From the NCBI RefSeq assembly GCF_003236295.1, contig NZ_POTW01000007.1, positions 1 through 64,000 on the forward strand: a stretch of 64,000 bases of DNA, in the 5' to 3' direction. Origin of the DNA: Jiangella anatolica (GTDB taxonomy: Bacteria; Actinomycetota; Actinomycetes; Jiangellales; Jiangellaceae). Shown here one piece after another: positions 1-64,000 of this stretch (within the stretch, counting starts at the first letter, position 1; each line of letters begins with the position of its first letter). The translations under genes and the position numbers were made by a program. Below the pieces are notes generated by a model that worked only from the letters and a program-made list of their open reading frames with translations, ran no database searches and had not been told where the DNA came from.

Positions 1-985
1 AGGTGGGAGGATGCTCGGCGGTGGCCAGAGCATCCTGGTAGGCCTGACGCAGTTGGGCGACCCGGGGGTGCTCGTGCGGTGCCGCGGCCGGGGTGCCGGG
101 CAGCCGGTGCCCCCGCCCGGCCGCGGCAGCGACCTTGACCTGGTAGGCCTCGAAGCGGGCGGCGGCGCGGGCGTGTTCACGCTCCCACCGGGCCCGCGCC
201 ACCGCCAACGGGTCAGCGGCCCTGGGCGCCTTGCCCGCCCGGGCCTTCCCGGCCGGGTCACCGGCCTGGGTGACATACTCCGCTGCCGCGGACCGCTCGG
301 CCTCGTTCTGCTCGCGTTCGGCGTTCTTGCGCCGTTCGATCTCCTCCAACGCTTCGGTGATCCGCTGGGCGCGGCGGGTCCGGTCGGTCAGATCCTCGGG
401 CAACTCGTCCCCGCGGGAGTCCTCACCGAACAGGGCGTCCTCGGCGTCGTCGGTCGCCGCCGCCGTGCCCAGGTACTGCTGGGCAAGCTTGCGCAGATGC
501 TTCTCGGACCGGTTCGCGTCCTTGCTGGCGTTCGCGGCGATCTTGGTGCCGTCGAAGGCCACCGCGCCGAGCCGGACCATCCCCAGTTCCGCGGCCAGCA
601 GCAACGACGCGGTCAACAGCTCTTCCAACGCGGCCTCGTGGTCACGGCGGAACCGGGCCAGCACCGTGTGATCAGGCGTATCGCCGGCGCAGACGATCCG
701 GAACGCCACATCCGTGCCACACAGCCGTTCGATCTGCCGCGACGAGGACACCCCGTGCGCCATCGCATACACGAACAACGTGAGCAGCATGTCCGGGTCG
801 AAACCGCGACGACCCACCGACCCGAGCCTGGCCCTCGCGTGGAACGCGGCCGTGTCCAACCGCTGAACCGCGGCGATCACGAACCACACCAGATGATCAC
901 CCGGGAGCCAGTCCGTCATCGACGGCGGCAACAAAAACGCCTGGTCACGATCCACCGACCGGTACTCCTTCGCCACGACCGCCAC
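1..985 (-). CDS. IS1182 family transposase (C-terminus beyond window edge)
   Basis: An open minus-strand frame runs without a stop from a GTG at 985 to the window edge, giving about 328 residues; IS1182 transposases are usually near 500. An in-frame stop at 1001-1003 bounds the start. The N-terminal DUF772-type region is recognisable: GDHLVW near residue 29, a GRRGFDPDMLL segment, the SSRQIERLC segment and PDHTVLARFRR. The DGTKIAANAS motif follows, with D145 as the first likely catalytic Asp of the DDE core. A charged Glu/Arg/Ala-rich helical segment comes next, as in relatives. The reverse strand is also open over this stretch, but only the minus-strand frame has family features. It is probably intact, since no frameshift is visible in this part. 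Confidence 0.9.
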   Translation of the reverse strand, partial: MAVVAKEYRSVDRDQAFLLPPSMTDWLPGDHLVWFVIAAVQRLDTAAFHARARLGSVGRRGFDPDMLLTLFVYAMAHGVSSSRQIERLCGTDVAFRIVCAGDTPDHTVLARFRRDHEAALEELLTASLLLAAELGMVRLGAVAFDGTKIAANASKDANRSEKHLRKLAQQYLGTAAATDDAEDALFGEDSRGDELPEDLTDRTRRAQRITEALEEIERRKNAEREQNEAERSAAAEYVTQAGDPAGKARAGKAPRAADPLAVARARWEREHARAAARFEAYQVKVAAAAGRGHRLPGTPAAAPHEHPRVAQLRQAYQDALATAEHPPT

Positions 986-1105
986 CCTCTCAAACCACGA
1001 TCAACCAGGCCAGACGCCACACCGAGCCAAAACGCAACAGGCTCCAGGACACCCCGTTTGTTTGATGATCATGGGCCGGGCCTGGACGACGTAGCGTTGG
1101 GTGCC
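1..1105 (-). mobile_element. IS1182-family insertion sequence, right-hand part
   Basis: The block consists of the transposase gene plus about 100 bp of leader. It ends against an epoxide hydrolase gene that lacks its first part, so the element probably inserted into that gene. The other end is outside the window, so terminal inverted repeats and a target duplication cannot be compared. The boundary near 1085-1118 is inferred only from where hydrolase homology resumes. Confidence 0.65.
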
Positions 1106-1978
1106 ATGACGACGACGCCGGCCTCGTGGCGACACCAGTTGCCCGTGCTGGCCGCCGCGGGCTACCGGGCGGTGGCGATCGACGTGCTGGGGTATGGGCG
1201 CTCGTCGCGGCCGGCGGAGGTGGCCGCGTACCGGATCGGCGAGCTCGTCGAGGACAGCGTCGCGGTGGTCGAGGCGCTCGGCGGGGCGCCGGCGGTGATC
1301 GCCGGGCACGACTGGGGCGCGGTGATCGCGGCCAACTCCGCGCTGGTGCGGCCGGACGTGTTCCGCGCGGTCGCACTGCTCAGCATCCCGTACGCGCCGA
1401 CCGGCGCAGGCCCGCGGCCCACCGACATGTACGCGCGGATGACCCCACCCGGCCACGAGTTCTACGTCACCTACTTCCAGCAGCCGGGCCGGGCCGAGGC
1501 CGAGATCGAGCCGGACGTCCGCGGCTGGCTGCTCGGCTTCTACGCATCGCTGTCCGCCGACACGATGGGCGGCCCGGACCGGCCCTCGCCGTTGATTGTG
1601 CCGGCCGGCCACGCGATGCGCGAGCGGTTCGCCGGCGGCCTGCCCGGCTGGCTCAGCGAGGCCGACCTCGACGTCTACGCCGCGGAGTTCGAGCGGACCG
1701 GGCTGACCGGCGCGCTGAACCGCTACCGCAACATCGACGTCGACTGGGCCGATCTCGCCGCTCACGCCGCAACGCCGATCGCCCAGCCGTCCCTGTTCAT
1801 CGGCGGCGCGCTCGATCCCAGCGTGGCGGGGCTGGCCGCCGCGATCGACGCGTTCCCCAACACGTTGCCCGGGCTGCGCGGCTCGCACCTGCTCGAGGGA
1901 GCCGGTCACTGGATCCAGCAGGAACGCGCCGACGAGGTCAACGCGCTGCTGACCGGCTGGCTCGCGGGGCTGCCCTGA
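1106..1978 (+). pseudogene. N-terminally truncated alpha/beta-hydrolase (epoxide hydrolase family)
   Basis: From SWRHQLPVLAAAGYRAV onward this is a typical soluble epoxide hydrolase: GHDWGAVIA carries the nucleophilic Asp, FYVTYFQQPG and NRYRNIDVDW carry the lid tyrosines, GGALDPSV the acid and GAGHWIQQERADEV the catalytic His. The expected first 30-40 residues with the HGxP oxyanion motif and first strands are absent. The sequence there is IS1182-flanking DNA, and the ATG at 1106 gives only a short foreign leader (MTTTPA). I infer insertional truncation, so the product is probably inactive. The stop is 1 bp from the ATG of the downstream sigma factor, so the two genes were probably co-transcribed. 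Confidence 0.8.
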
Positions 1979-1979
1979 C

Positions 1980-3206
1980 ATGAGCGACGACGGCGACGCG
2001 GTCAGCCGCGCGTACCGCGAGGAGTGGGCCCGGGTGGTGGCGGCGCTGGCCCGGCGGTTCGGCGATCTGGACGTGGCCGAGGAGGCGGCGGCCGAGGCGT
2101 TCGCGATCGCCGTCGAGCGCTGGCCGGCCGACGGGGTGCCGGCGAATCCCGGCGGCTGGCTGACCACGACCGCGACCCGCCGGGCGATCGACCGGATCCG
2201 GCGCGAGAGCAAGCGCGAGGACAAGCACCAGGAGGCGCTGCTGGTGCACGACGACGGGCCGGCCGAGCCGCTCGGCGTCATCGACGACGACCGGCTGCGG
2301 CTGGTCTTCACCTGCTGCCATCCGGCGCTGGCGATGCCGGCCCGCGTGGCGCTGACGCTGCGCCTGGTCGGCGGCCTGACGGTGCCGGAGATCGCCCGCG
2401 CGTTCCTGGAGAAGGACACGGCGGTGGGTCAGCGGATCTCCCGGGCGAAGGCCAAGATCGCCGCGGCGCGCATCCCGTACCGGGTGCCGTCGGCCGCGGA
2501 CCTGCCGGAGCGGGTGTCCGGCGTGCTGGCCGTGCTGTACCTCGTCTTCAACGAGGGCTACCTGGCCACCGGCCCGGACGCCGACCCGGTCCGTCCCGGC
2601 CTGACGGGCGAGGCGATCCGGCTCACCCGGCTGGTCCGGACGCTGCTGCCCGCCGACGGCGAGGTGGCCGGGCTGCTGGCGCTGATGCTGCTGACCGAGG
2701 CCCGCCGGCCGGCCCGCGTCGCGGCGAACGGCGAGCTGGTCCGGCTGGACGAGCAGGACCGCGCCGGCTGGGACGCGGAGCTGGTCGCCGAGGGGCACCG
2801 GCTGGTGCGCGAGCGGCTGGCCAGCGGGGAGGCGCCGGGACGGTACCAGGTGCTGGCCGCGATCAACGCCGTGCACACGTCGGCCCGCGAGTTCCGCGAC
2901 ACCGACTGGTCGCAGATCGTCGCGCTCTACGACCAGCTGGCCCGCCTCGACCCGTCGCCCATCGTCGCGCTCAACCGGGCGATCGCGCTGGCCGAGCTGG
3001 ACGGCGCGGACGTCGGCCTGGCCGCCGTCGACCGGCTCGGCGAGGCGCTGGCCGGTTACCACGCCTACCACGCCGCGCGCGCCGACCTGCTGCGCCGGCT
3101 GGATCGCCGGTCGGAGGCACGGGCGGCCTACGACCGGGCCATCGAGCTGGCCGGCAACACGGCCGAGACCGCCTATCTGGCCCGCCGCCGCGACGAGCTG
3201 GCGTAG
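1980..3206 (+). CDS. ECF RNA polymerase sigma factor, ECF42-like with C-terminal TPR region
   Basis: The 408-residue protein has a sigma-70 region 2 at about residues 10-75 (EEAAAEAFAIAVERWP, then NPGGWLTTTATRRAIDRIRRE) and a region 4 helix-turn-helix near 115-155 (LTLRLVGGLTVPEIARAFL). A long C-terminal DUF6596/TPR-like half follows, from FNEGYLATGPDADPVRPGL onward, ending in helical repeats (ALNRAIALAELDGADVGL). This length and tail are characteristic of the ECF42 group, which lacks a classical anti-sigma factor and uses its own C-terminus. ECF42 genes often adjoin YCII/DGPF genes; here the partner is a broken hydrolase. The ATG sits 1 bp after the hydrolase stop, implying translational coupling, so the upstream IS may change its expression. 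Confidence 0.9.
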   Translation: MSDDGDAVSRAYREEWARVVAALARRFGDLDVAEEAAAEAFAIAVERWPADGVPANPGGWLTTTATRRAIDRIRRESKREDKHQEALLVHDDGPAEPLGVIDDDRLRLVFTCCHPALAMPARVALTLRLVGGLTVPEIARAFLEKDTAVGQRISRAKAKIAAARIPYRVPSAADLPERVSGVLAVLYLVFNEGYLATGPDADPVRPGLTGEAIRLTRLVRTLLPADGEVAGLLALMLLTEARRPARVAANGELVRLDEQDRAGWDAELVAEGHRLVRERLASGEAPGRYQVLAAINAVHTSAREFRDTDWSQIVALYDQLARLDPSPIVALNRAIALAELDGADVGLAAVDRLGEALAGYHAYHAARADLLRRLDRRSEARAAYDRAIELAGNTAETAYLARRRDELA

Positions 3207-3607
3207 CGTCCGTCGACGGCGGCGAAGAACTCGGCGCGGACGGCCGGGTCGGTGCGCAGAGAGCCGGTCATCGCCGTCGTCCGCGTCCTGATGCCGGGCC
3301 GCCCGCCCGGGCCCGGGTGCGCGGCGTCGACCACCACGCCGACGCCGCGCGGCAGCAACCGCAGCTCCAGCAGGTCCGCGATCTGTCGGGTGAGCCGCTC
3401 CTGCAGCCGGGCCGGGCCGGCGTAGTGCTCGACGACCCGGGCGAACTTCGACAGGCCGACGATCCGCTCGCCGGGCAGGTAGCCGACGTGGGCGACGCCG
3501 CTGAACATCGGCGAGCGGAACGTGATGTGGTGGACCAGGACAAGCTCGTCGTAGCCGGCGTCGTTGTGGAACGTCGTCAGCTCGAACGCGAGCGGGTCCG
3601 TCGTCAA
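3173..3607 (-). pseudogene. GTP cyclohydrolase I-like remnant lacking zinc ligands
   Basis: The frame matches the C-terminal two thirds of GTP cyclohydrolase I: FHNDAGYDELVLV, then GVAHVGYLPGERIVGLSKFARVVE, RLTRQIADLLE, LLPRGVGVVVDAAHP and TGSLRTDPAVRAEFF. About 60 N-terminal residues are missing. The canonical CEHHLLPF zinc and active-site segment has been replaced by the shorter SPMF, and the later Cys-Met ligand site after AAHP reads GPGG. No cysteine remains at either zinc position. A TTG at 3607 overlaps the stop of the DoxX gene as TTGA, so translation from coupling is possible. The 3' end overlaps the convergent sigma factor gene by 34 bp. It could be a decayed folE paralogue or a non-catalytic derivative. 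Confidence 0.6.
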
Positions 3608-4023
3608 CTGACGTCCCGGCGGCCCCGCGCCCCGGCCAGCTGGGCCAGCGCGAGCGCGCCGACGAGCAGGCCGAAGTCGCGCAGCGCGATGTCGTAGTAG
3701 TCCGGGATGGTCAGCAGGTTCACGATGATGCCGGCCAGCCACAGAGCGACGACATACGCGCCGATGCGCGGCGCCAGCGCGACGAGCAGGCCCGCGGCGA
3801 TCTCGATCACCCCGACGATCATCATTGCGTCGTCCGCGCTGCCCGGGACGATGTCGTTGATCCAGGGCGCGAGGTAGATCGGCCAGTCGACCAGCCAGTT
3901 CGTGAACTTGTCCAGGCCGAACAGGATCGGTGCGACGGTGAAGACCGTGCGCAGCAGGAGGAAGGCGCGGCCCGCGGGCGTGCTCCACGTCCGGGCGGGT
4001 GCGGTACCGCTGGTCTGAGACAT
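3604..4023 (-). CDS. DoxX family membrane protein
   Basis: The 139-residue protein has four hydrophobic segments at about residues 20-40, 65-87, 90-110 and 115-132, and the DoxX-like motif FGLDKFTNWLVDW near the first helix. DoxX proteins are small inner-membrane proteins; some act with redox partners, but the role of this one is unknown. The ATG at 4023 has a good AAGGAG ribosome site. That site overlaps the left arm of an inverted repeat shared with the divergent regulator at 4118, which suggests direct repression by that regulator. The GTP cyclohydrolase remnant follows with a 4-bp overlap. Confidence 0.85.
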   Translation of the reverse strand: MSQTSGTAPARTWSTPAGRAFLLLRTVFTVAPILFGLDKFTNWLVDWPIYLAPWINDIVPGSADDAMMIVGVIEIAAGLLVALAPRIGAYVVALWLAGIIVNLLTIPDYYDIALRDFGLLVGALALAQLAGARGRRDVS

Positions 4024-4034
4024 CGTCGGCTCTC

Positions 4035-4066
4035 CTTCTAACGGATGGATTTCTTCACGTTAGAAG
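4035..4066. promoter_or_regulatory. Perfect inverted repeat, likely operator between doxX-like gene and ArsR-like regulator
   Basis: CTTCTAACG at 4035-4043 is repeated as CGTTAGAAG at 4058-4066 with a 14-nt spacer. It lies in the 94-bp divergent intergenic region, overlaps the ribosome site of the DoxX gene and is 52 bp upstream of the regulator start. A dimeric winged-helix protein would bind such a site, and the adjacent regulator is the obvious candidate. Confidence 0.6.
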
Positions 4067-4117
4067 CCCGAGGGTCTATCGTCAAGATGTCCGTCCGATA
4101 CGACCGAAGGATCGTCC

Positions 4118-4834
4118 GTGACCGAGTTCGAGGACAGCCTCGCCGGCATCGGCGCGCTCGTCGACGAGACCCGGCGCGAGCTCTACCGGTACGTCTGCGC
4201 CCAGCCCGGCCCCGTCGGCCGCGACCAGGCCGCGGCCGCGCTCGATCTGCCGCACCACCAGGTCAAGTTCCACCTGGACCGGCTCGAGGAGGCGGGGCTG
4301 CTGCGGGCCGAGTACGCCCGGCTGACCGGGCGCACCGGCCCCGGCGCCGGGCGGCCGGCCAAGCTCTACCGGCGCGCGGAGACGCAGCTCGCGGTGTCGC
4401 TGCCGGACCGGCGCTACGAGCTGGCCGCCGAGCTGATGGCGCAGGCGATCAGCCGCTCGACGTCCACCGGCGCCCCCGTCGACGCCGAGCTGGCGCAGGC
4501 CGCCCGCGAGCACGGCCGCCGGCTGGCCGCGTCCGTGCCGGCGCCCGCGGCCGACCCGGCCGGCCCGGACAGCGCGCTGGACGCCGCGGCCGAGACACTG
4601 GCGCGGCACGGGTACGAGCCGCGCCGCCAGGACCACACCGTCGTGCTGGCCAACTGCCCGTTCCACCGGCTGGCCCGCACCCACACCGCGCTGGTCTGCG
4701 GCATGAACCACGCGCTGCTCGGCGCGCTGTCCGAGGCGCTCGCCCCCGGCACCCTCCACGCCCAGCTCGACCCCGCCGAGGGCCGCTGCTGCGTCGTGCT
4801 GACGGCGAGCGGTCAGCCGCGCAGTGGCGCGTGA
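4118..4834 (+). CDS. Winged-helix transcriptional regulator (ArsR/SufR-like) with C-terminal cysteines
   Basis: GTG start preceded by GAAGGA. The N-terminal 75 residues form an ArsR-type winged helix (ETRRELYRYVCAQPGPVGRDQAAAALDLPHHQVKFHLDRLEEAGLL is its core). A Gly/Pro hinge with GRPAKLY follows, as in SufR-type regulators. The C-terminal domain holds C180 (NCPFH), C194 (VCGMNHALL) and C224-C225, a pattern that resembles metal- or Fe-S-sensing regulators of this class; the ligand is unknown. It is divergent from the DoxX gene over an inverted repeat, so it probably autoregulates and controls doxX. Its 3' end overlaps the convergent epimerase gene by 22 bp. Confidence 0.8.
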   Translation: MTEFEDSLAGIGALVDETRRELYRYVCAQPGPVGRDQAAAALDLPHHQVKFHLDRLEEAGLLRAEYARLTGRTGPGAGRPAKLYRRAETQLAVSLPDRRYELAAELMAQAISRSTSTGAPVDAELAQAAREHGRRLAASVPAPAADPAGPDSALDAAAETLARHGYEPRRQDHTVVLANCPFHRLARTHTALVCGMNHALLGALSEALAPGTLHAQLDPAEGRCCVVLTASGQPRSGA

Positions 4835-5847
4835 GCGAACTCGGCGACGCCGGCTGAGAAGGGAACCCGGGCGCGGAAGCCGAGGACCTCGGCGGCGCGG
4901 GCGGGCGAGGCGACGACGTGGCGGACGTCGCCGAGGCGGTAGTCGCCGGTGACGACGGGACGGGGCGCGCCGGGGCCGAACGCCGCGCACAGGGCGGTGG
5001 CCAGGTCGAGGACGGTGTGCGGCTCGCCGCTGGCGACGTTCAGCGCACCGCTCCAGGCCGACCCCAAGGCCAGGACGTTCGCGGCGGCGACGTCGGCGAC
5101 GTGGACGAAGTCGCGGAGCTGGCCGCCGTCCTCGAAGACGCGGGGCGCGTCGCCGCGGGCCACGGCGCTGCGGAAGATGCTGGCCACGCCGGCGTACGGA
5201 GTGTCGCGCGGCATCCGCGGCCCGTACACGTTGTGGTAGCGCAGCGCGCACACGGCGGCGCCGGTCTCGCGGCCGTAGACGAACGCCAGCTGCTCGGTGT
5301 GCAGCTTCGTCGCGGCGTAGACGTTGCGCGGATCCGGCGGCGTATCCTCGTCGACGCGGTCCCAGGCCAGCGCCGCGCCGCAGCGCGGGCAGGGCGGCTC
5401 GAACCGGCCCGCGTCGAGGTCGGCGACGGCGCGCGGACCGGGCGCGACCGGGCCGTGCACGTCACACCGGTACCGGCCCTCGCCGTAGACCACCATCGAC
5501 GACGCGACCACGAGGCGCCCGGCGAACCGGCGCCGCCAGAGCGCGCGCAGCAGCACGGCGGTGCCGAGGTCGTTGTCGGACACGTAGTCCGCGACGTCGC
5601 CGAGGTCGACGCCCAGGCCGACCCGGGCCGCCTGGTGACAGACTGCGTCGACGTCGCTCACGGCGTGCGCGACGGCGTCGGCGTCGCGCAGGTCGGCGAC
5701 CCGCAGGTCGACACCGGACGGTAGTGGCGGTGGCGAGTCGTGCGCGACCAGCGAGTCCAGCACGACGACGTCCGCGCCGGCCGCCACGAGCTGCTCGGCG
5801 ACGTGCCCGCCGATGAACCCGGCGCCGCCGGTCACCAGCACCTTCAC
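4813..5847 (-). CDS. NAD-dependent epimerase/dehydratase (extended SDR) with zinc-ribbon-like insertion
   Basis: The 344-residue protein begins with the Rossmann glycine motif TGGAGFIG (residues 6-13). It has the SSMVVYG strand and the catalytic Y177-x3-K181 pair in NVYAATKLHTE, followed by RYHNVYGPRMPRDTPYAG and VFEDGGQLRDFVHVADVA, as in nucleotide-sugar epimerases. Residues 128-156 contain C128, H131 and a CPRC at 153-156, which looks like a zinc-binding insertion ahead of the catalytic tyrosine. The GTG start has a GAGGAGG ribosome site 10 bp after the upstream membrane-protein stop, so this is the last gene of the response regulator-kinase-membrane protein operon. The likely substrate is an NDP-sugar; the exact reaction is not predictable. 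Confidence 0.85.
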   Translation of the reverse strand: MKVLVTGGAGFIGGHVAEQLVAAGADVVVLDSLVAHDSPPPLPSGVDLRVADLRDADAVAHAVSDVDAVCHQAARVGLGVDLGDVADYVSDNDLGTAVLLRALWRRRFAGRLVVASSMVVYGEGRYRCDVHGPVAPGPRAVADLDAGRFEPPCPRCGAALAWDRVDEDTPPDPRNVYAATKLHTEQLAFVYGRETGAAVCALRYHNVYGPRMPRDTPYAGVASIFRSAVARGDAPRVFEDGGQLRDFVHVADVAAANVLALGSAWSGALNVASGEPHTVLDLATALCAAFGPGAPRPVVTGDYRLGDVRHVVASPARAAEVLGFRARVPFSAGVAEFAHAPLRG

Positions 5848-5857
5848 GAGAGCCTCC

Positions 5858-7102
5858 TCACCAGGGCGAGCGCAACAGGGCCTGCAGGACGACGGCGACG
5901 CCGGCCTGCACCGCGAGCCACCGCCGCGACGGCGCCAGCGCGGCGCCGGCCAGCAGGACGAGCGGCAGGAACGGCTGCCAGATCCGTTCGGTCTCCGCCT
6001 TCGACAGCCCGGACAGGTCCGCGACGATCACGGCGGCCAGCCCGGCGCCGACGACCAGCCAGGCCCGCCGGTCGCGCAGGCGGGCCAGGCCGGCGGCGGT
6101 CGCGGGCCCCGTGGCCAGCGCGAACACCGCCAGGTTGGCCAGCAGGAAGTACGCGTACGGCCGCTCGGCGCCGACGCCCGCGTAGTACTGGACCCGGGTC
6201 GCCGCCAGGCCGTCGAGCCACCAGAAGCCCAAAAGCAGCGGCAGCGCGACGACGACGGCGCCGGCACCGGCCGCGACGGCGAGCGTGGCCCACCGCCGCC
6301 GCCACACCGCGACGGCGGCGAGAGGCACCGCCAGCAGGGCGAGACCGTAGCTGAACAGCAGCGACATCCCGAACACGGCACCGCCCGCGGCGGCCATCGC
6401 CCAGCGCCGATCCGCGGCCAGGACGACGAGCGCGACGCCGGTGAGCGCCAGCCCGCCGAAGATCACGTCGGCGTTCGTGTGCCAGACCGCGGCGGGCGCC
6501 AGCACGACGAACGGCGCCGCGGCGCGCGCGAACCGCTCGGACACGACGTCGCGGGCGATCGCCAGGACCGCCACGGCGGCCGCCGCGACACCGGCCATCG
6601 CCAGCGCCGTCTCCCAGCCCGGCCCGGACAGCCCGATCCGCGACGACGCCCACAGCGTCAGCACGAGCCCCGGCGGGTGCGCCTGCAGATGGACGGGGAC
6701 GGCGTCCTGGTGCTCGACGTACGTGCGCAGGAACGCCGCCGGCCCGCCGCGTTCGTCGACCAGCCCGATGTGGCGACCGTAGGCCTGCCCGATGTCGGCG
6801 AACCCGTGTGACCCGTCGGCGACGGCCAGCGCCAGGCTCCACGCCACGGCCGTCACCGCCACCAGCCCGAGCACCCGCCGCCACGGCCACCGCGCCGCGA
6901 GCACCGGCAGGGCCAGCGCGGCCGCCGCGCCGACGGCCACCGCCCCACCCACCCGCCAGACCGGGACGAGGTCCCACCGTCCGTACAGCGGCATCGCGCC
7001 CAGGTGCAGGTCGCCGGCCGGGAGCGTCCGCCCCCAGACCCACGCGGCGACGAGCAGCAGCGACCAGCCGCCGAGCGCGACCGGGACGGCCGGGATCCTC
7101 AC
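5858..7102 (-). CDS. Polytopic membrane protein, possible GT-C-type glycosyltransferase
   Basis: This protein of about 414 residues has roughly ten transmembrane helices. After the first helix there is a non-membrane region, and a loop contains VHLQAHPPGLVLTLWASS, a HPPG-type motif seen in several dolichol-phosphate-mannose-like or GT39/GT87-like membrane proteins. The GTG at 7102 overlaps the stop of the histidine kinase as GTGA; that overlap decides the start. I cannot assign a family with certainty. The neighbouring epimerase and the GT and transferase genes across the divergent promoter make a role in glycan or glycolipid assembly plausible. Confidence 0.7.
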   Translation of the reverse strand: MRIPAVPVALGGWSLLLVAAWVWGRTLPAGDLHLGAMPLYGRWDLVPVWRVGGAVAVGAAAALALPVLAARWPWRRVLGLVAVTAVAWSLALAVADGSHGFADIGQAYGRHIGLVDERGGPAAFLRTYVEHQDAVPVHLQAHPPGLVLTLWASSRIGLSGPGWETALAMAGVAAAAVAVLAIARDVVSERFARAAAPFVVLAPAAVWHTNADVIFGGLALTGVALVVLAADRRWAMAAAGGAVFGMSLLFSYGLALLAVPLAAVAVWRRRWATLAVAAGAGAVVVALPLLLGFWWLDGLAATRVQYYAGVGAERPYAYFLLANLAVFALATGPATAAGLARLRDRRAWLVVGAGLAAVIVADLSGLSKAETERIWQPFLPLVLLAGAALAPSRRWLAVQAGVAVVLQALLRSPW

Positions 7103-8295
7103 CCGGGCAGCCGGACGGTGAACCGGCACCCGCGCTCGTGGTTGGCCACCTCGACCGAGCCGGCGTGCGCCTCGACCAGGCCGCGGGCGATGGCCAGGCC
7201 CAGCCCGCCGCCGGCGGCGTCGCGGCCGCGTGCGGTGTCGCCGCGGAAGGCGACGTCGAACACGCGGTCCAGGTCCGGTTCCGGTATGCCGCCGCACTCG
7301 TCGATGACCTGCAGCACCGCGCCATCGGAGTCGCGGCCGGACCGGACGACCACCCGGCCGCCGGCCGGCGTGTGCCGGATGGCGTTGTCGAGCAGGTTGT
7401 TCAGCGCGCGGGAGAACTCGCGCGCCGACACCTCTGTCGCGGGCAGGTCGTCGAGCTCCTCCACGAGGACCACGCCCTTGACCGAGGCCTGCGAGGCGGC
7501 GCCGGCCAGCGACTCCGCGACGGCGTCGCCGATCGACACCAGCTCCGGCCCGAGCCGCACCGAGCCGCTGTTGATCCGCGACAGCTCGAACAGGTCGTCC
7601 ACCAGCACGGTGAGCCGTTCGGCGTCGCCGCGGATCTGCCGGTGGTAGCGCTGGACGGTGGCGGCGTCGTCGGCCACCTCGTCGTCGAGCGCCTCGGCCA
7701 TCGCGCGGATGGTCGCCAGCGGGCTGCGCAGGTCGTGCGAGACCCACGCGATCAGCTCGCGCCGCGACGCCTCCAGCGCCCGCTCGCGGCGGCGGGACTC
7801 GTCCAGCCGGGCGGAGACGTCGGCCAGCTCGGCCGCGAGCGCCGCGAGCTCACCGGGTCCGGTGACCGCCGCCGGGCCGTCGCCGCCGTCGACCATCGTG
7901 CGGGCCAGGTGCCCGACCTGCCGCGTCCCGGCGCCGATGTCGTCGCCGAGCTGCAGCGCCGCGCCGACGGCCATCGCCGTGGCGATCGCGACGACGATGA
8001 ACAGCGCCACCAGGTCGTGCGTCGAGATGAACATCGCCAGCGCCGCCGCGACCACGCCGGCCACCGTCGTCAGCAGCGACGACACCGCGACGACCAGCAC
8101 CTGGGCGCGCACCGGCCGGCCGCGGAAGCGGCGCAGCACCGTGGCGCCGGCGACGAAGGCCACGCCGGAGGCCAGCGCCGTCACCGCGACCAGGATCGCG
8201 GTGTCGCGGGCCGGGATGCCGGCGGAGACGGCGATGACACCGGCCGCGACGAGGCCGGTCGCCAGCACGCCGGCGGTGGCGAGCTGCCGGGTCAT
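7099..8295 (-). CDS. Sensor histidine kinase (HAMP, HisKA, HATPase)
   Basis: The 398-residue protein has four N-terminal hydrophobic segments (about residues 5-115) with hardly any extracytoplasmic loop, then a HAMP-like linker. The HisKA motif WVSHDLRSPLATIRAMAEAL has H187 as phosphoacceptor. The HATPase domain shows the N box NNLLDNAIRHT, a G1-like VIDECGGIPEPD and the G2 box GGGLGLAIARGLVEAHAG. The G1 box has Glu-Cys in place of the usual Asp-x-Gly start. Its ATG overlaps the response-regulator stop (ATGA), so the pair is co-translated. The short sensor loops suggest that it detects a membrane or intramembrane signal. The partner is the OmpR-type regulator at 8292. Confidence 0.92.
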   Translation of the reverse strand: MTRQLATAGVLATGLVAAGVIAVSAGIPARDTAILVAVTALASGVAFVAGATVLRRFRGRPVRAQVLVVAVSSLLTTVAGVVAAALAMFISTHDLVALFIVVAIATAMAVGAALQLGDDIGAGTRQVGHLARTMVDGGDGPAAVTGPGELAALAAELADVSARLDESRRRERALEASRRELIAWVSHDLRSPLATIRAMAEALDDEVADDAATVQRYHRQIRGDAERLTVLVDDLFELSRINSGSVRLGPELVSIGDAVAESLAGAASQASVKGVVLVEELDDLPATEVSAREFSRALNNLLDNAIRHTPAGGRVVVRSGRDSDGAVLQVIDECGGIPEPDLDRVFDVAFRGDTARGRDAAGGGLGLAIARGLVEAHAGSVEVANHERGCRFTVRLPG

Positions 8296-8993
8296 GGCTC
8301 GAACCGATAGCCGACGCCGCGGACGGTGACCAGGTGCCGCGGCGCCGACGGGTCGGGCTCGATCTTCTCCCGCAGCCGCCGCAGGTGCACCGTCACCGTG
8401 GAGGTGTCGCCGAAGCGCCAGCCCCACACGGCCTCCAGCAGTTCCTCGCGACGGTAGGCCCGTCCGGGGTTCGTCATGAAGTGCACGAGCAGATCGAACT
8501 CCTTCGTCGTGAGCGCCACCAGCCGGCCGTCGCGGCGCACCTGGTGCGCGACCAGGTCGACCTCGCAGCCGGCGCCGGTGAGCCGGCGGGCGGTCGTGGA
8601 CGGGGTGACCGAGCCGGCCGCGGCCCGCCGCAGCACGGCCTTGACCCGGGCGGACAGCTCGCGGGGCGAGAACGGCTTGGTGACGTAGTCGTCGGCGCCG
8701 ATCTCCAGTCCCGCGATGCGGTCGTTCTCCTCGCCGAGCGCCGTCAGCATGACGACGGGGATCGGCGCGACCCGGCGCAGCCGCCGGCAGACCTCCAGGC
8801 CGTCGAGGCCGGGGAGCATGAGGTCCAGCACGATGAGGTCGGGCAGGGTGTCCAGCGCCTTCGCCAGCCCGGCGGTGCCGTCGGCCGCGTAGTCGACGAC
8901 GAAGCCGTCGCGGCGCAGGTACCGCCCGACCACCTCGGACAGCGCCGGGTCGTCGTCGACCACCAGCACGCGCTGGGCCGGTCCGGGATCCAT
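8292..8993 (-). CDS. OmpR/PhoB-family response regulator
   Basis: The 233-residue protein has a receiver domain with the acidic pair D13/D14, the phosphoacceptor D57 in IVLDLMLPG, and the conserved Thr (MLTALGEENDR) and Lys (YVTKPFSPREL). The C-terminal winged helix ends ...VTVHLRRLREKIEPDPSAPRHLVTVRGVGYRF. I start at the ATG at 8993 (MDPGPAQRVLVVDDDP), because longer in-frame starts only add a low-quality leader. It is the first gene of a four-gene minus-strand operon and is divergent from the DUF2064-led operon, whose shared 116-bp intergenic region is its most likely target. Confidence 0.93.
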   Translation of the reverse strand: MDPGPAQRVLVVDDDPALSEVVGRYLRRDGFVVDYAADGTAGLAKALDTLPDLIVLDLMLPGLDGLEVCRRLRRVAPIPVVMLTALGEENDRIAGLEIGADDYVTKPFSPRELSARVKAVLRRAAAGSVTPSTTARRLTGAGCEVDLVAHQVRRDGRLVALTTKEFDLLVHFMTNPGRAYRREELLEAVWGWRFGDTSTVTVHLRRLREKIEPDPSAPRHLVTVRGVGYRFEP

Positions 8994-9109
8994 GGCACCA
9001 CCATGCCACCGTTGCCGACCGCTTCGCCCCAGGTCGGACTGGTACGGCGGCAGAGTTTCGCGCTTCGTAAGAATCATGACGGCCGATGGAACCTACGGTC
9101 AGCAGGGTG

Positions 9110-9745
9110 ATGAGGACCCAGGTGCTCGTGGTCGCGAAGGAGCCGGTCCCCGGCCGTGTCAAGACCCGGCTCTGCCCGCCGCTGACCCCGGCCGAGGCCG
9201 CGCGGGTCGCCGCGGCGGCCCTCGCCGACACGCTCGACGCGGTCGCCCGCTGCGGCGCCGGCCGGCGCATCCTCGCCCTCGACGGCCGGCCCGGTCCGTG
9301 GCTCCCGGCCGGCTTCGATGTGGTCCCGCAGGCGCACGGGTCGCTGGGGGACCGGCTCGCCGCCGCGTGGAGCCACGTCGACGGGCCGTGTGTGCAGATC
9401 GGCATGGATACCCCGCAGCTGACGCCGACGCTGCTCGACCACGCGCTCAGCCTGGTGACGGGCGGCGACGCGCGAACCGCGGCGCTCGGCCCGGCCGCGG
9501 ACGGCGGTTGGTGGGCGCTGGGCCTGCGCCGGTGGCGGCGCGGCGTGTTCGACGGCGTGCCGATGAGCACGGCGCAGACGGCGGCGCGGCAGCGCGACCG
9601 GCTGACGGCGCTGGGCCTGACGGTGACGCCGCTGCCGGTGCTGCGCGACATCGACACCGCCGACGACGCGGCCGCCGTGGCCGCCGCGGCGCCGTCCACC
9701 CGGACCGCCGCCGTCCTGCGGCCGCTGCTGACGGTGGCCCGGTGA
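9110..9745 (+). CDS. DUF2064 / TIGR04282-type nucleotidyl-glycosyl transferase
   Basis: The protein of about 211 residues has a GT-A-like fold of the DUF2064 family: VLVVAKEPVPGRVKTRLCPPL at the N-terminus (nucleotide-binding region), VQIGMDTPQLTP as the DxD-like site and GPAADGGWWALGL. It ends with LPVLRDIDTADDAAAV. The family is often labelled 'rSAM/selenodomain-associated' or 'arsenosugar' transferase, but its chemistry is not settled. The ATG at 9086 would add eight residues; I prefer 9110 because the family core begins directly there. It is first in an eight-gene operon in which most genes overlap by 1-4 bp. Confidence 0.8.
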   Translation: MRTQVLVVAKEPVPGRVKTRLCPPLTPAEAARVAAAALADTLDAVARCGAGRRILALDGRPGPWLPAGFDVVPQAHGSLGDRLAAAWSHVDGPCVQIGMDTPQLTPTLLDHALSLVTGGDARTAALGPAADGGWWALGLRRWRRGVFDGVPMSTAQTAARQRDRLTALGLTVTPLPVLRDIDTADDAAAVAAAAPSTRTAAVLRPLLTVAR

Positions 9746-10902
9746 GACCGCCGCCCGCACTGGAGGCGGCCCGCGACGACGCGTTGCGGCGGCCCGTGCA
9801 CGACGCCCGGACCGCTGCGATCCTGGGCATCGCGCTCGGCGTGTGCGTCCTGACCTGCTTCCTGACCGGGCTCTACTCGCACCTGCAGCAGCATCCGGTC
9901 GCGTGTCTGCCGATCCCGCCGCGGCCGGCGTCGCTGTACCGGGTCACGCAGGGCCTGCACGTCGCGACCGGGTACGCCACCGTGCCGCTGCTGCTGGCCA
10001 AGCTGTGGTCGGTCTACCCGCGGCTGTTCCGCTGGCCGCCGGTGAGCGGCGTCGCGCACGCCGCCGAGCGGCTGCTGCTGGTCCCGCTCGTGTGCGGCGC
10101 GGTGTTCCAGCTGTTCTCCGGGGTGGCGAACGTGTCGCGCTGGTATCCGTGGGGGTTCTACTTCCCGGCCGCGCACTACTGGGTCGCGTGGATCACCGTC
10201 GGCGCGCTGGTCGCCCATATCGGAGCGAAGGGCGCGGTCGTGCGGGCGGCGCTGCGGCGGCCCGGGCACCCGGTCGCGGCGGCCGCGCCGGGCACGCTCG
10301 GCCGGCGCGGCTTCCTGGGCGCGGTGGCCGTCGCGATGGGCGTCGTCACCGTGACCACCGCGGGGCAGACGCTGACGCCGTTGCGGCCGCTGACGCTGTT
10401 CGCGCAGCGCCGGCCCGACATCGGCGCCCAGGGCCTGCCGGTGAACCGCAGCGCCGTGCAGGCCGGTGTCGTCGACGCCGCGTCAGACCCGGGCTACCGG
10501 CTGCGGATCACCGGCGCCGTGGCCCGCCCGGTCGAGCTCACCGTGGCCGACCTGGACCGGCGGGCTCGCCGCGAGGCGGAGCTGCCGATCGCCTGCGTCG
10601 AGGGCTGGAGCGCGACGGCGCGCTGGCGCGGCGTGCCGGTGGCCGACCTGCTGGCCGACGCCGGCGTCGGACCGGACGACGACGTCGCCGTGCGGGTCGA
10701 GTCGCTGCAGGCCGGCGGCCGCTACCGCGCGTCGGAGCTGAACCGCCTGCAGGTCCGCGACGCCGACACCATGCTCGCGGTCGCCGTGAACGGCGAGCCG
10801 CTGAACCTGGACCACGGCTACCCCTGCCGGCTCATCGGGCCGAACCGGGCCGGTGTGCTGCAGACGAAGTGGGTCCGCGAGCTGGTGGTGATGCGCGCAT
10901 GA
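9742..10902 (+). CDS. Membrane-anchored molybdopterin-dependent oxidoreductase (sulfite-oxidase fold) with internal Tat motif
   Basis: The 386-residue protein has about four transmembrane helices in residues 25-170 (cytochrome b561-like layout, with several His such as GLHVAT and AHYW). A twin-arginine segment LGRRGFLGAV then leads into a fifth helix at about residues 190-210. The C-terminal half is a sulfite-oxidase-type MoCo domain with the Mo-ligating C285 in IACVEGWSATARWRGV, and ends ...HGYPCRLIGPNRAGVLQTKWV. I infer Sec insertion of helices 1-4 and Tat export of the folded, cofactor-loaded domain, so the catalytic part would lie outside. The GTG start overlaps the DUF2064 stop as GTGA. 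The substrate is unknown. Confidence 0.85.
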   Translation: MRPPPALEAARDDALRRPVHDARTAAILGIALGVCVLTCFLTGLYSHLQQHPVACLPIPPRPASLYRVTQGLHVATGYATVPLLLAKLWSVYPRLFRWPPVSGVAHAAERLLLVPLVCGAVFQLFSGVANVSRWYPWGFYFPAAHYWVAWITVGALVAHIGAKGAVVRAALRRPGHPVAAAAPGTLGRRGFLGAVAVAMGVVTVTTAGQTLTPLRPLTLFAQRRPDIGAQGLPVNRSAVQAGVVDAASDPGYRLRITGAVARPVELTVADLDRRARREAELPIACVEGWSATARWRGVPVADLLADAGVGPDDDVAVRVESLQAGGRYRASELNRLQVRDADTMLAVAVNGEPLNLDHGYPCRLIGPNRAGVLQTKWVRELVVMRA

Positions 10903-11318
10903 CGGAGCGGACGCCGTCGGGACCGTTCTTCTGGACCTGCCTGGTCGCCGGCGCCGGCATCGTCGGCTATGGCCTGGCCGGAGCGTGGGCCGATCGCGCC
11001 GACACGCGGCCCGCGGACCTCGCCGCGTGGCTGGCCGGCGCCGGGGCACTGCACGACGCGCTGCTGGCGCCGGCCGTCGTCGCCGTCGCGCTGGCGACCC
11101 GGTGGCTGCCCGGCGCCGCGCGGCTGCCGGTGCGGCTCGGGCTCGCCCTGAGCGCGTTGCTGACGGTGCTGTTCTGGCCGGTCGTGCGCGGCTGGGGACG
11201 CTCGCCGTCGGTGCCCAGCGCGCTGCCGCTGGACTACGGCCGCAACCTCGTCGTCATCCTGGCGCTGACCTGGCTCGTCGTCGGCGTGGCGATCGTCGTA
11301 CGGGTGCGGAGAGGATGA
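10899..11318 (+). CDS. Small four-helix membrane protein of unknown function
   Basis: This 139-residue protein has hydrophobic segments at about residues 10-30, 45-62, 72-95 and 115-135. I recognise no motif. ATGA overlaps join it to the molybdoenzyme upstream and to the methyltransferase downstream, so it belongs to the operon. It may be a small subunit or electron-transfer partner of the molybdoenzyme, although no haem or Cys motif is visible, which weakens that idea. Confidence 0.75.
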   Translation: MTERTPSGPFFWTCLVAGAGIVGYGLAGAWADRADTRPADLAAWLAGAGALHDALLAPAVVAVALATRWLPGAARLPVRLGLALSALLTVLFWPVVRGWGRSPSVPSALPLDYGRNLVVILALTWLVVGVAIVVRVRRG

Positions 11319-11911
11319 AGGTGACGGTGCTGATGCGGGCCCGGGACGGGTGGACGCAGCCGCTCGCGGTCGCCGAGTGGACGGCGGCAGCGACGCCGGT
11401 GGAGCGGACGCTGCTGGCGTCGCTGCGCGGGCCGGTGCTGGACCTGGGCTGCGGGCCGGGCCGGCTGGTCGTCGCGCTCGCCGAGCGGGGAGTGCCGGCG
11501 CTCGGCGTCGACGCGTCCGGCCAGGCCGTCGACCAGGCCCGGGCGCGCGGCGCGACCGCGCTGCGGCACTCCGTGTTCGACCCGCTGCCGGGCGAGGGCC
11601 GCTGGCGCAGCGTGCTGCTGCTGGACGGCAACGTCGGCATCGGCGGCGCGCCGGTGCAGCTGCTGCGCCGGGTCGCGCGGCTGCTGTCCGGCGACGGGCG
11701 GGCCGTCGTCGAGACCGCTCCGCCCGGCGCGGGGTCGTGGGCCGGCGAGGCCCGGCTCGAGCGCGACGGCGAGGTCAGCGGCTGGTTCCCGTGGGCCCGG
11801 CTGGCCGCCGACGACCTCGCCCGCGTCGCCGCCGCGGCCGGGCTGCGGCCGTCCGGCTGGCACGTCGCCGCGGGCCGCTGGTTCGTCCGGCTGGGCCGGG
11901 TGAGCGCATGA
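11315..11911 (+). CDS. Class I SAM-dependent methyltransferase
   Basis: This 198-residue protein shows motif I VLDLGCGPGRL at about residues 44-54, the acidic end of strand 2 in LGVDAS, and a motif IV-like VLLLDGNVGIGG where a methyltransferase often has the catalytic or SAM-contact Asp. The C-terminal sheet includes LRPSGWHVAAGRWFVRL. There are no pairs of conserved cysteines, so it is not an ArsM-type arsenite methyltransferase. It overlaps its upstream and downstream neighbours by 4 bp each. The acceptor is unknown; the operon context (two transferases, MTA phosphorylase) suggests that a small molecule is assembled. Confidence 0.82.
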   Translation: MKVTVLMRARDGWTQPLAVAEWTAAATPVERTLLASLRGPVLDLGCGPGRLVVALAERGVPALGVDASGQAVDQARARGATALRHSVFDPLPGEGRWRSVLLLDGNVGIGGAPVQLLRRVARLLSGDGRAVVETAPPGAGSWAGEARLERDGEVSGWFPWARLAADDLARVAAAAGLRPSGWHVAAGRWFVRLGRVSA

Positions 11912-12576
11912 TCGACGTCGTTCTCCCGGTGCTGGATGAGGCGGCGGCGATCCCGTGGGTGCTCGCCCGGATGCCGTCCGGCTACCGGCCGATCGTCGTC
12001 GACAACGGGTCCGGCGACGGCTCGGCGGCCGTGGCCGCGGCGGGTGGCGCCACCGTCGTGGCCGAGCCGCGGCGCGGGTTCGGCGCGGCCTGCTTCGCCG
12101 GGCTGACGGCGGCGACCGCGGACGTCGTCTGCTTCATGGACTGCGACGCCAGCCTCGACCCGGCCGACCTGCCGCTGGTGGCCGGCCCGGTCGTCGGCGG
12201 CGAGGCCGACCTCGTGCTCGGCGCCCGGCCCGGCGCCGCGATGGCGCCGCACGCCCGGCTGGCCAACCGGTACCTGGCCCGGCGGGTCGCCGCCTACACC
12301 GGCGTCCGCGTGAGCGACATCGGGCCGATGCGCGCGGCCCGGCGCACCGCGCTGCTCGGGCTGGGGCTGGCCGACCGGCGCTCGGGCTGGCCGCTGGAGA
12401 TGGTGCTGCGGGCCGCGCAGGACGGCTGGCGGGTCACCGAGCGGGCGGTGCCGTACCATCCGCGCACCGGGAAGAGCAAGGTCACCGGCACTGTCGGCGG
12501 GACCGTCCGCGCGATGCTGGACATGCGGCAGCGGCTCGCGGAGACGCGCCGGCTGATCCGGGCGGAGGAGACATGA
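11908..12576 (+). CDS. Family 2 glycosyltransferase
   Basis: This 222-residue protein carries the GT2 N-terminus VVLPVLDEAAAIPWVLARM, the nucleotide-binding VVDNGSGDGSA and the DxD site in FMDCDASLDPADL. It ends in RSGWPLEMVLRAAQDGWRV, a catalytic-base region, and YHPRTGKSKVTGTVGGT, which is typical of dolichol-phosphate-sugar-synthase-like enzymes without membrane anchors. It pairs with the DUF2064 protein at 9110, echoing the 'transferase 1 / transferase 2' pairs found elsewhere. It overlaps the methyltransferase and MTA phosphorylase genes by 4 bp. Confidence 0.88.
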   Translation: MIDVVLPVLDEAAAIPWVLARMPSGYRPIVVDNGSGDGSAAVAAAGGATVVAEPRRGFGAACFAGLTAATADVVCFMDCDASLDPADLPLVAGPVVGGEADLVLGARPGAAMAPHARLANRYLARRVAAYTGVRVSDIGPMRAARRTALLGLGLADRRSGWPLEMVLRAAQDGWRVTERAVPYHPRTGKSKVTGTVGGTVRAMLDMRQRLAETRRLIRAEET

Positions 12577-13331
12577 CACCAGAGATCGGGATCTTCGGTG
12601 GCTCCGGGTTCTACACGTTCCTGGACGACGCCGAGCCGGTGACGCTGGAGACCGAGTGGGGTCCGCCGTCGGCGCCGGTGACGGTGGCCGAGGTCGGCGG
12701 CGTCGGCGTGGCGTTCCTGCCCCGGCACGGTCTCGGCCACGAGCTGCCGCCGCACCGGGTCAACTACCGCGCCAACGTCGAGGCGATGCGCCGGCTGGGT
12801 GTGCACACGCTGGTGGCGCCGTTCGCGGCCGGCTCGCTGCGCCCGGAGATCCGCCCCGGCGACCTCGTGGTCGTCGACCAGCTCGTCGACCGCACCTGGG
12901 GCCGCGCGGACACGTTCCACGACCGCTTCGACGACGGCCCGCGGCACGTGTCGCTCGCCGACCCGTACACGCCGCGGGTCCGGCGCGCGCTGCTGGACGC
13001 CGGCCGGCGAACCGGGGCGACGGTGCACGACGGCGGCACCGTCGTGGTGATCAACGGGCCGCGGTTCTCGACCCGCGCGGAGTCGGCCTGGCATCGTCAG
13101 GCCGGCTGGCACGTCGTCAACATGACGCAGTACCCGGAGGCGGCGCTGGCCCGCGAGGCCGGGCTGGACTTCGGTGGCATCGCGCTGGTCACCGACTACG
13201 ACACCGGAGTGGACGGCGACCCGGACGTGGCGCCGGTCAGCCAGGAGGAGGTCTTCGAGGTGTTCCGTTCCAACGTGGACCGCGTGCGTGCTCTGCTGTT
13301 CGCCGCGGTCGCCGACCTGGCGGTGCGGTGA
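12573..13331 (+). CDS. mtnP: S-methyl-5'-thioadenosine phosphorylase family protein
   Basis: This 252-residue nucleoside phosphorylase has the phosphate-binding GIFGGSGFY at the N-terminus, FLPRHGLGHELPPHRVNYRAN and APFAAGSLRPEIRPGDLVVVDQ, typical of the MTAP/PNP-II family. Near the C-terminus are ARAESAWHRQ-like and NMTQYPEAALAREAG (ribose and base contacts) followed by LVTDYDTGVDG. It would split 5'-methylthioadenosine or a related 5'-modified nucleoside to adenine and a 1-phosphate sugar. In this operon it could process a 5'-modified adenosine made from SAM rather than serve housekeeping salvage. It overlaps the GT2 gene by 4 bp; its stop shares one base with the next ATG. Confidence 0.85.
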   Translation: MTPEIGIFGGSGFYTFLDDAEPVTLETEWGPPSAPVTVAEVGGVGVAFLPRHGLGHELPPHRVNYRANVEAMRRLGVHTLVAPFAAGSLRPEIRPGDLVVVDQLVDRTWGRADTFHDRFDDGPRHVSLADPYTPRVRRALLDAGRRTGATVHDGGTVVVINGPRFSTRAESAWHRQAGWHVVNMTQYPEAALAREAGLDFGGIALVTDYDTGVDGDPDVAPVSQEEVFEVFRSNVDRVRALLFAAVADLAVR

Positions 13332-13921
13332 TGGGCGTCCGCGCCGGCCTGCTCGCCGTCATCGTCCTGCTGGCCGGGTGCGGTGCGGCGGAGGACGACG
13401 AGCCGGAAGCGGCGCCGTCGTCGCCGGCGTCGGCCACACCGTCGCCGACGCCGTCCCCGTCCGCGCCGGCCGTGACGCCGACACCGACGCCGACCCCGCC
13501 GGCCGTCGTGCCGGAGGAGCTGGACTTCACCGCCGCGACCGTCGGCGGCGGGACGTTCGAGGGCGCGAGCCTGGCCGGCCGGCCCGCCGTCCTGTGGTTC
13601 TGGGCGCCCTGGTGTCCGGTGTGCCAGCGCGAGGCGCCGCTCATCGCGGAGCTCGCGGCGCAGTACGAGGGCGAGGTCGCGTTCGTCGGCGTGGCCGGGC
13701 TGTCCGGCGACCTCGCCGCCATGGAGGGCTTCATCGCCGACGGGGGCGTCGAGGCCATCCCGCACATCGACGACCGCGACGGCGCCGTCTACAGCCGGTT
13801 CGAGGTGACACAGCAGTACGACTTCGGCCTCGTCTCGGCCGACGGGACCGTCGAGGTGGTCCGCGGTCCGCTGGAGGAGGACGAGATCGTGGCCGCGGTC
13901 GAGCGGCTGGCCGCGGGCTGA
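13331..13921 (+). CDS. TlpA-like thioredoxin-fold lipoprotein
   Basis: This 196-residue protein has a lipoprotein signal with lipobox LLAGC (Cys at about residue 17). A low-complexity Thr/Pro/Ser linker (PTPTPTP) follows to about residue 60. The thioredoxin domain has the redox motif C95-P-V-C98 in WFWAPWCPVCQ and the cis-Pro region IPHIDDRD. It is exported and membrane-tethered, and should reduce disulfides outside the membrane. The next gene encodes a CcdA-like membrane reductant channel, its natural electron source. Confidence 0.9.
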   Translation: MGVRAGLLAVIVLLAGCGAAEDDEPEAAPSSPASATPSPTPSPSAPAVTPTPTPTPPAVVPEELDFTAATVGGGTFEGASLAGRPAVLWFWAPWCPVCQREAPLIAELAAQYEGEVAFVGVAGLSGDLAAMEGFIADGGVEAIPHIDDRDGAVYSRFEVTQQYDFGLVSADGTVEVVRGPLEEDEIVAAVERLAAG

Positions 13922-13923
13922 CC

Positions 13924-14817
13924 ATGGGTGACGTTCCGATCGAGTTCGCCCTGCTGCTCGGGTCGGTCGCGGCGCTGAACCCCTGTGGCTTCGCCCTGCT
14001 GCCGACCTACCTCACCCTGCTCGTGGCCCAGGGCGGGCCGCCGGGCACCGGCCCGGCCCTGCGCCGGGCCGGCGTCACGACCGCGGCGATGACGGCCGGA
14101 TTCGTGGCCGTGTTCGGCGCGTTCGGGCTGGTCGTCGTGCCGGCGGCGGTGTCGGTGGAGCGGTTCCTGCCCTGGGCGACCATCGTGATCGGCGTGGCGC
14201 TGATCGGGCTCGGCGGCTGGCTGGTCACGGGCCGGGAGCTGGTCGTCCGGACGCCGCGGCTGTCCGGCGCGGCGCCGGCGTCGTCGGCGTGGTCGATGGC
14301 CGGGTACGGCGTCGCCTACGCGGTGGCGAGCCTGTCGTGCACCGTCGCGCCGTTCCTCGCGATGGCCACCGCCACGTTCCGGTCGTCGGGCATCGCCGCC
14401 GGCCTGGCCGCCTTCGTCGCGTACGGCGTCGGGATGGGGCTGGTGGCCGGTCTGCTCGCGGTCGCGGTCGCGCTGGGCAGCGACACCGTCGTGCGGCGGG
14501 CCCGCCGGCTGCTGCCGTACGTGTCGCGCGTGAGCGGGGCGCTGCTGATCCTCGCCGGCGGCTACGTCGCCTACTACGGCGGCTACGAGCTGCGCGTCCG
14601 AGCCGGCGGCGACCCCGCCGACCCCGTCATCGACGCCGCGCTGGAGATCCAGGGCTTCCTGGCCGGCCTGGTCACCGACCTCGGGCCGCGGTGGCTGGCC
14701 GCCGCTGCCGCCGTCGTCGCCGGCGCCGCCGTGCTCATGGTCCTGGTGCGGCGTCACCCGGCTCGGGTGAGGCCGCGGCCGGCCGATCTCCCGGAGGATG
14801 AGGCCGGAGCCCCCTGA
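13924..14817 (+). CDS. CcdA/DsbD-like cytochrome c biogenesis transmembrane protein
   Basis: This 297-residue protein has six to seven membrane helices. It carries the two membrane cysteines of the family: C21 in ALNPCGFALLPTYL and C139 in SLSCTVAPFLAMA, which relay electrons from cytoplasmic thioredoxin to extracytoplasmic thiol proteins. There is an extra helix near residues 255-275 after an outer loop. It starts 2 bp after the TlpA-like gene. The pair suggests that the operon's extracytoplasmic enzyme needs reduced thiols. Confidence 0.88.
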   Translation: MGDVPIEFALLLGSVAALNPCGFALLPTYLTLLVAQGGPPGTGPALRRAGVTTAAMTAGFVAVFGAFGLVVVPAAVSVERFLPWATIVIGVALIGLGGWLVTGRELVVRTPRLSGAAPASSAWSMAGYGVAYAVASLSCTVAPFLAMATATFRSSGIAAGLAAFVAYGVGMGLVAGLLAVAVALGSDTVVRRARRLLPYVSRVSGALLILAGGYVAYYGGYELRVRAGGDPADPVIDAALEIQGFLAGLVTDLGPRWLAAAAAVVAGAAVLMVLVRRHPARVRPRPADLPEDEAGAP

Positions 14818-14833
14818 CGAAGGAGAGCCGGCC

Positions 14834-17176
14834 ATGACCAGGAGATTCAACGGGACGATCGACGTCGACGCGCGGGACTCGACCCCGGACTGGGCGCCGT
14901 ACCTGCAGCCGGTGGCGCCGGACGGCGCGCCCAACGTCCTGTACATCGTGCTCGACGACGTCGGGTTCTCGGCGATGGAACCGTGGGGCGGGCTGATCGA
15001 GACGCCGAACATCCGGCGGCTGGCCGAGCGCGGCCTGACGTACACGAACTGGCACACGACGGCGCTGTGCTCGCCGACCCGGTCCTCGCTGCTGACCGGG
15101 CGGAACCACACGACCAACGGGATGGCCTGCATCGCCGAGGCGACCGTCGGCTTCCCGAACGGCAACGGCCACATCCCGTTCGAGTGCGCGACGATCGCCG
15201 AGGTGCTGGGGGAGCGCGGCTGGAACACCTACATGCTCGGCAAGTGGCACCTGTGCCCGTCGGACGAGATGAACCTCGCCTCGACGAAGCGGAACTGGCC
15301 GGTCGGCCGCGGCTTCGAGCGCTACTACGGCTTCCTCGGCGGCGAGACCAACCAGTGGTACCCGGACCTCGTCTACGACAACCACCCGGTGGAACAGCCG
15401 GCGCTGCCCGAGGACGGCTACCACCTGACGACGGACCTGACCGACCGGGCGATCGAGTTCATCCGCGACGCGAAGATGATCACGCCGGACAAGCCGTTCT
15501 TCATGTACTTCTGCCCGGGCGCGACGCACGCGCCGCACCATGCGCCGCGGGAGTGGATCGACCGGTACCGCGGCCGGTTCGACGAGGGCTACGAGGCGTA
15601 CCGGGAGCGGGTGTTCGCCCGGCAGAAGGAGCTGGGCATCTTCCCCGCGGACGCGGAGCTGTCGTCGCTGAACCCGTACGTGGGCGAGCGCTCGCCGGAC
15701 GGGAAGCCGTGGCCGGCCCTCGACATCGTGCGGCCCTGGGCCGAGCTCCCGGACGAGGAGAAGCGGCTGTTCTGCCGGATGGCCGAGGTGTACGCCGGCT
15801 TCCTGTCGCACACCGACCACGAGATCGGACGGCTGCTGGACCACCTCGACGAGACCGGCGAGTTCGACAACACCGTCATCGTGCTGGTCTCCGACAACGG
15901 CGCCAGCGGCGAGGGCGGGCCGAACGGGTCGGTGAACGAGAACAAGTTCTTCAACGACATCCCCGACGACATCGAGGAGAACCTGCGCTACCTCGACCAG
16001 CTCGGGTCGCCGTCGACGTACAACCACTACCCGGTGGGCTGGGCCTGGGCGTTCAACACGCCGTTCAAGATGTGGAAGCGGTACAACTTCGAGGGCGGCG
16101 TGGCCGACCCGCTGCTGGTGTCGTGGCCGGCCGGGATCGCGGCGCAGGGAGAGCTGCGGCACCAGTTCCTGCACGCCACCGACATCGTCCCGACGATCTA
16201 CGACATCCTCGGCGTCGACCTGCCCGGGACGGTGAAGGGCTACCCGCAGGTCCCCCTGGAGGGCGTGAGCTTCCGCTCGACGTTCCAGAGCGACGACGTC
16301 CCGACGCCGAAGGAGTCGGCGTTCTTCTCGATGCTCGGGTCCCGCGCGGTCTGGCACAAGGGCTGGAAGGCGGTCACCGTCCACCCGACGATCGCCGGCT
16401 GGGGCCACTTCGACGAGGACCGCTGGGAGCTCTACCACACCGACGTCGACCCGACGGAGACCCGCGACCTCGCCGCCGAGCACCCCGTCAAGCTGCAGGA
16501 GATGATCGGCCACTGGTTCCACCTGGCCGGGATGTACCACGGCCTGCCGCTGGTCGACGCGATGGCGGTCGAGGTGCTGGCCGACCCGACCCGGCCGCAG
16601 GTGGCGCCGCCGCGCGGGAAGTACGTCTACTACCCGGGCACGGCCGAGGTGCCGGAGTCGGCGGCGGTGAACATCCGCAACCGGAACTACTCCATCGCCG
16701 TCGAGGTGCACGTCGACAGCGTGGACGCGCAGGGCGTGCTGTTCTCGCACGGCGCCCGGTTCGGCGGGCACGCGCTGTACGTCAAGGACGGCCGGCTGCA
16801 CTACGTCTACAACTACGTCGGCAGCAACGTGCAGACGGTCGTCGGCGACGCGCCGGTGCCGACGGGCGACGTCGTGCTGTCCGCGGCCTTCGTCAAGGAC
16901 GGCGACACCATGCCGACCACCGGCACCGTCAGCCTCTACATCGACGACCGCCAGGTCGGCGAGGGTGTCGTCACCACCCAGCCGGGCAACTTCTCGCTGG
17001 TCGGCGAGGGCCTCAACGTCGGCAGCGACCCGGCCTCGCCGGTGACCGAGGACTATCCGGGAACCAGCCCGTTCGCGTTCACCGGCGGCACCATCAGGGC
17101 CGCGATCGTCGACGTCTCCGGCGAGCCGTTCGTCGACCTGGAGAAGGAGGCGACCGCGATGATGGCGCGGGAGTGA
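14834..17176 (+). CDS. Type I sulfatase (arylsulfatase), formylglycine-dependent
   Basis: This 780-residue protein has the metal-binding D41-D42 in YIVLDDVGFSAME and the C79-S-P-T-R83 motif that a formylglycine-generating enzyme converts to the catalytic aldehyde. Further signatures are LLTGRNHTTNGM, MLGKWHL, PGATHAPHHAP and VSDNGASGEGGPNGS. The last 170 residues (about 610-780) form a beta-sandwich resembling a concanavalin-like or C-terminal arylsulfatase domain. No signal peptide is visible, so it is probably cytoplasmic and acts on imported sulfate esters. The strong AAGGAGAG site lies right after the CcdA stop, so readthrough from the upstream operon is possible. The enzyme that would activate it is not in the window. 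Confidence 0.93.
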   Translation: MTRRFNGTIDVDARDSTPDWAPYLQPVAPDGAPNVLYIVLDDVGFSAMEPWGGLIETPNIRRLAERGLTYTNWHTTALCSPTRSSLLTGRNHTTNGMACIAEATVGFPNGNGHIPFECATIAEVLGERGWNTYMLGKWHLCPSDEMNLASTKRNWPVGRGFERYYGFLGGETNQWYPDLVYDNHPVEQPALPEDGYHLTTDLTDRAIEFIRDAKMITPDKPFFMYFCPGATHAPHHAPREWIDRYRGRFDEGYEAYRERVFARQKELGIFPADAELSSLNPYVGERSPDGKPWPALDIVRPWAELPDEEKRLFCRMAEVYAGFLSHTDHEIGRLLDHLDETGEFDNTVIVLVSDNGASGEGGPNGSVNENKFFNDIPDDIEENLRYLDQLGSPSTYNHYPVGWAWAFNTPFKMWKRYNFEGGVADPLLVSWPAGIAAQGELRHQFLHATDIVPTIYDILGVDLPGTVKGYPQVPLEGVSFRSTFQSDDVPTPKESAFFSMLGSRAVWHKGWKAVTVHPTIAGWGHFDEDRWELYHTDVDPTETRDLAAEHPVKLQEMIGHWFHLAGMYHGLPLVDAMAVEVLADPTRPQVAPPRGKYVYYPGTAEVPESAAVNIRNRNYSIAVEVHVDSVDAQGVLFSHGARFGGHALYVKDGRLHYVYNYVGSNVQTVVGDAPVPTGDVVLSAAFVKDGDTMPTTGTVSLYIDDRQVGEGVVTTQPGNFSLVGEGLNVGSDPASPVTEDYPGTSPFAFTGGTIRAAIVDVSGEPFVDLEKEATAMMARE

Positions 17177-17195
17177 CGAACGGACGACGCCTGCG

Positions 17196-17214
17196 CCCCG
17201 GCGCTCAGCCGGGG
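17196..17214. terminator. Possible bidirectional hairpin terminator
   Basis: CCCCGGC and GCCGGGG with a 5-nt loop lie between the convergent sulfatase and YciI genes, overlapping the YciI stop codon. The stem is strong, but no T-tract follows on either strand. Function is inferred from position only. Confidence 0.35.
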
Positions 17215-17543
17215 AGCGCGTCGCCCGGGAAGCCGAGGCACGGGTGGACCTCGCACAGGATCATCCCGGCCCGGACGCACGGGTCGGCGGCCATGATCTC
17301 CTCGGCCTCCTCGACCGGCACGGTCATGACGGCCGCGCCGGCCATCGGCCCGGCGGGGACCGGGCACAGGACCGCGATGGTCCCGTCGGCGCGCAACGAC
17401 ACCATCCGCCGCTGGTGCTCGCGCTCGATCTCCTCCGCGCCGTCCATGTGCCGCTGCGGGCCCCACCGCAGCAGTGCCAGGCTGTACGGCTTCGCCGACG
17501 CCGCCAGCTCCTGGACCTGCTGGTCCGTCACGGACGTGCTCAT
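17205..17543 (-). CDS. YciI-like domain protein
   Basis: This 112-residue protein matches the YciI/YCII dimeric alpha-beta barrel family in size and pattern: ALLRWGPQRHMDGAEEIEREHQ at the N-terminal strand and helix, then MVSLRADGTIAVLCPVP and VEEAEEIMAADPCVRAGM. The ATG at 17543 is preceded by GAGGAGAGC. It is followed upstream by the SnoaL gene 44 bp away and may be in its operon. The catalytic role is unknown. ECF42 sigma genes often regulate YCII proteins, and one such sigma factor is 14 kb away. Confidence 0.75.
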   Translation of the reverse strand: MSTSVTDQQVQELAASAKPYSLALLRWGPQRHMDGAEEIEREHQRRMVSLRADGTIAVLCPVPAGPMAGAAVMTVPVEEAEEIMAADPCVRAGMILCEVHPCLGFPGDALPG

Positions 17544-17587
17544 GCGCTCTCCTCGATCCGGTCCGCCGGGCGGTGCAGCGCAGTCTC

Positions 17588-18112
17588 TCACGCGGCTCGG
17601 CGGGCCCGCCTCGTGGCGCGGACGCAGCGCAGCAGGTACGCCGGGGTGGGCGGGATCCAGCCGAGCTGGATGGCCATGCCCTGGTCGTCGCGGACCGCCC
17701 AGTGCTCGACGACGAGCCCGTCCTCGATCCGCTGGAAGTGCGCCTGCCGGACGGTGAAGGTCCGGCCGGTCGGGGCGAACGCCCGCTCGACGGCGCCGCC
17801 GGGGGTCCAGACGACGAAGTCGCCGGTGTGCCGGCCCGAGAGGGTGCCGTAGGTGACGACGAGGTCGCCCTCGACGACGTCGCGCTCGGTGACCCAGACG
17901 AGGTCGTCGAACGCCGCGCGCAGCCACTGGCCGGTCGCGTGGAAGGCCTCGGGGCCGGCGCCGCGGGTGGCCGGCGGCTCGGTGGCTGCCTCCCGGTTGA
18001 CGGCGTCGGGGTGGACGAGCGCCGCGAGGTCGGCCACCGAGCCGGCGAGGACGGCCCGGATGGACCGTTCGGCGATGCCGGCGAGGTCGGTGCGCGCAAG
18101 GGTCGTGGACAT
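17588..18112 (-). CDS. SnoaL-like (NTF2-fold) protein
   Basis: This 174-residue protein has a SnoaL/NTF2-type cone fold: helices IAERSIRAVLAGSVADLAALVHPDAVNREA, then strands DLVVTYGTLSGRHTGDFV, FTVRQAHFQRIEDGLVVEHWAVRDDQGMAIQLG. The family includes polyketide cyclases, ester hydrolases and many uncharacterised proteins. The ATG at 18112 lies within 8 bp of a perfect inverted repeat shared with the divergent TetR gene, so TetR repression is likely. The C-terminal basic tail CVRATRRARRA is not part of the fold. Confidence 0.8.
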   Translation of the reverse strand: MSTTLARTDLAGIAERSIRAVLAGSVADLAALVHPDAVNREAATEPPATRGAGPEAFHATGQWLRAAFDDLVWVTERDVVEGDLVVTYGTLSGRHTGDFVVWTPGGAVERAFAPTGRTFTVRQAHFQRIEDGLVVEHWAVRDDQGMAIQLGWIPPTPAYLLRCVRATRRARRAA

Positions 18113-18119
18113 GATCGGC

Positions 18120-18170
18120 CTTTCGATACAGTGAGCTGGAATCAATTGGTACAGTAGGCTGTATCGAAAG
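18120..18170. promoter_or_regulatory. Long inverted repeat, likely TetR operator
   Basis: CTTTCGATACAG (18120-18131) is mirrored perfectly by CTGTATCGAAAG (18159-18170), with 27 nt between. A second TACAGT copy inside the spacer (18150-18155) gives overlapping direct repeats. It fills the 80-bp region between the SnoaL gene and the TetR gene. Two dimers could bind, one at each arm, or a loop could form. Confidence 0.7.
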
Positions 18171-18192
18171 TTCGCGCAACCCCCGGAGACCC

Positions 18193-18813
18193 GTGCCCTA
18201 CGACAACAGCCTCCGCACCGCCGCGGCCAGGGCGACGCGGGCCCGCGTGCTCGCCGCGGCGCGCACGTCGTTCGTCGAGCGGGGGTTCGCCGGCACCACC
18301 ATCCGCCACGTCGCGCAGCAGGCCGAGGTGTCGCAGGAGACGATCTACAAGTCCTTCGGCGGCAAGGCCGGGTTGCTGAAGGCGGTCTACGACACGTCGC
18401 TGGCCGGCGACGACGAGGACGTGCCGCTGGCGCGGCGGCCGGAGGCGCTCGCCGTCCTCGACGCCGCCGGACCGGCCGAGGCGGCCGCCGCCTACGCCCG
18501 GCTGGCCCAGCTGATCTCCGAGCGCGTCGACCCGCTGGTGCGGGTGCTGCTGGGCTCACGCGACACCGACGCCGCGCTGGCGGCGTTCGCCCGCACCATC
18601 GACGGGGAGCGACGGGCGGGCAGCGCCTTCTGGGTCGGCCACTGGCACGCCGCGGGCTGGCTGCGCGCGGACCTCGACGTCGAGAGGGCCGCGGACATCC
18701 TCTGGGCGGTGAACTCCAACGAGCCGCGCTGGCTGCTGAGCGACCGCGGCTGGACCGCCGACGAGATCGCCGCCTGGCTGGCCGGCACCATCCGGCACAC
18801 CCTGTTCCGCTGA
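18193..18813 (+). CDS. TetR family transcriptional regulator
   Basis: This 206-residue protein has an N-terminal TetR helix-turn-helix (RVLAAARTSFVERGFAGTTIRHVAQQAEVSQETIYKSFGGKAGLL, residues about 17-60) and a ligand-binding region in which RVLLGSRDTDAALAAF and WAVNSNEPRWLL are visible. GTG start. It is divergent from the SnoaL gene with the inverted repeat between them. The inducer is unknown. Confidence 0.92.
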   Translation: MPYDNSLRTAAARATRARVLAAARTSFVERGFAGTTIRHVAQQAEVSQETIYKSFGGKAGLLKAVYDTSLAGDDEDVPLARRPEALAVLDAAGPAEAAAAYARLAQLISERVDPLVRVLLGSRDTDAALAAFARTIDGERRAGSAFWVGHWHAAGWLRADLDVERAADILWAVNSNEPRWLLSDRGWTADEIAAWLAGTIRHTLFR

Positions 18814-18896
18814 CACCGGGATGAAATCCGTCCAAGACGGCGGGCGGGCTCGGGTCGCAGCGTGTCCGGAGCAGCCCGACACGCGAGGAGGGCAAC

Positions 18897-19454
18897 GTGA
18901 GCGATCCCGCCGCGGCGCTGGCGAGCCAGGTCCGCACCATCGAGCGGTCCACGGGCCGGACCGTCGGCCAGTGGGCCGAGGTGGTCGCGGCCGCCGGCCT
19001 GGAGAAGCACGGGCAGATCGTGTCGTTCCTGAAGACCGAGCACGGTCTCACCCACGGCAACGCGAACACGCTGGCGCACCGGATCCGCGAGAGCAGCGGC
19101 GACGGGCCGCCGTCGGACGCGGAGCTGCTCGACGCCCAGTACCGAGGCGCCAAGGCGGCGCTGCGGCCGATCTACGACGAGGTCGTGCTCGTCGCGACGG
19201 GGCTCGGCGACGACGTGACGGTGGCGGTGAAGAAGACCGGCGTGAGCCTGCGCCGGAAGAAGCAGTTCGCGCTGGTCGAGGCCCCGTCGGCGAAGCGGCT
19301 CCAGCTCGGGTTCAACCTGCGCGGGGTGGCGCCGACGGACCGGCTGCGCGCGATGACCGGCATGTGCACCCACGCGACCGACCTGACCGACGTCGGCGAC
19401 GTGGACGACCTGGTGGCGGGCTGGCTGCGGGCGGCCTACGACGGCGCCGGCTGA
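18897..19454 (+). CDS. DUF4287 and DUF5655 domain protein
   Basis: In this 185-residue protein, residues 1-75 match DUF4287 (TIERSTGRTVGQWAEVVAAAG, then LKTEHGLTHGNANTLAHR). The C-terminal part matches DUF5655 (AALRPIYDEVV, VKKTGVSLRRKKQFALVEAPS, LQLGFNLRG, and a closing helix WLRAAYDGAG). DUF5655 is thought to be a transport or nucleic-acid-linked domain, but no function is established. GTG start with GAGGAGGG. It stands alone between TetR and AraC regulators. Confidence 0.8.
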   Translation: MSDPAAALASQVRTIERSTGRTVGQWAEVVAAAGLEKHGQIVSFLKTEHGLTHGNANTLAHRIRESSGDGPPSDAELLDAQYRGAKAALRPIYDEVVLVATGLGDDVTVAVKKTGVSLRRKKQFALVEAPSAKRLQLGFNLRGVAPTDRLRAMTGMCTHATDLTDVGDVDDLVAGWLRAAYDGAG

Positions 19455-19497
19455 CGTCGGCAGGCGGCGGGCGGCGGGGGCGGGGCACACTGGTCGC

Positions 19498-20331
19498 GTG
19501 GAGTTCCAGTTCGTCTCCCGCCGGCCGGCCGCGCTGGAGCGGTTCGTCGAGTCGGTCTGGTATGCCCGCGGCCGCATCGACTACACGTCCGAGCGGATCG
19601 CGCCCACCGGCTCCACGGTCGCCGTCGTCGTGCTCGGCGACCCGATCCGCGAGTGGCCCGCCGACGGCGCCGGCGACCCGCTGACCACGAGCACCGGGTT
19701 CCTCATCGGCCCGCACGACCGCCCGGTCGTCAACGAGCCGCTGGGCGAGACGCACTGCGTCGGGGTCGTGACGACGCCGGTCGGCTGCGGCCCGCTGTTC
19801 GGGCTGTCGCCGCCGGCGCTGCGCGGCCGGGTGGTCGAGCTGCTCGACGTGTGGCCGGCCGCGGCCGGGCTGCGGCGGTCGTTGCTGGCCCGCAACGCGT
19901 CGCCCGACGAGCTGCTGGACCTCGTCACCGCGACGCTCGCCGCTCAGGAGCCGCGCGCCACGGCCGCCGTCGACCGGTGCGAGCGGGCGGTCGCGGCGCT
20001 GGAGGCCGACCCGGCGCGCGGCATCGGGGCGCTGGCCGCCGAGCTCGGGATCTCGCACGGCCACCTGGACAAGGAGTTCCTCGACGTCGTCGGCCTCAGC
20101 CCGCGGGCGCTGGCCCGCATCCTGCGGCTGCGCGTCCTGCTGGCCCGGCTCGACGTGTACGGCGCGGTCGACTGGGCCGAGCTGGCCGCCGACCTGGGCT
20201 GGTTCGACCAGAGCCACCTCATCCGCGACTTCAGACGGCACACCGGCGTCACGCCGTCGGAGTACGTGGCGGCGCAGCGCGGCAGCTTCGCACCCGACCA
20301 GGCCGCGCCGGGGTTCGTGCCCAAGCGCTAG
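19498..20331 (+). CDS. AraC family transcriptional regulator
   Basis: This 277-residue protein has an N-terminal sensing domain (DUF6597-like: EFQFVSRRPAALERFVESVWYARG) and a C-terminal AraC helix-turn-helix pair, IGALAAELGISHGHLDKEFLDVVGLSPRALARILRL and WAELAADLGWFDQSHLIRDFRRHTGVTPSEYV. GTG start. It converges on the transporter at 20328 with a 4-bp overlap of stops (CTAG). The target is unknown. Confidence 0.88.
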   Translation: MEFQFVSRRPAALERFVESVWYARGRIDYTSERIAPTGSTVAVVVLGDPIREWPADGAGDPLTTSTGFLIGPHDRPVVNEPLGETHCVGVVTTPVGCGPLFGLSPPALRGRVVELLDVWPAAAGLRRSLLARNASPDELLDLVTATLAAQEPRATAAVDRCERAVAALEADPARGIGALAAELGISHGHLDKEFLDVVGLSPRALARILRLRVLLARLDVYGAVDWAELAADLGWFDQSHLIRDFRRHTGVTPSEYVAAQRGSFAPDQAAPGFVPKR

Positions 20332-21749
20332 TCGGGACGCTGGACGAAGAACGAGCCGGCGACGATCAGCAGGGACACGACTGCGGCCAGCATCGCGGCC
20401 GCGTGCACGCCGTCCGCCGCGGCGGCGGGGCTGACGGCGCCGCCGCCGAGCCCGGGCCCGGACCACGCCGCGTAGACGGCCACGAAGACAGCGGTCCCGG
20501 CGGCGGCCGCGACCTTGTCGAACGTGTTGACGGCGACGCTGGCATCCGGCTGCAGCGCCGGGTGCACCGCGTGCAGCGCCGTCGTGATGATCGGCATGAA
20601 CAGCGTGGTCAGGCCGACGTACAGGACGACATGGACGGCGACGGCGGCGGCCGGATGCGATGCCTCGGTGAGCAGCGTCATGCCCCACAGCGACAGGCTG
20701 ACCAGGACGCTGCCGGGCACCGCGACGACGCGCGGGCCGAACCGGTCGTACAGCCGGCCGACGACCGGCGCGGTGAGGCCGCCGGCGACCGCGCCGGGCA
20801 CCTGCAGCAGGCCCGCGTCGCCGGGATCGAGCTCCAGCGCCAGCTGGAGATAGAGCTGCAGCATCATGATGACGCCGAACAGCAGCGCCGAGCCGACGAC
20901 GAGCAGCGCCATCGACACGGTGAAGGCGCCGTACCGGAACGTCCGAAGGTCCAGCAGCGCACGGTCGCGCCCGTGCAGCCGCAGCTGCCGGACCACGAAG
21001 CCGCCCAGCGCGGCGACGCCGATCCCGAGGCAGACCCACGCGGCGTACCCGGACCCGGATCCGGCGCCGTCGTCGGGCCCGGCGCTGGTGAGGCCGTAGA
21101 CCAGCCCGCCGAAGCCCGCCGTCGACAGCAGCACCGACAGCGCGTCGAGCCGGACCGGACGGGGCTGCAGCACGTCCCGGCCGCCGCGCAGCCCGACGAC
21201 GACGATGACCAGCGCGATCGGGAGGATCGCCCAGAACGTCCAGCGCCAGGTCAGTCGGTCCAGCATCAGCCCCGCGACCGTCGGGCCGAGGACGGGCGCG
21301 ATCGCCAGCACGGCGGACACGGTGCCCAGCATCCGTCCGCGCTGGATCACCGGGACCACGATGATCATCACCGTCATCAGCATCGGCCAGAGGACGGCGC
21401 CGCCGGAGGCCTGGACGACGCGGGCCACGAGCAGCAGCTCGAACCCCGGCGCGAGACCGGCCAGCACGGTGCCGAGCACGAACGTCGCCATCGCGGCCGC
21501 GAACACCACCGTGGTGCGCAGCCGCCGCAGCAGGAACCCGGCGATCGGCGTCATGACGGCCAGCCCGAGCATGAAGCCGCTGGTCAGCCACTGGGCGGTG
21601 GCGGCGCCGATCTCGAGGTCGGCCATGATCGACGGCAGCGCCACCATCGTCATCGTCTGGCTCAGCAGCACCACGAAGGCAGCGCCGGCGATGACCCAGA
21701 CGACGCCCACAGCGGCCGGTCTCCGCGTGGATTCCGCAACGTCGGCCAC
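20328..21749 (-). CDS. MFS transporter, DHA2-type (14 TM)
   Basis: This protein of about 473 residues has fourteen hydrophobic segments, the MFS motif GFLLRRLRTTVVFA after helix 2, a motif-C-like APVLGPTVAGLMLD in helix 5 and WRWTFWAILPIALV, which is typical of DHA2 drug-efflux proteins. I take the GTG at 21749, which has a GAGGCGGGGG ribosome site. The ATG at 21773 has none and lies inside an operator-like repeat. The tandem operator pairs upstream place it in the inferred SorC sugar regulon, unusual for an efflux-type carrier. It may export a sugar or a toxic intermediate. Confidence 0.85.
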   Translation of the reverse strand: MADVAESTRRPAAVGVVWVIAGAAFVVLLSQTMTMVALPSIMADLEIGAATAQWLTSGFMLGLAVMTPIAGFLLRRLRTTVVFAAAMATFVLGTVLAGLAPGFELLLVARVVQASGGAVLWPMLMTVMIIVVPVIQRGRMLGTVSAVLAIAPVLGPTVAGLMLDRLTWRWTFWAILPIALVIVVVGLRGGRDVLQPRPVRLDALSVLLSTAGFGGLVYGLTSAGPDDGAGSGSGYAAWVCLGIGVAALGGFVVRQLRLHGRDRALLDLRTFRYGAFTVSMALLVVGSALLFGVIMMLQLYLQLALELDPGDAGLLQVPGAVAGGLTAPVVGRLYDRFGPRVVAVPGSVLVSLSLWGMTLLTEASHPAAAVAVHVVLYVGLTTLFMPIITTALHAVHPALQPDASVAVNTFDKVAAAAGTAVFVAVYAAWSGPGLGGGAVSPAAAADGVHAAAMLAAVVSLLIVAGSFFVQRPD

Positions 21750-21767
21750 CGTTCGCCCCCGCCTCGT

Positions 21768-21798
21768 GGTCATTTGGTCGCAGGGCGAACGTATGCTC
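21768..21798. promoter_or_regulatory. Tandem operator pair A (SorC-type), MFS promoter
   Basis: GGTCATTTGGTC at 21768-21779 and GAACGTATGCTC at 21787-21798 lie 19 bp apart, start to start. They fit the NNNCNNNTGNNC pattern shared by all six pairs in 21.7-41.8 kb. They sit directly upstream of the MFS start. Confidence 0.55.
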
Positions 21799-21824
21799 AC
21801 GCGCGGCGGGTGTCAATGCTGATG

Positions 21825-21855
21825 TAACAGATGATCGGATGGTGGACATGTGCTC
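21825..21855. promoter_or_regulatory. Tandem operator pair B (SorC-type), isomerase promoter
   Basis: TAACAGATGATC at 21825-21836 and GGACATGTGCTC at 21844-21855 lie 19 bp apart, 48 bp upstream of the D-lyxose isomerase start. Pair B is displaced from pair A by exactly 57 bp (three times 19), so all four copies share one helical register. Confidence 0.55.
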
Positions 21856-21902
21856 ATTCGGTCCCGATACTGGGATGACGAGACCGAGAGGAGACCCCAG
21901 CC

Positions 21903-22439
21903 ATGTTGTCGTCCGCGCAGGTCGAGGAGGCCAGGGAGTACGCCGCGCAGCGGTTCGCCGAGGCCGGGATCGTCATCACCGAGCCGGAGCGTGCCGCGAT
22001 CGAGGTGTCCGACTTCGGCCTGTCCGACCTCGACCGCACGGGGCTGCAGCTGATCGTCTACGTCAACACCGACCGGGTGTGCGCGAAGGAGATCGTGCTG
22101 AAGCCGGGCCAGACCTGCCCCGAGCACCGCCACGTCGGGACCGGCGGCGAGCCGGGCAAGGAGGAGACCTTCCGGGTGCGACGCGGGACGGTGTACGTGT
22201 ACACCGAGGGCACGCCCGCGGCCACGCCTTTGGCGAGCCCTGCTCGCCGGGAGCACTACACGGCCTGGCACGAGATCGTGCTGAGGGCCGGCGAGCAGCA
22301 CACGGTGCCGCCGGACACGCTGCACTGGTTCCAGGCCGGGCCCGAGGGCGCGATCGTCAGCGAGTTCTCCACCCGCAGCACCGACGAGACCGACGTCTTC
22401 ACCGACCCCGACATCGCCCGGCTGACCGTGGTCGGGTGA
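21903..22439 (+). CDS. D-lyxose isomerase (cupin-type)
   Basis: This 178-residue cupin has the D-lyxose ketol-isomerase signature: KEIVLKPGQTCPEHRH with metal ligands H75 and H77, then GKEETF with E88, and the second cupin motif TVPPDTLHWFQAGPEGAIVSEFSTRS with H141. This family interconverts D-lyxose and D-xylulose and also D-mannose and D-fructose with varied efficiency. The ATG is preceded by GAGAGGAGACC. It is divergent from the MFS gene over two operator pairs and converges on the six-gene catabolic operon with only 3 bp between stops. With GH2 mannosidase-like genes in the same regulon, a D-mannose to D-fructose role is plausible (inference). Confidence 0.9.
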   Translation: MLSSAQVEEAREYAAQRFAEAGIVITEPERAAIEVSDFGLSDLDRTGLQLIVYVNTDRVCAKEIVLKPGQTCPEHRHVGTGGEPGKEETFRVRRGTVYVYTEGTPAATPLASPARREHYTAWHEIVLRAGEQHTVPPDTLHWFQAGPEGAIVSEFSTRSTDETDVFTDPDIARLTVVG

Positions 22440-22442
22440 GGA

Positions 22443-24410
22443 TCAGATCACCCGGTCGTTGCCGCCGTCGATCGGGATCTGCGCGCCGGTGGTCTTGGCG
22501 AACGCGGGACCGGTCAGCGCCAGCGCGAGCTCGGCGACGTCGGCGCTGGTGATCTGCGTGTGGAGCAGGTTGCGGGTGGTGTAGTCCTCGACGCTGAGGC
22601 CGTAGTGCGCCGCCCGCGCCTCCAGCACGCCGCCGGCCCAGATGCCGGTGTCGAACACCGCGTCGGGGTGGACGACGTTGACGCGGATGCCGTCGGCGGC
22701 CCACTCCAGCGCCGTGACCCGGGCCAGCTGGGTCAGCGCCGCCTTCGACGCGGAGTAGGCCGCGGCGCCGGGGCCGGGGGCGGCGACGTTCTTCGAGCCG
22801 ATCACGACGACGCGGCCGCCGCCGGGCGCCTGCCGCAGCAGGGGATGCGCCTCGCGCAGCAGGTCGGCGGCGGCGTCGAGGTTGACGCGCATGACCCGCC
22901 GCCACAGCTCGGAGTCCAGCTCCGCGACGGGCGCGGCGGCGGGGAAGATGCCGGCGTTGAGCACGAGGATGTCCAGGCCGCCGAACGTGTCGGTGACGGC
23001 GTCCAGCGCGGCGCCGACCTGGCCGGCGTCGGTGACGTCGCACCCGAGGCCGAGCCAGGACGCGCCGTCGAAGGCGCCGGCCACGGCGGGATCGAGGTCC
23101 AGCCCCGCGACGGCGCCGCCGGCGGCGAGGAAGCGGCCCGCGATCGCCCGCCCGATGCCGCCCGCCGCGCCGGTGACCAGCGCGACCTGCCCGGCCAGCG
23201 GCGCGGGCCGGCCGGCCCGGCGCAGCTTGGCCTGCTCCAGGTCCCAGTACTCGACGTCGAAGATCTCCTGTTCCGACAGCGCGCGGTAGCCGCCGAGGGC
23301 CTCGGCGTTCAACACGATCTCGATGGTGTGCCGGTAGATGTCCTCGGCGGCCGCGGCGTCGGCCGCGGACCGGCCGGCGGTGACCAGGCCGAGCTCGGGG
23401 TCGAGGATCACCCGCGGCGCCGGGTCCAGCATGGTGACCTCGGCCCGCCCACCCGCCGCGCAGCGGTCGAAGTAGGCCGTGTAGCCGGCGGCGAACGCGG
23501 CCACGTCGCGGCCCAGCATGGGCGCCGGCTTGGTGCGGATCACGTGGTCGGGGGTCGCCGGGCCGCCGCCGGACAGGTCGGCCACCTTCGGGTGCTGCGC
23601 GAACGCCAGCACGGCGTCGTCGTCGTGCACGCTGACGATCATCGGCGCGCCGGCGGCCCGGCTGACGTCCGCGCGCAGGCCGGCGATCGCCGCCCGCCGG
23701 CTCGGGCCGCGGGGGAGCGGCGGAGCCGGCGCGGGCAGCGGCTCGCGCGGCGCGATCGCCGCCTCGGCGACGCTGACCAGGTCGATCATCCGGTCGTAGG
23801 ACTCCCGGGCGGTGTCGCCGAACGTGACGATGCCGTGGTTCATCAGCACGATCCCGCGGGTGTCCGGCCCGATCGACGGCAGGCTCCGCGCGACCAGCCG
23901 GGCGAGGTCGAAGCCGGGCATGACGTACGGCAGCACCAGCACCGACGCGCCATAGACCTCGCGCACCAGGCCGGCCCCACCGGCGGTGTTCGTGAGCGTG
24001 ACGACGGCGTCGGCGTGCGTATGGTCGACGAACGTGAACGGCAGCAGGCCGTGCAGGATCGCCTCGACCGACGGCGAGGGCGCGGCCGGGTCGGTGCGGT
24101 AGCTGGCCAGCTGCCGCGCCATCTCGACGTCGGACAGCCGGTCGAGCGTGGCCAGCGCGACCAGCGGCTCGATCCGCAGCGGCGTGAACCCGGCCGCCTC
24201 GATGCTCGCGAGGTCCCAGCCGCTGCCCTTGACCAGCAGCAGCCGCTCCTCGGCGCCGACGATGCTCGTCCGCGTCACCTTCACCGACGTGTTGCCGCCG
24301 CCGTGCAGGACCAGCGACGGGTCCTGCCCGAGCAGCCGGGACGTGAGCACGCGGGCGTCCAGGTCGTCGGCGGGCGCGGGCGCGGCCGGGTCCCAGCGGT
24401 TGAGTGCCAT
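22443..24410 (-). CDS. Bifunctional class II aldolase / short-chain dehydrogenase (RhaEW/YuxG-like)
   Basis: In this 655-residue fusion, residues 1-390 are a class II aldolase: VLHGGGNTSVKV, VDHTHADAVVTL with Zn ligands, and LMNHGIVTFGDTA. Residues about 400-655 are an SDR with TGAAGGIGRAIAG, LNAGIFPAA, a catalytic S in VIGSKN and Y-x3-K in AAYSASKAALTQ. Homologues split a ketose-1-phosphate such as rhamnulose-1-phosphate into DHAP and lactaldehyde, which the SDR part oxidises. It is the last gene of the operon, 9 bp after E2. The nature of the substrate here is not fixed by sequence; 6-deoxyketose or pentulose phosphates are both possible. Confidence 0.88.
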   Translation of the reverse strand: MALNRWDPAAPAPADDLDARVLTSRLLGQDPSLVLHGGGNTSVKVTRTSIVGAEERLLLVKGSGWDLASIEAAGFTPLRIEPLVALATLDRLSDVEMARQLASYRTDPAAPSPSVEAILHGLLPFTFVDHTHADAVVTLTNTAGGAGLVREVYGASVLVLPYVMPGFDLARLVARSLPSIGPDTRGIVLMNHGIVTFGDTARESYDRMIDLVSVAEAAIAPREPLPAPAPPLPRGPSRRAAIAGLRADVSRAAGAPMIVSVHDDDAVLAFAQHPKVADLSGGGPATPDHVIRTKPAPMLGRDVAAFAAGYTAYFDRCAAGGRAEVTMLDPAPRVILDPELGLVTAGRSAADAAAAEDIYRHTIEIVLNAEALGGYRALSEQEIFDVEYWDLEQAKLRRAGRPAPLAGQVALVTGAAGGIGRAIAGRFLAAGGAVAGLDLDPAVAGAFDGASWLGLGCDVTDAGQVGAALDAVTDTFGGLDILVLNAGIFPAAAPVAELDSELWRRVMRVNLDAAADLLREAHPLLRQAPGGGRVVVIGSKNVAAPGPGAAAYSASKAALTQLARVTALEWAADGIRVNVVHPDAVFDTGIWAGGVLEARAAHYGLSVEDYTTRNLLHTQITSADVAELALALTGPAFAKTTGAQIPIDGGNDRVI

Positions 24411-24419
24411 CGTGTCCTC

Positions 24420-25577
24420 TCAGGCGCCCGGGCCGGCCGGGTCGGTCTCGAAGTGGGCCGCCAGCGTCCGCAGGAACGCCGCCGCCTGCGCGCCGTCGAC
24501 GGCGCGATGGTCGCAGCTCAGCGTGATGGCCAGCCGCGGCCGGACGGCGATCATGCCGTCGTGGGCGACGACCTGGTCGGTGACGGCGCCGGCGGCGACG
24601 ATCGCGTTCTGGTCCGGGTCGATGACAGCCTGGAAGGAGCGGACGCCGTACCCGCCGAGGTTGCTGACGGTGATGGTGGCCGGCCGCTGGTCCGCGGCGT
24701 TCAGCGCGCCGGAACGGCCCCGGCCGGCCGCCGCGGCGACGGTCTCGACCAGCGCGGGCAGCGTCAGCGCGTCCGGCGCCGGGATCGTCACGACGTAGAG
24801 CGAGTCGTCGCCGGCGACGGCCAGCCCGACGTCGGGCTCGGCGAGCGACCGGTAGCGCGGCCCGTCGTCGACCCACAACCGGCGCATCACCGGGTGCTCG
24901 CGCAGCGATCGGGCGACGGCGCGCAGCAGCAGGTGCGTGTACGTCAGGCCCTTGCCGTAACCGGCCAGGGCCTCCTTCGCGGCCGTCGCGTCGAGGTCGG
25001 CCTGCAGGCTGAACGCCGGGATGTCGCGGACCGACGCGGTGAGCCGGCGGGCGATCGTCCGCCGCAGCGGGCTCACCGCGGCGCCGTCCACGGCGGCGGG
25101 AGCCCCGACGGCCGCGACGACCGGCTCGGCGGCCGCCGCCGCGCCCTGCACGTCCGCCCGCTCGATCCGCCCGCCCGGCCCGGTGCCGGTCACCGACGCG
25201 AGGTCGACGCCGAGGTCCTTGGCGAGCTTGCGCACCAGCGGCGACGCCAGCACCGGACCGGCGCCAGGGGTGGCCGGCGCGGCCACAGGCGCCGGCGCGG
25301 CAACAGGGGCCGGCGCGGGCGGCGCCTCGATCACGTCGCCGGCCGAGCCGACGTACGCGAGCAGCGAGCCGGAGGCCAGGACGTCACCCTCCCGCGCCAC
25401 GATCTTCAGCAGCACGCCCTCCTCGGCCGACTCGACGTCGACGTTGGACTTGTCGGTCTCGACGCACAGCAGCGGCTCGGCGATCTCGACGGCGTCGCCC
25501 TCCTTCTTGTACCACTCGACGATGGTCATCTCGTCGGACGTCTGCCCGAGCGGGGGGAGCCGGATCTCAGCGACCAT
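24420..25577 (-). CDS. Dihydrolipoamide acyltransferase (E2) of a 2-oxoacid dehydrogenase complex
   Basis: In this 385-residue protein, an N-terminal lipoyl domain carries K43 in ETDKSNVDVES. An Ala/Pro linker follows, then a peripheral-subunit-binding domain (SPLVRKLAKDLGVDLASVTGTGPGGRI). The catalytic CAT domain ends with LSCDHRAVDGAQAAAFL, the HxxxDG active site. A single lipoyl domain and this size fit acetoin- or branched-chain-type E2s as well as pyruvate E2. It is 32 bp downstream of E1-beta. No E3 gene is present in the operon, so a shared dihydrolipoamide dehydrogenase elsewhere must serve it. Confidence 0.92.
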   Translation of the reverse strand: MVAEIRLPPLGQTSDEMTIVEWYKKEGDAVEIAEPLLCVETDKSNVDVESAEEGVLLKIVAREGDVLASGSLLAYVGSAGDVIEAPPAPAPVAAPAPVAAPATPGAGPVLASPLVRKLAKDLGVDLASVTGTGPGGRIERADVQGAAAAAEPVVAAVGAPAAVDGAAVSPLRRTIARRLTASVRDIPAFSLQADLDATAAKEALAGYGKGLTYTHLLLRAVARSLREHPVMRRLWVDDGPRYRSLAEPDVGLAVAGDDSLYVVTIPAPDALTLPALVETVAAAAGRGRSGALNAADQRPATITVSNLGGYGVRSFQAVIDPDQNAIVAAGAVTDQVVAHDGMIAVRPRLAITLSCDHRAVDGAQAAAFLRTLAAHFETDPAGPGA

Positions 25578-25609
25578 GGGTGCGGTTCGTTCCTCTCAGG
25601 CGGGGCGGC

Positions 25610-26662
25610 TCAGGCGAGCAGCAGCCGCAGCTCGTCGGCGATGCGCTGCTGGGTGGGTACGACGGCCTGCTCCAGCACCGGCGCGACCGGCAGCGGCACG
25701 TCGTGCGCGGCGACCCGGCGGATCGGCGCCTCGAGCGAGTACAGCCGCTCCTGCGCGACCCGGGCCGCGAGCTCCGCGCCCCAGCCGCCGGTCAGGGTGT
25801 CCTCGTGGGCGATGAGCAGCCGCCCGGTCCGCTCCACCGACGCGAACACGGTGTCCAGGTCGAACGGCTGCAGCGAGATCGGGTCGATCACCTCGACGCT
25901 CACGCCCTCGGCGGCCAGCTCCTCGGCCGCGGCCAGCGCGCGGTAGAGGGTGAGATGGGTGGCGACGACGGTCGCGTCGGTGCCCACACGCTTGACCATG
26001 GCCCGGCCGATCGGCCAGACGTAGTCCTCCTCGGGCACGTGCGCGGTGAGGTCCATGCCGCCGGCCTGCTCGCGGCCCTTGCTGCCGTAGAGCAGCTTGT
26101 GCTCGAAGACGATGACGGGGTCGTCGTCGCGGATGGCCGCCTTGATGATGCCCTTGGCGACGTAGGCGTCCGACGGGGCGACGACCTTGATCCCCGGCAC
26201 GTGGATGAAGTAGCTCTCCGGGCACTGGCCGTGCTGGGCGCCGCGGTTCGCCGTCCCCACGGGTGCGCGCATGACCAGCGGCACCGAGAGCTTGCCGCCG
26301 GACATGTAGCGCATCTTGGCGGCCTGGTTCACCAGCTCGTCCATGCACTCGAACAGGAAGTCGGAGTACTGCATGTCCGGGATCGGGCGCAGGCCCATCA
26401 GCGCGGCGCCGACGGCGGCGCCGGCGATCGCCTTCTCGCTGATCGGGGTGTCGATGATGCGCTCGTGCCCGAACCTCTCCGGCAGCCCGAGGTAGACGCC
26501 GAAGGCGCCGCCGAACCCGCCGGGGATGCCGACGTCCTCGCCGATCAGGAACACCCGGGGGTCGCGCTCCATCTCCTCCGCGATGCCCTCCCGGATGGCC
26601 TCGGTGATCGTCAGCCGCCGTTCGGTGCCGACGGTCGCGGGCTCTTGCGCGGTGGTGCTCAC
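25610..26662 (-). CDS. 2-oxoacid dehydrogenase E1 beta subunit
   Basis: This 350-residue transketolase-like pyrimidine-binding subunit has RLTITEAIREGIAEEMERDPRVFLIGEDVG, GHERIIDTPISEKAIAGAAVGAAL, YSDFLFECMDELVNQAAKMRYMSGG, VVAPSDAYVAKGIIKAAIRDDDPVIVFEHK and IDPISLQPFD. It forms the alpha2-beta2 thiamine-dependent decarboxylase with the E1-alpha encoded just upstream; the GTG at 26662 overlaps that gene's stop as GTGA. The sequence type is closest in pattern to acetoin/pyruvate dehydrogenase beta chains. Substrate preference is open. Confidence 0.92.
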   Translation of the reverse strand: MSTTAQEPATVGTERRLTITEAIREGIAEEMERDPRVFLIGEDVGIPGGFGGAFGVYLGLPERFGHERIIDTPISEKAIAGAAVGAALMGLRPIPDMQYSDFLFECMDELVNQAAKMRYMSGGKLSVPLVMRAPVGTANRGAQHGQCPESYFIHVPGIKVVAPSDAYVAKGIIKAAIRDDDPVIVFEHKLLYGSKGREQAGGMDLTAHVPEEDYVWPIGRAMVKRVGTDATVVATHLTLYRALAAAEELAAEGVSVEVIDPISLQPFDLDTVFASVERTGRLLIAHEDTLTGGWGAELAARVAQERLYSLEAPIRRVAAHDVPLPVAPVLEQAVVPTQQRIADELRLLLA

Positions 26663-27666
26663 AGGGCGGCTCCGATCGCGATCGCGGTGGCGTAGGCGTC
26701 GGTCAGCGCGTCGGCCGGGTCGGGGTCGGGGGAGGACCGGGCGAACTCGACGGCGTCCTCGAGCTCGGCGTTGACGTCGGCGAGGACGTCGGCCAGGTCG
26801 GCCTCGCTGCCCAGCCCGGCCGACGTGATGGCCAGGCCGAGGCGCTCGATGGCGTCCTTCTCCTTCCAGGCCGCCTCCTCGTCGCGGCTGCGGTAGCCGC
26901 GGGCGTCGCCGCGGCTGTGCCCGGCGAACCGGTAGGTCTTGGCCTCGATCAGCGTCGGCCCCTCGCCGCGCTGCGCCCGGTCCCGCGCCTCGGCGACGGC
27001 GGCCCGGACGGCGACGACGTCCATGCCGTCGACGATCACGGCCGGCATGCCGTAGCCGGCCACCCGGTTGGCGACGTCGGGCACCAGCGACGTGCGGTGG
27101 AACGGCGTGGAGGCGCCGTAGATGTTGTTCTCGCAGACGTAGACGATGGGCAGCCGCTGGACGGCGGCGAAGTTCAGGCCCTCGTGGAAGGCGCCCTCGT
27201 TGCTGGCGCCCTCGCCGAAGAAGCACAGCGCCACCTGGTCGGTGGCCTGCAGCTTGTAGGCCAGCCCGAGCCCGCTGACGACGCTGATCCCGCCGGCCAC
27301 GATCGCGATCGCCGGCAGCATCCCGACCGACGGGTCGCCCAGGTGCATCGAGCCGCCCTTGCCGCCGCAGCAGCCGGTCGCCTTGCCGTACAGCTCGGCC
27401 ATCGCCGAGCGGACGGTGACGCCCTTGGCCAGCGCGTGCCCGTGCGGGCGGTGCGTGGAGGTGATCCAGTCGTCCGGGCCCAGCGCCTGGCACGCGCCGA
27501 CGGCGACGGCCTCCTGGCCCTGGTACTGGTGCAGCGTGCCGGGCAGCTCGCCCTTGAGGAACAGCTGGTAGACGCGGTCCTCGAAGCGGCGGATGCGCAG
27601 CATCTCGCGGTACAGCACCAGGGCCTCGTCGCGGCCGAGGCCGGTGACGTCGATGGGTTCGATCAC
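26659..27666 (-). CDS. 2-oxoacid dehydrogenase E1 alpha subunit
   Basis: This 335-residue protein shows MLRIRRFEDRVYQLFLKGELPGTLHQYQGQEAVAVG, THRPHGHALAKG, GKGGSMHLGDPSVGMLP and the thiamine-diphosphate motif beginning GEGASNEGAFHEGLN and ending VCENN. YRFAGHSRGDARGYRS supplies the conserved phosphorylation-loop-like segment. The H/GG pattern (CCGGKGGSMH) is typical of acetoin and pyruvate E1-alpha. The GTG at 27666 overlaps the aldolase stop as GTGA. A dedicated E1/E2 in a sugar operon implies that a 2-oxoacid or acyloin-like product is formed in the pathway. Confidence 0.92.
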   Translation of the reverse strand: MIEPIDVTGLGRDEALVLYREMLRIRRFEDRVYQLFLKGELPGTLHQYQGQEAVAVGACQALGPDDWITSTHRPHGHALAKGVTVRSAMAELYGKATGCCGGKGGSMHLGDPSVGMLPAIAIVAGGISVVSGLGLAYKLQATDQVALCFFGEGASNEGAFHEGLNFAAVQRLPIVYVCENNIYGASTPFHRTSLVPDVANRVAGYGMPAVIVDGMDVVAVRAAVAEARDRAQRGEGPTLIEAKTYRFAGHSRGDARGYRSRDEEAAWKEKDAIERLGLAITSAGLGSEADLADVLADVNAELEDAVEFARSSPDPDPADALTDAYATAIAIGAAL

Positions 27667-28583
27667 GGCGCGACCACCTTCAGGACGTCGTCGGCCCGGC
27701 CGGCCGACCCGTAGAGCCGGAGGAAGCCGCGGACGGTGTCGGTGAACGCCGCCTTGCCGGCTTCGAGGAAGTCCGCCGGCTTGTGCGAACCGACGAGATC
27801 GTGCACCGACTCGCGGCCGGTCCACTCGCCGATCCGCCGCACGACGGCGTCGAGGTAGTTCCGCTTCAGCCGGGTGCCGACGTTGAACTTGGCCACGCCG
27901 GCGGCGATCGCCGCGCGGACGGCGTCGTCGGGGAAGCCGGTGCCGCCGTGCAGCACCAGCGGCACGTCGACGGCGGCGCGGATCGCCGTCAGCCGGTCCA
28001 GGTCGATCTCGGACGTGAACGCCGTCAGCAGGTGGACGTTGCCCACCGAGACGGCGAGCGCGTCGACACCGGTCTCCGCCACGAACTCGGCGGCCTCGGC
28101 GGGGTCGGTCATCGCGGCGCCGTCGTCGACGATGCGCCCGTCGACGAAGTCGGGCAGCGAGCCGAACTCGGCCTCGACCGCGACGCCGGCCGGATGCGCG
28201 GCCTCGACCAGCTTGCGCGACGCCCGCATCGCGTCGTCCTTCGGCCACCGCTGCGAGTCGATCATCACGAAGTTGAAGCCCGCGCCGACGCCGGCCAGCG
28301 CCTGCTCCAGCGTGTGCGTCTCGTTGAGCAGGAACGCCACCGGCACCCGGCAGCCGTCGATCAGCGTGCGGCCCATCGCGCCGAGGTGGTCGATGCCGCG
28401 GTGGTCCAGCCAGGCGTCGTCGAGCATGGTCGCGCCGAAGCCGACGATGATCGGCGCGCTCTCCGCCTCCGCGGCCTCGAGCGCGGCCTCGAAGGAGTAG
28501 CTGTCCCAGCTCTCGAAGTAGCCGACGGCGTAGCCGCCGCGACGTGCCTCGCTCAGGAGCAGGGGCGCTGGCATCAGGGGCAT
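27663..28583 (-). CDS. Class II fructose-bisphosphate aldolase homologue with altered active-site motif
   Basis: This 306-residue TIM barrel is related to ketose-bisphosphate aldolases: GGYAVGYFESWDSYSFEAALEAAEAESAPIIVGFG, VEAEFGSL (metal-ligand Glu region), SVGNVHLL (metal His) and VLHGGTGFPDDAVRAAIAAGVAKFNVGTRLKR. The canonical LDHG segment, which holds the catalytic Asp and a zinc His, reads LNETH here. It either uses a displaced His or has a different chemistry. The ATG shares one base with the kinase stop (TGATG). Sitting right after the kinase, it should act on that kinase's product. Confidence 0.82.
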   Translation of the reverse strand: MPLMPAPLLLSEARRGGYAVGYFESWDSYSFEAALEAAEAESAPIIVGFGATMLDDAWLDHRGIDHLGAMGRTLIDGCRVPVAFLLNETHTLEQALAGVGAGFNFVMIDSQRWPKDDAMRASRKLVEAAHPAGVAVEAEFGSLPDFVDGRIVDDGAAMTDPAEAAEFVAETGVDALAVSVGNVHLLTAFTSEIDLDRLTAIRAAVDVPLVLHGGTGFPDDAVRAAIAAGVAKFNVGTRLKRNYLDAVVRRIGEWTGRESVHDLVGSHKPADFLEAGKAAFTDTVRGFLRLYGSAGRADDVLKVVAP

Positions 28584-29560
28584 CAGGTGTCCTTCATCTC
28601 GAGAAGTGGCACGTCGTCGAGGGCGGCGATCGCCTCGTCGCGACTGAACAGGGAGGTCGTCGTGCCCAGGGCGCGGGTGACCGACGCGCCGGCCGCCGCG
28701 GCGAAGCGCAGCCGCCGCTCGACCGGCCAGTCGTGCACCAGCCCGAACACGAGGCCGGCGGTGAACGCGTCGCCGGCGCCGGAGCCGTCCACCACCGCGA
28801 CCGGCAGCGGCCGCACCGCGACGACCTGCTCGCGGTCGGCGTAGACGGCGCCGTCCGGACCGCGGGTGATCACCACCGACGCGGCGCCCCAGTCCAGCAG
28901 CGTCGCGGCCTGGCGGTGCGGGTCGGTCTCGCCGGTGAGCAGCCGGGCCTCGTCGTCGTTCGGGGTGAAGCAGTCGACGTGCGGCAGCACCGGCGCCAGC
29001 CGCTCGGCGGCGTCGCGGGTGCCGTGCGGGATGACGACGTCGAGCACGGTCCGGGTGCCGGCGGCGCGGGCCTGTGCGAGCAGCGCGGCGACGTCCGGCG
29101 TCGTCAGACCGGGCAGGCTGAGGAACCCGCCGATCACCAGCACGCGTGCCCCGGCGGCGACGGCGGCCGCGTGCGCGGCGCTGTACTCGGCGTTGGCGCC
29201 GACGGCGTGCAGGTAGCGGCGGTCCTGCCCGGTGACGGGGAGGATCACCGTCTGCGACGTCGCCAGCCGGTCCGACGTCACCACGCCGGAGACGTCCAGG
29301 CCCTTCGCGGCGAGATGCGCGCGGACCCAGTCGCCGGCGGCGTCGGCCCCGACGACGACGGACAGCAGGGTCCGCACGCCGAACGAGGCCAGCGCCACGG
29401 CGGTGTTGGCCGAGCAGCCGCCGACCCCGCTGAGCATGTCGCCGGTGGTGACCAGCTCGCCGGCCTCCGGGAGCGCGGCCAGCGGGGGCACGAACAGGTC
29501 CGCGACGACCTGGCCCGCGCACACGACCAGCGGGCCCACCGCCTCAGCGCCGTCCGTCAT
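28583..29560 (-). CDS. PfkB family carbohydrate kinase
   Basis: This 325-residue ribokinase-fold protein has the N-terminal GGCSANTAVALASFGVRTLLSVVVGAD and the PfkB signature DGSGAGDAFTAGLVFGL with its anion hole and catalytic Asp near the C-terminus. TPNDDEARLLTGE is the usual inner strand. It starts at the ATG at 29560 with GGTGGGG upstream and is first in the six-gene operon under the tandem operator pair C. Members phosphorylate ketoses, nucleosides or phosphorylated sugars. With the D-lyxose isomerase in the regulon, ketose-1-phosphorylation is a reasonable guess. Confidence 0.9.
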   Translation of the reverse strand: MTDGAEAVGPLVVCAGQVVADLFVPPLAALPEAGELVTTGDMLSGVGGCSANTAVALASFGVRTLLSVVVGADAAGDWVRAHLAAKGLDVSGVVTSDRLATSQTVILPVTGQDRRYLHAVGANAEYSAAHAAAVAAGARVLVIGGFLSLPGLTTPDVAALLAQARAAGTRTVLDVVIPHGTRDAAERLAPVLPHVDCFTPNDDEARLLTGETDPHRQAATLLDWGAASVVITRGPDGAVYADREQVVAVRPLPVAVVDGSGAGDAFTAGLVFGLVHDWPVERRLRFAAAAGASVTRALGTTTSLFSRDEAIAALDDVPLLEMKDT

Positions 29561-29572
29561 CGCCCCACCTTC

Positions 29573-29603
29573 GATCAATTGTCCACGCCGCGAGCATATG
29601 CTC
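29573..29603. promoter_or_regulatory. Tandem operator pair C (SorC-type), catabolic operon promoter
   Basis: GATCAATTGTCC at 29573-29584 and the perfect 12-bp palindrome GAGCATATGCTC at 29592-29603 are 19 bp apart, 13 and 32 bp upstream of the kinase ATG. This is the best-conserved copy in the window. Confidence 0.65.
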
Positions 29604-29628
29604 ATTCTGTCGGCGAGTGGATCGGCCG

Positions 29629-32097
29629 TCAAGACCGCGGGTTGCCCGTGTGCAGGATCCGCGGTGCGTCCGCGAACGGCCACGGGATCGAGTACGGCAT
29701 GCCCGGCCAGAGGTCGAACATGTTGTCGGCGAGGGCCCGGTCGCCGTCCAGGTCGAGGCAGACGCCGAGCACGAACACGTCGCTCTGGAACGTGGCCACG
29801 CCGTCGCCGAGGACCACCTTGGGCTCGCCGGCCGGCGCCCAATCCAACTCCCGGTGCAGCGGCAGGATCAGCCGGCTGCGGGCGTCGAGCTCGCCGTCGC
29901 GGCGCAGCGCCGCGAACGCGACGCTGCTGACCGGGTCGCCCTCCCACGGGCCGAGCGTGGCCACGACGGCAGAGCTGTTCGCCGGCAGCGTGACGGTCGC
30001 CGTCCGGGCGCTGCCCGGCCCGTCGGTGCGGAAGAACCCGTACTCCAGCTCGCCCGTGACGTCGGCCGGGGTGTCGTTGACGCCGAACACCTCGACCACG
30101 TCGCCGGTCCGCGCCACCACGACGCTGACCGGCGCCATCGCCCGGCGCACCGCCCAGAAGCCGGGGGTGCGGCGCTGGTAGTAGTCGACGGTCGTCCAGC
30201 TGCGGGTCGTCGGCCACGAGTCGTTGAAGGCCCAGAAGACCGCCGCGCCGCTGTCCGGCCGGCGCCGCCGGTAGTTCTCGACGTACTCGCGCAGGCCCTC
30301 GGACTGCAGCAGCCCGCCCCAGTAGGCGTACTGCTCGACGTCGAGGTCCGCGGACGAGACGCCCATGACCTGCAGCAGCATCTCGTCCGGGATCGCCGGG
30401 CGCGTGTCGCCCGGCTGGGCGATCCAGTTGTCGTGCGTGTGCCAGCCGATCGAGGCCTGCGGGTGGTCGTGGTCCTCGACGATCTCCCGCAGCGTCGGCA
30501 GCGAGGTCGGGCCGAGGACGCCGCCCTCGGCCGCGAACCGGGCCGGGCTCTGCCGGTAGTCGCGGATGTCCCAGTTGCCCATGCCGATGTGCCACGGGTG
30601 CTGGGTGCCGACGTGGTCGTCGTTCGGGTACGCCGTGGTGCCGGGGGAGTGCGGCGAGCAGGGCGCGTAGTACCGCGACGGGTCCTCGGCCTCCAGCACG
30701 CTCGGCAGCAGCAGGTGGAAGACGTGGTAGTCGGGCAGCGGGTCGGCGCCGGCGTCCGGGGTGCGCTGCATCCACTCGCTCTCGTTCTGGCCGCACCAGA
30801 TCGCCAGGCTCGGGTGCGACGCGAGCCGGCGGACCTGCCACGTGGCCTCCGCCCGGACGTCCTCGAGGAACGCGCGGTCCTCGGCCGGGTACCAGGAGCA
30901 GGCGAACGTGAAGTCCTGCCAGACGAGGATGCCGGCCCGGTCGCACAGCTCGTAGAAGTCGTCGGACTCGTAGAGTCCCACGCCGTTGACGCGGAAGAAG
31001 GTGAAGTTCGACTCCACGGCCAGCTCGATCAGGCGCTCGTAGCGGGCCCGGTCGATCCGGTGCGGGATGCTGTCCAGCGGCGCGATGTTGGCGCCCTTGC
31101 AGAACACCGGCCGGTTGTTCACGACGACGGTGAAGTAGCGGCCGCCGCCGGGGTGCGGGCTCTGGTCGATCTCGATCCGGCGGAACCCGATCACGCTGCA
31201 GCGCCGCTCGACGCGGCCGTCCCACTCGACCTCCACGTCCAGGTCGTGCAGGGTCTGCGGTCCCTGGCCGTTGGGCCACCACAACTCGGGGTGCTCGACG
31301 GTGAGGACGACCTCGTACACGCCCTCGCCGGGCGCCACCTCGACGTCGGCCCGGCCGGTCACGCCGGCGACGCCCGCCCGGATCGTCGCGCCGATCGGAT
31401 CGGTGCCGACGTTCTCCAGCTCGACCCGGGCCCGGACGATGCCGGTGGCGAGGTCGGCGTCGACGTCGGCCAGCGGGACGGCGCGGCCCACCAGGAGGTC
31501 CGAGTGGGCGACGACGAGCCGGGCGTCGCCGCCGATGCCCACGTTGAGGTACCGCGAGGACCAGTCCCAGCCCCACTGGTAGGACGGCTTGCGGTGCCAC
31601 GGGCGCTTGTGCCGGTTCCAGTCGTCGTCCTTGCCGGTGAGGATCGCCGCCTTGTCGATGCCGCCGTGCCGCGCCTGCAGCTCGACGGCGAGGTGGTTCT
31701 CACCCTCGTGGATCAGCTCCGTGACCTCGGTCCGGAACGGCCGGAACGCGTTGGCGTGCTCGCCGGCCGGCCGCCCGTTGACGAACACGCGGGCGACGAG
31801 ATCGAGCTGGCCGAAGTGGAGCCAGACCCGCCGGCCGGCCAGCTCCGGCGGGACGACGACGTCGCGGTGGTACCACCACACGGTGTCGTCGACCCAGCGC
31901 GACCGCGCGGTCGTGAGGCCGAGGTTCGGCTCGTCCAGGAGGCCGGCCGCGATCAGGTCCAGGTGCACCTCGCCGGGGACGGTCGCCGTCGCGAGGAAGG
32001 GCCCGTCGGTGGCGTCGAGGAGCGGCCGGGCCGCGATCTTGCGGGTGCCGTCGCTCCAGCCGAGGCCCCAGGATCCGTTCAGGTCGATCTGGTCCAT
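29629..32097 (-). CDS. Glycoside hydrolase family 2, beta-mannosidase-like
   Basis: This 822-residue enzyme starts MDQIDLNGSWGLGWSDGT. The N-terminal jelly-roll (about 1-190) contains PGEVHLDLIAAGLL, WWYHRDVVVP and GQLDLVARVFVNG. Ig-like domains follow, then a TIM barrel with FCKGANIAPLDSIPHR, RVNGVGLYESDDFYELCDRAGILVWQDFTFAC and the acid/base NE in AIWCGQNESEW. The likely nucleophile Glu lies in ARFAAEGG. No signal peptide is visible, so it acts on imported oligosaccharides. The ATG at 32097 has GGAGGAC upstream; a longer in-frame start would overlap the operator. It is divergent from a second GH2 gene at 32175. Confidence 0.9.
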   Translation of the reverse strand: MDQIDLNGSWGLGWSDGTRKIAARPLLDATDGPFLATATVPGEVHLDLIAAGLLDEPNLGLTTARSRWVDDTVWWYHRDVVVPPELAGRRVWLHFGQLDLVARVFVNGRPAGEHANAFRPFRTEVTELIHEGENHLAVELQARHGGIDKAAILTGKDDDWNRHKRPWHRKPSYQWGWDWSSRYLNVGIGGDARLVVAHSDLLVGRAVPLADVDADLATGIVRARVELENVGTDPIGATIRAGVAGVTGRADVEVAPGEGVYEVVLTVEHPELWWPNGQGPQTLHDLDVEVEWDGRVERRCSVIGFRRIEIDQSPHPGGGRYFTVVVNNRPVFCKGANIAPLDSIPHRIDRARYERLIELAVESNFTFFRVNGVGLYESDDFYELCDRAGILVWQDFTFACSWYPAEDRAFLEDVRAEATWQVRRLASHPSLAIWCGQNESEWMQRTPDAGADPLPDYHVFHLLLPSVLEAEDPSRYYAPCSPHSPGTTAYPNDDHVGTQHPWHIGMGNWDIRDYRQSPARFAAEGGVLGPTSLPTLREIVEDHDHPQASIGWHTHDNWIAQPGDTRPAIPDEMLLQVMGVSSADLDVEQYAYWGGLLQSEGLREYVENYRRRRPDSGAAVFWAFNDSWPTTRSWTTVDYYQRRTPGFWAVRRAMAPVSVVVARTGDVVEVFGVNDTPADVTGELEYGFFRTDGPGSARTATVTLPANSSAVVATLGPWEGDPVSSVAFAALRRDGELDARSRLILPLHRELDWAPAGEPKVVLGDGVATFQSDVFVLGVCLDLDGDRALADNMFDLWPGMPYSIPWPFADAPRILHTGNPRS

Positions 32098-32127
32098 CTC
32101 GTCCTCCGCTGGGGTAGGGTCTTCGCC

Positions 32128-32158
32128 TAACAAATGGTCGAGTAGTGAGCATCTGCTC
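32128..32158. promoter_or_regulatory. Tandem operator pair D (SorC-type) between two GH2 genes
   Basis: TAACAAATGGTC at 32128-32139 and GAGCATCTGCTC at 32147-32158 are 19 bp apart in the 77-bp divergent region. The first member differs from its counterpart at 21825 at only two positions. Confidence 0.65.
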
Positions 32159-32174
32159 GTCAAGAGGAGTTGCC

Positions 32175-34106
32175 GTGCGGACATGTCGCGATCTGGGCGC
32201 GCTGGAGTGGACGCTGACCGGCTGGGCGCCGTACCTGTGGCGCGCCGCGACGACCATGGAGCTGGGCCTCCCCGTCAGCCCCGACCACGTCGTCGGTGCC
32301 GCGCCGGTGCCGGGATCGGTGCAGCGCGCGCTGCGCGACGCGGGCCTGCTGCCGGACTGGAACCAGGCCGGTCGGGCGCAGGAGTGCGAGTGGGTGGAGA
32401 ACCGGCACTGGCTGTACGAGACGACCATCCCGGACGACTGGCTGGCCGGCGGCGGCGTCGTCCGGCTGCGCTGCCTCGGGCTGGACCACAGCGGCTGGGT
32501 GCTGGTCAACGGCGTCGAGGTGGGCGAGTTCCGCGGCACCCACGTCCCGCACGTCCTCGACCTGACCGCCCATCTGAAGGAGAGCGGGAACACGCTGGTC
32601 ATCGCGTTCGACCTGCCGCCGCGCTGGCTCGGCCAGTTCGGCCACACGTCGCGCTTCACCGAGTGGAAGACCCGCTTCAACTACACCTGGGACTGGCAGC
32701 CGCGGCTCGTGCAGCTGGGGATCTGGGACGGCATCCGGCTGGACGTGGTCGACGGCGCCGAGCTCGGCCCGGTGCGGTGCCGGGCCGGCGTGGACGTGTC
32801 CGAGGCCGGCCGGTTGCGCGTCTCCGGCGAGGTGACCGGCGAGGCCGACGCGGTCACCGTCACGCTGCGGTCCGGCGAGCGGGTCGTGCGCAGTGAGCGG
32901 ATCGCGCCGTCCCGGTTCGCCGCCGGCGTCGACTGGACCGGCCTCGACGTGGAGCTGTGGTGGCCGAACGGGCAGGGCGGCCAGCCCTTGTACGACGTCG
33001 AGGTGACTGTCGAGGCCGGCGGCGTCGAGCACGACCGCCGCTCCCTCCGCGTCGGCTTCCGCGACGTCGCGTGGCGGCAGTGTGAGGGCGCGGCGGCGGG
33101 CTCGGACACCTGGCTGTGCCTCGTCAACGGCCGGCCGGTGTTCCTGCAGGGCGTGAACTTCCCGCCGATGTCGGGCCTCTACGCCGACGTGACCCGCGAC
33201 GAGTACCGCGCCCGGCTGGAGCTCTACCGCGAACTCGGCGTGAACACGCTGCGCATCAACGCCTGCGGGTTCCTGGAGAGGCGCGACTTCTACGAGCTGT
33301 GCGACGAGCTCGGCCTGCTGGTCTGGCAGGACCTGCCGCTCACGTCGTCGCTGCTGGAGAACGTCCCGCCGGACGACCCGGCGTCGATCGAGGCGCTCGG
33401 CGACATCTTCGCGTCGTTCATCGCCCGTCGCGGGCACCACGCATCACTGTTCCTGTGGTCCGGCGGCAACGAGCAGTTCCGGGTGGAGTCCGGGGCGGCG
33501 GTGCCGATCGGGACGGAGCACCCGATGATGGCGCGGCTGGCCCGCATCGCCGGCGAGCTGGACCCCGGGCGGCGGTTCATCCCGGCCAGCCCCACCGGGC
33601 CGCGGATGTCGTACCACGACGCGGACGCGGGGAAGGGGCTGCACGAGAACGTCCACGGCCCATACCGCCCCGAGCCGGCCGAGTACTGGGAGCGGCAGGA
33701 CGCGCTGTTCCGCGCCGAGCTGGCCGCGCCCGCCGCGTCGGACGCCGAGGTGATCGAGCGCTACGCCGGCGGCCACGACCCGCTCCCCGTCAGCCCCGAC
33801 AGCCCCGTCTGGCGCCGGCCGTCGCCGTGGTGGGTCGAGATCGACGCGTTCGTCGCCGAGCACGGCCGCGACCCCCGCGACCTCCCCGAGTACGTCGCCT
33901 GGAGCCAGGCCCGGCAGGCGGAGTCACTGGCGCTCGCGGTGGCGGCGTGCAAGGACCGCTTCCCGCGCACCGGCGGCGTGCTGCTCTGGTGCGGCCACGA
34001 CAGCTACCCGACGCCGGCCAACTGCAGCATCATCGACGTCGAGAACACCCCGAAGCCGGCCGCGCTCCGGCTGCGGGAGATCTGGCGCCGCGACTTCGTG
34101 GTGTGA
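32175..34106 (+). CDS. Glycoside hydrolase family 2 protein, mannosidase-like
   Basis: This 643-residue protein is shorter than the divergent partner. It has the GH2 sugar-binding domain (LPDWNQAGRAQECEWVENRHWLYE, DHSGWVLVNGVEVGEF), an Ig-like domain, and a barrel with LVNGRPVFLQGVNFPP, NTLRINACGFLERRDFYELCDELGLLVWQDLPL, the acid/base NE in FLWSGGNEQF and a candidate nucleophile in FRAELAAP. The C-terminal Ig domains of canonical mannosidases are missing; it ends soon after the barrel (RLREIWRRDF). GTG start with AGGAG seven bases upstream. It is cytoplasmic. Together with the first GH2 it may attack different linkages or chain ends. Confidence 0.88.
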   Translation: MRTCRDLGALEWTLTGWAPYLWRAATTMELGLPVSPDHVVGAAPVPGSVQRALRDAGLLPDWNQAGRAQECEWVENRHWLYETTIPDDWLAGGGVVRLRCLGLDHSGWVLVNGVEVGEFRGTHVPHVLDLTAHLKESGNTLVIAFDLPPRWLGQFGHTSRFTEWKTRFNYTWDWQPRLVQLGIWDGIRLDVVDGAELGPVRCRAGVDVSEAGRLRVSGEVTGEADAVTVTLRSGERVVRSERIAPSRFAAGVDWTGLDVELWWPNGQGGQPLYDVEVTVEAGGVEHDRRSLRVGFRDVAWRQCEGAAAGSDTWLCLVNGRPVFLQGVNFPPMSGLYADVTRDEYRARLELYRELGVNTLRINACGFLERRDFYELCDELGLLVWQDLPLTSSLLENVPPDDPASIEALGDIFASFIARRGHHASLFLWSGGNEQFRVESGAAVPIGTEHPMMARLARIAGELDPGRRFIPASPTGPRMSYHDADAGKGLHENVHGPYRPEPAEYWERQDALFRAELAAPAASDAEVIERYAGGHDPLPVSPDSPVWRRPSPWWVEIDAFVAEHGRDPRDLPEYVAWSQARQAESLALAVAACKDRFPRTGGVLLWCGHDSYPTPANCSIIDVENTPKPAALRLREIWRRDFVV

Positions 34107-34108
34107 CC

Positions 34109-35083
34109 TCAGCCGTTCTTGTCGGCCAGCTCCATGACGGCCCGGGCGGTGTTCACCGACGTGACGAGCGTGTGCACCAGCCCGGAGCGGAGCGCGCCGA
34201 GGATCGCCGGCGCCTTCGAGTTCTCCGACGCGACCGCGATGACCTGGGTGATCGAGCGCAGGTCGTCCAAGGTCAGGCCGACGACGCGCTCCTCGATCCA
34301 CTTGGCGCTGGGGTCGCCGTCGACGGTGAAGAAGCTGCCGAGGATGTCGCCGACGGCGCCGGCGTCGAGGAGCCGGCTCATCTCCTTCGCCGTGATGCAG
34401 CCCAGCCGGACGACGAGGGAGTCGGTGTTGGCGTCGCCGATGCCGACGACGGCGATGTCGGCGGCGCGGGCTTGCTCGATGGTGCGCCCGACGTCGAGGT
34501 GGCCGGCGAACGTGTCGCGCTGCTCGCCGCTCTTGGCGTAGGCCGGCGCGAACATGCCGACGGACTTCCCGCCGAGCGCGTCGGCCAGCTGTCCGGCGAT
34601 GTCGTTGGAGTTCAGGCCCTCGCCGGTGAGCGGCGAGCCGCCGATGCCGCTGACCACCGTGCAGGCGCGCGGCCGCAGCCCGGACGCCTGCTGGCTGACG
34701 GCGCGGACGTTGCGGCCCATGCCGACCGTGATCGTGGTGTCGTCGCGCACGAGCCGGTCCAGCAGCTCCACCGCGGCGGCGCCCACCCGCGCTCGCTGCT
34801 CGTCCTCGTCGCTCTGGTCGCCGACGACGATGGCCTGAGTCAGCCCGAACCGCTGCACCAGCTCCGTCTCGACCGGCATGGCCAGCGACGGGTGCATGTT
34901 GACCTTGATCTCGACGATGCCCTCGCGCCGGGCCTGGCGCAGCAGCCGGCCCACCTTCGGCCGCGACAGCTTCAGGTGGGTCGCGATCTCCTCCTGCGTC
35001 ATGTCCTCCAGGTAGTACATCGAGGACACCCGCGTGAGCAGCTCGGTCGTCGAGGTGAGTGCGGTCGTGCCGGGTGCAGCCAT
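34109..35083 (-). CDS. SorC/DeoR-type sugar-binding transcriptional regulator
   Basis: This 324-residue protein has an N-terminal helix-turn-helix (YYLEDMTQEEIATHLKLSRPKVGRLLRQARREGIVEI, residues about 23-58) and a SorC sugar-phosphate effector domain (VGMGRNVRAVSQQ, VSGIGG, NSNDIAGQLADALGG, VVGIGDANTDS, LGCITAKEMSRLLDAGAVGDILGSFF, VVGLTLDDLRSI). SorC proteins are tetramers that bind extended operators and respond to phosphorylated sugars. It is the only sugar regulator in 20-42 kb. It converges with GH2 (2-bp gap) and has operator pair E ahead of its own start, so autoregulation is likely. Confidence 0.92.
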   Translation of the reverse strand: MAAPGTTALTSTTELLTRVSSMYYLEDMTQEEIATHLKLSRPKVGRLLRQARREGIVEIKVNMHPSLAMPVETELVQRFGLTQAIVVGDQSDEDEQRARVGAAAVELLDRLVRDDTTITVGMGRNVRAVSQQASGLRPRACTVVSGIGGSPLTGEGLNSNDIAGQLADALGGKSVGMFAPAYAKSGEQRDTFAGHLDVGRTIEQARAADIAVVGIGDANTDSLVVRLGCITAKEMSRLLDAGAVGDILGSFFTVDGDPSAKWIEERVVGLTLDDLRSITQVIAVASENSKAPAILGALRSGLVHTLVTSVNTARAVMELADKNG

Positions 35084-35139
35084 GTGTATGCGTCTCCGCT
35101 CCCGCCGGCGGTCGGCCGGCGATCCCTACGCGCTGGCAC

Positions 35140-35170
35140 GATCATATGCTCGCGCGATGACCCAGTGCAC
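35140..35170. promoter_or_regulatory. Tandem operator pair E (SorC-type) upstream of the regulator gene
   Basis: GATCATATGCTC at 35140-35151 differs by one base from the perfect palindrome of pair C. A weaker GACCCAGTGCAC at 35159-35170 lies 19 bp away. The pair is 57-87 bp upstream of the SorC start. Confidence 0.55.
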
Positions 35171-35176
35171 ACCGCA

Positions 35177-36025
35177 TCAGGTGGCACCGGCGGCGGCCAG
35201 GGCGTCGTCGTCCAGCGGCGGCAGCGACTGCCGGACGGCGCGCCGATTGGCCTGTTCGGCCGGGTCGGCGACCAGGTTCGCGGCCCAGAGCCGCTGGGTG
35301 TAGGGGTGCTGCGGGTCGTCGGTGACCTGCAGGGCGGGCCCGGTCTCGACGATGTGCCCGCGGTACATGACGGCGACCCGGTGACTCACGTGCCGGACGA
35401 CGGACAGGTCGTGGGAGATGAACAGGTAGGCGACCCCGGTCCGCTGCTGCAGCTCGATGAACAGGTCGAGCACCTTGAGCTGGGTGGACAGGTCCAGCGC
35501 GGACACCGGTTCGTCGCAGACGATCAGCTTCGGGTCCAGTGCGAGGGCCCGGGCGATGGCGATGCGCTGGCGCTGCCCGCCGCTGAACTCGCGGGAGTAC
35601 CGGTCCAGCGCGTCGGCGGGCATGGCCACCTGGTCCAGCAGCGCCCGTACCGTGCTCGCGGCGTCCTTCTTCTTGGCGCCCTGCGCGACCAGCGGCTCGG
35701 TGAGGATGTCGCGGATCGTCATCGACGGGTTGAGCGACGTGTACGGGTCCTGGAACACCACCTGGATGTCGCGGGCCAGCCGCCGCCGGCCGCGTGCGCC
35801 GAGCCGGGTGACGTCCTCGCCGGCGAACGTGAGCGTGCCGCCCGCGACCGGCACCAGTCCCAGGACGGCCCGGCCGAGCGTCGTCTTGCCCGATCCGGAC
35901 TCGCCGACCAGGCCGAGCGTCTCGCCCTGCCCGATCTCGACGGATACGCCCTTGAGCACCTCGTTGGCGTTGCGGCCGCGGCCGTACGTGACGCGCAGGT
36001 CGTGCGCGGTGAGCAGGTCAGGCAT
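35177..36025 (-). CDS. Opp/Dpp-type ABC transporter ATP-binding protein (OppF-like)
   Basis: This 282-residue ATPase has Walker [11 protein letters not shown], the Q-loop [17 protein letters not shown], the ABC signature [15 protein letters not shown], Walker [13 protein letters not shown] and the H-loop [11 protein letters not shown]. The short C-terminal region is oligopeptide-type ([11 protein letters not shown]). It overlaps the fused permease-ATPase gene by 8 bp and is the last gene of the transporter operon. It pairs with the ATPase half of the 36018-37853 product. Confidence 0.92.
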
Positions 36026-37853
36026 GGGCGGCCTTTCGCCGGGCGGACGCCTCGCGTGGCGCCGCGTTGTCGAGCACCGAGCCGAGCAGCATCCGGGTGT
36101 ACTCGTGCTGCGGCCGGGTGAACACGTCGCCGACCCGGCCCTCCTCGACGATCCGCCCGGACCGCATGACGACGACGCGGTCGCACAGGTCGGCGACCAC
36201 GCCGAAGTTGTGGGTCACGATCAGCACGCCCATGCCGGTCTCGGTCTGCAGGTCACGCAGCAGGTCCAGGACCTCGGCCTGGATCGTCACGTCCAGCGCG
36301 GTGGTCGGCTCGTCCGCCAGCAGCAGCGACGGCGTGCAGGCGACCGCGCCGGCGATCAGGACCCGCTGCGCCATGCCACCGGAGATCTGGTGCGGATAGC
36401 GGCGGTAGACCCGCAGCGGATCGGCGATGCCGACGCGGTCGAGCATGGCCAGCGCCAGGTCGCGGGCCTCCTTCTTCGTCGCCCGCGACTGCGCCCGGAT
36501 GCCGTGCACCAGCTGCGACCCCACCGTGAAGGACGGGTCCAGGTTGGACAGCGGCTCCTGCGGGACGTAGGCCATCCGGTGCCCGCGGATCTCCAGCAGG
36601 TCCCGCTCCGGCAGGCCGAGCAGCTCCCGTCCGTCGAGGCGGATGGAGCCGCGGGCGACGATGGCCTCCTCCGGCAGCAGCCCGAGCGTGGCGAACACCG
36701 TCTGTGTCTTGCCCGAGCCTGATTCGCCGACGACGCCCACGACCTCGCCCTTCTCGACCCGGAACGAGACGTCGTCGACCACCGTCGTGAGCGAGCCGCC
36801 CGACTCGTAGGCGACGCGCAGCCCGTCGATCGCCAGCAGCGGCTGCGAGGTGGACGTCGACGTCGTCGCAGTCGTCGCGGTCGCCGCGTCGGCCGTGCCG
36901 CCGAGCGTGCGCTCCGCGGCGGCCGAGCCGAGCAGCGCCTCGATCTCGCGGCGCCGCGCGCGGGTGCTCGGTTTGACGTAGGTGCCCTCCAGGGTGTCGC
37001 GGACGCCGATGGAGATCAGCGTGAACGCGCTGGTGACCAGGCCGAGCGCGACGGCCGGCCAGATGAGCTGCTCCGGCGCGACGTAGATGTTGCCGAACGC
37101 GTCGGTGAGCATGGCGCCCCAGCTCGGCACGCCGGCCTGGCCGAGGCCGAGGAACTCCAGCCCGGCCTGGACGGCGATGCCGGCGCCGGCCAGCCCGGCG
37201 ATCATCAGGATGACCGGCGCCCGGATGGCGATCAGCACGTGCCGCCCGACGATCCGCCGGTCGGGGAGACCCGCGACCCGGGCGGCGTCGACGTAGAGCT
37301 CGTTGCGCACGTTGCGGGTCAGCGTCCGCACCATCCAGAACATGCTGGGGGAGACGAGGAACCCGAACACCGCCATGGCCACCGTCGTCGACACGCCGAG
37401 CAGCGTGTACAGCGAGATCAGGATGATCACGGCCGGCACCGCCATGATCGCCGAGAACAGCCAGCTGGCGACGCTGTCGAAGACCCGGCCGTAGTAGCCG
37501 GCGATCAGCCCGGCCGTCGTGCCGATGACGACGGCGACGACGGAGAGCACGGCGGCGGCCTGGAACGCGCCCCGGGTCGAGGCGATCAGCCGGCTGAGGA
37601 TGTCGCGCCCGTAGTTGTCCCCGCCGAGCAGGTAGTCCGAGCCGAACGGCGCCGCGTTCGTCAGCCGCAGGTTCACCTCGTTCGGCGGGTACGGCAGGAT
37701 CCACGGCTGGATGATCGCGATGACGGCGAACAGCGCCAGCACCACCAGCGACGCCGCCGTGAGCGGGTTGCGCAGCAGGGCGCGGAACACCCCGCGCCGG
37801 ACGATCGGCTCGGCGGCGATCGCCCGTCCGGTGATGTCGGCGTCGGCGCTCAC
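36018..37853 (-). CDS. Fused ABC permease (DppC-like) and ATPase (DppD-like)
   Basis: In this 611-residue fusion, residues 1-285 are an inner-membrane permease with six helices and the EAA-type loop ([21 protein letters not shown]). A Ser/Thr/Ala-rich linker ([13 protein letters not shown]) spans about 310-330. Residues 332-611 are an ATPase with Walker [11 protein letters not shown], signature [15 protein letters not shown] and Walker [13 protein letters not shown]. The GTG at 37853 overlaps the upstream permease stop as GTGA. The fusion fixes a 1:1 permease to ATPase ratio; actinobacterial Opp systems show it repeatedly. Confidence 0.9.
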
Positions 37854-38794
37854 GAGATCCTCACCTTCGGGTTGAGGAAGCCGTTGATCAGATCGACGGC
37901 GATGTTGATGATCACGATCACGACGACGAAGAACGCGACGCCGCCGAGCACGACGGGGATGTCGCCGGCCAGCCCGGCGTCCAGCGACATCTGCCCGATG
38001 CCCGGCAGCGCGAAGATGCGTTCGACGATGATCGCCCCGCCGAGCAGCGCGATGATCTGCAGGCCGAGCATCTGCACGATCGACGGCGCCGCGTTGCGCA
38101 GCACGTGCCGGTACATGATCGACCGTGGACTCAGCCCGCGGGAGCGCAGCGTGCGCACGAAGTCCTGCCGGCGCATGTCGATGATCGAGCTGCGCACCCA
38201 GACGGCGAGACTGAAGATCGCGCCGAGGGCGATCGCGATCGACGGCAGGAAGATCGTCGACAGCCAGCCGCCGAACGTCTCGGTGATCGGGATGAAGCCG
38301 GTCGCCGGGAACAGCCCCAGGTTGAGGGCGAACACGATCACCAGCACCAGGGCCAGCCAGTAGCCGGGTACGGCACTGACGATGACCGACACCACCTGGA
38401 TCACGCGGTCGACGACGCCGCCGCGGGTCGCCGCCCACACCCCGAGCACCACGCTGAACACCAGCGTCAGGACGAGCGTGGCCGCGATCAGGCTGAGCGT
38501 GACCGGGACCCGGGTCGACATGATGGCGGTGACGTCCTGGTTGGACACGAACGACTCGCCCAGGTCGCCCCGGAACAGGCCGCCGAACCAGCCGGCGTAC
38601 TGCTCCGGCAGCGACCGGTCCAGCCCCAGGGCGTGCACCTTGATCTCCACCTCCTCGGGTCTCGCGTCCGCGCCGAGCAGGCGGTAGGCGATGGAGTCAG
38701 CGCCTCGCACGTGATACAGGACGTAGCTGATGCCGGTGACGGCGACGAACACCAGGACGCCGATGCCCAGCCGCCGGGCGACGTAGGTCAGCAT
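37850..38794 (-). CDS. Opp/Dpp-type ABC transporter permease (DppB-like)
   Basis: This 314-residue permease has an N-terminal helix (RRLGIGVLVFVAVTGISYVLYHV), an extracytoplasmic region with GLDRSLPEQYAGWFGGLFRGDLGESF, then five further helices and the EAA loop DFVRTLRSRGLSPRSIMYRHVLRNA. It forms the heterodimeric channel with the permease half of the next gene. It starts 39 bp after the binding-protein stop. Confidence 0.92.
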   Translation of the reverse strand: MLTYVARRLGIGVLVFVAVTGISYVLYHVRGADSIAYRLLGADARPEEVEIKVHALGLDRSLPEQYAGWFGGLFRGDLGESFVSNQDVTAIMSTRVPVTLSLIAATLVLTLVFSVVLGVWAATRGGVVDRVIQVVSVIVSAVPGYWLALVLVIVFALNLGLFPATGFIPITETFGGWLSTIFLPSIAIALGAIFSLAVWVRSSIIDMRRQDFVRTLRSRGLSPRSIMYRHVLRNAAPSIVQMLGLQIIALLGGAIIVERIFALPGIGQMSLDAGLAGDIPVVLGGVAFFVVVIVIINIAVDLINGFLNPKVRIS

Positions 38795-38833
38795 CGCTCA
38801 CCCCTTCCTGGGGCCTCCGGAGGTCCGGCCGGG

Positions 38834-40360
38834 TCAGCCGGCCGGCGTGTACTGGAACAGCTTGGGATTGGTGTAGGCGCCATCGATCTGGATGTCGACC
38901 TCGGGCACCGACACCAGCGTCGACGACGGCCGCGAGAACGCGATGTACCAGTTCTCGTCCAGCAGGAACTGGCCGATCTCCTGGTACGCGACGGCCTGCT
39001 CGTCCGGGTCTCCCTCGCGGGAGCGCCGGATCAGCTCCTGGAGCTCGGCGTTCTCGTACGGGCCCCAGTTCTCGTCGAACATGACGATCCAGTTCGTCTG
39101 CGGCATGTTCACCAGGTAGATCGGGTACCTGTTGGTCTTCGTGACCTCCTGGAGGTAGTTGATCGACTCGCCGCTGTACGGCTCGTAGGTCACGTCGATG
39201 CCGATCTCGGCGAGCGACGTCTGCACGATCGGCTCCAGGTTCGTCGTGTCGAGGAACGTCCCCGCGGTGGCCATCGTCGGGATGGTGACGGAGAACCCGT
39301 CGGCGTACCCGGCCTCGGCCATCAGCTCCTTGGCCCGGTCCAGGTCGTAGGCGTAGCGGTCGTCGGCGCCCTCGATGTAGCTGGCCTGGCCCTCGGCGAA
39401 CTGCTGGCTGCTGGCCGAGCCGAACCCGAGGTTGGTGGCCTGCAGGATCGCCTCGCGGTCGAAGGCCAGCGCCATCGCCTCGCGCACCCGCGGGTCGCCG
39501 AGCGCCGGGACCTGCGTGCCGTTGTGGTCGCTGATGTACATCGTGCCCACGTTGCCGGGACCCTCGGTGACCTTCAGGCCGCTGCCCTGGGCCTCCTGGG
39601 CCAGCGGGATCGTCACCTCGGCGACGTCGAGCTGGCCGGACTTGACCGCGTTGAGCATGGCGACGGGGTCGGCGCAGGCCTGGATGGTGACCCGGTCGTA
39701 CGGGAACTTCTCCGCGTTCCAGTAGTCGGGATTGCGCTCGTAGGTGACGGAGACGTCCGGGACGAACTCCTCGATCAGGTACGGGCCGGAGCCGACCGGC
39801 TCGTCGTGGACCAGGCTCGGGTCGTCGACGATGGCCGGCGACGCGATCGGCGTCAGGCCGAACTGCCACAGCCACTGGTACGACACCGGCTGCTTCGACA
39901 TGACGATGTCCAGCGTGTACTCACCGGTCGCGGTGGCCTCGGCGCCGAACTGGTCGACCACGCGCGGCTTCCAGACGAACGTCTCGCTGGCGAACAGCGC
40001 GTCGAGGTACTTCTCCAGTCCGGCAGCGTCGAAGTGGGTGCCGTCGACGAAGTCGACGTCCTCGCGGAGCTTGAAGCTGATCGTGTAGCCGTCCTCGGAG
40101 ATCTCGAACGACTCCGCGAGCCACGGCTGCGGGTCCACGCCCTCGGCTGTGACCATGATCAGCGGGTCGTAGACGGCCTGGCTGGTCGTCGTGAACAGCT
40201 GCGCGCCCTCCATCGGGTCCCAGGTGGTCCCGAAGAAGCACGACGGGATCGTGATCTCGGAGCTGCCGTCCTCGGCGCTGGACGGCGCCGACGACGAGCA
40301 GGCCGCGCAGATCGCGAGCGGTGCCAGCAGGGCGATCATGGGGCGCCAGGTTCGTCTCAC
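38834..40360 (-). CDS. ABC transporter substrate-binding lipoprotein (SBP family 5)
   Basis: This 508-residue protein has a lipoprotein signal with lipobox ICAAC (Cys about residue 21). SBP_bac_5 features include LAESFEISEDGYTISFKLREDVDFVDGTHFDA, GSGPYLIEEFVPD, YERNPDYWN and REAMALAFDREAILQATN. GTG start with GAGGAG. Although the family is called peptide-binding, many actinobacterial and thermophilic members bind oligosaccharides, and the GH2 enzymes in this regulon point that way. Confidence 0.92.
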   Translation of the reverse strand: MRRTWRPMIALLAPLAICAACSSSAPSSAEDGSSEITIPSCFFGTTWDPMEGAQLFTTTSQAVYDPLIMVTAEGVDPQPWLAESFEISEDGYTISFKLREDVDFVDGTHFDAAGLEKYLDALFASETFVWKPRVVDQFGAEATATGEYTLDIVMSKQPVSYQWLWQFGLTPIASPAIVDDPSLVHDEPVGSGPYLIEEFVPDVSVTYERNPDYWNAEKFPYDRVTIQACADPVAMLNAVKSGQLDVAEVTIPLAQEAQGSGLKVTEGPGNVGTMYISDHNGTQVPALGDPRVREAMALAFDREAILQATNLGFGSASSQQFAEGQASYIEGADDRYAYDLDRAKELMAEAGYADGFSVTIPTMATAGTFLDTTNLEPIVQTSLAEIGIDVTYEPYSGESINYLQEVTKTNRYPIYLVNMPQTNWIVMFDENWGPYENAELQELIRRSREGDPDEQAVAYQEIGQFLLDENWYIAFSRPSSTLVSVPEVDIQIDGAYTNPKLFQYTPAG

Positions 40361-40388
40361 CTCGAACTCCTCTCTCCGTCGCGGGCCG

Positions 40389-41630
40389 TCAGCCGGTGAC
40401 GTCGAGCTCGACCAGCTGGACGTTGAAGGCGTAGTACGGGCGCAGCGCGGCGCTCTCGGCCGCCTTGTCGTCCGGCGACGCGTCCGACGCCCGGATCTCC
40501 CGCATCCGCGCCATGCTCTCGGCCAGCGTGTACGGGCTCTGGAAGTCGGTCCAGACCAGCCAGAACGAGCGGCCGTCGTCGGCGATCCAGTTCGGCACGA
40601 TCTGCGGCTGGTAGCAGCGGGCCTCCTCGTCGCCGCCCGGCGTCCAGGAGGTCTCCTCGTGGAACTGCTCCCACGGCCCCCACGGCGTCTCCGACTGGTA
40701 GAGGCCCAGGTAGCTCGGCTTGCCGAACCAGTCGCCGTCCGGCGCCGGCCCCGTCGCCCAGTTCGCCATGAGGTACAGGTCGAGCCCGGGGTCGTAGGTG
40801 ATGCTCGGCTGCCAGGCGTAGGCGTGCGCCTTCGTGTTGACCCAGCCCGCCGGGAAGGTGTGCACGATGCCGCGGTCCTCGATGTTCGGCGACCACGCGG
40901 CCGACCCGTCCGGCTTGGCCTCGACGAAGTACTCGTAGCGGCCGCGGTCGAGGATGGAGTCCACCGGCACCCGGAACATCACCAGCTGGTTCATGGTGCC
41001 CTCGGTGTTGCCGTTCGGCGCGTAGACGTAGACGTAGCCGTCGGTGTTGAGCCGGTAGCCCTGGCCCATCTGCAGGATGCTGAACAGCGAGAACGTCTCG
41101 CCCGGCTCATTGAGGAAGACCATGTTCCGGCTCGAGCGCTCGTCCCAGTCCTCCCAGTGCACCGGCGTCGACCCGTCCTGGTTCCGCCACGTCGTGCCGC
41201 CGTCGGCGGAGTAGATCAGCTTCGCGCCGATGAACCGCAGCTCGCCGGACTCCATGTGCTCTTCCGTCGTCGGGAGGTTCCAGGTGCTGAGGTACTGGTA
41301 GATCGTGTCGTCGACGGCGAGCGTGCCGAACCCGTAGTACCGGGTCGGGGGAGTGGCGACCTCGAACGGCTCGTCCAGCGGCGTCGACAGGTCCGGGTAT
41401 CCGGGCACGTCGTGGAAGCTCACCGACGACGTGCCGGGGTGCCCGTCGACGCGGTAGAGCCTCGAGTTGTAGTTCTTGCGGACCAGGCCCGGGAATCCGG
41501 ACCCGTCGCACAGCGCGACGTAGAGCGAGCCGTCACCGGCCCACGTCGAGTACCAGTTGTCGCCCTGTCCGCCGAGGCGCTGGATCGTGTCATCGCGCCG
41601 GACGGCCCCGGCAACGCGCGGTCGAGTCAT
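40389..41630 (-). CDS. DUF4185-type beta-propeller protein, possible glycosidase
   Basis: This 413-residue protein starts at an ATG with GGAGGAG. Repeated motifs such as NWYSTWAGDGSLYVALCDGSGF, LIYSADGGTTWRNQDG, AWQPSITYDPGLDLYLMANW and FWLVWTDFQSPY resemble the five-bladed propellers of GH43-like and DUF4185 proteins. No signal peptide is visible. It is the first gene of the transporter operon, 28 bp before the binding protein, and sits directly behind operator pair F. A cytoplasmic oligosaccharide-processing role is an inference. Confidence 0.65.
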   Translation of the reverse strand: MTRPRVAGAVRRDDTIQRLGGQGDNWYSTWAGDGSLYVALCDGSGFPGLVRKNYNSRLYRVDGHPGTSSVSFHDVPGYPDLSTPLDEPFEVATPPTRYYGFGTLAVDDTIYQYLSTWNLPTTEEHMESGELRFIGAKLIYSADGGTTWRNQDGSTPVHWEDWDERSSRNMVFLNEPGETFSLFSILQMGQGYRLNTDGYVYVYAPNGNTEGTMNQLVMFRVPVDSILDRGRYEYFVEAKPDGSAAWSPNIEDRGIVHTFPAGWVNTKAHAYAWQPSITYDPGLDLYLMANWATGPAPDGDWFGKPSYLGLYQSETPWGPWEQFHEETSWTPGGDEEARCYQPQIVPNWIADDGRSFWLVWTDFQSPYTLAESMARMREIRASDASPDDKAAESAALRPYYAFNVQLVELDVTG

Positions 41631-41739
41631 CTCGTCTGCTCCTCCCCTTGATCGGCCGAGTGGGCGCGACCGGGTCCCGTGGCGACCGGAACGGGGTGAC
41701 GGCAGGAGTCCTCGAGTCACGGCCGCGTTGCCGGTCGTC

Positions 41740-41770
41740 GAACGTTTGCTCAGTGCGTGAACACTTGCAC
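41740..41770. promoter_or_regulatory. Tandem operator pair F (SorC-type), transporter operon promoter
   Basis: GAACGTTTGCTC at 41740-41751 and GAACACTTGCAC at 41759-41770 are 19 bp apart, about 110 bp upstream of the DUF4185 gene. The first differs by one base from the 21787 copy. The rest of the 249-bp region (41631-41879) holds no gene that I can support. Confidence 0.6.
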
Positions 41771-41879
41771 ACCCGGCCGCGACGGTCAAGAGGTGAGCAG
41801 GCATGTCGAGAACCCGCCACCGGCTCCGTCCCAGGGGCGAACACGGCCACCCGGGCCGTACCGCACCAGGGAGAACATG

Positions 41880-42449
41880 ATGCGACGACTCGTCGTGCAG
41901 CAGTGGGTGACCGTCGACAACATCGCCGCGGAGGAGGACGGCGGGCTGAGCTTCGTGTCGGGGGAACCCTTCTCCGACGCCAGCGACCCCGCGTTCAAGG
42001 CGAACCTGATGGGGTTCATCGACTCCGTCGACACGATGGTGCTCGGCGCCGCCACCTACGCCATGTCCAAGGACTACTGGCCGCACGCCCGCGAGCAGGG
42101 CGAGTACGGCGAGAAGCTCAACGCCCTCACCAAGGTCGTCGCCTCCTCGACGCTGGACGAGGCGCCCTGGGGCGACTTTCCCGCCGCGGCCGTGACGCGC
42201 GACCCGGTCGCCACGCTCCGGGAGCTCAAGGAGCAGGACGGCAAGGACATCTGGCTGTGGGGGAGCCTGTCGCTCATGCACACCCTGCTCGACGCCGGCG
42301 TCGTCGACGAGGTCCGGCTGCTGGTCTGCCCGGTGACGCGCGGCCGGGGAACGCGCGTCTTCACCGGCTCGCACGACCTGACGGTGCTCGAGGCCACCGC
42401 GTTCGACAACGGCCTGGCGATCCTGCGCTACGAGGTCAGGACCTCCTGA
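41880..42449 (+). CDS. Dihydrofolate reductase / RibD C-terminal family protein
   Basis: This protein of about 189 residues has the RibD_C/DHFR-like fold: LVVQQWVTVDNIAAEEDGG, VDTMVLGAATYAMSKDYWP, LTKVVASSTLDEAPWGDF, GKDIWLWGSLSLMHTLLDAGVVDEVRLLVCPVTRGRG. Such YyaP/YwjB-like proteins are NADPH-dependent reductases of unknown substrate. Tandem ATGs lie at 41877 and 41880; AGGGAG is better spaced for the second. It converges with the acyltransferase gene and overlaps it by 14 bp. It appears unrelated to the flanking catabolic operons. Confidence 0.82.
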   Translation: MRRLVVQQWVTVDNIAAEEDGGLSFVSGEPFSDASDPAFKANLMGFIDSVDTMVLGAATYAMSKDYWPHAREQGEYGEKLNALTKVVASSTLDEAPWGDFPAAAVTRDPVATLRELKEQDGKDIWLWGSLSLMHTLLDAGVVDEVRLLVCPVTRGRGTRVFTGSHDLTVLEATAFDNGLAILRYEVRTS

Positions 42450-43014
42450 CCTTGATGACGCGGGCCGGCACGCCCGCCACCACGCTGAACGGCGGCACGT
42501 CGCGGGTGACGACGGCGCCGGCGGCGAGCACGCTGCCGGCGCCGACGGTCACGCCGGCGACGACCGTGACGCGGCCGGCGATCCAGACGTCGTCGCCGAT
42601 GGTGATCGGCGCGGCCTCGAGTCCCTGCTCGTGGATCGGGCGGTCCGGGTCGGCGAAGACGTGGTTGGCGCCGATCAGCATCGCGTGCGGCGCCACCCGC
42701 ACCCCGTCGCCGAACGTGACCCGACCGCCCGGATAGCCGACGATGACGGAGTACGCCTGCGCCGAGCAGTCGTCGCCGAAGGCCACGTCGCCCTGGACGA
42801 CGGCGCCGGGCGCGACCAGGCAGCGTTCGCCGAAGACGATCCGGCCGTCGCGGGGATGGATCCGCGCCTCCGGGTGCAGCAGGCACGATGCGGGCGCGGT
42901 GACGCCGTCATGGCGGCGCGCCCTGGCCAGCCCGGCGCGGGCCACCAGCCGGCTCGCCGCCGTGGCACGAGACGGCTGGCTCGCGCCCCGGTCCAGCCAC
43001 GACCACACGCTCAT
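42436..43014 (-). CDS. Left-handed beta-helix (hexapeptide) acyltransferase
   Basis: In this 192-residue protein, hexapeptide repeats run from about residue 45 to 180 (CLVAPGAVVQGDVAFGDDCSAQAYSVIVG, VTFGDGVRVAPHAMLIGANHVF), ending in ITIGDDVWIAGRVTVVAGVTVGAGSVLAAGAVVTRDVPPFSVVAGVPARVIKVR, the usual O-acetyltransferase C-terminus with its catalytic His in GANHVF. The N-terminal 45 residues are basic. It overlaps the propeller gene by 4 bp and is the last gene of the ten-gene operon. The acceptor may be a sugar derived from the imported glycan. Confidence 0.88.
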   Translation of the reverse strand: MSVWSWLDRGASQPSRATAASRLVARAGLARARRHDGVTAPASCLLHPEARIHPRDGRIVFGERCLVAPGAVVQGDVAFGDDCSAQAYSVIVGYPGGRVTFGDGVRVAPHAMLIGANHVFADPDRPIHEQGLEAAPITIGDDVWIAGRVTVVAGVTVGAGSVLAAGAVVTRDVPPFSVVAGVPARVIKVRRS

Positions 43015-44186
43015 CGCGGCGTCGCCACCTCGACGAGCACGGCGTCGGCGCCGGGCAGCGCGTTGGCCAGCACCCGGTCGCCGGACGGGTGGAAGACCGG
43101 GTGGTGGTCGGTGCTCAGCGGCGTGCGCCCGCCCGGATGCGTCGCGCCGCGGAACTTGGGCAGCTCGGTCCGCGCCACCTCCGCGCCGGTTGCTCGGGAG
43201 ACGAACACGACGGCGCCGCCGGTGGGCGTCGCCTCGTCGGTGACCAGCAGATCGGGATCCGCAGGACTCGCCGACGGGTGGCCGCCGCTGTCGTGGTCGC
43301 TCAGCTTGCGGTACCCGGTGCCGTCGTGACGGACCTCGGCCAGGCACATCCGGTCCGGCCGGTCCGGGTCGGGACCGTAGCCGATCAGCCGCTCGTCGTC
43401 CGGCTGCCACGACCAGTGCACGCCGGGCGCGCCGAAGCTGAGGTCGACGGCCAGCCGGACGTCGCTCAGGTCGGCGCGTGCGGTCATGACGTAGCCGACC
43501 TTCGGCTCGCCCCGGCTGTACGTCGCGAGGTGGTTGCCGAAGTAGAACAGCAGCCGCGAGCAGTCCGGGCTCCACCGCACGCAGTACGTCATCAATGAGA
43601 GCCCGCCATCCTGGTCGCGGTCGGCGAGCAGCAGCCGGTCGCGCTCCGGGTGCTCGTCGAGGACCTGCTGGACGGTCAGCACCAGCTCGCTGCGCCCGGC
43701 GTCGAAGTCGTGCGCGAACAGCCCGTGCTGGTCGCGCTTCCCGAACGGGACGGGCGACGCGTCGGCGCGGTAGACGCCGTCGCCCGCCCCGGCCGCGTGC
43801 AGCATGCCGAGCAGCCCCGACAGCAGCGGCGCGTCGCCGGGCGGCGCGCCCTCGAGGTCGCCGTCCAGAACGGCCTCGGCGCCGGTGGCCGGCTCGCGCC
43901 GCACCACCTGCGGCCGCTGCAGGGTGCCGCGGGTGTAGTACACGTACCGGGCGTCCGGCGACCAGGTCTGCCACCGGCCGGTGTGCCAGAACGACGCCTC
44001 GACCGGCCCGTCGCCGAACCGGTCGACCACCTCGCCGTCGGGGGACAGGACGAGCACCTCGCCCGTGCCCCGGGCCGGGTCGCCGCCGGCGGTGAGAACG
44101 CGGCCGCTGCCGTCCGGTGCGTACGGCACGACGGTGTAGTAGGCGTGCACGAGCCACCGGCCGGGCACGGACAGCGTTCTCACCAC
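43011..44186 (-). CDS. TolB-like/oligogalacturonate-lyase-like beta-propeller protein
   Basis: This 391-residue protein has repeated blades such as FWHTGRWQTWSPDARYVYYTRG, YCVRWSPDCSRLLFYFGNH, VHWSWQPDDERLIGYG and HHPVFHPSGDRVLANAL, as in TolB/WD40-like and PL22 oligogalacturonate lyases. No signal peptide is visible, so it is cytoplasmic, as oligogalacturonate lyases are. The GTG at 44186 has AAAGGA upstream and lies 12 bp after the beta-helix gene. The catalytic His-Mn2+ arrangement of PL22 cannot be confirmed by eye. Confidence 0.7.
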   Translation of the reverse strand: MVRTLSVPGRWLVHAYYTVVPYAPDGSGRVLTAGGDPARGTGEVLVLSPDGEVVDRFGDGPVEASFWHTGRWQTWSPDARYVYYTRGTLQRPQVVRREPATGAEAVLDGDLEGAPPGDAPLLSGLLGMLHAAGAGDGVYRADASPVPFGKRDQHGLFAHDFDAGRSELVLTVQQVLDEHPERDRLLLADRDQDGGLSLMTYCVRWSPDCSRLLFYFGNHLATYSRGEPKVGYVMTARADLSDVRLAVDLSFGAPGVHWSWQPDDERLIGYGPDPDRPDRMCLAEVRHDGTGYRKLSDHDSGGHPSASPADPDLLVTDEATPTGGAVVFVSRATGAEVARTELPKFRGATHPGGRTPLSTDHHPVFHPSGDRVLANALPGADAVLVEVATPR

Positions 44187-44198
44187 CGGCGAATCCTT

Positions 44199-47048
44199 TC
44201 AGCTGTTGACGGCGTCGACGGACAGGTCGGTCACGAGCGCGAACTCTTCAAGTGACGAGGTCATGGCCAGCTCCTCGACGTACGGGAAGTCCAGCCGCAG
44301 ATTGTTGAGCCTCGCTGCACCGGTCAGCGCCGGATGGCTCAGCTCGAGGTAGTACGTGGCAGGTCCGCTGCTGGGCGCGAGGTTGAACGTCAGCTTCTTG
44401 TTCGGGTCGGGTGCGGGCTCGGCCATCGTGGTGAAGAAGACGTTCATCCGCATCGTCGGCGAGCCGTTGGCGAAGGTCAGCTTCAGGTAGCGCTGGTCGC
44501 TGGCGTCGATGTCGAGCTGGTTCTGCGTCAGCACGTATGGCGCCGGCGAATCGTTGTCGGCCTCCCGCTTGAGGACGAGGTCGCCGTTCGTCCGGTTCCA
44601 CGACGACACGTTGCCGATCGTGACGCCGTCGGTGTCCTCCTCGAAGTCCCAGCTCGGCTCGGTCACCGTCGGGAGGGCGGACTGGCTGAGCGTGATCGAG
44701 TCGACGTCGATGATGCCCGCCGCCGCGGTCTCGTCGGGGAGGTCCAGCCGCAGCCGGGTGATGGTGCCGGCCCAGGCGGCCGTGCCCGTCACCGGGATGA
44801 CGATCTCCTGCGGCGAGGTCATCGCCGCCGGGACGGTGAAGGGGATGCGCTGGGTGGCGTTCCAGGTCGGGTCCGCGGCGGTGGTGAAGTAGAGCCGGCC
44901 CTGCGTCGCGGTGCCTGGGTTGCGCAGCGTGATCTTGACGGCGGCTACCGTCGACGCCGCGACGTTCAGGCCGGCGGGACTGTGCATGTAGGAGTCCGCG
45001 CAGCTGGGGGTGTACTGCAGCCGCCCGCCGGTGGCGGCGAGCGTGACGCAGTTGCCGGCCGTCCAGCCCTGCGGTCCGGCCGCGAAGCCCCAGCCGGTCG
45101 GCGTCAGCCCGGGGAACCCGAGAGCACGCGGCGCCCTGACGGTCCCATACGTGATCGGCAGGCCGGAGTTGTTGATGAAGGCCGGGGTGCGGAAGTCGCC
45201 GGTCACATCGCTGATCGTGACCCCGGTGGCGCCGCCGTTGACGATGACGCCGGCACGCACCGCCGCCATGGTGGGATCGACCACGTCGAGATCACGGACG
45301 GTGACAGTGTGCGGCTGGTTCGTGAGCGTGCCGAGCTGGATCGGGTGGATGCTGCTTCCCGCCGCCGGCGTGACGTCGTTGCCGGTCATGGTGATGCCGC
45401 GGCCGTGCTCGGCGCGGACCGCCGGGACGGTGATGCCGGTGAACCGGTTGTTGGTGATGGTGAACCCGGTCGCCGACGAGTCACTGGCGCCGGCGATGGC
45501 GTCGCCGCCGATGACGATGGCGCCCCGGTAGTCCTGCCGGATGAAGTCGTTGTTGTCGATGGTGAGGTTGGCGTTGATCGGGCCCTCGCCGCCGTTCGTC
45601 GCGACGGTGTGCACCAGCAGCCCCGCGGGAGTGTCGATGAAGTCGTTGCCGCTGACCAGCACGTCGCGGCCGTGCGGACGGATGCCGTGGCCGCGCAGGT
45701 TGCCGAACCGGTTGTTCGTGATGTCCACATCGGCGAACGTGGCGTTCGGGTTGAGGATCAGGGCGCCGTCGGACATGCCGGCGATGTTGCTGGTGAAGGT
45801 GACGGTGCCGCAGACGAGGGGAGCGTCGAGGTGACACGTGTCCGATGTCGCGGACACCTTGTCGACGGTGGTCGAGCCGAGGAGCCTCCGCGTCTCGAGG
45901 TCGTAGATCTCGACCGGATCGTCCTCGCGGAAGACGGAGTCGTGGCCCTCGATCTCGACGGCGGTGGCGATCACGGTGACCTGCTTCTGGGTGCCGGGGA
46001 TCACGCCGACGCCGCCGCGGGAGATCATGGTGAAGTTGATCGCGTCGTCGCCGCTGCCCTCGAACACGGACTCGTCGACGATCAGCTTGCCGCGGTTGTA
46101 GGTGGTCAGGTGCACGGCGTCGCGCGTCGAGCTGAGCAGCCGGCCCGGCCCCGGATAGGTCTCGTAGTCGCGCAGCGTCAGGTTCTCCATGCCCGACGAC
46201 CAGAGCCCCATGTAGTTCGAGGCCAGGTTCGTCACCCGCTCGATGACGATGTCCTTGTTGCGGCGCAGGCTGAGGGTCATGCCCTCACCGACAGCGGTGG
46301 CGAGCGCGATGCGCTGGCCGTTGAAGAACGTCGAGCTGGCGATGTCCGTGTAGTACAGCCGGTAGCGGCCCGGTCCCGAGATCCGTTCGCGCCAGCCGGC
46401 GGCACGGCCCGTGTTCGGGTAGAAGAACCGCACCGTGAGCTGGCCGTCGTCGTCCAGCGGGAAGCCGATCAGACCCGGGCTGACGGTGGCGCCGTCGTCG
46501 TTCACATAGGGGTTGAACATGGTCGACGCCAGGTCCGGGTACCGGTCCTCCACCACCGGGTTGTCATGCCCCTCCACCTCGACGTCGATGTATCCCAACG
46601 CGGCGTTGGACTGGTCGACGACGGTGAGCTGGGTCCACGGCAGATACGCGTTCGGCCGGTCCAGTCGCAGGTCCTGCAGGGTGACGTCCTCGCAGTCGCG
46701 GATGTCGAACGCGTTCAGCCGGTCACCGAGGGTCAGCAGAAGGGTGCCGCCGTCATTCTGCCCGGCGCCGCGGATGGTGATCCGGTCCGCGTCGTACAGC
46801 TTGAGTGGTGCGTCGATCCGGAACTCCCCGCTGGGGAACGTGACGGTGGCGGTCCGGGCCGGATCGGCGGCGGTGTAGGTCTTGGCGTTGGTGAGGACCT
46901 GCTGGATGGTGGCGGCGGTGGCGCCGGGCGCGATGGGAAAGTCCTGGGTGTCCGCTTGCGCGGGCAGGACGGCGGCCGGGCCGGCGAGGGCGGCGGCGGC
47001 CAGGGTCAGGGCGGCGAGAACGCGCGCGAACGCACGGTGGTGTCTCAT
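44199..47048 (-). CDS. Secreted right-handed parallel beta-helix protein, candidate glycoside hydrolase or lyase
   Basis: This 949-residue protein has a clear Sec signal (to about residue 32, ..LPAQA-DT). The beta-helix from about 35 to 630 has a pectate-lyase-3-like entry (ATIQQVLTNAKTYTAADPARTATVTFPSGEFRI). Its motifs include GSGDDAINFTMISRG, a DD pair reminiscent of GH110 and other helix glycosidases, and ITNNRFGNLRGHGIRPHGRDVLVSGNDF. Two C-terminal beta-sandwich modules follow (about 650-770 and 790-949), probably carbohydrate-binding. It lies 42 bp after the double-ATPase gene. The family is uncertain: GH110-like by pattern or a new lyase. Confidence 0.75.
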   Translation of the reverse strand: MRHHRAFARVLAALTLAAAALAGPAAVLPAQADTQDFPIAPGATAATIQQVLTNAKTYTAADPARTATVTFPSGEFRIDAPLKLYDADRITIRGAGQNDGGTLLLTLGDRLNAFDIRDCEDVTLQDLRLDRPNAYLPWTQLTVVDQSNAALGYIDVEVEGHDNPVVEDRYPDLASTMFNPYVNDDGATVSPGLIGFPLDDDGQLTVRFFYPNTGRAAGWRERISGPGRYRLYYTDIASSTFFNGQRIALATAVGEGMTLSLRRNKDIVIERVTNLASNYMGLWSSGMENLTLRDYETYPGPGRLLSSTRDAVHLTTYNRGKLIVDESVFEGSGDDAINFTMISRGGVGVIPGTQKQVTVIATAVEIEGHDSVFREDDPVEIYDLETRRLLGSTTVDKVSATSDTCHLDAPLVCGTVTFTSNIAGMSDGALILNPNATFADVDITNNRFGNLRGHGIRPHGRDVLVSGNDFIDTPAGLLVHTVATNGGEGPINANLTIDNNDFIRQDYRGAIVIGGDAIAGASDSSATGFTITNNRFTGITVPAVRAEHGRGITMTGNDVTPAAGSSIHPIQLGTLTNQPHTVTVRDLDVVDPTMAAVRAGVIVNGGATGVTISDVTGDFRTPAFINNSGLPITYGTVRAPRALGFPGLTPTGWGFAAGPQGWTAGNCVTLAATGGRLQYTPSCADSYMHSPAGLNVAASTVAAVKITLRNPGTATQGRLYFTTAADPTWNATQRIPFTVPAAMTSPQEIVIPVTGTAAWAGTITRLRLDLPDETAAAGIIDVDSITLSQSALPTVTEPSWDFEEDTDGVTIGNVSSWNRTNGDLVLKREADNDSPAPYVLTQNQLDIDASDQRYLKLTFANGSPTMRMNVFFTTMAEPAPDPNKKLTFNLAPSSGPATYYLELSHPALTGAARLNNLRLDFPYVEELAMTSSLEEFALVTDLSVDAVNS

Positions 47049-47090
47049 GCTGACTCCTCACACTTCGTCGTGATCGAGCAACACAGAACG

Positions 47091-49250
47091 TCAGGGCCGG
47101 TCGGCGCGGACCCCGTCGAGATGGAGCTCCGCGTGCCGCAGGCAGGCCACGTCGTGGCCGGCGGCGACGGTCTCCAGTGCGGGCGGGCTGGCGGGCTGGT
47201 CGCACCGCCCGGCGACGGCGTGCGGGCACCGGGTGTGGAACCAGCAGCCGTCGGGTGGGTTGACCGGGTCGGGCAGGTCGTCGGAGAGCCGGGTGCGGCG
47301 CGTCCGCCGGCCGGGCTCGGGGACGGGTACGGCGGAGAGCAGCGCCTCGGTGTAGGGGTGCTTCGGCGCGGTGAAGAGCGTCGCGGTGTCGGCCAGCTCG
47401 ACGATCTTGCCGAGGTACATGACGGCGACCCGGTCGCACAGCGCCTCGACCACCGACAGGTCGTGGGAGATGAACACGTAGGTGAGCTGGAACTCGTCCT
47501 GCAGTTCGCGCAGCAGGTTGAGGATCTGCGCGCGGACCGAGACGTCGAGCGCGGAGACCGCCTCGTCGGCGACGACGAGCTTGGGCCCCAGGATGAGCGC
47601 GCGGGCGATGTTCACCCGCTGCCGCTGCCCGCCGGAGAACGCGTGCGGGTAGCGGTCCAGGTAGTCCGGTGACAGGCCGACCCTGCGCAGCATGTCGGCG
47701 ACCCGGTCGGTGAGCTCGGACCCGCGGGCGATGCCGTGGGTGACGAGCGGGTCGCCGATGATCTGGCGCAGCGTCATGCGTGGGTTGAGGGAGGAGAACG
47801 GGTCCTGGAAGACGGTGCGCACGTCACGCTGGTAGCGGCGCAGCGCTCCGCCGGACAGCCGGGTCACGTCGACGGGATCACCGTCGCCGTCCCGGTACTG
47901 GATCTGGCCGCTGGTCGGCGTCTCGGCCCGGACGATGCACCGGCCGAGCGTGGTCTTGCCGCAGCCGGACTCGCCGACCAGGCCGAGGGTCTCGCCCGGC
48001 CGGACGGTGAGGGAGACGCCGTCGACGGCGTGCACCTGGCCGGTGGTGCGGCCGAACATGCCGTGCCGGACGGGGAAAAGCATCCGCAGGTCGCGCACGT
48101 CCAGCAGCGGCGGACGGTCGGCGGTGACGGCGGTCGCCGCGGGCTCGGGGGTCGGCGCCGGCTCGACGACGGTCAGCGGGAGCGTCCGGCCGGCCGGGCG
48201 GTGGGCGTCGTCGTACAGCAGACACGCCACCTCGTGCCCGTCGCCGCCGTCCAGCGCCGCCGGGTCGACGGTGCCGCAGACGCCGGCGATCGCGTGGTCG
48301 CAGCGGGGATGGAACGAGCAGCCGGCCGGACGGCGCGCGCCGTGCGGCACCTGCCCGCGGACGGTGGGGAGGACCCGCTGCCGGCCCGAGCCCAGCCGCG
48401 GCACCGACCGCAGCAGCCGGTGCGTGTACGGGTGCCGCGGGTCGGTGAGGATCTGCTCCGTGCTGCCGTGCTCGACGACGCGGCCGAGGTACATGACGGC
48501 GACCTCGTCGGCGATCTCCGCGACGACGCCGAGGTCGTGGGTGATGAACAGCACCGACATGCCGGTGTCGGCCTGCAGCTCGGCGATGAGGTCCAGGATG
48601 CGGGCCTGGATGGTGACGTCGAGCGCCGTCGTCGGCTCGTCGGCGATGAGCAGCGCCGGCTCGCACGACAGAGCCACGGCGATCATGACCCGCTGGCACA
48701 TGCCGCCGGAGAGCTGGAAGGAGTACTCGTCGACGCGCTGTTCCGGCCGCGGGATGTGCACCCGCCGGAGCAGCGCGATCGCCTCGTCGCGGGCCTCGGC
48801 CTTGCTCAGCCCGCGGTGCAGGCGGAGCGTCTCGCCGAGCTGGTCGCCGACGGTGTACATGGGGGAGAGGGCGGCCAGCGGCTCCTGGAAGATCATCGAG
48901 ATCTGCTGGCCGCGGATCTGCCGGAACCGCGGGTCGGTGCGGCCGTAGCCGGCGAGGTCGACGCGCTCGCCGTCGCCCGGCGGCCGCCACCAGATGTGCC
49001 CGCCGCTGACCCGGCCGGGCGGGTCGACCAGCCCGAGGATCGAGCGCGCGGTCACGCTCTTGCCGCAGCCGGACTCGCCGACGAGGCAGACCGTCGAGCC
49101 CGGCGGGATGCGCAGGTCGACGCCGTCGACGGCGCGCACGAGGCCGTCGCGGGTGGCGAACTCCGTGCGCAGCCCGGACAGCTCCAGCAGCGGCGGCGCC
49201 GCGGGGCCGGCGGCGGTGAGCGTCGACCCGGTGAACTCCATGTCGGTCAC
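47091..49250 (-). CDS. Dipeptide-type ABC transporter double ATPase (DppD-DppF fusion)
   Basis: This 719-residue protein contains two complete ATPases. The first (about 20-340) has Walker [11 protein letters not shown], signature [15 protein letters not shown] and Walker [13 protein letters not shown]. The second (about 375-719) has [25 protein letters not shown] and [12 protein letters not shown], where the usual catalytic Glu-Pro reads Glu-Ala. Each half ends with the oligopeptide-transporter Cys-containing tail ([10 protein letters not shown] and [10 protein letters not shown]). I start at the GTG at 49250 with TGAGG upstream rather than a longer start. Confidence 0.92.
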
Positions 49251-49257
49251 GTGCGCC

Positions 49258-50406
49258 TCACCGGTACGGGTCGGCGGCGTCGCGCAGGCCGTCACCGACG
49301 AAGTTGAAGGACAGGACCGCCAGCACGACGGCGGCGCCGGGCAGCAGCAGCCACGGGGCGTCGGCCATCGCCCGGAAGTTCTGCGCCTGTTCGAGCAGGA
49401 CGCCCCAGCTGATGACCGGCGACTGCAGGCCCAGGCCGAGGAAGGACAGGGAGGTCTCGGCCAGGATCATCGCCGGGATCGACAGCGTGAGCGACGCGAC
49501 CAGGTGGCTGGTGAAGCTGGGCAGCATGTGCCGGAAGATCACCCGCCGCCGGGTGGAGCCGTCCAGCCGGGCCGCGGTGACGAACTGCTCGGTGCGCAGC
49601 GACAGGAACCGGCCGCGGACCACCCGCGCCAGGTCGGTCCAGGCGATGATGGCGAGGATGACGGTGATGGCGAAGTAGCGCTGCAACGGTCCCCAGTCGC
49701 GGGGGAGCGCGGCGGCCAGCCCCAGCCACAGCGGCAGCGTGGGCAGCGACATGAAGAACTCGACCACCCGCTGGATCAGGCCGTCGGTCTTGCCGCCGAC
49801 GTACCCGGAGATGCCGCCCAGCACGACGCCGAGCACGAACGCCAGCAGCACGCCGACCAGGCCGATGGTCATCGAGACCCGGGTGCCGTGGATGATCAGC
49901 GACAGCAGGTCGCGGCCGCGGTGGTCCGCGCCGAGCAGGTACACCGGCTGGTCCGGGTCCTTCGGCCCGAACAGGTGGACGTTCGTGTCGACCAGCCCGA
50001 GCAGCGAGTACGACTCGCCGCGGACGAAGAAGCCCAGCTCGATCCGGGTGTCGGGGTCGGTGGTGTGGGTGAGCTCCAGCGTCTCCGGGTCCTGCTCCAT
50101 CGTGTAGCCGTTGACGAAGAGACCCCAGTTCCAGTCGTCGCCGGACGTGTCGACCAGCTTCGGCAGCTGCGGCGGCGCGTAGATGTAGTCCTCGTCGAAC
50201 CAGCTGGTCGAGTGCGGCGCGAGGAACGAGGCCAGCAGCGCCACGAGGTAGAACCCGCTCAGCACGACCAGGCCGGCCATGGCCAGCTTGTGGCCGCGGA
50301 AGCGCCACCACACCAGCCGCCACTGCGACGCGCGGTCGCGATCGGCCGGCGCCGGACCCGGTTCCGGCGCGGGTGCCGCGTCCTCGGGCAGCAACGTCGT
50401 CGTCAC
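49258..50406 (-). CDS. Dipeptide-type ABC transporter permease (DppC-like)
   Basis: This 382-residue permease is longer than usual DppC. A leader rich in Pro and Ala precedes helix 1 (KLAMAGLVVLSGFYLVALLASFLAP). An extracytoplasmic insert of about 100 residues (DEDYIYAPPQLPKLVDTSGDDW to LFGPKDPDQPVYLLGAD) then separates it from the five-helix core. The EAA loop is EQFVTAARLDGSTRRRVIFRHMLPSF. The GTG at 50406 follows the DppB stop by 13 bp. The large loop resembles permeases of oligosaccharide-type transporters in this superfamily. Confidence 0.92.
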   Translation of the reverse strand: MTTTLLPEDAAPAPEPGPAPADRDRASQWRLVWWRFRGHKLAMAGLVVLSGFYLVALLASFLAPHSTSWFDEDYIYAPPQLPKLVDTSGDDWNWGLFVNGYTMEQDPETLELTHTTDPDTRIELGFFVRGESYSLLGLVDTNVHLFGPKDPDQPVYLLGADHRGRDLLSLIIHGTRVSMTIGLVGVLLAFVLGVVLGGISGYVGGKTDGLIQRVVEFFMSLPTLPLWLGLAAALPRDWGPLQRYFAITVILAIIAWTDLARVVRGRFLSLRTEQFVTAARLDGSTRRRVIFRHMLPSFTSHLVASLTLSIPAMILAETSLSFLGLGLQSPVISWGVLLEQAQNFRAMADAPWLLLPGAAVVLAVLSFNFVGDGLRDAADPYR

Positions 50407-50419
50407 GTGGTCCTCCCCT

Positions 50420-51412
50420 CTACCGCATCCCGAGCCGGACCCGCGGGTCCATGCGCGCGAGCAGGATGTCCGACAGCAGCGTCCCGACGACGGTCAGGAC
50501 GCTGACCAGCAGGATGATCGCCCCGGCCAGATACATGTCCTGGCTGCGCAGCGCCCGCAGCAGCAGCGGCCCGGTGGTGGGCAGCGACAGCACCTGCGAC
50601 ACGACGATCTCGCCGGACACCAGCAGCGGCAGCACCCAGCCGATCGTCGACAGGAACGGGCTCACCGCGACCCGCAGCGGGTACTTGAACAGGATCCGGG
50701 TCTCGCTCAGCCCGCGGGACCGGGCCGCGACGACGTACGGCTTGTGCAGCTCGTCGAGCAGGTTCGCCCGCAGGATGCGGATCAGCCCGGCCGTCCCCGC
50801 GGTGCCGAGCACGATGACCGGGATCCACAGGTGCCCGAGCAGGTCGGCGAACCGGGCCAGGCTCCAGGGCGCCTCCTCGTACTCCGCCGAGAACAGTCCG
50901 CCGACATCGGCGTCGAACACCGTCAGCGCGATGTACATGAGGCCGAGCGCCAGCAGGAAGTTCGGGATGGCCAGGCCGAGGAAGCCCACTGTCGTCGCCA
51001 CGTAGTCGCCCCACGAGTACTGCCGGACCGCCGAGTACAGCCCGATCGGGAACGCGACGATCCAGGTGAACAGGACGGTCGACAGTGTCAGCACGATGGT
51101 CAGCGGCAGCCGGCTGGACAGCAGCTCGGCGACCGGCTGGTTCCACTGGAACGACTGGCCGAAGTCGCCGTGCAGCACGATGTTGGAGATCCACGTCCAG
51201 TACTGCACGACGATCGGCTGATCCAGCCCGTACCGCTCCCTGATCGCCTCCAGCTGTGCGGTGTCGACCGTCTGGCCGTTGTCCTCGAGCTGGGACACCA
51301 GGGTGGTGGCGTAGTCGCCCGGCGGCAGCTGGATGATCGCGAACGACACCAGCGAGATCGCGAACAGCGTCGGCACCATGAGCCCGAGCCGCCGCGCGAC
51401 GAACCCCAGCAT
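50420..51412 (-). CDS. Dipeptide-type ABC transporter permease (DppB-like)
   Basis: This 330-residue permease has the N-terminal helix RRLGLMVPTLFAISLVSFAIIQLPPGDY and an outer region with LEAIRERYGLDQPIVVQYWTWISNIVLHGDFGQSF. Five more helices follow, with the EAA loop KPYVVAARSRGLSETRILFKYPLRVA. It forms the channel with the DppC-like protein encoded next. It lies 36 bp after the binding-protein gene. Confidence 0.93.
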   Translation of the reverse strand: MLGFVARRLGLMVPTLFAISLVSFAIIQLPPGDYATTLVSQLEDNGQTVDTAQLEAIRERYGLDQPIVVQYWTWISNIVLHGDFGQSFQWNQPVAELLSSRLPLTIVLTLSTVLFTWIVAFPIGLYSAVRQYSWGDYVATTVGFLGLAIPNFLLALGLMYIALTVFDADVGGLFSAEYEEAPWSLARFADLLGHLWIPVIVLGTAGTAGLIRILRANLLDELHKPYVVAARSRGLSETRILFKYPLRVAVSPFLSTIGWVLPLLVSGEIVVSQVLSLPTTGPLLLRALRSQDMYLAGAIILLVSVLTVVGTLLSDILLARMDPRVRLGMR

Positions 51413-51448
51413 GGCGAGCGCTCACCTCCTCCCTGGGTCCCGGCCCGA

Positions 51449-53431
51449 TCAGGCCTGCGTGAAGTACTGCTCGGGGTTGGTCAGCGCGGGCGACTTCGCC
51501 CGGAAGCTGTCCGTCACGGCGGCGGGCACGTTGTGGAAGGAGTTCTTCACGATGCCGTAGCCGGGGCCGGCGGCCACGGTGCCGATGTGGAAGAACTGCT
51601 CCGCGGCCAGCCGCAGGATCTCCTTCATGAGCTGTTCCTGCTGGTCCGCAGCCGGGGTCTGCTGCAGCTCACGGTAGAGCTCGTACTGCTGCTGCACCTC
51701 GGCCGGGGGCGCCTCGCCCTCCGCGCCGCCGGAGGTGAACCACTGCGCCCACAGCTGCGCGTAGTCGGAGCGGTTGCTGGCCGGCAGGTACCAGTGCGGG
51801 TTGACGATCACGTCGACACCGCCGCCGGCCGGCCAGGCGATCGCGTCGTGCTGGTTGGCCTTGCGGCGCTCCTCCAGCAGCGTCCGCTCGATGCCCTCCG
51901 GCCGCATGTCGATGCCGACCTCGGCCCAGTACCCGGAGATCAGGTCGAGGACGTCGGCCTCGTTGGTGACGCCGGCGTGCGAGACGAGGAACCGGATCGG
52001 CTGGCCGTCCGGGCCGAGCCGCAGGCCGGCGTCGTCGCGCTGGCTGAAGCCGGCGGCGTCGAGGTGCTGGTTGGCGAGGTCGACGTCGTACTCGGTGTAC
52101 TGCGTCGTCATCTCCTCGTCGTAGAACGGCGACTCCTCGCGCGGCGCCACCTGCGACGGCGTGCCCTGGCGCTGGAAGACGGTGTCGATCAGCTGCTGCC
52201 GGTCGATCGCGTGCGAGAGGCCGATGCGGAAGTCCTTGTTGGCGAACACCTCCCGCAGCACCGGGTTCTGGTGGGTGAGGTTGAGCATGATCGACATCCG
52301 GTTCGCCTGCGACGGCGTGAGCTCGAAGAAGTCGAAGCCGGCGTCCTCGCGCGCGTCGGCCAGCAGCGGCTTGTTCGTCGGCGTGTTGAAGTTGCGCCAG
52401 TGCATGTCGAAGTCGCCCTGCAGCGCGCCGGCGAGCATGACCTCGTTGTCCTCGATGACCTGGAAGCTCACGCCGTCGAGGTAGGGCAGCTGGCTGCCGC
52501 CGGGGTCGACCTTCCAGTAGTACGGGTTGCGCTCCAGCTCGACCCGGGTGCCCGCGCCGACCGGAGTCTTGGTCTTCCACGGGAAGATGACCGGAATGTC
52601 GGCGTTCATCGTGGGGTCGACCTTCAGTGCGAACAGGCTGACCCAGCTGTCCTGGCCCTCGGCCGCGACCAGCGCGGCGACGTCCGGGTTGTGCGCGGCG
52701 TGGAACTGCTGCAGGTAGTGCTTGGGGACGATCAGCGTGACCGCCTCGGCCAGGGCCGGCAGGAACAGTCCGTTCGGCTGCTCGAAGACGAACGTGACCG
52801 TGAGCGGGTCGTCGACGCGCAGCGTGGCGGGCACGCCGCCGCTGCTGTAGGCGTTCTTGTCGATGGCCATCTTCGCCGGCAGTTCCGCGTTCAGGACGAT
52901 GTCCTGGTAGCCGAAGGCGATGTCGTCGGCGGTGAACGGCTCCCCGTCGGACCACTTCATGCCCTCGCGCAGGTGGAACGTGTACTCCGTCCCGTCCGCG
53001 TCGACCTCGTAGGACGAGGCGACGTTGGCGATGATCTCCTCGTCGCCCGGCGCGCCGGTCCAGTCCGGCACCCAGCGGACCAGTCCCTCGTACATCGTCG
53101 AGAGCGCGATGCCGGTCTGGTCGCCGGGGCCGTTGAACGCGGACTGCCAGATGCCGCCGTACTGCCCGATGCGGTCGTTCGGCTCGACGACCAGCGGCTC
53201 GGCCGGCAGCCGTTCCTCGACGGGCGGCAGCTGACCCTGCTCGACGAGGTCGGCGAGTTGCGGCGCCTCCTTGCCCTTGGCGGCGCTGGCCGGTGTGTCG
53301 TCCGAGCCGCTGCCCGAACCGCCGCCGGAACAGGCGGCGAGGACGACGGAGCCGGCCACGGCGCCGGCGCCGGCCAGGAACATGCGGCGGCCGATGACCG
53401 GTGGCCGGCGCGAGGTGGTGGGGCGGTTCAT
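51449..53431 (-). CDS. ABC transporter substrate-binding lipoprotein (SBP family 5), Tat-type signal
   Basis: This 660-residue protein has a signal with a twin arginine (GRRMFLAGAGAVAG) followed by lipobox LAAC, so it is a Tat-exported lipoprotein. The SBP_bac_5 core has YEVDADGTEYTFHLREGMKWSDGEPFTADD, ERNPYYWKVDPGG and FRIGLSHAIDRQQLIDTVF. At 660 residues it belongs to the longer subgroup that often serves oligosaccharides. It is followed by the two permeases and the double ATPase, and preceded by the GH105 gene 59 bp away. Confidence 0.92.
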   Translation of the reverse strand: MNRPTTSRRPPVIGRRMFLAGAGAVAGSVVLAACSGGGSGSGSDDTPASAAKGKEAPQLADLVEQGQLPPVEERLPAEPLVVEPNDRIGQYGGIWQSAFNGPGDQTGIALSTMYEGLVRWVPDWTGAPGDEEIIANVASSYEVDADGTEYTFHLREGMKWSDGEPFTADDIAFGYQDIVLNAELPAKMAIDKNAYSSGGVPATLRVDDPLTVTFVFEQPNGLFLPALAEAVTLIVPKHYLQQFHAAHNPDVAALVAAEGQDSWVSLFALKVDPTMNADIPVIFPWKTKTPVGAGTRVELERNPYYWKVDPGGSQLPYLDGVSFQVIEDNEVMLAGALQGDFDMHWRNFNTPTNKPLLADAREDAGFDFFELTPSQANRMSIMLNLTHQNPVLREVFANKDFRIGLSHAIDRQQLIDTVFQRQGTPSQVAPREESPFYDEEMTTQYTEYDVDLANQHLDAAGFSQRDDAGLRLGPDGQPIRFLVSHAGVTNEADVLDLISGYWAEVGIDMRPEGIERTLLEERRKANQHDAIAWPAGGGVDVIVNPHWYLPASNRSDYAQLWAQWFTSGGAEGEAPPAEVQQQYELYRELQQTPAADQQEQLMKEILRLAAEQFFHIGTVAAGPGYGIVKNSFHNVPAAVTDSFRAKSPALTNPEQYFTQA

Positions 53432-53490
53432 CGTTGAGCCTCCTGAGATGACGAATGAAGCGAAGCTGGCGGTGCCGGGGCCGGGACGGC

Positions 53491-54564
53491 TCAGCCGTAG
53501 CGGCCGGGACGCAGTTCGACGGCGGTGACGCCGTGCCGGTGCGCCTCGGTGAGCGCGAGCAGCAGCGGCCCGAAGCTGTGCGGCTCGTCGCGGTGGGGGA
53601 GCAGCGTCATGTACGACTGCACGGTGCCCTTCCGGGGGCCCGTCCCCGGGCACAGACAGCCCGGGCAGCTGAACTCGGTCGAGAAGTCCGGGTTGACGCA
53701 GATCGAGGTCAGCGCGCCGATGCCGCGGCGGAACGCCGAGCCGAAGTCGCCGGCGTCGAGGACACCGGCGCGCAGCCCGACGCCGATGCCGTAGAGGATG
53801 AGCGCCGAGCCCGAGGTCTCCTCGTAGGCCAGCGGGTGCGGGATCTCCTGGCGCCACAGCCCGCGATGCGACTGGTGCGGCAGTAGCGCGTAGGAGAGCG
53901 CGACGAAGCGCCGGACCACCTCCTCGCGGTGCTGCGAGCTGGCCGGCAGGCCGTCGACCAGCTCGGCCAGCGCGAGGTAGCCCCAGCCGTTGCCGCGGCT
54001 CCAGTGGTCCTGCGAGAACCGGTCCGGCGCGACGAAGTTCCGGCACTGGTGCAGCAGCCCGCAGCTGTGGTCGATGAGCGCGTCGTGCAGGCCGACGGCC
54101 TGGCGGACCGCCTCGTCGAGGTAGCGCTCGTCCTCCAGCGCCAGCCCGGAGTGGAGCAGGTACGGCGCGGTGGCCATGGCGGCGTCGATCCAGATCAGCT
54201 CCGCCGCGGGCTCGGCCGGCATGACGACCAGGCCGGCGCGGTCGCGCGGCGCGGTCATCATCTCCTCGGCGTACTCGCGGACCAGGTCGGCGCGGTCGGA
54301 CATCCGGCCCTGGGCCAGCAGGTACGCCTGCGGGATCCCCCCGATGCGGTAGCTGGGGAAGTTGTAGTGCGGGTGCTCGACCTCGTCGGGGAAGCGGCGC
54401 AGGATCTTCTCCGTCCGCGCCCACAGCTCCTCGTCGCCCCCCGCCGCGGCGGCGCGCGCCAGGCCGTAGATCGCCAGCAGCCCGTAGTAGTGCTTGACCT
54501 CGGCGATGCTCTCGTAGTGGTCGTAGAGGCCGACGGCGGCGGTCAGCGGTCGCATGGTGGTCAT
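53491..54564 (-). CDS. Glycoside hydrolase family 88/105-like (unsaturated glycuronyl hydrolase)
   Basis: This 357-residue alpha/alpha-barrel protein has DEVEHPHYNFPSYRIGGIPQAYLLAQ, ELIWIDAAMATAPYLLHSG (a candidate catalytic Asp), DHSCGLLHQCRNF, the characteristic WSRGNGWGYLALAELVDGLP and ETSGSALILYGIGVGLRAG. GH105 enzymes remove the terminal unsaturated uronic acid that a polysaccharide lyase leaves. No signal peptide is visible, so it acts after uptake. The ATG overlaps the SDR stop as ATGA. It is the best functional clue in the operon. Confidence 0.85.
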   Translation of the reverse strand: MTTMRPLTAAVGLYDHYESIAEVKHYYGLLAIYGLARAAAAGGDEELWARTEKILRRFPDEVEHPHYNFPSYRIGGIPQAYLLAQGRMSDRADLVREYAEEMMTAPRDRAGLVVMPAEPAAELIWIDAAMATAPYLLHSGLALEDERYLDEAVRQAVGLHDALIDHSCGLLHQCRNFVAPDRFSQDHWSRGNGWGYLALAELVDGLPASSQHREEVVRRFVALSYALLPHQSHRGLWRQEIPHPLAYEETSGSALILYGIGVGLRAGVLDAGDFGSAFRRGIGALTSICVNPDFSTEFSCPGCLCPGTGPRKGTVQSYMTLLPHRDEPHSFGPLLLALTEAHRHGVTAVELRPGRYG

Positions 54565-55274
54565 CGGCCGAAAGCCTCGAGCTCGATGCTGCTGATCTGC
54601 ACCCGGGCCGGCGTGCGGAGCACGAACTCGACCGCGTCGACGACGTCGTCGGCCGTCATGAGCGCGGACCGGTCGACCGGGCGGTCGCCCCAGAACGGCG
54701 TGTCGACGCCGCCCGGCGCGAGCGTCGTGACCCGGATGCCGCGCTCGCGGACCTGCAGCCCGAACGCGCGGGTGAACATGTCCAGGGCCGCCTTCGCGGT
54801 GCAGTACAGCGGCGCGGTCGCGTTGGGCCGGCGGCCGGCCAGCGAGCTGACGTTGACCACCTGCGCGCCCGACTGCGGCTTCATCAGTGGGAGCACGTGC
54901 TTGCTGCTGAGGAACGCCGAGGTGACGTTGGAGTGCCAGACGGCGAGGTAGTCCTCGACGTCGGTGTCGGCGACCTCGCCGGGGATCGACCGCCCGGCGA
55001 GGTTGACCAGCGCGTCGACGTGTCCCGTGCGGCGGCCGACCTCCTCGTAGAGCCGGGCCACCTGCGCCGCGTCGGCGAGGTCGGCCGGGACCGCGGTGAC
55101 GCGGTCGCCGTCGCCGTCGCCGGCCAGCTCGTCCGTGAGCGCGGCCAGCCGGCCGGCGTCGCGGGAGGTGAGCACCAGGCGCGCACCGGCGACGTGCAGC
55201 CGGCGCGCCAGCGCGGAGCCGATGCCGCCGGCTGCGCCGGTGACGACGACGACCCGATCGGTGAGGTCAGCCAT
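54561..55274 (-). CDS. Short-chain dehydrogenase/reductase
   Basis: This 237-residue classical SDR has VVVTGAAGGIGSALARRL at the N-terminus, NLAGRSIPG in place of the usual NAG, a catalytic S in VVNVSSLAG and Y-x3-K in PLYCTAKAALDMF. Placed between the GH105 and RraA genes, it may reduce or oxidise a sugar-acid intermediate such as a 5-keto-4-deoxyuronate relative. That is inference from context only. Confidence 0.85.
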   Translation of the reverse strand: MADLTDRVVVVTGAAGGIGSALARRLHVAGARLVLTSRDAGRLAALTDELAGDGDGDRVTAVPADLADAAQVARLYEEVGRRTGHVDALVNLAGRSIPGEVADTDVEDYLAVWHSNVTSAFLSSKHVLPLMKPQSGAQVVNVSSLAGRRPNATAPLYCTAKAALDMFTRAFGLQVRERGIRVTTLAPGGVDTPFWGDRPVDRSALMTADDVVDAVEFVLRTPARVQISSIELEAFGR

Positions 55275-55285
55275 GCCCGTGCCCT

Positions 55286-55951
55286 TCAGAAGTAGCCGCC
55301 GCGGTCGACGACGTCGCGTGGAGTGGAACCGTCCTCGATCAGCTGCTTGATGCCGACCTCGTCGTGCTTGATCCGCTCGGCCTCGAGCAGCACCGGCACC
55401 GCCAGCTCGGCCGGCACGACGATGACGCCGTCGATGTCGCCGAAGAGCAGGTCGCCCGGCTCGATCACGACGCCGCCGATGCTGATCGAGTGCTGCCAGC
55501 CGGTGATCCGGAATCGGCCGAGCATGCCGCTGGAGCTGCGATACCGGCTGAAGACGGGGAAGTCCTGGGAGAGCACGCGGTCGGTGTCGCGGACGCCGCC
55601 GTCGATGACGGCGCCCCGGCAGCCCTGGCGGCGCGCGGCCATGGTCATCACCTCACCCCACTGCGCCGACTCGTCGTCGCGGCCGGTGTCCCAGACGCAG
55701 ACCGCGCCGGGCCGGATCGACTCGAGCATCGCGGCGCGCTCGGGCATGTCGTTGACCCCGCCGCGGTCCTTCTCGCCCGCGACGGTGAACGCGAACCCGG
55801 CCAGCTTCATCTCGTCGCGCAGCGGGCGGATGTCGTGCGGCAGTGTCTGGTCGACCAGCCCGCGGCCGCGGAGCACGTCGTTGACCGCGCCGGTGAACAG
55901 CTGCACGTACCGCTGGAGCAGCTCGTCGTCGGGGATGAGAGGCGTGGTCAA
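55286..55951 (-). CDS. RraA family protein (HMG/CHA aldolase-like)
   Basis: This 221-residue protein shows the RraA/demethylmenaquinone-methyltransferase-like fold: GRGLVDQTLPHDIRPL, GDLLFGDIDGVIVVPAELA and the metal and substrate motif GCRGAVIDGGVRDTD (Arg and Asp of the aldolase site). Relatives include pyruvate aldolases for oxaloacetate-like or hydroxy-oxo acids and the RNase E regulator RraA; in a catabolic operon the aldolase is more likely. The start is a TTG at 55951, after GGGAG. It is the first gene of the ten-gene operon. Confidence 0.8.
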   Translation of the reverse strand: MTTPLIPDDELLQRYVQLFTGAVNDVLRGRGLVDQTLPHDIRPLRDEMKLAGFAFTVAGEKDRGGVNDMPERAAMLESIRPGAVCVWDTGRDDESAQWGEVMTMAARRQGCRGAVIDGGVRDTDRVLSQDFPVFSRYRSSSGMLGRFRITGWQHSISIGGVVIEPGDLLFGDIDGVIVVPAELAVPVLLEAERIKHDEVGIKQLIEDGSTPRDVVDRGGYF

Positions 55952-56059
55952 CAGCTGCTCCCGTGAGTCGCGGGGGTGTCCATCAGATGTCCTCCAGGTG
56001 TCGGTTCGCGACCGTCAGTATGTGCGCCGCCCGGGCGGCGCGACCATGGACGTGGCACC

Positions 56060-56078
56060 GAGTATTTGCACGAATCGC
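56060..56078. promoter_or_regulatory. Conserved 19-nt motif upstream of the RraA-led operon
   Basis: GAGTATTTGCACGAATCGC lies about 108 bp upstream of the operon start and matches the motif at 58429-58447 (reverse strand) at 17 of 19 positions. Its core ATTTGCACGAAT is an imperfect palindrome. Apart from this motif the 256-bp region 55952-56207 shows nothing that I can name. Confidence 0.55.
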
Positions 56079-56207
56079 CGAGCCGCGCCGCAGCGGCACG
56101 CCGTGTGCGACGTCTCCGTAAACGGGTGAACTACCAGGTCGCCAGCGGTGCGGAGGACGCGCGGCCGGTTCACGAGCGAGGCGGTGCGAATGCGTCATTG
56201 TGCTGGA

Positions 56208-57425
56208 TCAGCGCAGGCTGACGGCCAAGCCGTCCCGCAGGAACGCCTCGTACTGGGCGGCGATCAGCCGCGGGTCGCCCCTCAGCAGCGGCACGGGCTC
56301 CGACGGCACGTCGCTGGGGAACACGTCGGCCAGGTCCGCGGCCTCGCGGTCGCACCCGGACAGGCGCCTGGCCAGCTGCTCCGTGGTGAGGGCGGCTCGC
56401 GGCCAGGCCGGGAGGCATGCGGGCAGCGGCGGCTGCGGCGGGTCGGTCACCGTCTCCTGCCACAACACGCCGAGGTGTGCGCAGACGAAGCGGGCCAGCA
56501 AGCGTCGCCGGCGGGCGTCCCATCCGTGCCCGCCGGGCAGCACCTCCGCTGCGAATCGGCCGGCCGCGCCCGCCCGGTCGAAGGCGGTGAAGGTCCGGCG
56601 CGCGGTCTCCCAGAACAGGTCTTCAGGGAAGAAGTGGTCGTCGCGCCCCTGGAAGAGCAGCAGGGGCGTGGGCGCGATGCTGCCGTAGAGCTGCCACATC
56701 TCGAGCTCACCGACGATGCCGGGCAGCAGCGTGCAGTGGCAGAGCTGCTTCTCCTTCCGGGCGACGAACGTGAACCTGCTCGGGAAGCCCGACGACGACA
56801 CGACCGCCAGATCGTCGCGGCACAGCGCCCCGGCCAGCAGCGACAGCAGGCCGCCGCCGGAGTTGCCGACGAGTCCGATCCGGGCCCGGTCGATCCGCGG
56901 GTCGGCCCGCAGCCACCGCAGCCATGCCATGGTCTCCATGACGATCAGCCCCTGCAACGAGAGGTCGCACGCAAAGACACCCGGGACCTCCTGGTGTCCC
57001 ATCGCCGCTCGCTCGCCCTGCCCGAGGTTGTCGCTGACCAGGACGGCGACGCCCTGCCTGGCCAGGAGCCCGGCGAGCGCGCGGTAGGCCGGGGCGCGCT
57101 TGGCGCCGTCGGCATGGCCGCAGGCCAGGATCACCGCCGGCGCCGGCCCGTTCACTTGGGGGAGGTAGAGATCAGCGGCGCACCACACGCCGGGCCAGGA
57201 CGTCGCCTGGAGGTGCTCGGTCGTCCAGGCCTCGCCGGCCGTCTCGCCGACCTGGCCCGTCCGCACCTCGAGCGACGGCACCAGCTGCGGGTCGAGGCCC
57301 AGGCAGCGCCGGGCCGCCGCGAGGATGCTCATCCGCTCGTCGTCGACCCATGGGCGCCGCTCCGGCGCCGTGTCGAGAGCTCGGCGGAAGCGCCGGTCGT
57401 AGCCGGCGAAGAGGTCGGCGGTCAC
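56208..57425 (-). CDS. Alpha/beta hydrolase, acetyl xylan esterase/cephalosporin deacetylase-like
   Basis: In this 405-residue protein, the hydrolase core carries a nucleophile elbow GLVGNSGGGLLSLL. Upstream is VILACGHADGAKRAPAYRALAGLLARQGVAVLVSDNLGQGERA, the layout of large carbohydrate-esterase-like hydrolases. Near the C-terminus are LLLFQGRDDHFFPEDLF with the acid and LPGGHGWDARRRRL with the catalytic His. No signal peptide is visible. The GTG at 57425 overlaps the stop of the upstream propeller gene as GTGA. It probably deacylates imported plant-derived oligosaccharides; exact substrate unknown. Confidence 0.82.
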   Translation of the reverse strand: MTADLFAGYDRRFRRALDTAPERRPWVDDERMSILAAARRCLGLDPQLVPSLEVRTGQVGETAGEAWTTEHLQATSWPGVWCAADLYLPQVNGPAPAVILACGHADGAKRAPAYRALAGLLARQGVAVLVSDNLGQGERAAMGHQEVPGVFACDLSLQGLIVMETMAWLRWLRADPRIDRARIGLVGNSGGGLLSLLAGALCRDDLAVVSSSGFPSRFTFVARKEKQLCHCTLLPGIVGELEMWQLYGSIAPTPLLLFQGRDDHFFPEDLFWETARRTFTAFDRAGAAGRFAAEVLPGGHGWDARRRRLLARFVCAHLGVLWQETVTDPPQPPLPACLPAWPRAALTTEQLARRLSGCDREAADLADVFPSDVPSEPVPLLRGDPRLIAAQYEAFLRDGLAVSLR

Positions 57426-58371
57426 GGCCGGCTCCCGGCGTCGGCGCGTGTGACGCTGCGGTGCTCGGCCAGGTCGGCGACGTCGATCGCGAAGACGTGG
57501 TTCGTGCGCGTGCGCGGGTCGCCGGCGGTGACGAGCAGGTGCCGGCGGCCGGGCAGCACCCGGGCGTGGTGGTGCGCCTTCTGGCCGGCGCCGTATACCG
57601 GCCAGTCGCCGGTCAGGTCCAGCCAGTCGGTGTCGGCCGGGCCGCGGTAGCGCAGCAGCGCCCGCAACCGGCGGTGCGCGCGATCGGCGCCCAGGCTCTC
57701 GTACAGCCACAGCGCGCCGGCCGGGTCGAACCCGACGTGCGTGTCGCCGTCGGCCGGCAGCGCGAACTCGACGCGGGCGCCGGTGTCCGGGTCGAGCAGA
57801 CCGCCGTGGTCGCGGCCGTCGCCGCGCACCTCGTAGGCGATGCCGGCGTCGGTCGCGCAGTAGTGACACGTCATGCCCGCATCGTCCTGGGTGCGCAGAT
57901 GGCGGTAGCCGCCGCCCCGCAGATCGGTGACGAGGATGCTGCGCTCCGTCGCCAGGCTGGAGAACACGAGGCGGCCGGCGCCGAGCGGATGGACGTGGTG
58001 GAACGGGCGCGGATGTCCACGGCGCGGGCCTGCGCCCCGTCGAAGTAGATCACCTCGCCGCGCACCGGGTCGATCGCGCTGCGGTGGTCCAGCACGCTCG
58101 GACCGGCCGGGACGCACCACGGCCGCCAGTGCGTGTCGTCGCCGGTCGCGTGGGTCAGCTGGACGGACTCGCCGGTGCCGAGGTCGAGCCGCCAGAGCTG
58201 GACCCCGGTGGCGTCGGCCCGGTGGTGGACAAGGTAGCGGTCGAAGGTCGACGGCACGAAGTAGTAGAGCGGATAGCAGAACGCGTCGCCGGTGGTGAGC
58301 TGCCAGGCGGCGCGCCCGGCGCCCGGTGCGTCGAGGCGCTCGAACGTGGGCGACAGGTCGGGGATCGGCAT
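57422..58371 (-). pseudogene. Oligogalacturonate-lyase-like beta-propeller gene with a frameshift
   Basis: The N-terminal part (58371 to about 58003) reads PLYYFVPSTFDRYLVHHRADATGVQLWRLDLGTGESVQLTHATGDDTHWR, close in layout to PL22 oligogalacturonate lyases. After AVDIRAR the frame loses similarity, and the same protein continues in the neighbouring frame from FHHVHPLGAGRLVFSS to the stop at 57422. Codon positions imply one missing base near 58000-58006 (minus-strand CGTTCC). The total length is 950 bp, one short of a multiple of three. It is either a real pseudogene, a sequencing error at a C/G-rich site, or programmed slippage; the first two are likelier. Confidence 0.75.
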
Positions 58372-58428
58372 GGCCGCCCACCGTAGGCGGGCCGCCGCGG
58401 GAGGTTCCAGAGCCCGGCCGGATGCTCA

Positions 58429-58447
58429 GCGATTCGTGCAAAAGCTC
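58429..58447. promoter_or_regulatory. Conserved 19-nt motif between divergent propeller and beta-helix genes
   Basis: On the minus strand the site reads GAGCTTTTGCACGAATCGC, 17/19 identical to 56060-56078. It lies about 104 bp upstream of the beta-helix gene at 58552 and 58 bp upstream of the divergent propeller gene. The 180-bp intergenic region also holds a GGACATGTCC palindrome at 58456-58465. Confidence 0.55.
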
Positions 58448-58551
58448 GGCAGCTTGGACATGTCCACAGCTTTGTCACCTTTGCGATACTCCCCAGACCC
58501 ATCGGCGAAATGTCTGCGTGCCGATGCCCTGCACGAAGGGGAGGACGATCG

Positions 58552-60258
58552 ATGAAGATCACCCGAGGTCTGCTGGCGGCCGCGGTTCTGGTCGCCGGCG
58601 CCGTGCTCGCCGCGCCGCCGGCCACCGCCGCCGGCACCACGTACTACGTCGACAGGACGAACCCCGCCTGCAGCGACTCCGGGCCGGGCAACGCCACGAC
58701 GCCCTGGTGCACCTTCACCCCCGTCAACAGCCACGGCGCCTTCGGCCCGGGCGACTCGATCCTGCTGGCCCGTGGCGTGATCTGGGACCAGTGGCTCGAC
58801 CTGGAGGGGTCGGGCACCGCGGCCGAGCCGATCACCCTCGGCGCCTTCGGCGCCGGCGCCAAGCCGAAGATCACCAACAACGACACCGCCAACAGCGGCT
58901 ACGGCATCCGGGTCACCGACGGGTCGCACTGGGTGATCAAGGACCTGGAGATCGACGGCGCCGGGGCGAACAAGCTCGACGCGGGCGTCCAGGTGGTGTA
59001 TCCCGCCGAGAGGCGCTTCGGCCTGACCCTGAGCAATCTGTACGTCCACCACAACCGGCTCGGCATCGCGGTCACCGGTGCGGCGTCGGCGGGGATCGAC
59101 GACGTCGTGATCACCGGCGTCGAGGGCACGCACAACGAGACGTCCATCGCACTGGGCAGCGGCACGACGCCGGCGTCATTCATCCGCGGCGCCCTGATCA
59201 GCAAGGTGAACCTGCACCACGACGACGGTGCGCCGGCGCCGGAGCGCGACTGCCGCGACTCGCTGGCGTTGCAGAGCGCGACCGACCTGATCGTCACCAA
59301 CTCGCTGATCAGCTACGCGGGCGGGTGCCACGCACCGGCGGGCACGACCGGTGTCTACGTAGGCCACGTCGCCGACTCGACACTGCTGAACAACATCATC
59401 GTCAACACCGCCCAGACGGCGTCGCCCGACCAGTCCGGCATCGTGTTCCAGGCCGGCGCGTCCAACGTCGCCGTCCGGGGGAACTACCTCGGCGGTCACC
59501 CGCGGTGGAGCGTCGAGGTGCTCAACATCCACCAGTCGCCGGCCGGCGACCACGCCGGCGTGGTGGTCGACGCGAACGCGATGGCGCTCAACGGCACCGG
59601 GGACTCGATCTACAAGTACGGCACGCTGTCGACGTCGACCGGAACCATCGACCGCAACCTGTGGCAGGGCACGAGCCTGACGCGGGCCGACGGCACGACG
59701 TTCGCCGGCTTCGTCATCGGCGGGCAGGGCGCGAACCCGGGCCCGGTCACCAGCGACCGCGTCTGGTACGCGGCCCGCGACTACACGAACGCCCAGGGCT
59801 ATCAGGGCTGGCGATACGAGTACTCGACCGATGCCAGCGTCACCTGGTCGCCGTTGACCTACATCTCGGCGGCGCAGGGGTGGCGACGTGCCGCCGACGG
59901 GCTGCCGATGATCAACCAGTGGAACCTGGCGCCCGCCGGCGGCACGTCGGCCCGGGTCGCGCGGTCCTGGACCGCCCCGGCGACCGGGACCGTCGCGATC
60001 ACCGGGCAGGTCGCCATGAGTTCGAGCGTCGGCGACGGCGTCCGGGTCCACGTGCTGAGGACGACCGGCAATGGCGCCAACACCGTGGTTCTGGGGCCCA
60101 TCACCGTCGGCGCCGGGGACCTGGCCGGGAAGCCGACGGCGGTGTCCAGCCTGCAGGTCGCCGCGGGCGACGTGATCAGGTTCGTCGTCGACTCCGGCAC
60201 CTCCGGCGCGAACGGCGGCGACACCGTCAACTGGTCCCCGGCGATCGGCTACCTGTGA
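58552..60258 (+). CDS. Secreted right-handed parallel beta-helix protein with C-terminal beta-sandwich
   Basis: This 568-residue protein has a Sec signal peptide cut after ATAA (about residue 31). The polysaccharide-lyase-like N-terminus TTYYVDRTNPACSDSGPGN leads into helix turns such as GIRVTDGSHWVIKDLEIDGAG, GVQVVYPAERRFGLTLSNLYVHHN and GVYVGHVADSTLLNNIIVNT to about residue 390. The last 150 residues are a beta-sandwich (TGTVAITGQVAMSSSVGDGVRVHVLR), probably carbohydrate-binding. ATG start with GGGGAGG. It is followed after 11 bp by the large glycosidase, so the two form a secreted pair. Confidence 0.82.
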   Translation: MKITRGLLAAAVLVAGAVLAAPPATAAGTTYYVDRTNPACSDSGPGNATTPWCTFTPVNSHGAFGPGDSILLARGVIWDQWLDLEGSGTAAEPITLGAFGAGAKPKITNNDTANSGYGIRVTDGSHWVIKDLEIDGAGANKLDAGVQVVYPAERRFGLTLSNLYVHHNRLGIAVTGAASAGIDDVVITGVEGTHNETSIALGSGTTPASFIRGALISKVNLHHDDGAPAPERDCRDSLALQSATDLIVTNSLISYAGGCHAPAGTTGVYVGHVADSTLLNNIIVNTAQTASPDQSGIVFQAGASNVAVRGNYLGGHPRWSVEVLNIHQSPAGDHAGVVVDANAMALNGTGDSIYKYGTLSTSTGTIDRNLWQGTSLTRADGTTFAGFVIGGQGANPGPVTSDRVWYAARDYTNAQGYQGWRYEYSTDASVTWSPLTYISAAQGWRRAADGLPMINQWNLAPAGGTSARVARSWTAPATGTVAITGQVAMSSSVGDGVRVHVLRTTGNGANTVVLGPITVGAGDLAGKPTAVSSLQVAAGDVIRFVVDSGTSGANGGDTVNWSPAIGYL

Positions 60259-60269
60259 GGAGAATGATC

Positions 60270-63200
60270 ATGATTCGTCGGCATCTCGCCATCGCGGTGG
60301 CGATGCTGCTCGCGCTCGTCGTCCTGCCCGGCCCCGCCACGGCCGCTGACGGCGTCGTCGCCGTCGAGGGCGAGGCCGCCGCGGCGACGACGTTCACGCC
60401 CGGTGTCACCGCCAATGCGGCGTTGAGTGGTGGGAAATCGCTCAACCTGTGGGCGGCCGTCACCACCCCGCCCACCGACCACACCGCCCGGTATGACGTC
60501 ACCGTGCCGGAGAGCGGGCTGTACCAGCTCGACGTCGCCAGCACGCCGCCTTCAGGTGTGAACTGGGCGTCCCCGTACGACGTCAAGATCAACGACGGTG
60601 CGTTCGAGCCGGCCGCCGGCGCGGTCCAGTACGGCCAGATCACGACCGAGGTGTGGCGGTTCCACGTGCGCACCGTCCACCTCGAGGCCGGCGCCAACAC
60701 GATCACGTTCCGGGTGAACCAGGCCCGGCCCAGCGGCGGCCGGTACGTCATGTACCTCGACTCGCTGGCGCTGACCCCCATCGACCTGCAGGTCGCCTCG
60801 ATCACCGCCGACCACGCCCCGCTGAACGTGTTCGAGGAGGGCGCCACGGCCGCCTTCACCGTCGCGCTCAACGCGGCCGCGCCCGAGGCGACCGAGCTGA
60901 GCTACACCGTCCAGGACTACTGGTCGGCCACCGTCGCGCAGGGCACCGTGCCGGTGCCGGCGGGCGCGGAGTCCGTGGCGTTCGACGCGGGCGTGCTGGA
61001 CATCGGCCACTACTCCGTCACCGCGCAACTGACCGGCGCCGCGCCCGTCACCACCAACGCGTCGGTCGTCCTGCCGGACGGTGAGCGCGTCAAGCCGGCC
61101 GACTCGCCGTTCGCGATGGACGTCGCCGGGGCCTGGCGCGTGCCGAAGGAGAAGTGGGGCGCCTACGCGCGCGCCCTGGACCTGTCCGGCGTCAGCTGGA
61201 TCCGCGACCGGCTCGGCTGGTTCGCCGTCAACACCGCGCCGGGCGCTTTCGACTTCACCAAGACGAACACCGACGGGTGGGTGACGGCGCTGGCCGGCAC
61301 CGACATCAAGGTGCTCGGCGACGTCAGCACGGCGCCGGAATGGACACGCCAGCCGGGCAAGCAGCTGCCGAACCAGCTCGACGCCGCGTACGAGTTCGCC
61401 AGGGTTTCCGGCGACCACTTCGAGGGCCGGATACAGGCGTGGGAGGTCCTCAACGAGGTCAACGCCGGCGGCTGGACCGCGACGACGGAGACGGCCGACC
61501 AGTACGCCGCCGTGCTCAAGGCGGCCGCGATCGGCTACCAGGACTCCGGCGCGAACCCGCTGGTGTCCGTGGCCGGGATGGCCGGGCGGCTGCCCAACCC
61601 GTGGGTCGACCTGATGCTGCGCAACGACGTGCTCGATTACGCAGACATCTACAACTACCACCTGCACCAGCTGTACGACGCGGACACGCAGCCGACGCCG
61701 TTACCCGTCGGGGTGCGGCCCTATCTCGACGTCATGGCGCCGTACGACCCGGGCGACACGGCGGGCTGGCTGACCGAGGCGGGCCTGAAGTTCCCCGGCA
61801 CCAGCGGCCGGCCGATGACGGCGGAGGAGCAGCGCGGGCTGGCCCGCTACCAGGTGGCGTGGACGGTGACGTCCATCGCGCAGGGCACCGACAAGCACTT
61901 CGTGTTCCTCGGCGCGCCCTACGACGAGGGCACCGGCCAGTGGGGCCTGTTCGAGCCCACGACGTTCACCCCGTACGCCGGCTACACAGCGGAGGCGGCC
62001 ATGACGGCGGCGCTCGGCGAGGGTCGCTATGTCGGCCGGGTGCCGGGCCTGCCGGCCGGCGTGACCGGCCACGTCTTCGGCGACGGCGCGGACTCGGTGC
62101 TGGTGCTGTGGGCGGACTCGGCCCATACGCTGACGCTCGACCTGGACCAGTCCGGCGGGAAGCTGACGAACGTCGTCGGGGAGTCCCATGCCGTCACGGC
62201 GTCGGCCGCCGGCTTCACCGTCGACGTCGGCCCGGACCCCGTCTACCTGCGGGTGACCGGCGACGTGCCCGTGGACACCAGCGAGGCGCCGGCGCCGGTG
62301 CCGGTCCCGGACGAGGTCACGTTCGGCACCGCGGACCGGGTCGTGCTGACCCAGCACTACCCGGCCGCCGTCAGCGCGAACGCCCGCGAGAACGGCTACG
62401 GGCTGCCGATCGACGCGCCGACCACCATGTCGCTGGACGTCTACAACTTCAACGACGCGGAGGTCACGGGGACGATCACAGGCACGCCGCAGGACGGCTG
62501 GGCCGTCGCCGACCCCGTCCGCACCGTCACGATCCCGGCCCAGGGCAAGGTGACGCTGCAGTTCCAGATCAGCGCCACGGCCGACGTCGTCCTGAACAAG
62601 CGATCGCCCATGACGTTCCAGGGCTCGTTCGGCGGCGAATCGACGTCACGGTCGACGACCTTGATCACCACCGACCAGGACGAGGTGACCGCCCGGCACG
62701 CGTTCACCACCGACGGGGGCGAGGCGTTGCGCCTGGCGATCCAGAACCCCACTGACGCGGACCTGCACCCGGTGCTGGTCCGCTGGACGGCCGGGCCGAA
62801 GCGCGGCGCCGTCGACCTGGAGGGGACGATCCCGGCGGGGGAGACGCGGGAGTTCGAGATCCCGCTGCGGGGTCTCGGCGCCGGCGACCACGACTACGAG
62901 CTGCGGATCCGGTACCGCGGGGGCACGGAACGCGTCCTGCACGGCCGCATCGCCGTGCTCGACCAGGCCTCCGTCACCGACTTCGCCGAGCACTCCATCA
63001 CCGTCGACGGCGTCCCCGACGACCTCACCGGCCTCCCGTCCATCGACCTCGTCGAGGACGCGCGGGTGAACGTCGGCACCTGGGAGGGCCCGGACGACCT
63101 CAGCGGCGACGTCACCATGACCTGGGACGACGAGAACCTCTATCTGTCGGCCCGGATCACCGATGACACGCACGTGCAGCCGTTCACCGGGGCGAACACC

Positions 63201-63584
63201 TGGCAGGGCGACGGCTTCCAGTTCAGCCTGGCGCCCGGCCTGCCGGGGGAGTCGGGCACCTGGGAGGAGTACGACCTTGCGCTCACCGGCACGTCGGGGC
63301 AGCTGTACCGGCGCCGCGGGACGGGCGTGCCGGTCGGCCTGGTGCCGGCGGCGCAGGTGGCGGGCCGCCGGGACGAGGCCACCCGGACGACGGTGTACGA
63401 GCTGGCGCTGCCGTGGACGGAGATCCCGACCGTGCGGCCCAGTGACGGGCTGATGAGCCTGTCACTGCTGCTCAACGAGAACGACGGCGCCGGCCGGACG
63501 GGGTACATCGAGTGGGGCAGCGGCATCGGCACCACGAAGGATCCGGCCGAGTTCAAGCCCGTGCGCCTGCTCCCGGCGTCCTGA
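60270..63584 (+). CDS. Secreted multidomain glycoside hydrolase (clan GH-A-like barrel, CBM-like modules)
   Basis: This 1104-residue protein starts at the ATG at 60270, spaced 7 bp from GAGGAG (the ATG at 60264 is too close). It has a signal peptide to about residue 26 and a CBM35/6-like module at about 30-175 (LYQLDVASTPPSGVNW, GANTITFRVNQARPSGGRYVMYLDSLAL). A beta-sandwich runs to about 270. A TIM barrel at about 275-570 has the GH-A acid/base pair N395-E396 in AWEVLNEVNAGG. Further beta domains follow, then a CBM9-like C-terminal module at about 915-1104 (VTMTWDDENLYLSARITDD, WQGDGFQFSL). The nucleophile Glu is not obvious. It should act outside on a plant or microbial polysaccharide. Confidence 0.82.
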   Translation: MIRRHLAIAVAMLLALVVLPGPATAADGVVAVEGEAAAATTFTPGVTANAALSGGKSLNLWAAVTTPPTDHTARYDVTVPESGLYQLDVASTPPSGVNWASPYDVKINDGAFEPAAGAVQYGQITTEVWRFHVRTVHLEAGANTITFRVNQARPSGGRYVMYLDSLALTPIDLQVASITADHAPLNVFEEGATAAFTVALNAAAPEATELSYTVQDYWSATVAQGTVPVPAGAESVAFDAGVLDIGHYSVTAQLTGAAPVTTNASVVLPDGERVKPADSPFAMDVAGAWRVPKEKWGAYARALDLSGVSWIRDRLGWFAVNTAPGAFDFTKTNTDGWVTALAGTDIKVLGDVSTAPEWTRQPGKQLPNQLDAAYEFARVSGDHFEGRIQAWEVLNEVNAGGWTATTETADQYAAVLKAAAIGYQDSGANPLVSVAGMAGRLPNPWVDLMLRNDVLDYADIYNYHLHQLYDADTQPTPLPVGVRPYLDVMAPYDPGDTAGWLTEAGLKFPGTSGRPMTAEEQRGLARYQVAWTVTSIAQGTDKHFVFLGAPYDEGTGQWGLFEPTTFTPYAGYTAEAAMTAALGEGRYVGRVPGLPAGVTGHVFGDGADSVLVLWADSAHTLTLDLDQSGGKLTNVVGESHAVTASAAGFTVDVGPDPVYLRVTGDVPVDTSEAPAPVPVPDEVTFGTADRVVLTQHYPAAVSANARENGYGLPIDAPTTMSLDVYNFNDAEVTGTITGTPQDGWAVADPVRTVTIPAQGKVTLQFQISATADVVLNKRSPMTFQGSFGGESTSRSTTLITTDQDEVTARHAFTTDGGEALRLAIQNPTDADLHPVLVRWTAGPKRGAVDLEGTIPAGETREFEIPLRGLGAGDHDYELRIRYRGGTERVLHGRIAVLDQASVTDFAEHSITVDGVPDDLTGLPSIDLVEDARVNVGTWEGPDDLSGDVTMTWDDENLYLSARITDDTHVQPFTGANTWQGDGFQFSLAPGLPGESGTWEEYDLALTGTSGQLYRRRGTGVPVGLVPAAQVAGRRDEATRTTVYELALPWTEIPTVRPSDGLMSLSLLLNENDGAGRTGYIEWGSGIGTTKDPAEFKPVRLLPAS

Positions 63585-63609
63585 CCGGGGGTTGGCCGAC
63601 CTCGCCGTT

Positions 63610-63663
63610 GATCATGGAGAAGTCGGGCATCTCGAGGCTGGGAAGCCCGACTTCTCCATGATC
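63610..63663. repeat. Perfect 19-bp inverted repeat (hairpin), possible terminator or interspersed repeat
   Basis: GATCATGGAGAAGTCGGGC at 63610-63628 pairs with its exact complement at 63645-63663 around a 16-nt loop. It sits between the end of the glycosidase gene and the convergent partial gene, so it could stop transcription from both sides. No T-tract follows. The length and perfection also fit a REP-like dispersed element. Confidence 0.6.
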
Positions 63664-63667
63664 GACT

Positions 63668-64000
63668 TCATGGCAGACGAAGGTCCGCCGCCGCGGGCTC
63701 CACGCGGGCGAACAGCGCGTCGACCGGCGCCTCGGCGAGGGCGAGGAAGCGCAGCAGGGGCTCGTTCGCGTCGGCCCACGCGTCGTCGTCGAGGCGGGCG
63801 AGCAGGCCGTCGGAGCCGCCGATGATCGGGATGTACATGCGGTACACGGCGATGATCCCGCCGTCCTCGCCCCACGAGAACGTGCTGTCCACGGCCTGCT
63901 CGAAGAACTCGCCGGCGCCGCCCTGCCAGGTGGCCGCGATGGCCAGCACCTCGTCGCGGACGAGCGGCCAGTCCTGCGCGATCGCGGCGGCCGCCGAGTC
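63668..64000 (-). CDS. Conserved hypothetical protein, C-terminal part (start beyond window)
   Basis: An open minus-strand frame runs from the window edge to a stop at 63668 (111 residues). It reads ...WPLVRDEVLAIAATWQGG, EFFEQAVDSTFSWGEDGGIIAVYRMYIPIIGGSDGLLARLDDD and ends with ALFARVEPAAADLRLP. It looks like a compact helical soluble protein, and I do not recognise the family. Codon pattern (GC-rich third positions) supports coding. A GTG at 63949 is internal to the frame and probably not the true start. Confidence 0.55.
   Translation of the reverse strand, partial: DSAAAAIAQDWPLVRDEVLAIAATWQGGAGEFFEQAVDSTFSWGEDGGIIAVYRMYIPIIGGSDGLLARLDDDAWADANEPLLRFLALAEAPVDALFARVEPAAADLRLP

Follow-up and report, generated by a model that had tools for sequence, protein, structure and literature searches.

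Does a single regulator act on two polysaccharide operons of Jiangella anatolica that are each preceded, at almost the same distance, by the same short stretch of DNA and, if so, which gene encodes it, and does it turn the operons on or off? The DNA analysed here (the ‘window’) comprises bases 1-64000 of contig C234, 64,000 nucleotides in all, and the genes that bear on the question are listed below.

43011..44186, minus strand, beta-propeller-like protein without a family match, whose orthologue lies beside sites in Occultella
44199..47048, minus strand, right-handed beta-helix protein (PF13229, 26.6 bits, cut-off 25.9)
47091..51412, minus strand, two Opp-type permeases and a double ATPase
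51449..53419, minus strand, solute-binding protein SBP_bac_5
53491..54564, minus strand, GH88/GH105-type unsaturated glycuronyl hydrolase (PF07470)
54561..55274, minus strand, short-chain dehydrogenase (PF00106)
55286..55951, minus strand, RraA-like aldolase family gene (PF03737), first in its operon
57434..58371, minus strand, second beta-propeller-like gene, disrupted here by an internal deletion that shifts the frame
58552..60258, plus strand, beta-helix protein (PF13229), predicted target of site 2 (see below)

The second beta-propeller-like gene is intact in G009, a genome of the same genus (393 aa; L106:4773-5951), and an S15-like hydrolase gene (56208-57425), not found at that place in G009, sits between it and the RraA operon.

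The original prediction was of a 19-nt element ahead of the RraA-led operon and, reversed, ahead of the beta-helix gene, and comparison within the window bears this out: the two copies, GAGTATTTGCACGAATCGC (56060-56078, plus strand) and GAGCTTTTGCACGAATCGC (58429-58447, minus strand), are identical at 17 of 19 positions, contain the same 14-base core, TTTGCACGAATCGC, without mismatch, share their orientation relative to the gene that each precedes, and stand, as had been claimed, at nearly equal distances from it (108 nt from the edge to the RraA TTG at 55951 and 104 nt to the beta-helix ATG at 58552). Counts of the 14-mer in the window alone are uninformative, showing no enrichment at up to 3 mismatches (2 found, both of them exact, against 3.56 expected), and were replaced by scans of the whole genome and across genomes. 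Many random occurrences in the genome had been named beforehand as what would speak against the element, and the genome scan did not find them: in the 7.0 Mb draft genome the exact core occurs twice, at the two reported places alone; 2 more copies, with 1 mismatch, lie on the same contig at 64707 and 66588 (0.7 and 2.6 kb past the end of the window); and matches with 2 mismatches are scattered over 10 places, the reversed-pattern control giving 5 at up to 2 mismatches.

The element proved to be real but incomplete: the original prediction missed the other block of the site as well as two additional copies. Read towards the gene, all four copies carry a second fixed block, ATG, 17 bases beyond the core (in the opposite reading, a CAT that precedes TTTGC by 17 bases). 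The full site is bipartite, GCGATYCGTGCAAA-N13-GTCYATGG, the 19-mer making up its distal half. In the 7.0 Mb genome, CAT-N17-TTTGCACGAATCGC matches 4 places with no more than 1 mismatch; no place has 2 mismatches, and 3 places have 3 (the reversed pattern gave 2). The four sites at up to 1 mismatch all fall on one contig within a span of 10.6 kb, two of them just outside the window.

56045..56079, minus strand, site 1, putative operator of the RraA-led operon, reading GGCGATTCGTGCAAA-N13-GTCCATG towards the gene; conserved in G009
58429..58462, plus strand, site 2, putative operator of the beta-helix gene, reading GCGATTCGTGCAAA-N17-ATG towards the gene
64687-64720, site 3, outside the window, on the same contig and in the same numbering
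66568-66601, site 4, outside the window, on the same contig and in the same numbering

The broken beta-propeller-like gene, which is divergent, also has site 2 some 58 nt upstream. Across 12 non-redundant sites, read in the activating orientation, CG, T4, GT, C10, AA, G19, G27 and AT are invariant (12 of 12). The sites carry an imperfect direct repeat, GTSYAW, with its two copies (GTGCAA and GTCYAT) 20 bp apart, the proximal of which departs from GTSYAW at 4 of 14 sites (both beta-helix rows, site 3 of G009 and the RraA site of G054). A palindromic operator of the LacI/GntR type was ruled out, the site being asymmetric and in two parts.

Where, then, is the regulator? The original prediction saw no suitable gene within 42-64 kb, which holds for the window, where the 13 proteins scanned with Pfam include no regulator, but not for the DNA just beyond it, where two AraC-family genes lie.

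65623-66531, plus strand, AraC1, another AraC-family gene, flanked by a PhyH-type gene and AraC2 (L015:2623-3528 corresponds to 65623-66528)
66639-67451, plus strand, AraC2, AraC-family regulator, 2.6 kb past the end of the window

The start codon of AraC2 is 38 bp from the end of site 4 and, downstream, a GH78-type alpha-L-rhamnosidase gene lies on the other strand. The protein (270 aa) has a C-terminal pair of AraC-type helix-turn-helix motifs (HTH_18, 4.9e-19; HTH_AraC over two stretches), seen as helices in the model, and an N-terminal cupin-like ligand domain (AraC_binding, 1.8e-10), which in the model resembles the ligand domains of AraC and BgaR; by structure comparison its domain fold is like that of AraC, ToxT and BgaR. 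On both domains, AraC2 is a member of the AraC/XylS family. Regulators of this family bind asymmetric half-sites in direct repeat, to which the imperfect repeat of the present sites may correspond. Assignment as the AraC equivalog was rejected (NCBIfam NF007860, 77.1 bits, below the cut-off of 208), as was assignment to the RhaS or RhaR equivalogs (NCBIfam, 47.8 and 47.3 bits, below cut-offs of 288 and 363).

AraC1 belongs to the same family and itself adjoins site 4, which might suggest that it, or indeed another regulator, is the partner of the sites; we regard this as very unlikely. At E<=1e-15, AraC1 has matches in 3 of 8 genomes (this one; G009, where a 68% relative with a stop is found on another contig; and G086, where the match is partial, at 41%), but none in Phytoactinopolyspora endophytica, Occultella aeris, G054 and G128, all of which have sites, nor in G005, and on this distribution across the 8 genomes AraC1 was ruled out as the site partner.

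Returning to AraC2, we found orthologues in G009 (97%), P. endophytica (68%), O. aeris (about 58%), G086 (58%), G054 (56%) and G128 (56%), and in every one of these genomes the bipartite site recurs, with identical spacing, beside genes of the same cluster; Jiangellales and Micrococcales are separate orders. The gene order in Occultella runs binding protein, permeases, ATPase, AraC2, site, RraA, dehydrogenase, GH88, with further sites before the binding-protein gene and before a heparinase-like gene. In P. endophytica, AraC2 and a divergent zinc-dehydrogenase gene have one site between them, RraA and a divergent heparinase-like gene have two, and a fourth match, at 3 mismatches, is on another contig.

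Within the genus, AraC2 is present (at 97-100%) in 2 of 12 genomes, and exactly those have sites at up to 1 mismatch, four in each, the other 10 having no site below 3 mismatches. Among 396 genomes of Occultella's order, AraC2 (E<=1e-30) occurs in 4, which amount to two close pairs (G086 and G128 being close to G023 and G054). Of the 396, 15 have sites with 2 mismatches or fewer: 2-3 in each of the 4 that have AraC2 (the three of G128 include one on another contig, C22) and a single one in each of the other 11; two or more such sites are thus confined to the regulator-bearing genomes. At up to 1 mismatch, sites are limited to those 4 and G270, and the reversed control gave 7 matches in all over the 396 genomes; the single sites of the 11 regulator-less genomes, G270 included, look like background. 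A draw of 393 genomes from the class has AraC2 at E<=1e-40 only in G000 (this genome), G009, G005 and G017. The consensus used in the scans came in part from sites of G000 and O. aeris, and the independent lineages that stand behind this whole pattern are few: Jiangella, Phytoactinopolyspora and two lineages of Occultella's order. Across the 22 genomes of the order, the regulator and the GH88 gene are found in the same 4, so co-occurrence by itself cannot tell the regulator apart from some other factor conserved at this locus. G005 carries a 46% homologue of AraC2 beside RraA and GH88 genes; the scan of its genome gave no site at up to 2 mismatches, and a degenerate site (CAGATCGTGCAAA...) lies between its dehydrogenase and RraA genes, with TAATCT 21 nt past the proximal end. 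A regulator and site that had drifted together would fit this arrangement, if only weakly.

The position of the sites relative to the promoters bears on what the regulator might do. Downstream of each of the two sites in the window is a hexamer resembling a -10 element.

56017..56022, minus strand, -10-like hexamer CATACT, 22 nt after site 1
58485..58490, plus strand, -10-like hexamer GATACT, 22 nt after site 2

Spacing was tested on 12 of 21 sites (from G009, P. endophytica, O. aeris and G054), near-duplicates having been dropped (4 sites of this genome, 3 of G086 and 2 of G128); the degenerate G005 site stands outside all counts, as does a weak O. aeris site before the beta-propeller-like gene, which has 5 mismatches to the first bipartite pattern and CAAGGT at +22. 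A NANNNT hexamer lies at +22 past the proximal ATG in 9 of these 12 non-redundant sites and at +21 in the other 3, the next best hexamer offset accounting for 2 of 12, and 0 of 5000 shuffles reached 9 (highest count 5), figures to be read in the knowledge that the pattern was picked after viewing the alignment and that orthologous promoters recur among the 12 sites. In this genome the hexamer is at +22 in 3 of 4 sites, site 4 being without a match, and the P. endophytica site before the dehydrogenase gene has a weak -10 alone (AAGGCT at +21). The best -35 match at a spacing of 16-18 nt agrees at 2-4 of 6 positions, the 4s being at the beta-helix promoter; a sigma-70 consensus scan of 55900-58600, which gave 0 promoter-like sites against 0.1 expected, is little informative.

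If the hexamer is taken as the -10, the operator would cover about -67 to -35, with its proximal half over the -35 region. Class II activation by AraC-type regulators shows such a promoter layout, and the predicted arrangement, with a site over the -35, a fixed distance to the -10 and a poor -35 hexamer, is that of a class II activator-dependent promoter. The original prediction had left the choice between activator and repressor, and it is by geometry that an activator is to be favoured. We think it improbable that AraC2 uses the sites mainly to repress, by occupying promoters without inducer: site 4 is close upstream of the regulator gene and faces away from it, as an autorepression site could, and AraC itself represses in its apo form (PMC4486848), but each of the 12 non-redundant sites is followed by a -10-like hexamer and has its proximal half across the -35, the poor -35 matches fit activation, and the scan of the 7.0 Mb genome for bipartite sites with 2 mismatches or fewer turned up no candidate, for looping or otherwise, beyond the four.

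The shared bipartite site, the fixed spacing to the -10, the conservation across genera and the co-occurrence with one AraC-family gene together lend good support to the earlier proposal of one regulator for both operons and, judging from sequence, we hold it to be highly probable that one AraC-family activator, encoded at 66639-67451, has as its operator the bipartite site of which the 19-mer forms the distal half.

Comparison with G009 provides what might be called a ‘natural footprint’ of this operator. Upstream of RraA, the two genomes agree from the gene outwards over the -10 and the two half-sites, and conservation breaks off about 12 bases past the distal edge of site 1. That the two copies in the window arose by chance, or are a recently duplicated stretch without function, is a reading to which the lack of enrichment of the loose 14-mer in the window alone might lend itself, but we find it scarcely credible, given that conservation stops so close to the site edge, that the bases flanking the two copies differ, and that the identical site and spacing recur at the loci of other genera.

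In the same comparison, site 4 is a conserved island of 57 bp, with unlike flanks on the left and, on the right, a short unaligned gap followed by conserved AraC2. Site 4 of G009 has CACACT at +22 and faces a gene related to that for the 60264-63584 product of the window, the ATG of the G009 gene coming 80 nt after the proximal half-site; in this genome AraC1, which occupies the place held by another gene in G009, and the PhyH gene are there instead, and the -10 match and the target gene have been lost. Because AraC1 and PhyH have replaced the target and the -10 match is gone, site 4 is best taken as the putative remnant operator of a target gene since lost, and it may also play a minor part in autoregulation. 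Contigs C436 (right end) and C140 (left end) of G009, i.e. L106 and L081, have at least 60 identical bases in common, and one G009 gene appears to span the two contigs between sites 3 and 4. A nucleotidyltransferase-like gene downstream of site 3, so named from the appearance of its sequence and without a Pfam match, is split over three frames here (L015:668-1651; contig 63668-64651, minus strand) and forms one 334-aa frame in G009 (L106:12979-13983), where its GTG comes 7 nt after the CACACT hexamer, suggesting that the transcript may be leaderless.

As to what the predicted regulon might act upon, the GH88 protein has 10 PDB sequence matches at E<=1e-5, including YteR and an unsaturated 3S-rhamnoglycuronyl hydrolase (4ce7), which we take to be linked to ulvan, and we infer that the substrate would be an unsaturated uronate oligosaccharide. 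The beta-propeller-like protein (43011-44186) has no Pfam, NCBIfam or PDB sequence match, and its low-confidence model (mean pLDDT 57.8) finds mostly TolB among its best structural matches, with oligogalacturonate lyase at rank 15. Ahead of RraA is an 11-codon frame (55948-55983, minus strand) with its ATG at 55983, a good ribosome-binding site, GGAGG, and a stop that overlaps the RraA TTG; it is arranged alike in G009 (L106:3847-3879), and might possibly serve as a leader peptide or in translational coupling.

Synthesising these observations, we infer a model in which a dimer of AraC2 would bind the two GTSYAW copies of the imperfect direct repeat, spaced by 20 bp, the proximal one covering the -35 region, and would recruit RNA polymerase to promoters that have no good -35 box. 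The trigger would be a product formed when an acidic polysaccharide is taken up or broken down, with AraC2, as a local and probably sugar-responsive regulator, turning on a small set of genes that may degrade acidic plant-type polysaccharide.

Such a model has parallels in known systems. E. coli AraC at araBAD (I1-I2) resembles AraC2 in joining an AraC_binding domain to two helix-turn-helix motifs and in its two adjacent half-sites, and its I2 half-site lies at -35, as the proximal half would here. The two differ in motif, in that no looping site was found for AraC2, and in that the AraC2 targets are not arabinose genes. The use of I1 and I2 by AraC at araBAD is described in PMC4486848. PMC3870299 describes local AraC-type regulons for rhamnose and its polymers under RhaS, RhaR and RhgR, and several AraC-family rhamnose/rhamnogalacturonan motifs that are direct repeats with a periodicity of 21 bp, as against 20 bp and another motif for AraC2. 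The RhaS and RhaR models give AraC2 48 bits or less, with cut-offs of 288 or more. BgaR, an AraC-family lactose sensor, is the best match to the AraC2 ligand domain among the 50 rows listed (TM by target 0.66-0.76), but at 16-18% identity, and its ligand and targets are presumably other ones.

The regulon is conserved in at least three genera and two orders, with four sites in this genome. We also lean, with rather less assurance than for the operator and its regulator, towards the wider reading that an actinobacterial AraC-family activator with its own bipartite motif controls the uptake and breakdown of an unsaturated-uronate polysaccharide by way of an RraA-family enzyme, a short-chain dehydrogenase and a GH88/GH105 hydrolase. 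Literature searches on Jiangella AraC regulators, AraC/rhamnogalacturonan regulons, Occultella regulons and the motif, judged largely by title, found no earlier description of this regulon among the matches listed; the regulon would be a new one, but the principle of regulation is an ordinary one, already known.

Two look-alike stretches of DNA have thus become a defined regulon whose regulator gene is identified, whose operator spans 34 bp and whose promoter layout can be predicted, and which might yield a compact inducible promoter for actinobacteria. Beyond this, the regulon provides a ‘handle’ for finding the polysaccharide that is served by the RraA/GH88/transporter cluster: if our reading is true, the inducer of AraC2 would reveal the polysaccharide substrate of the RraA/GH88 pathway.
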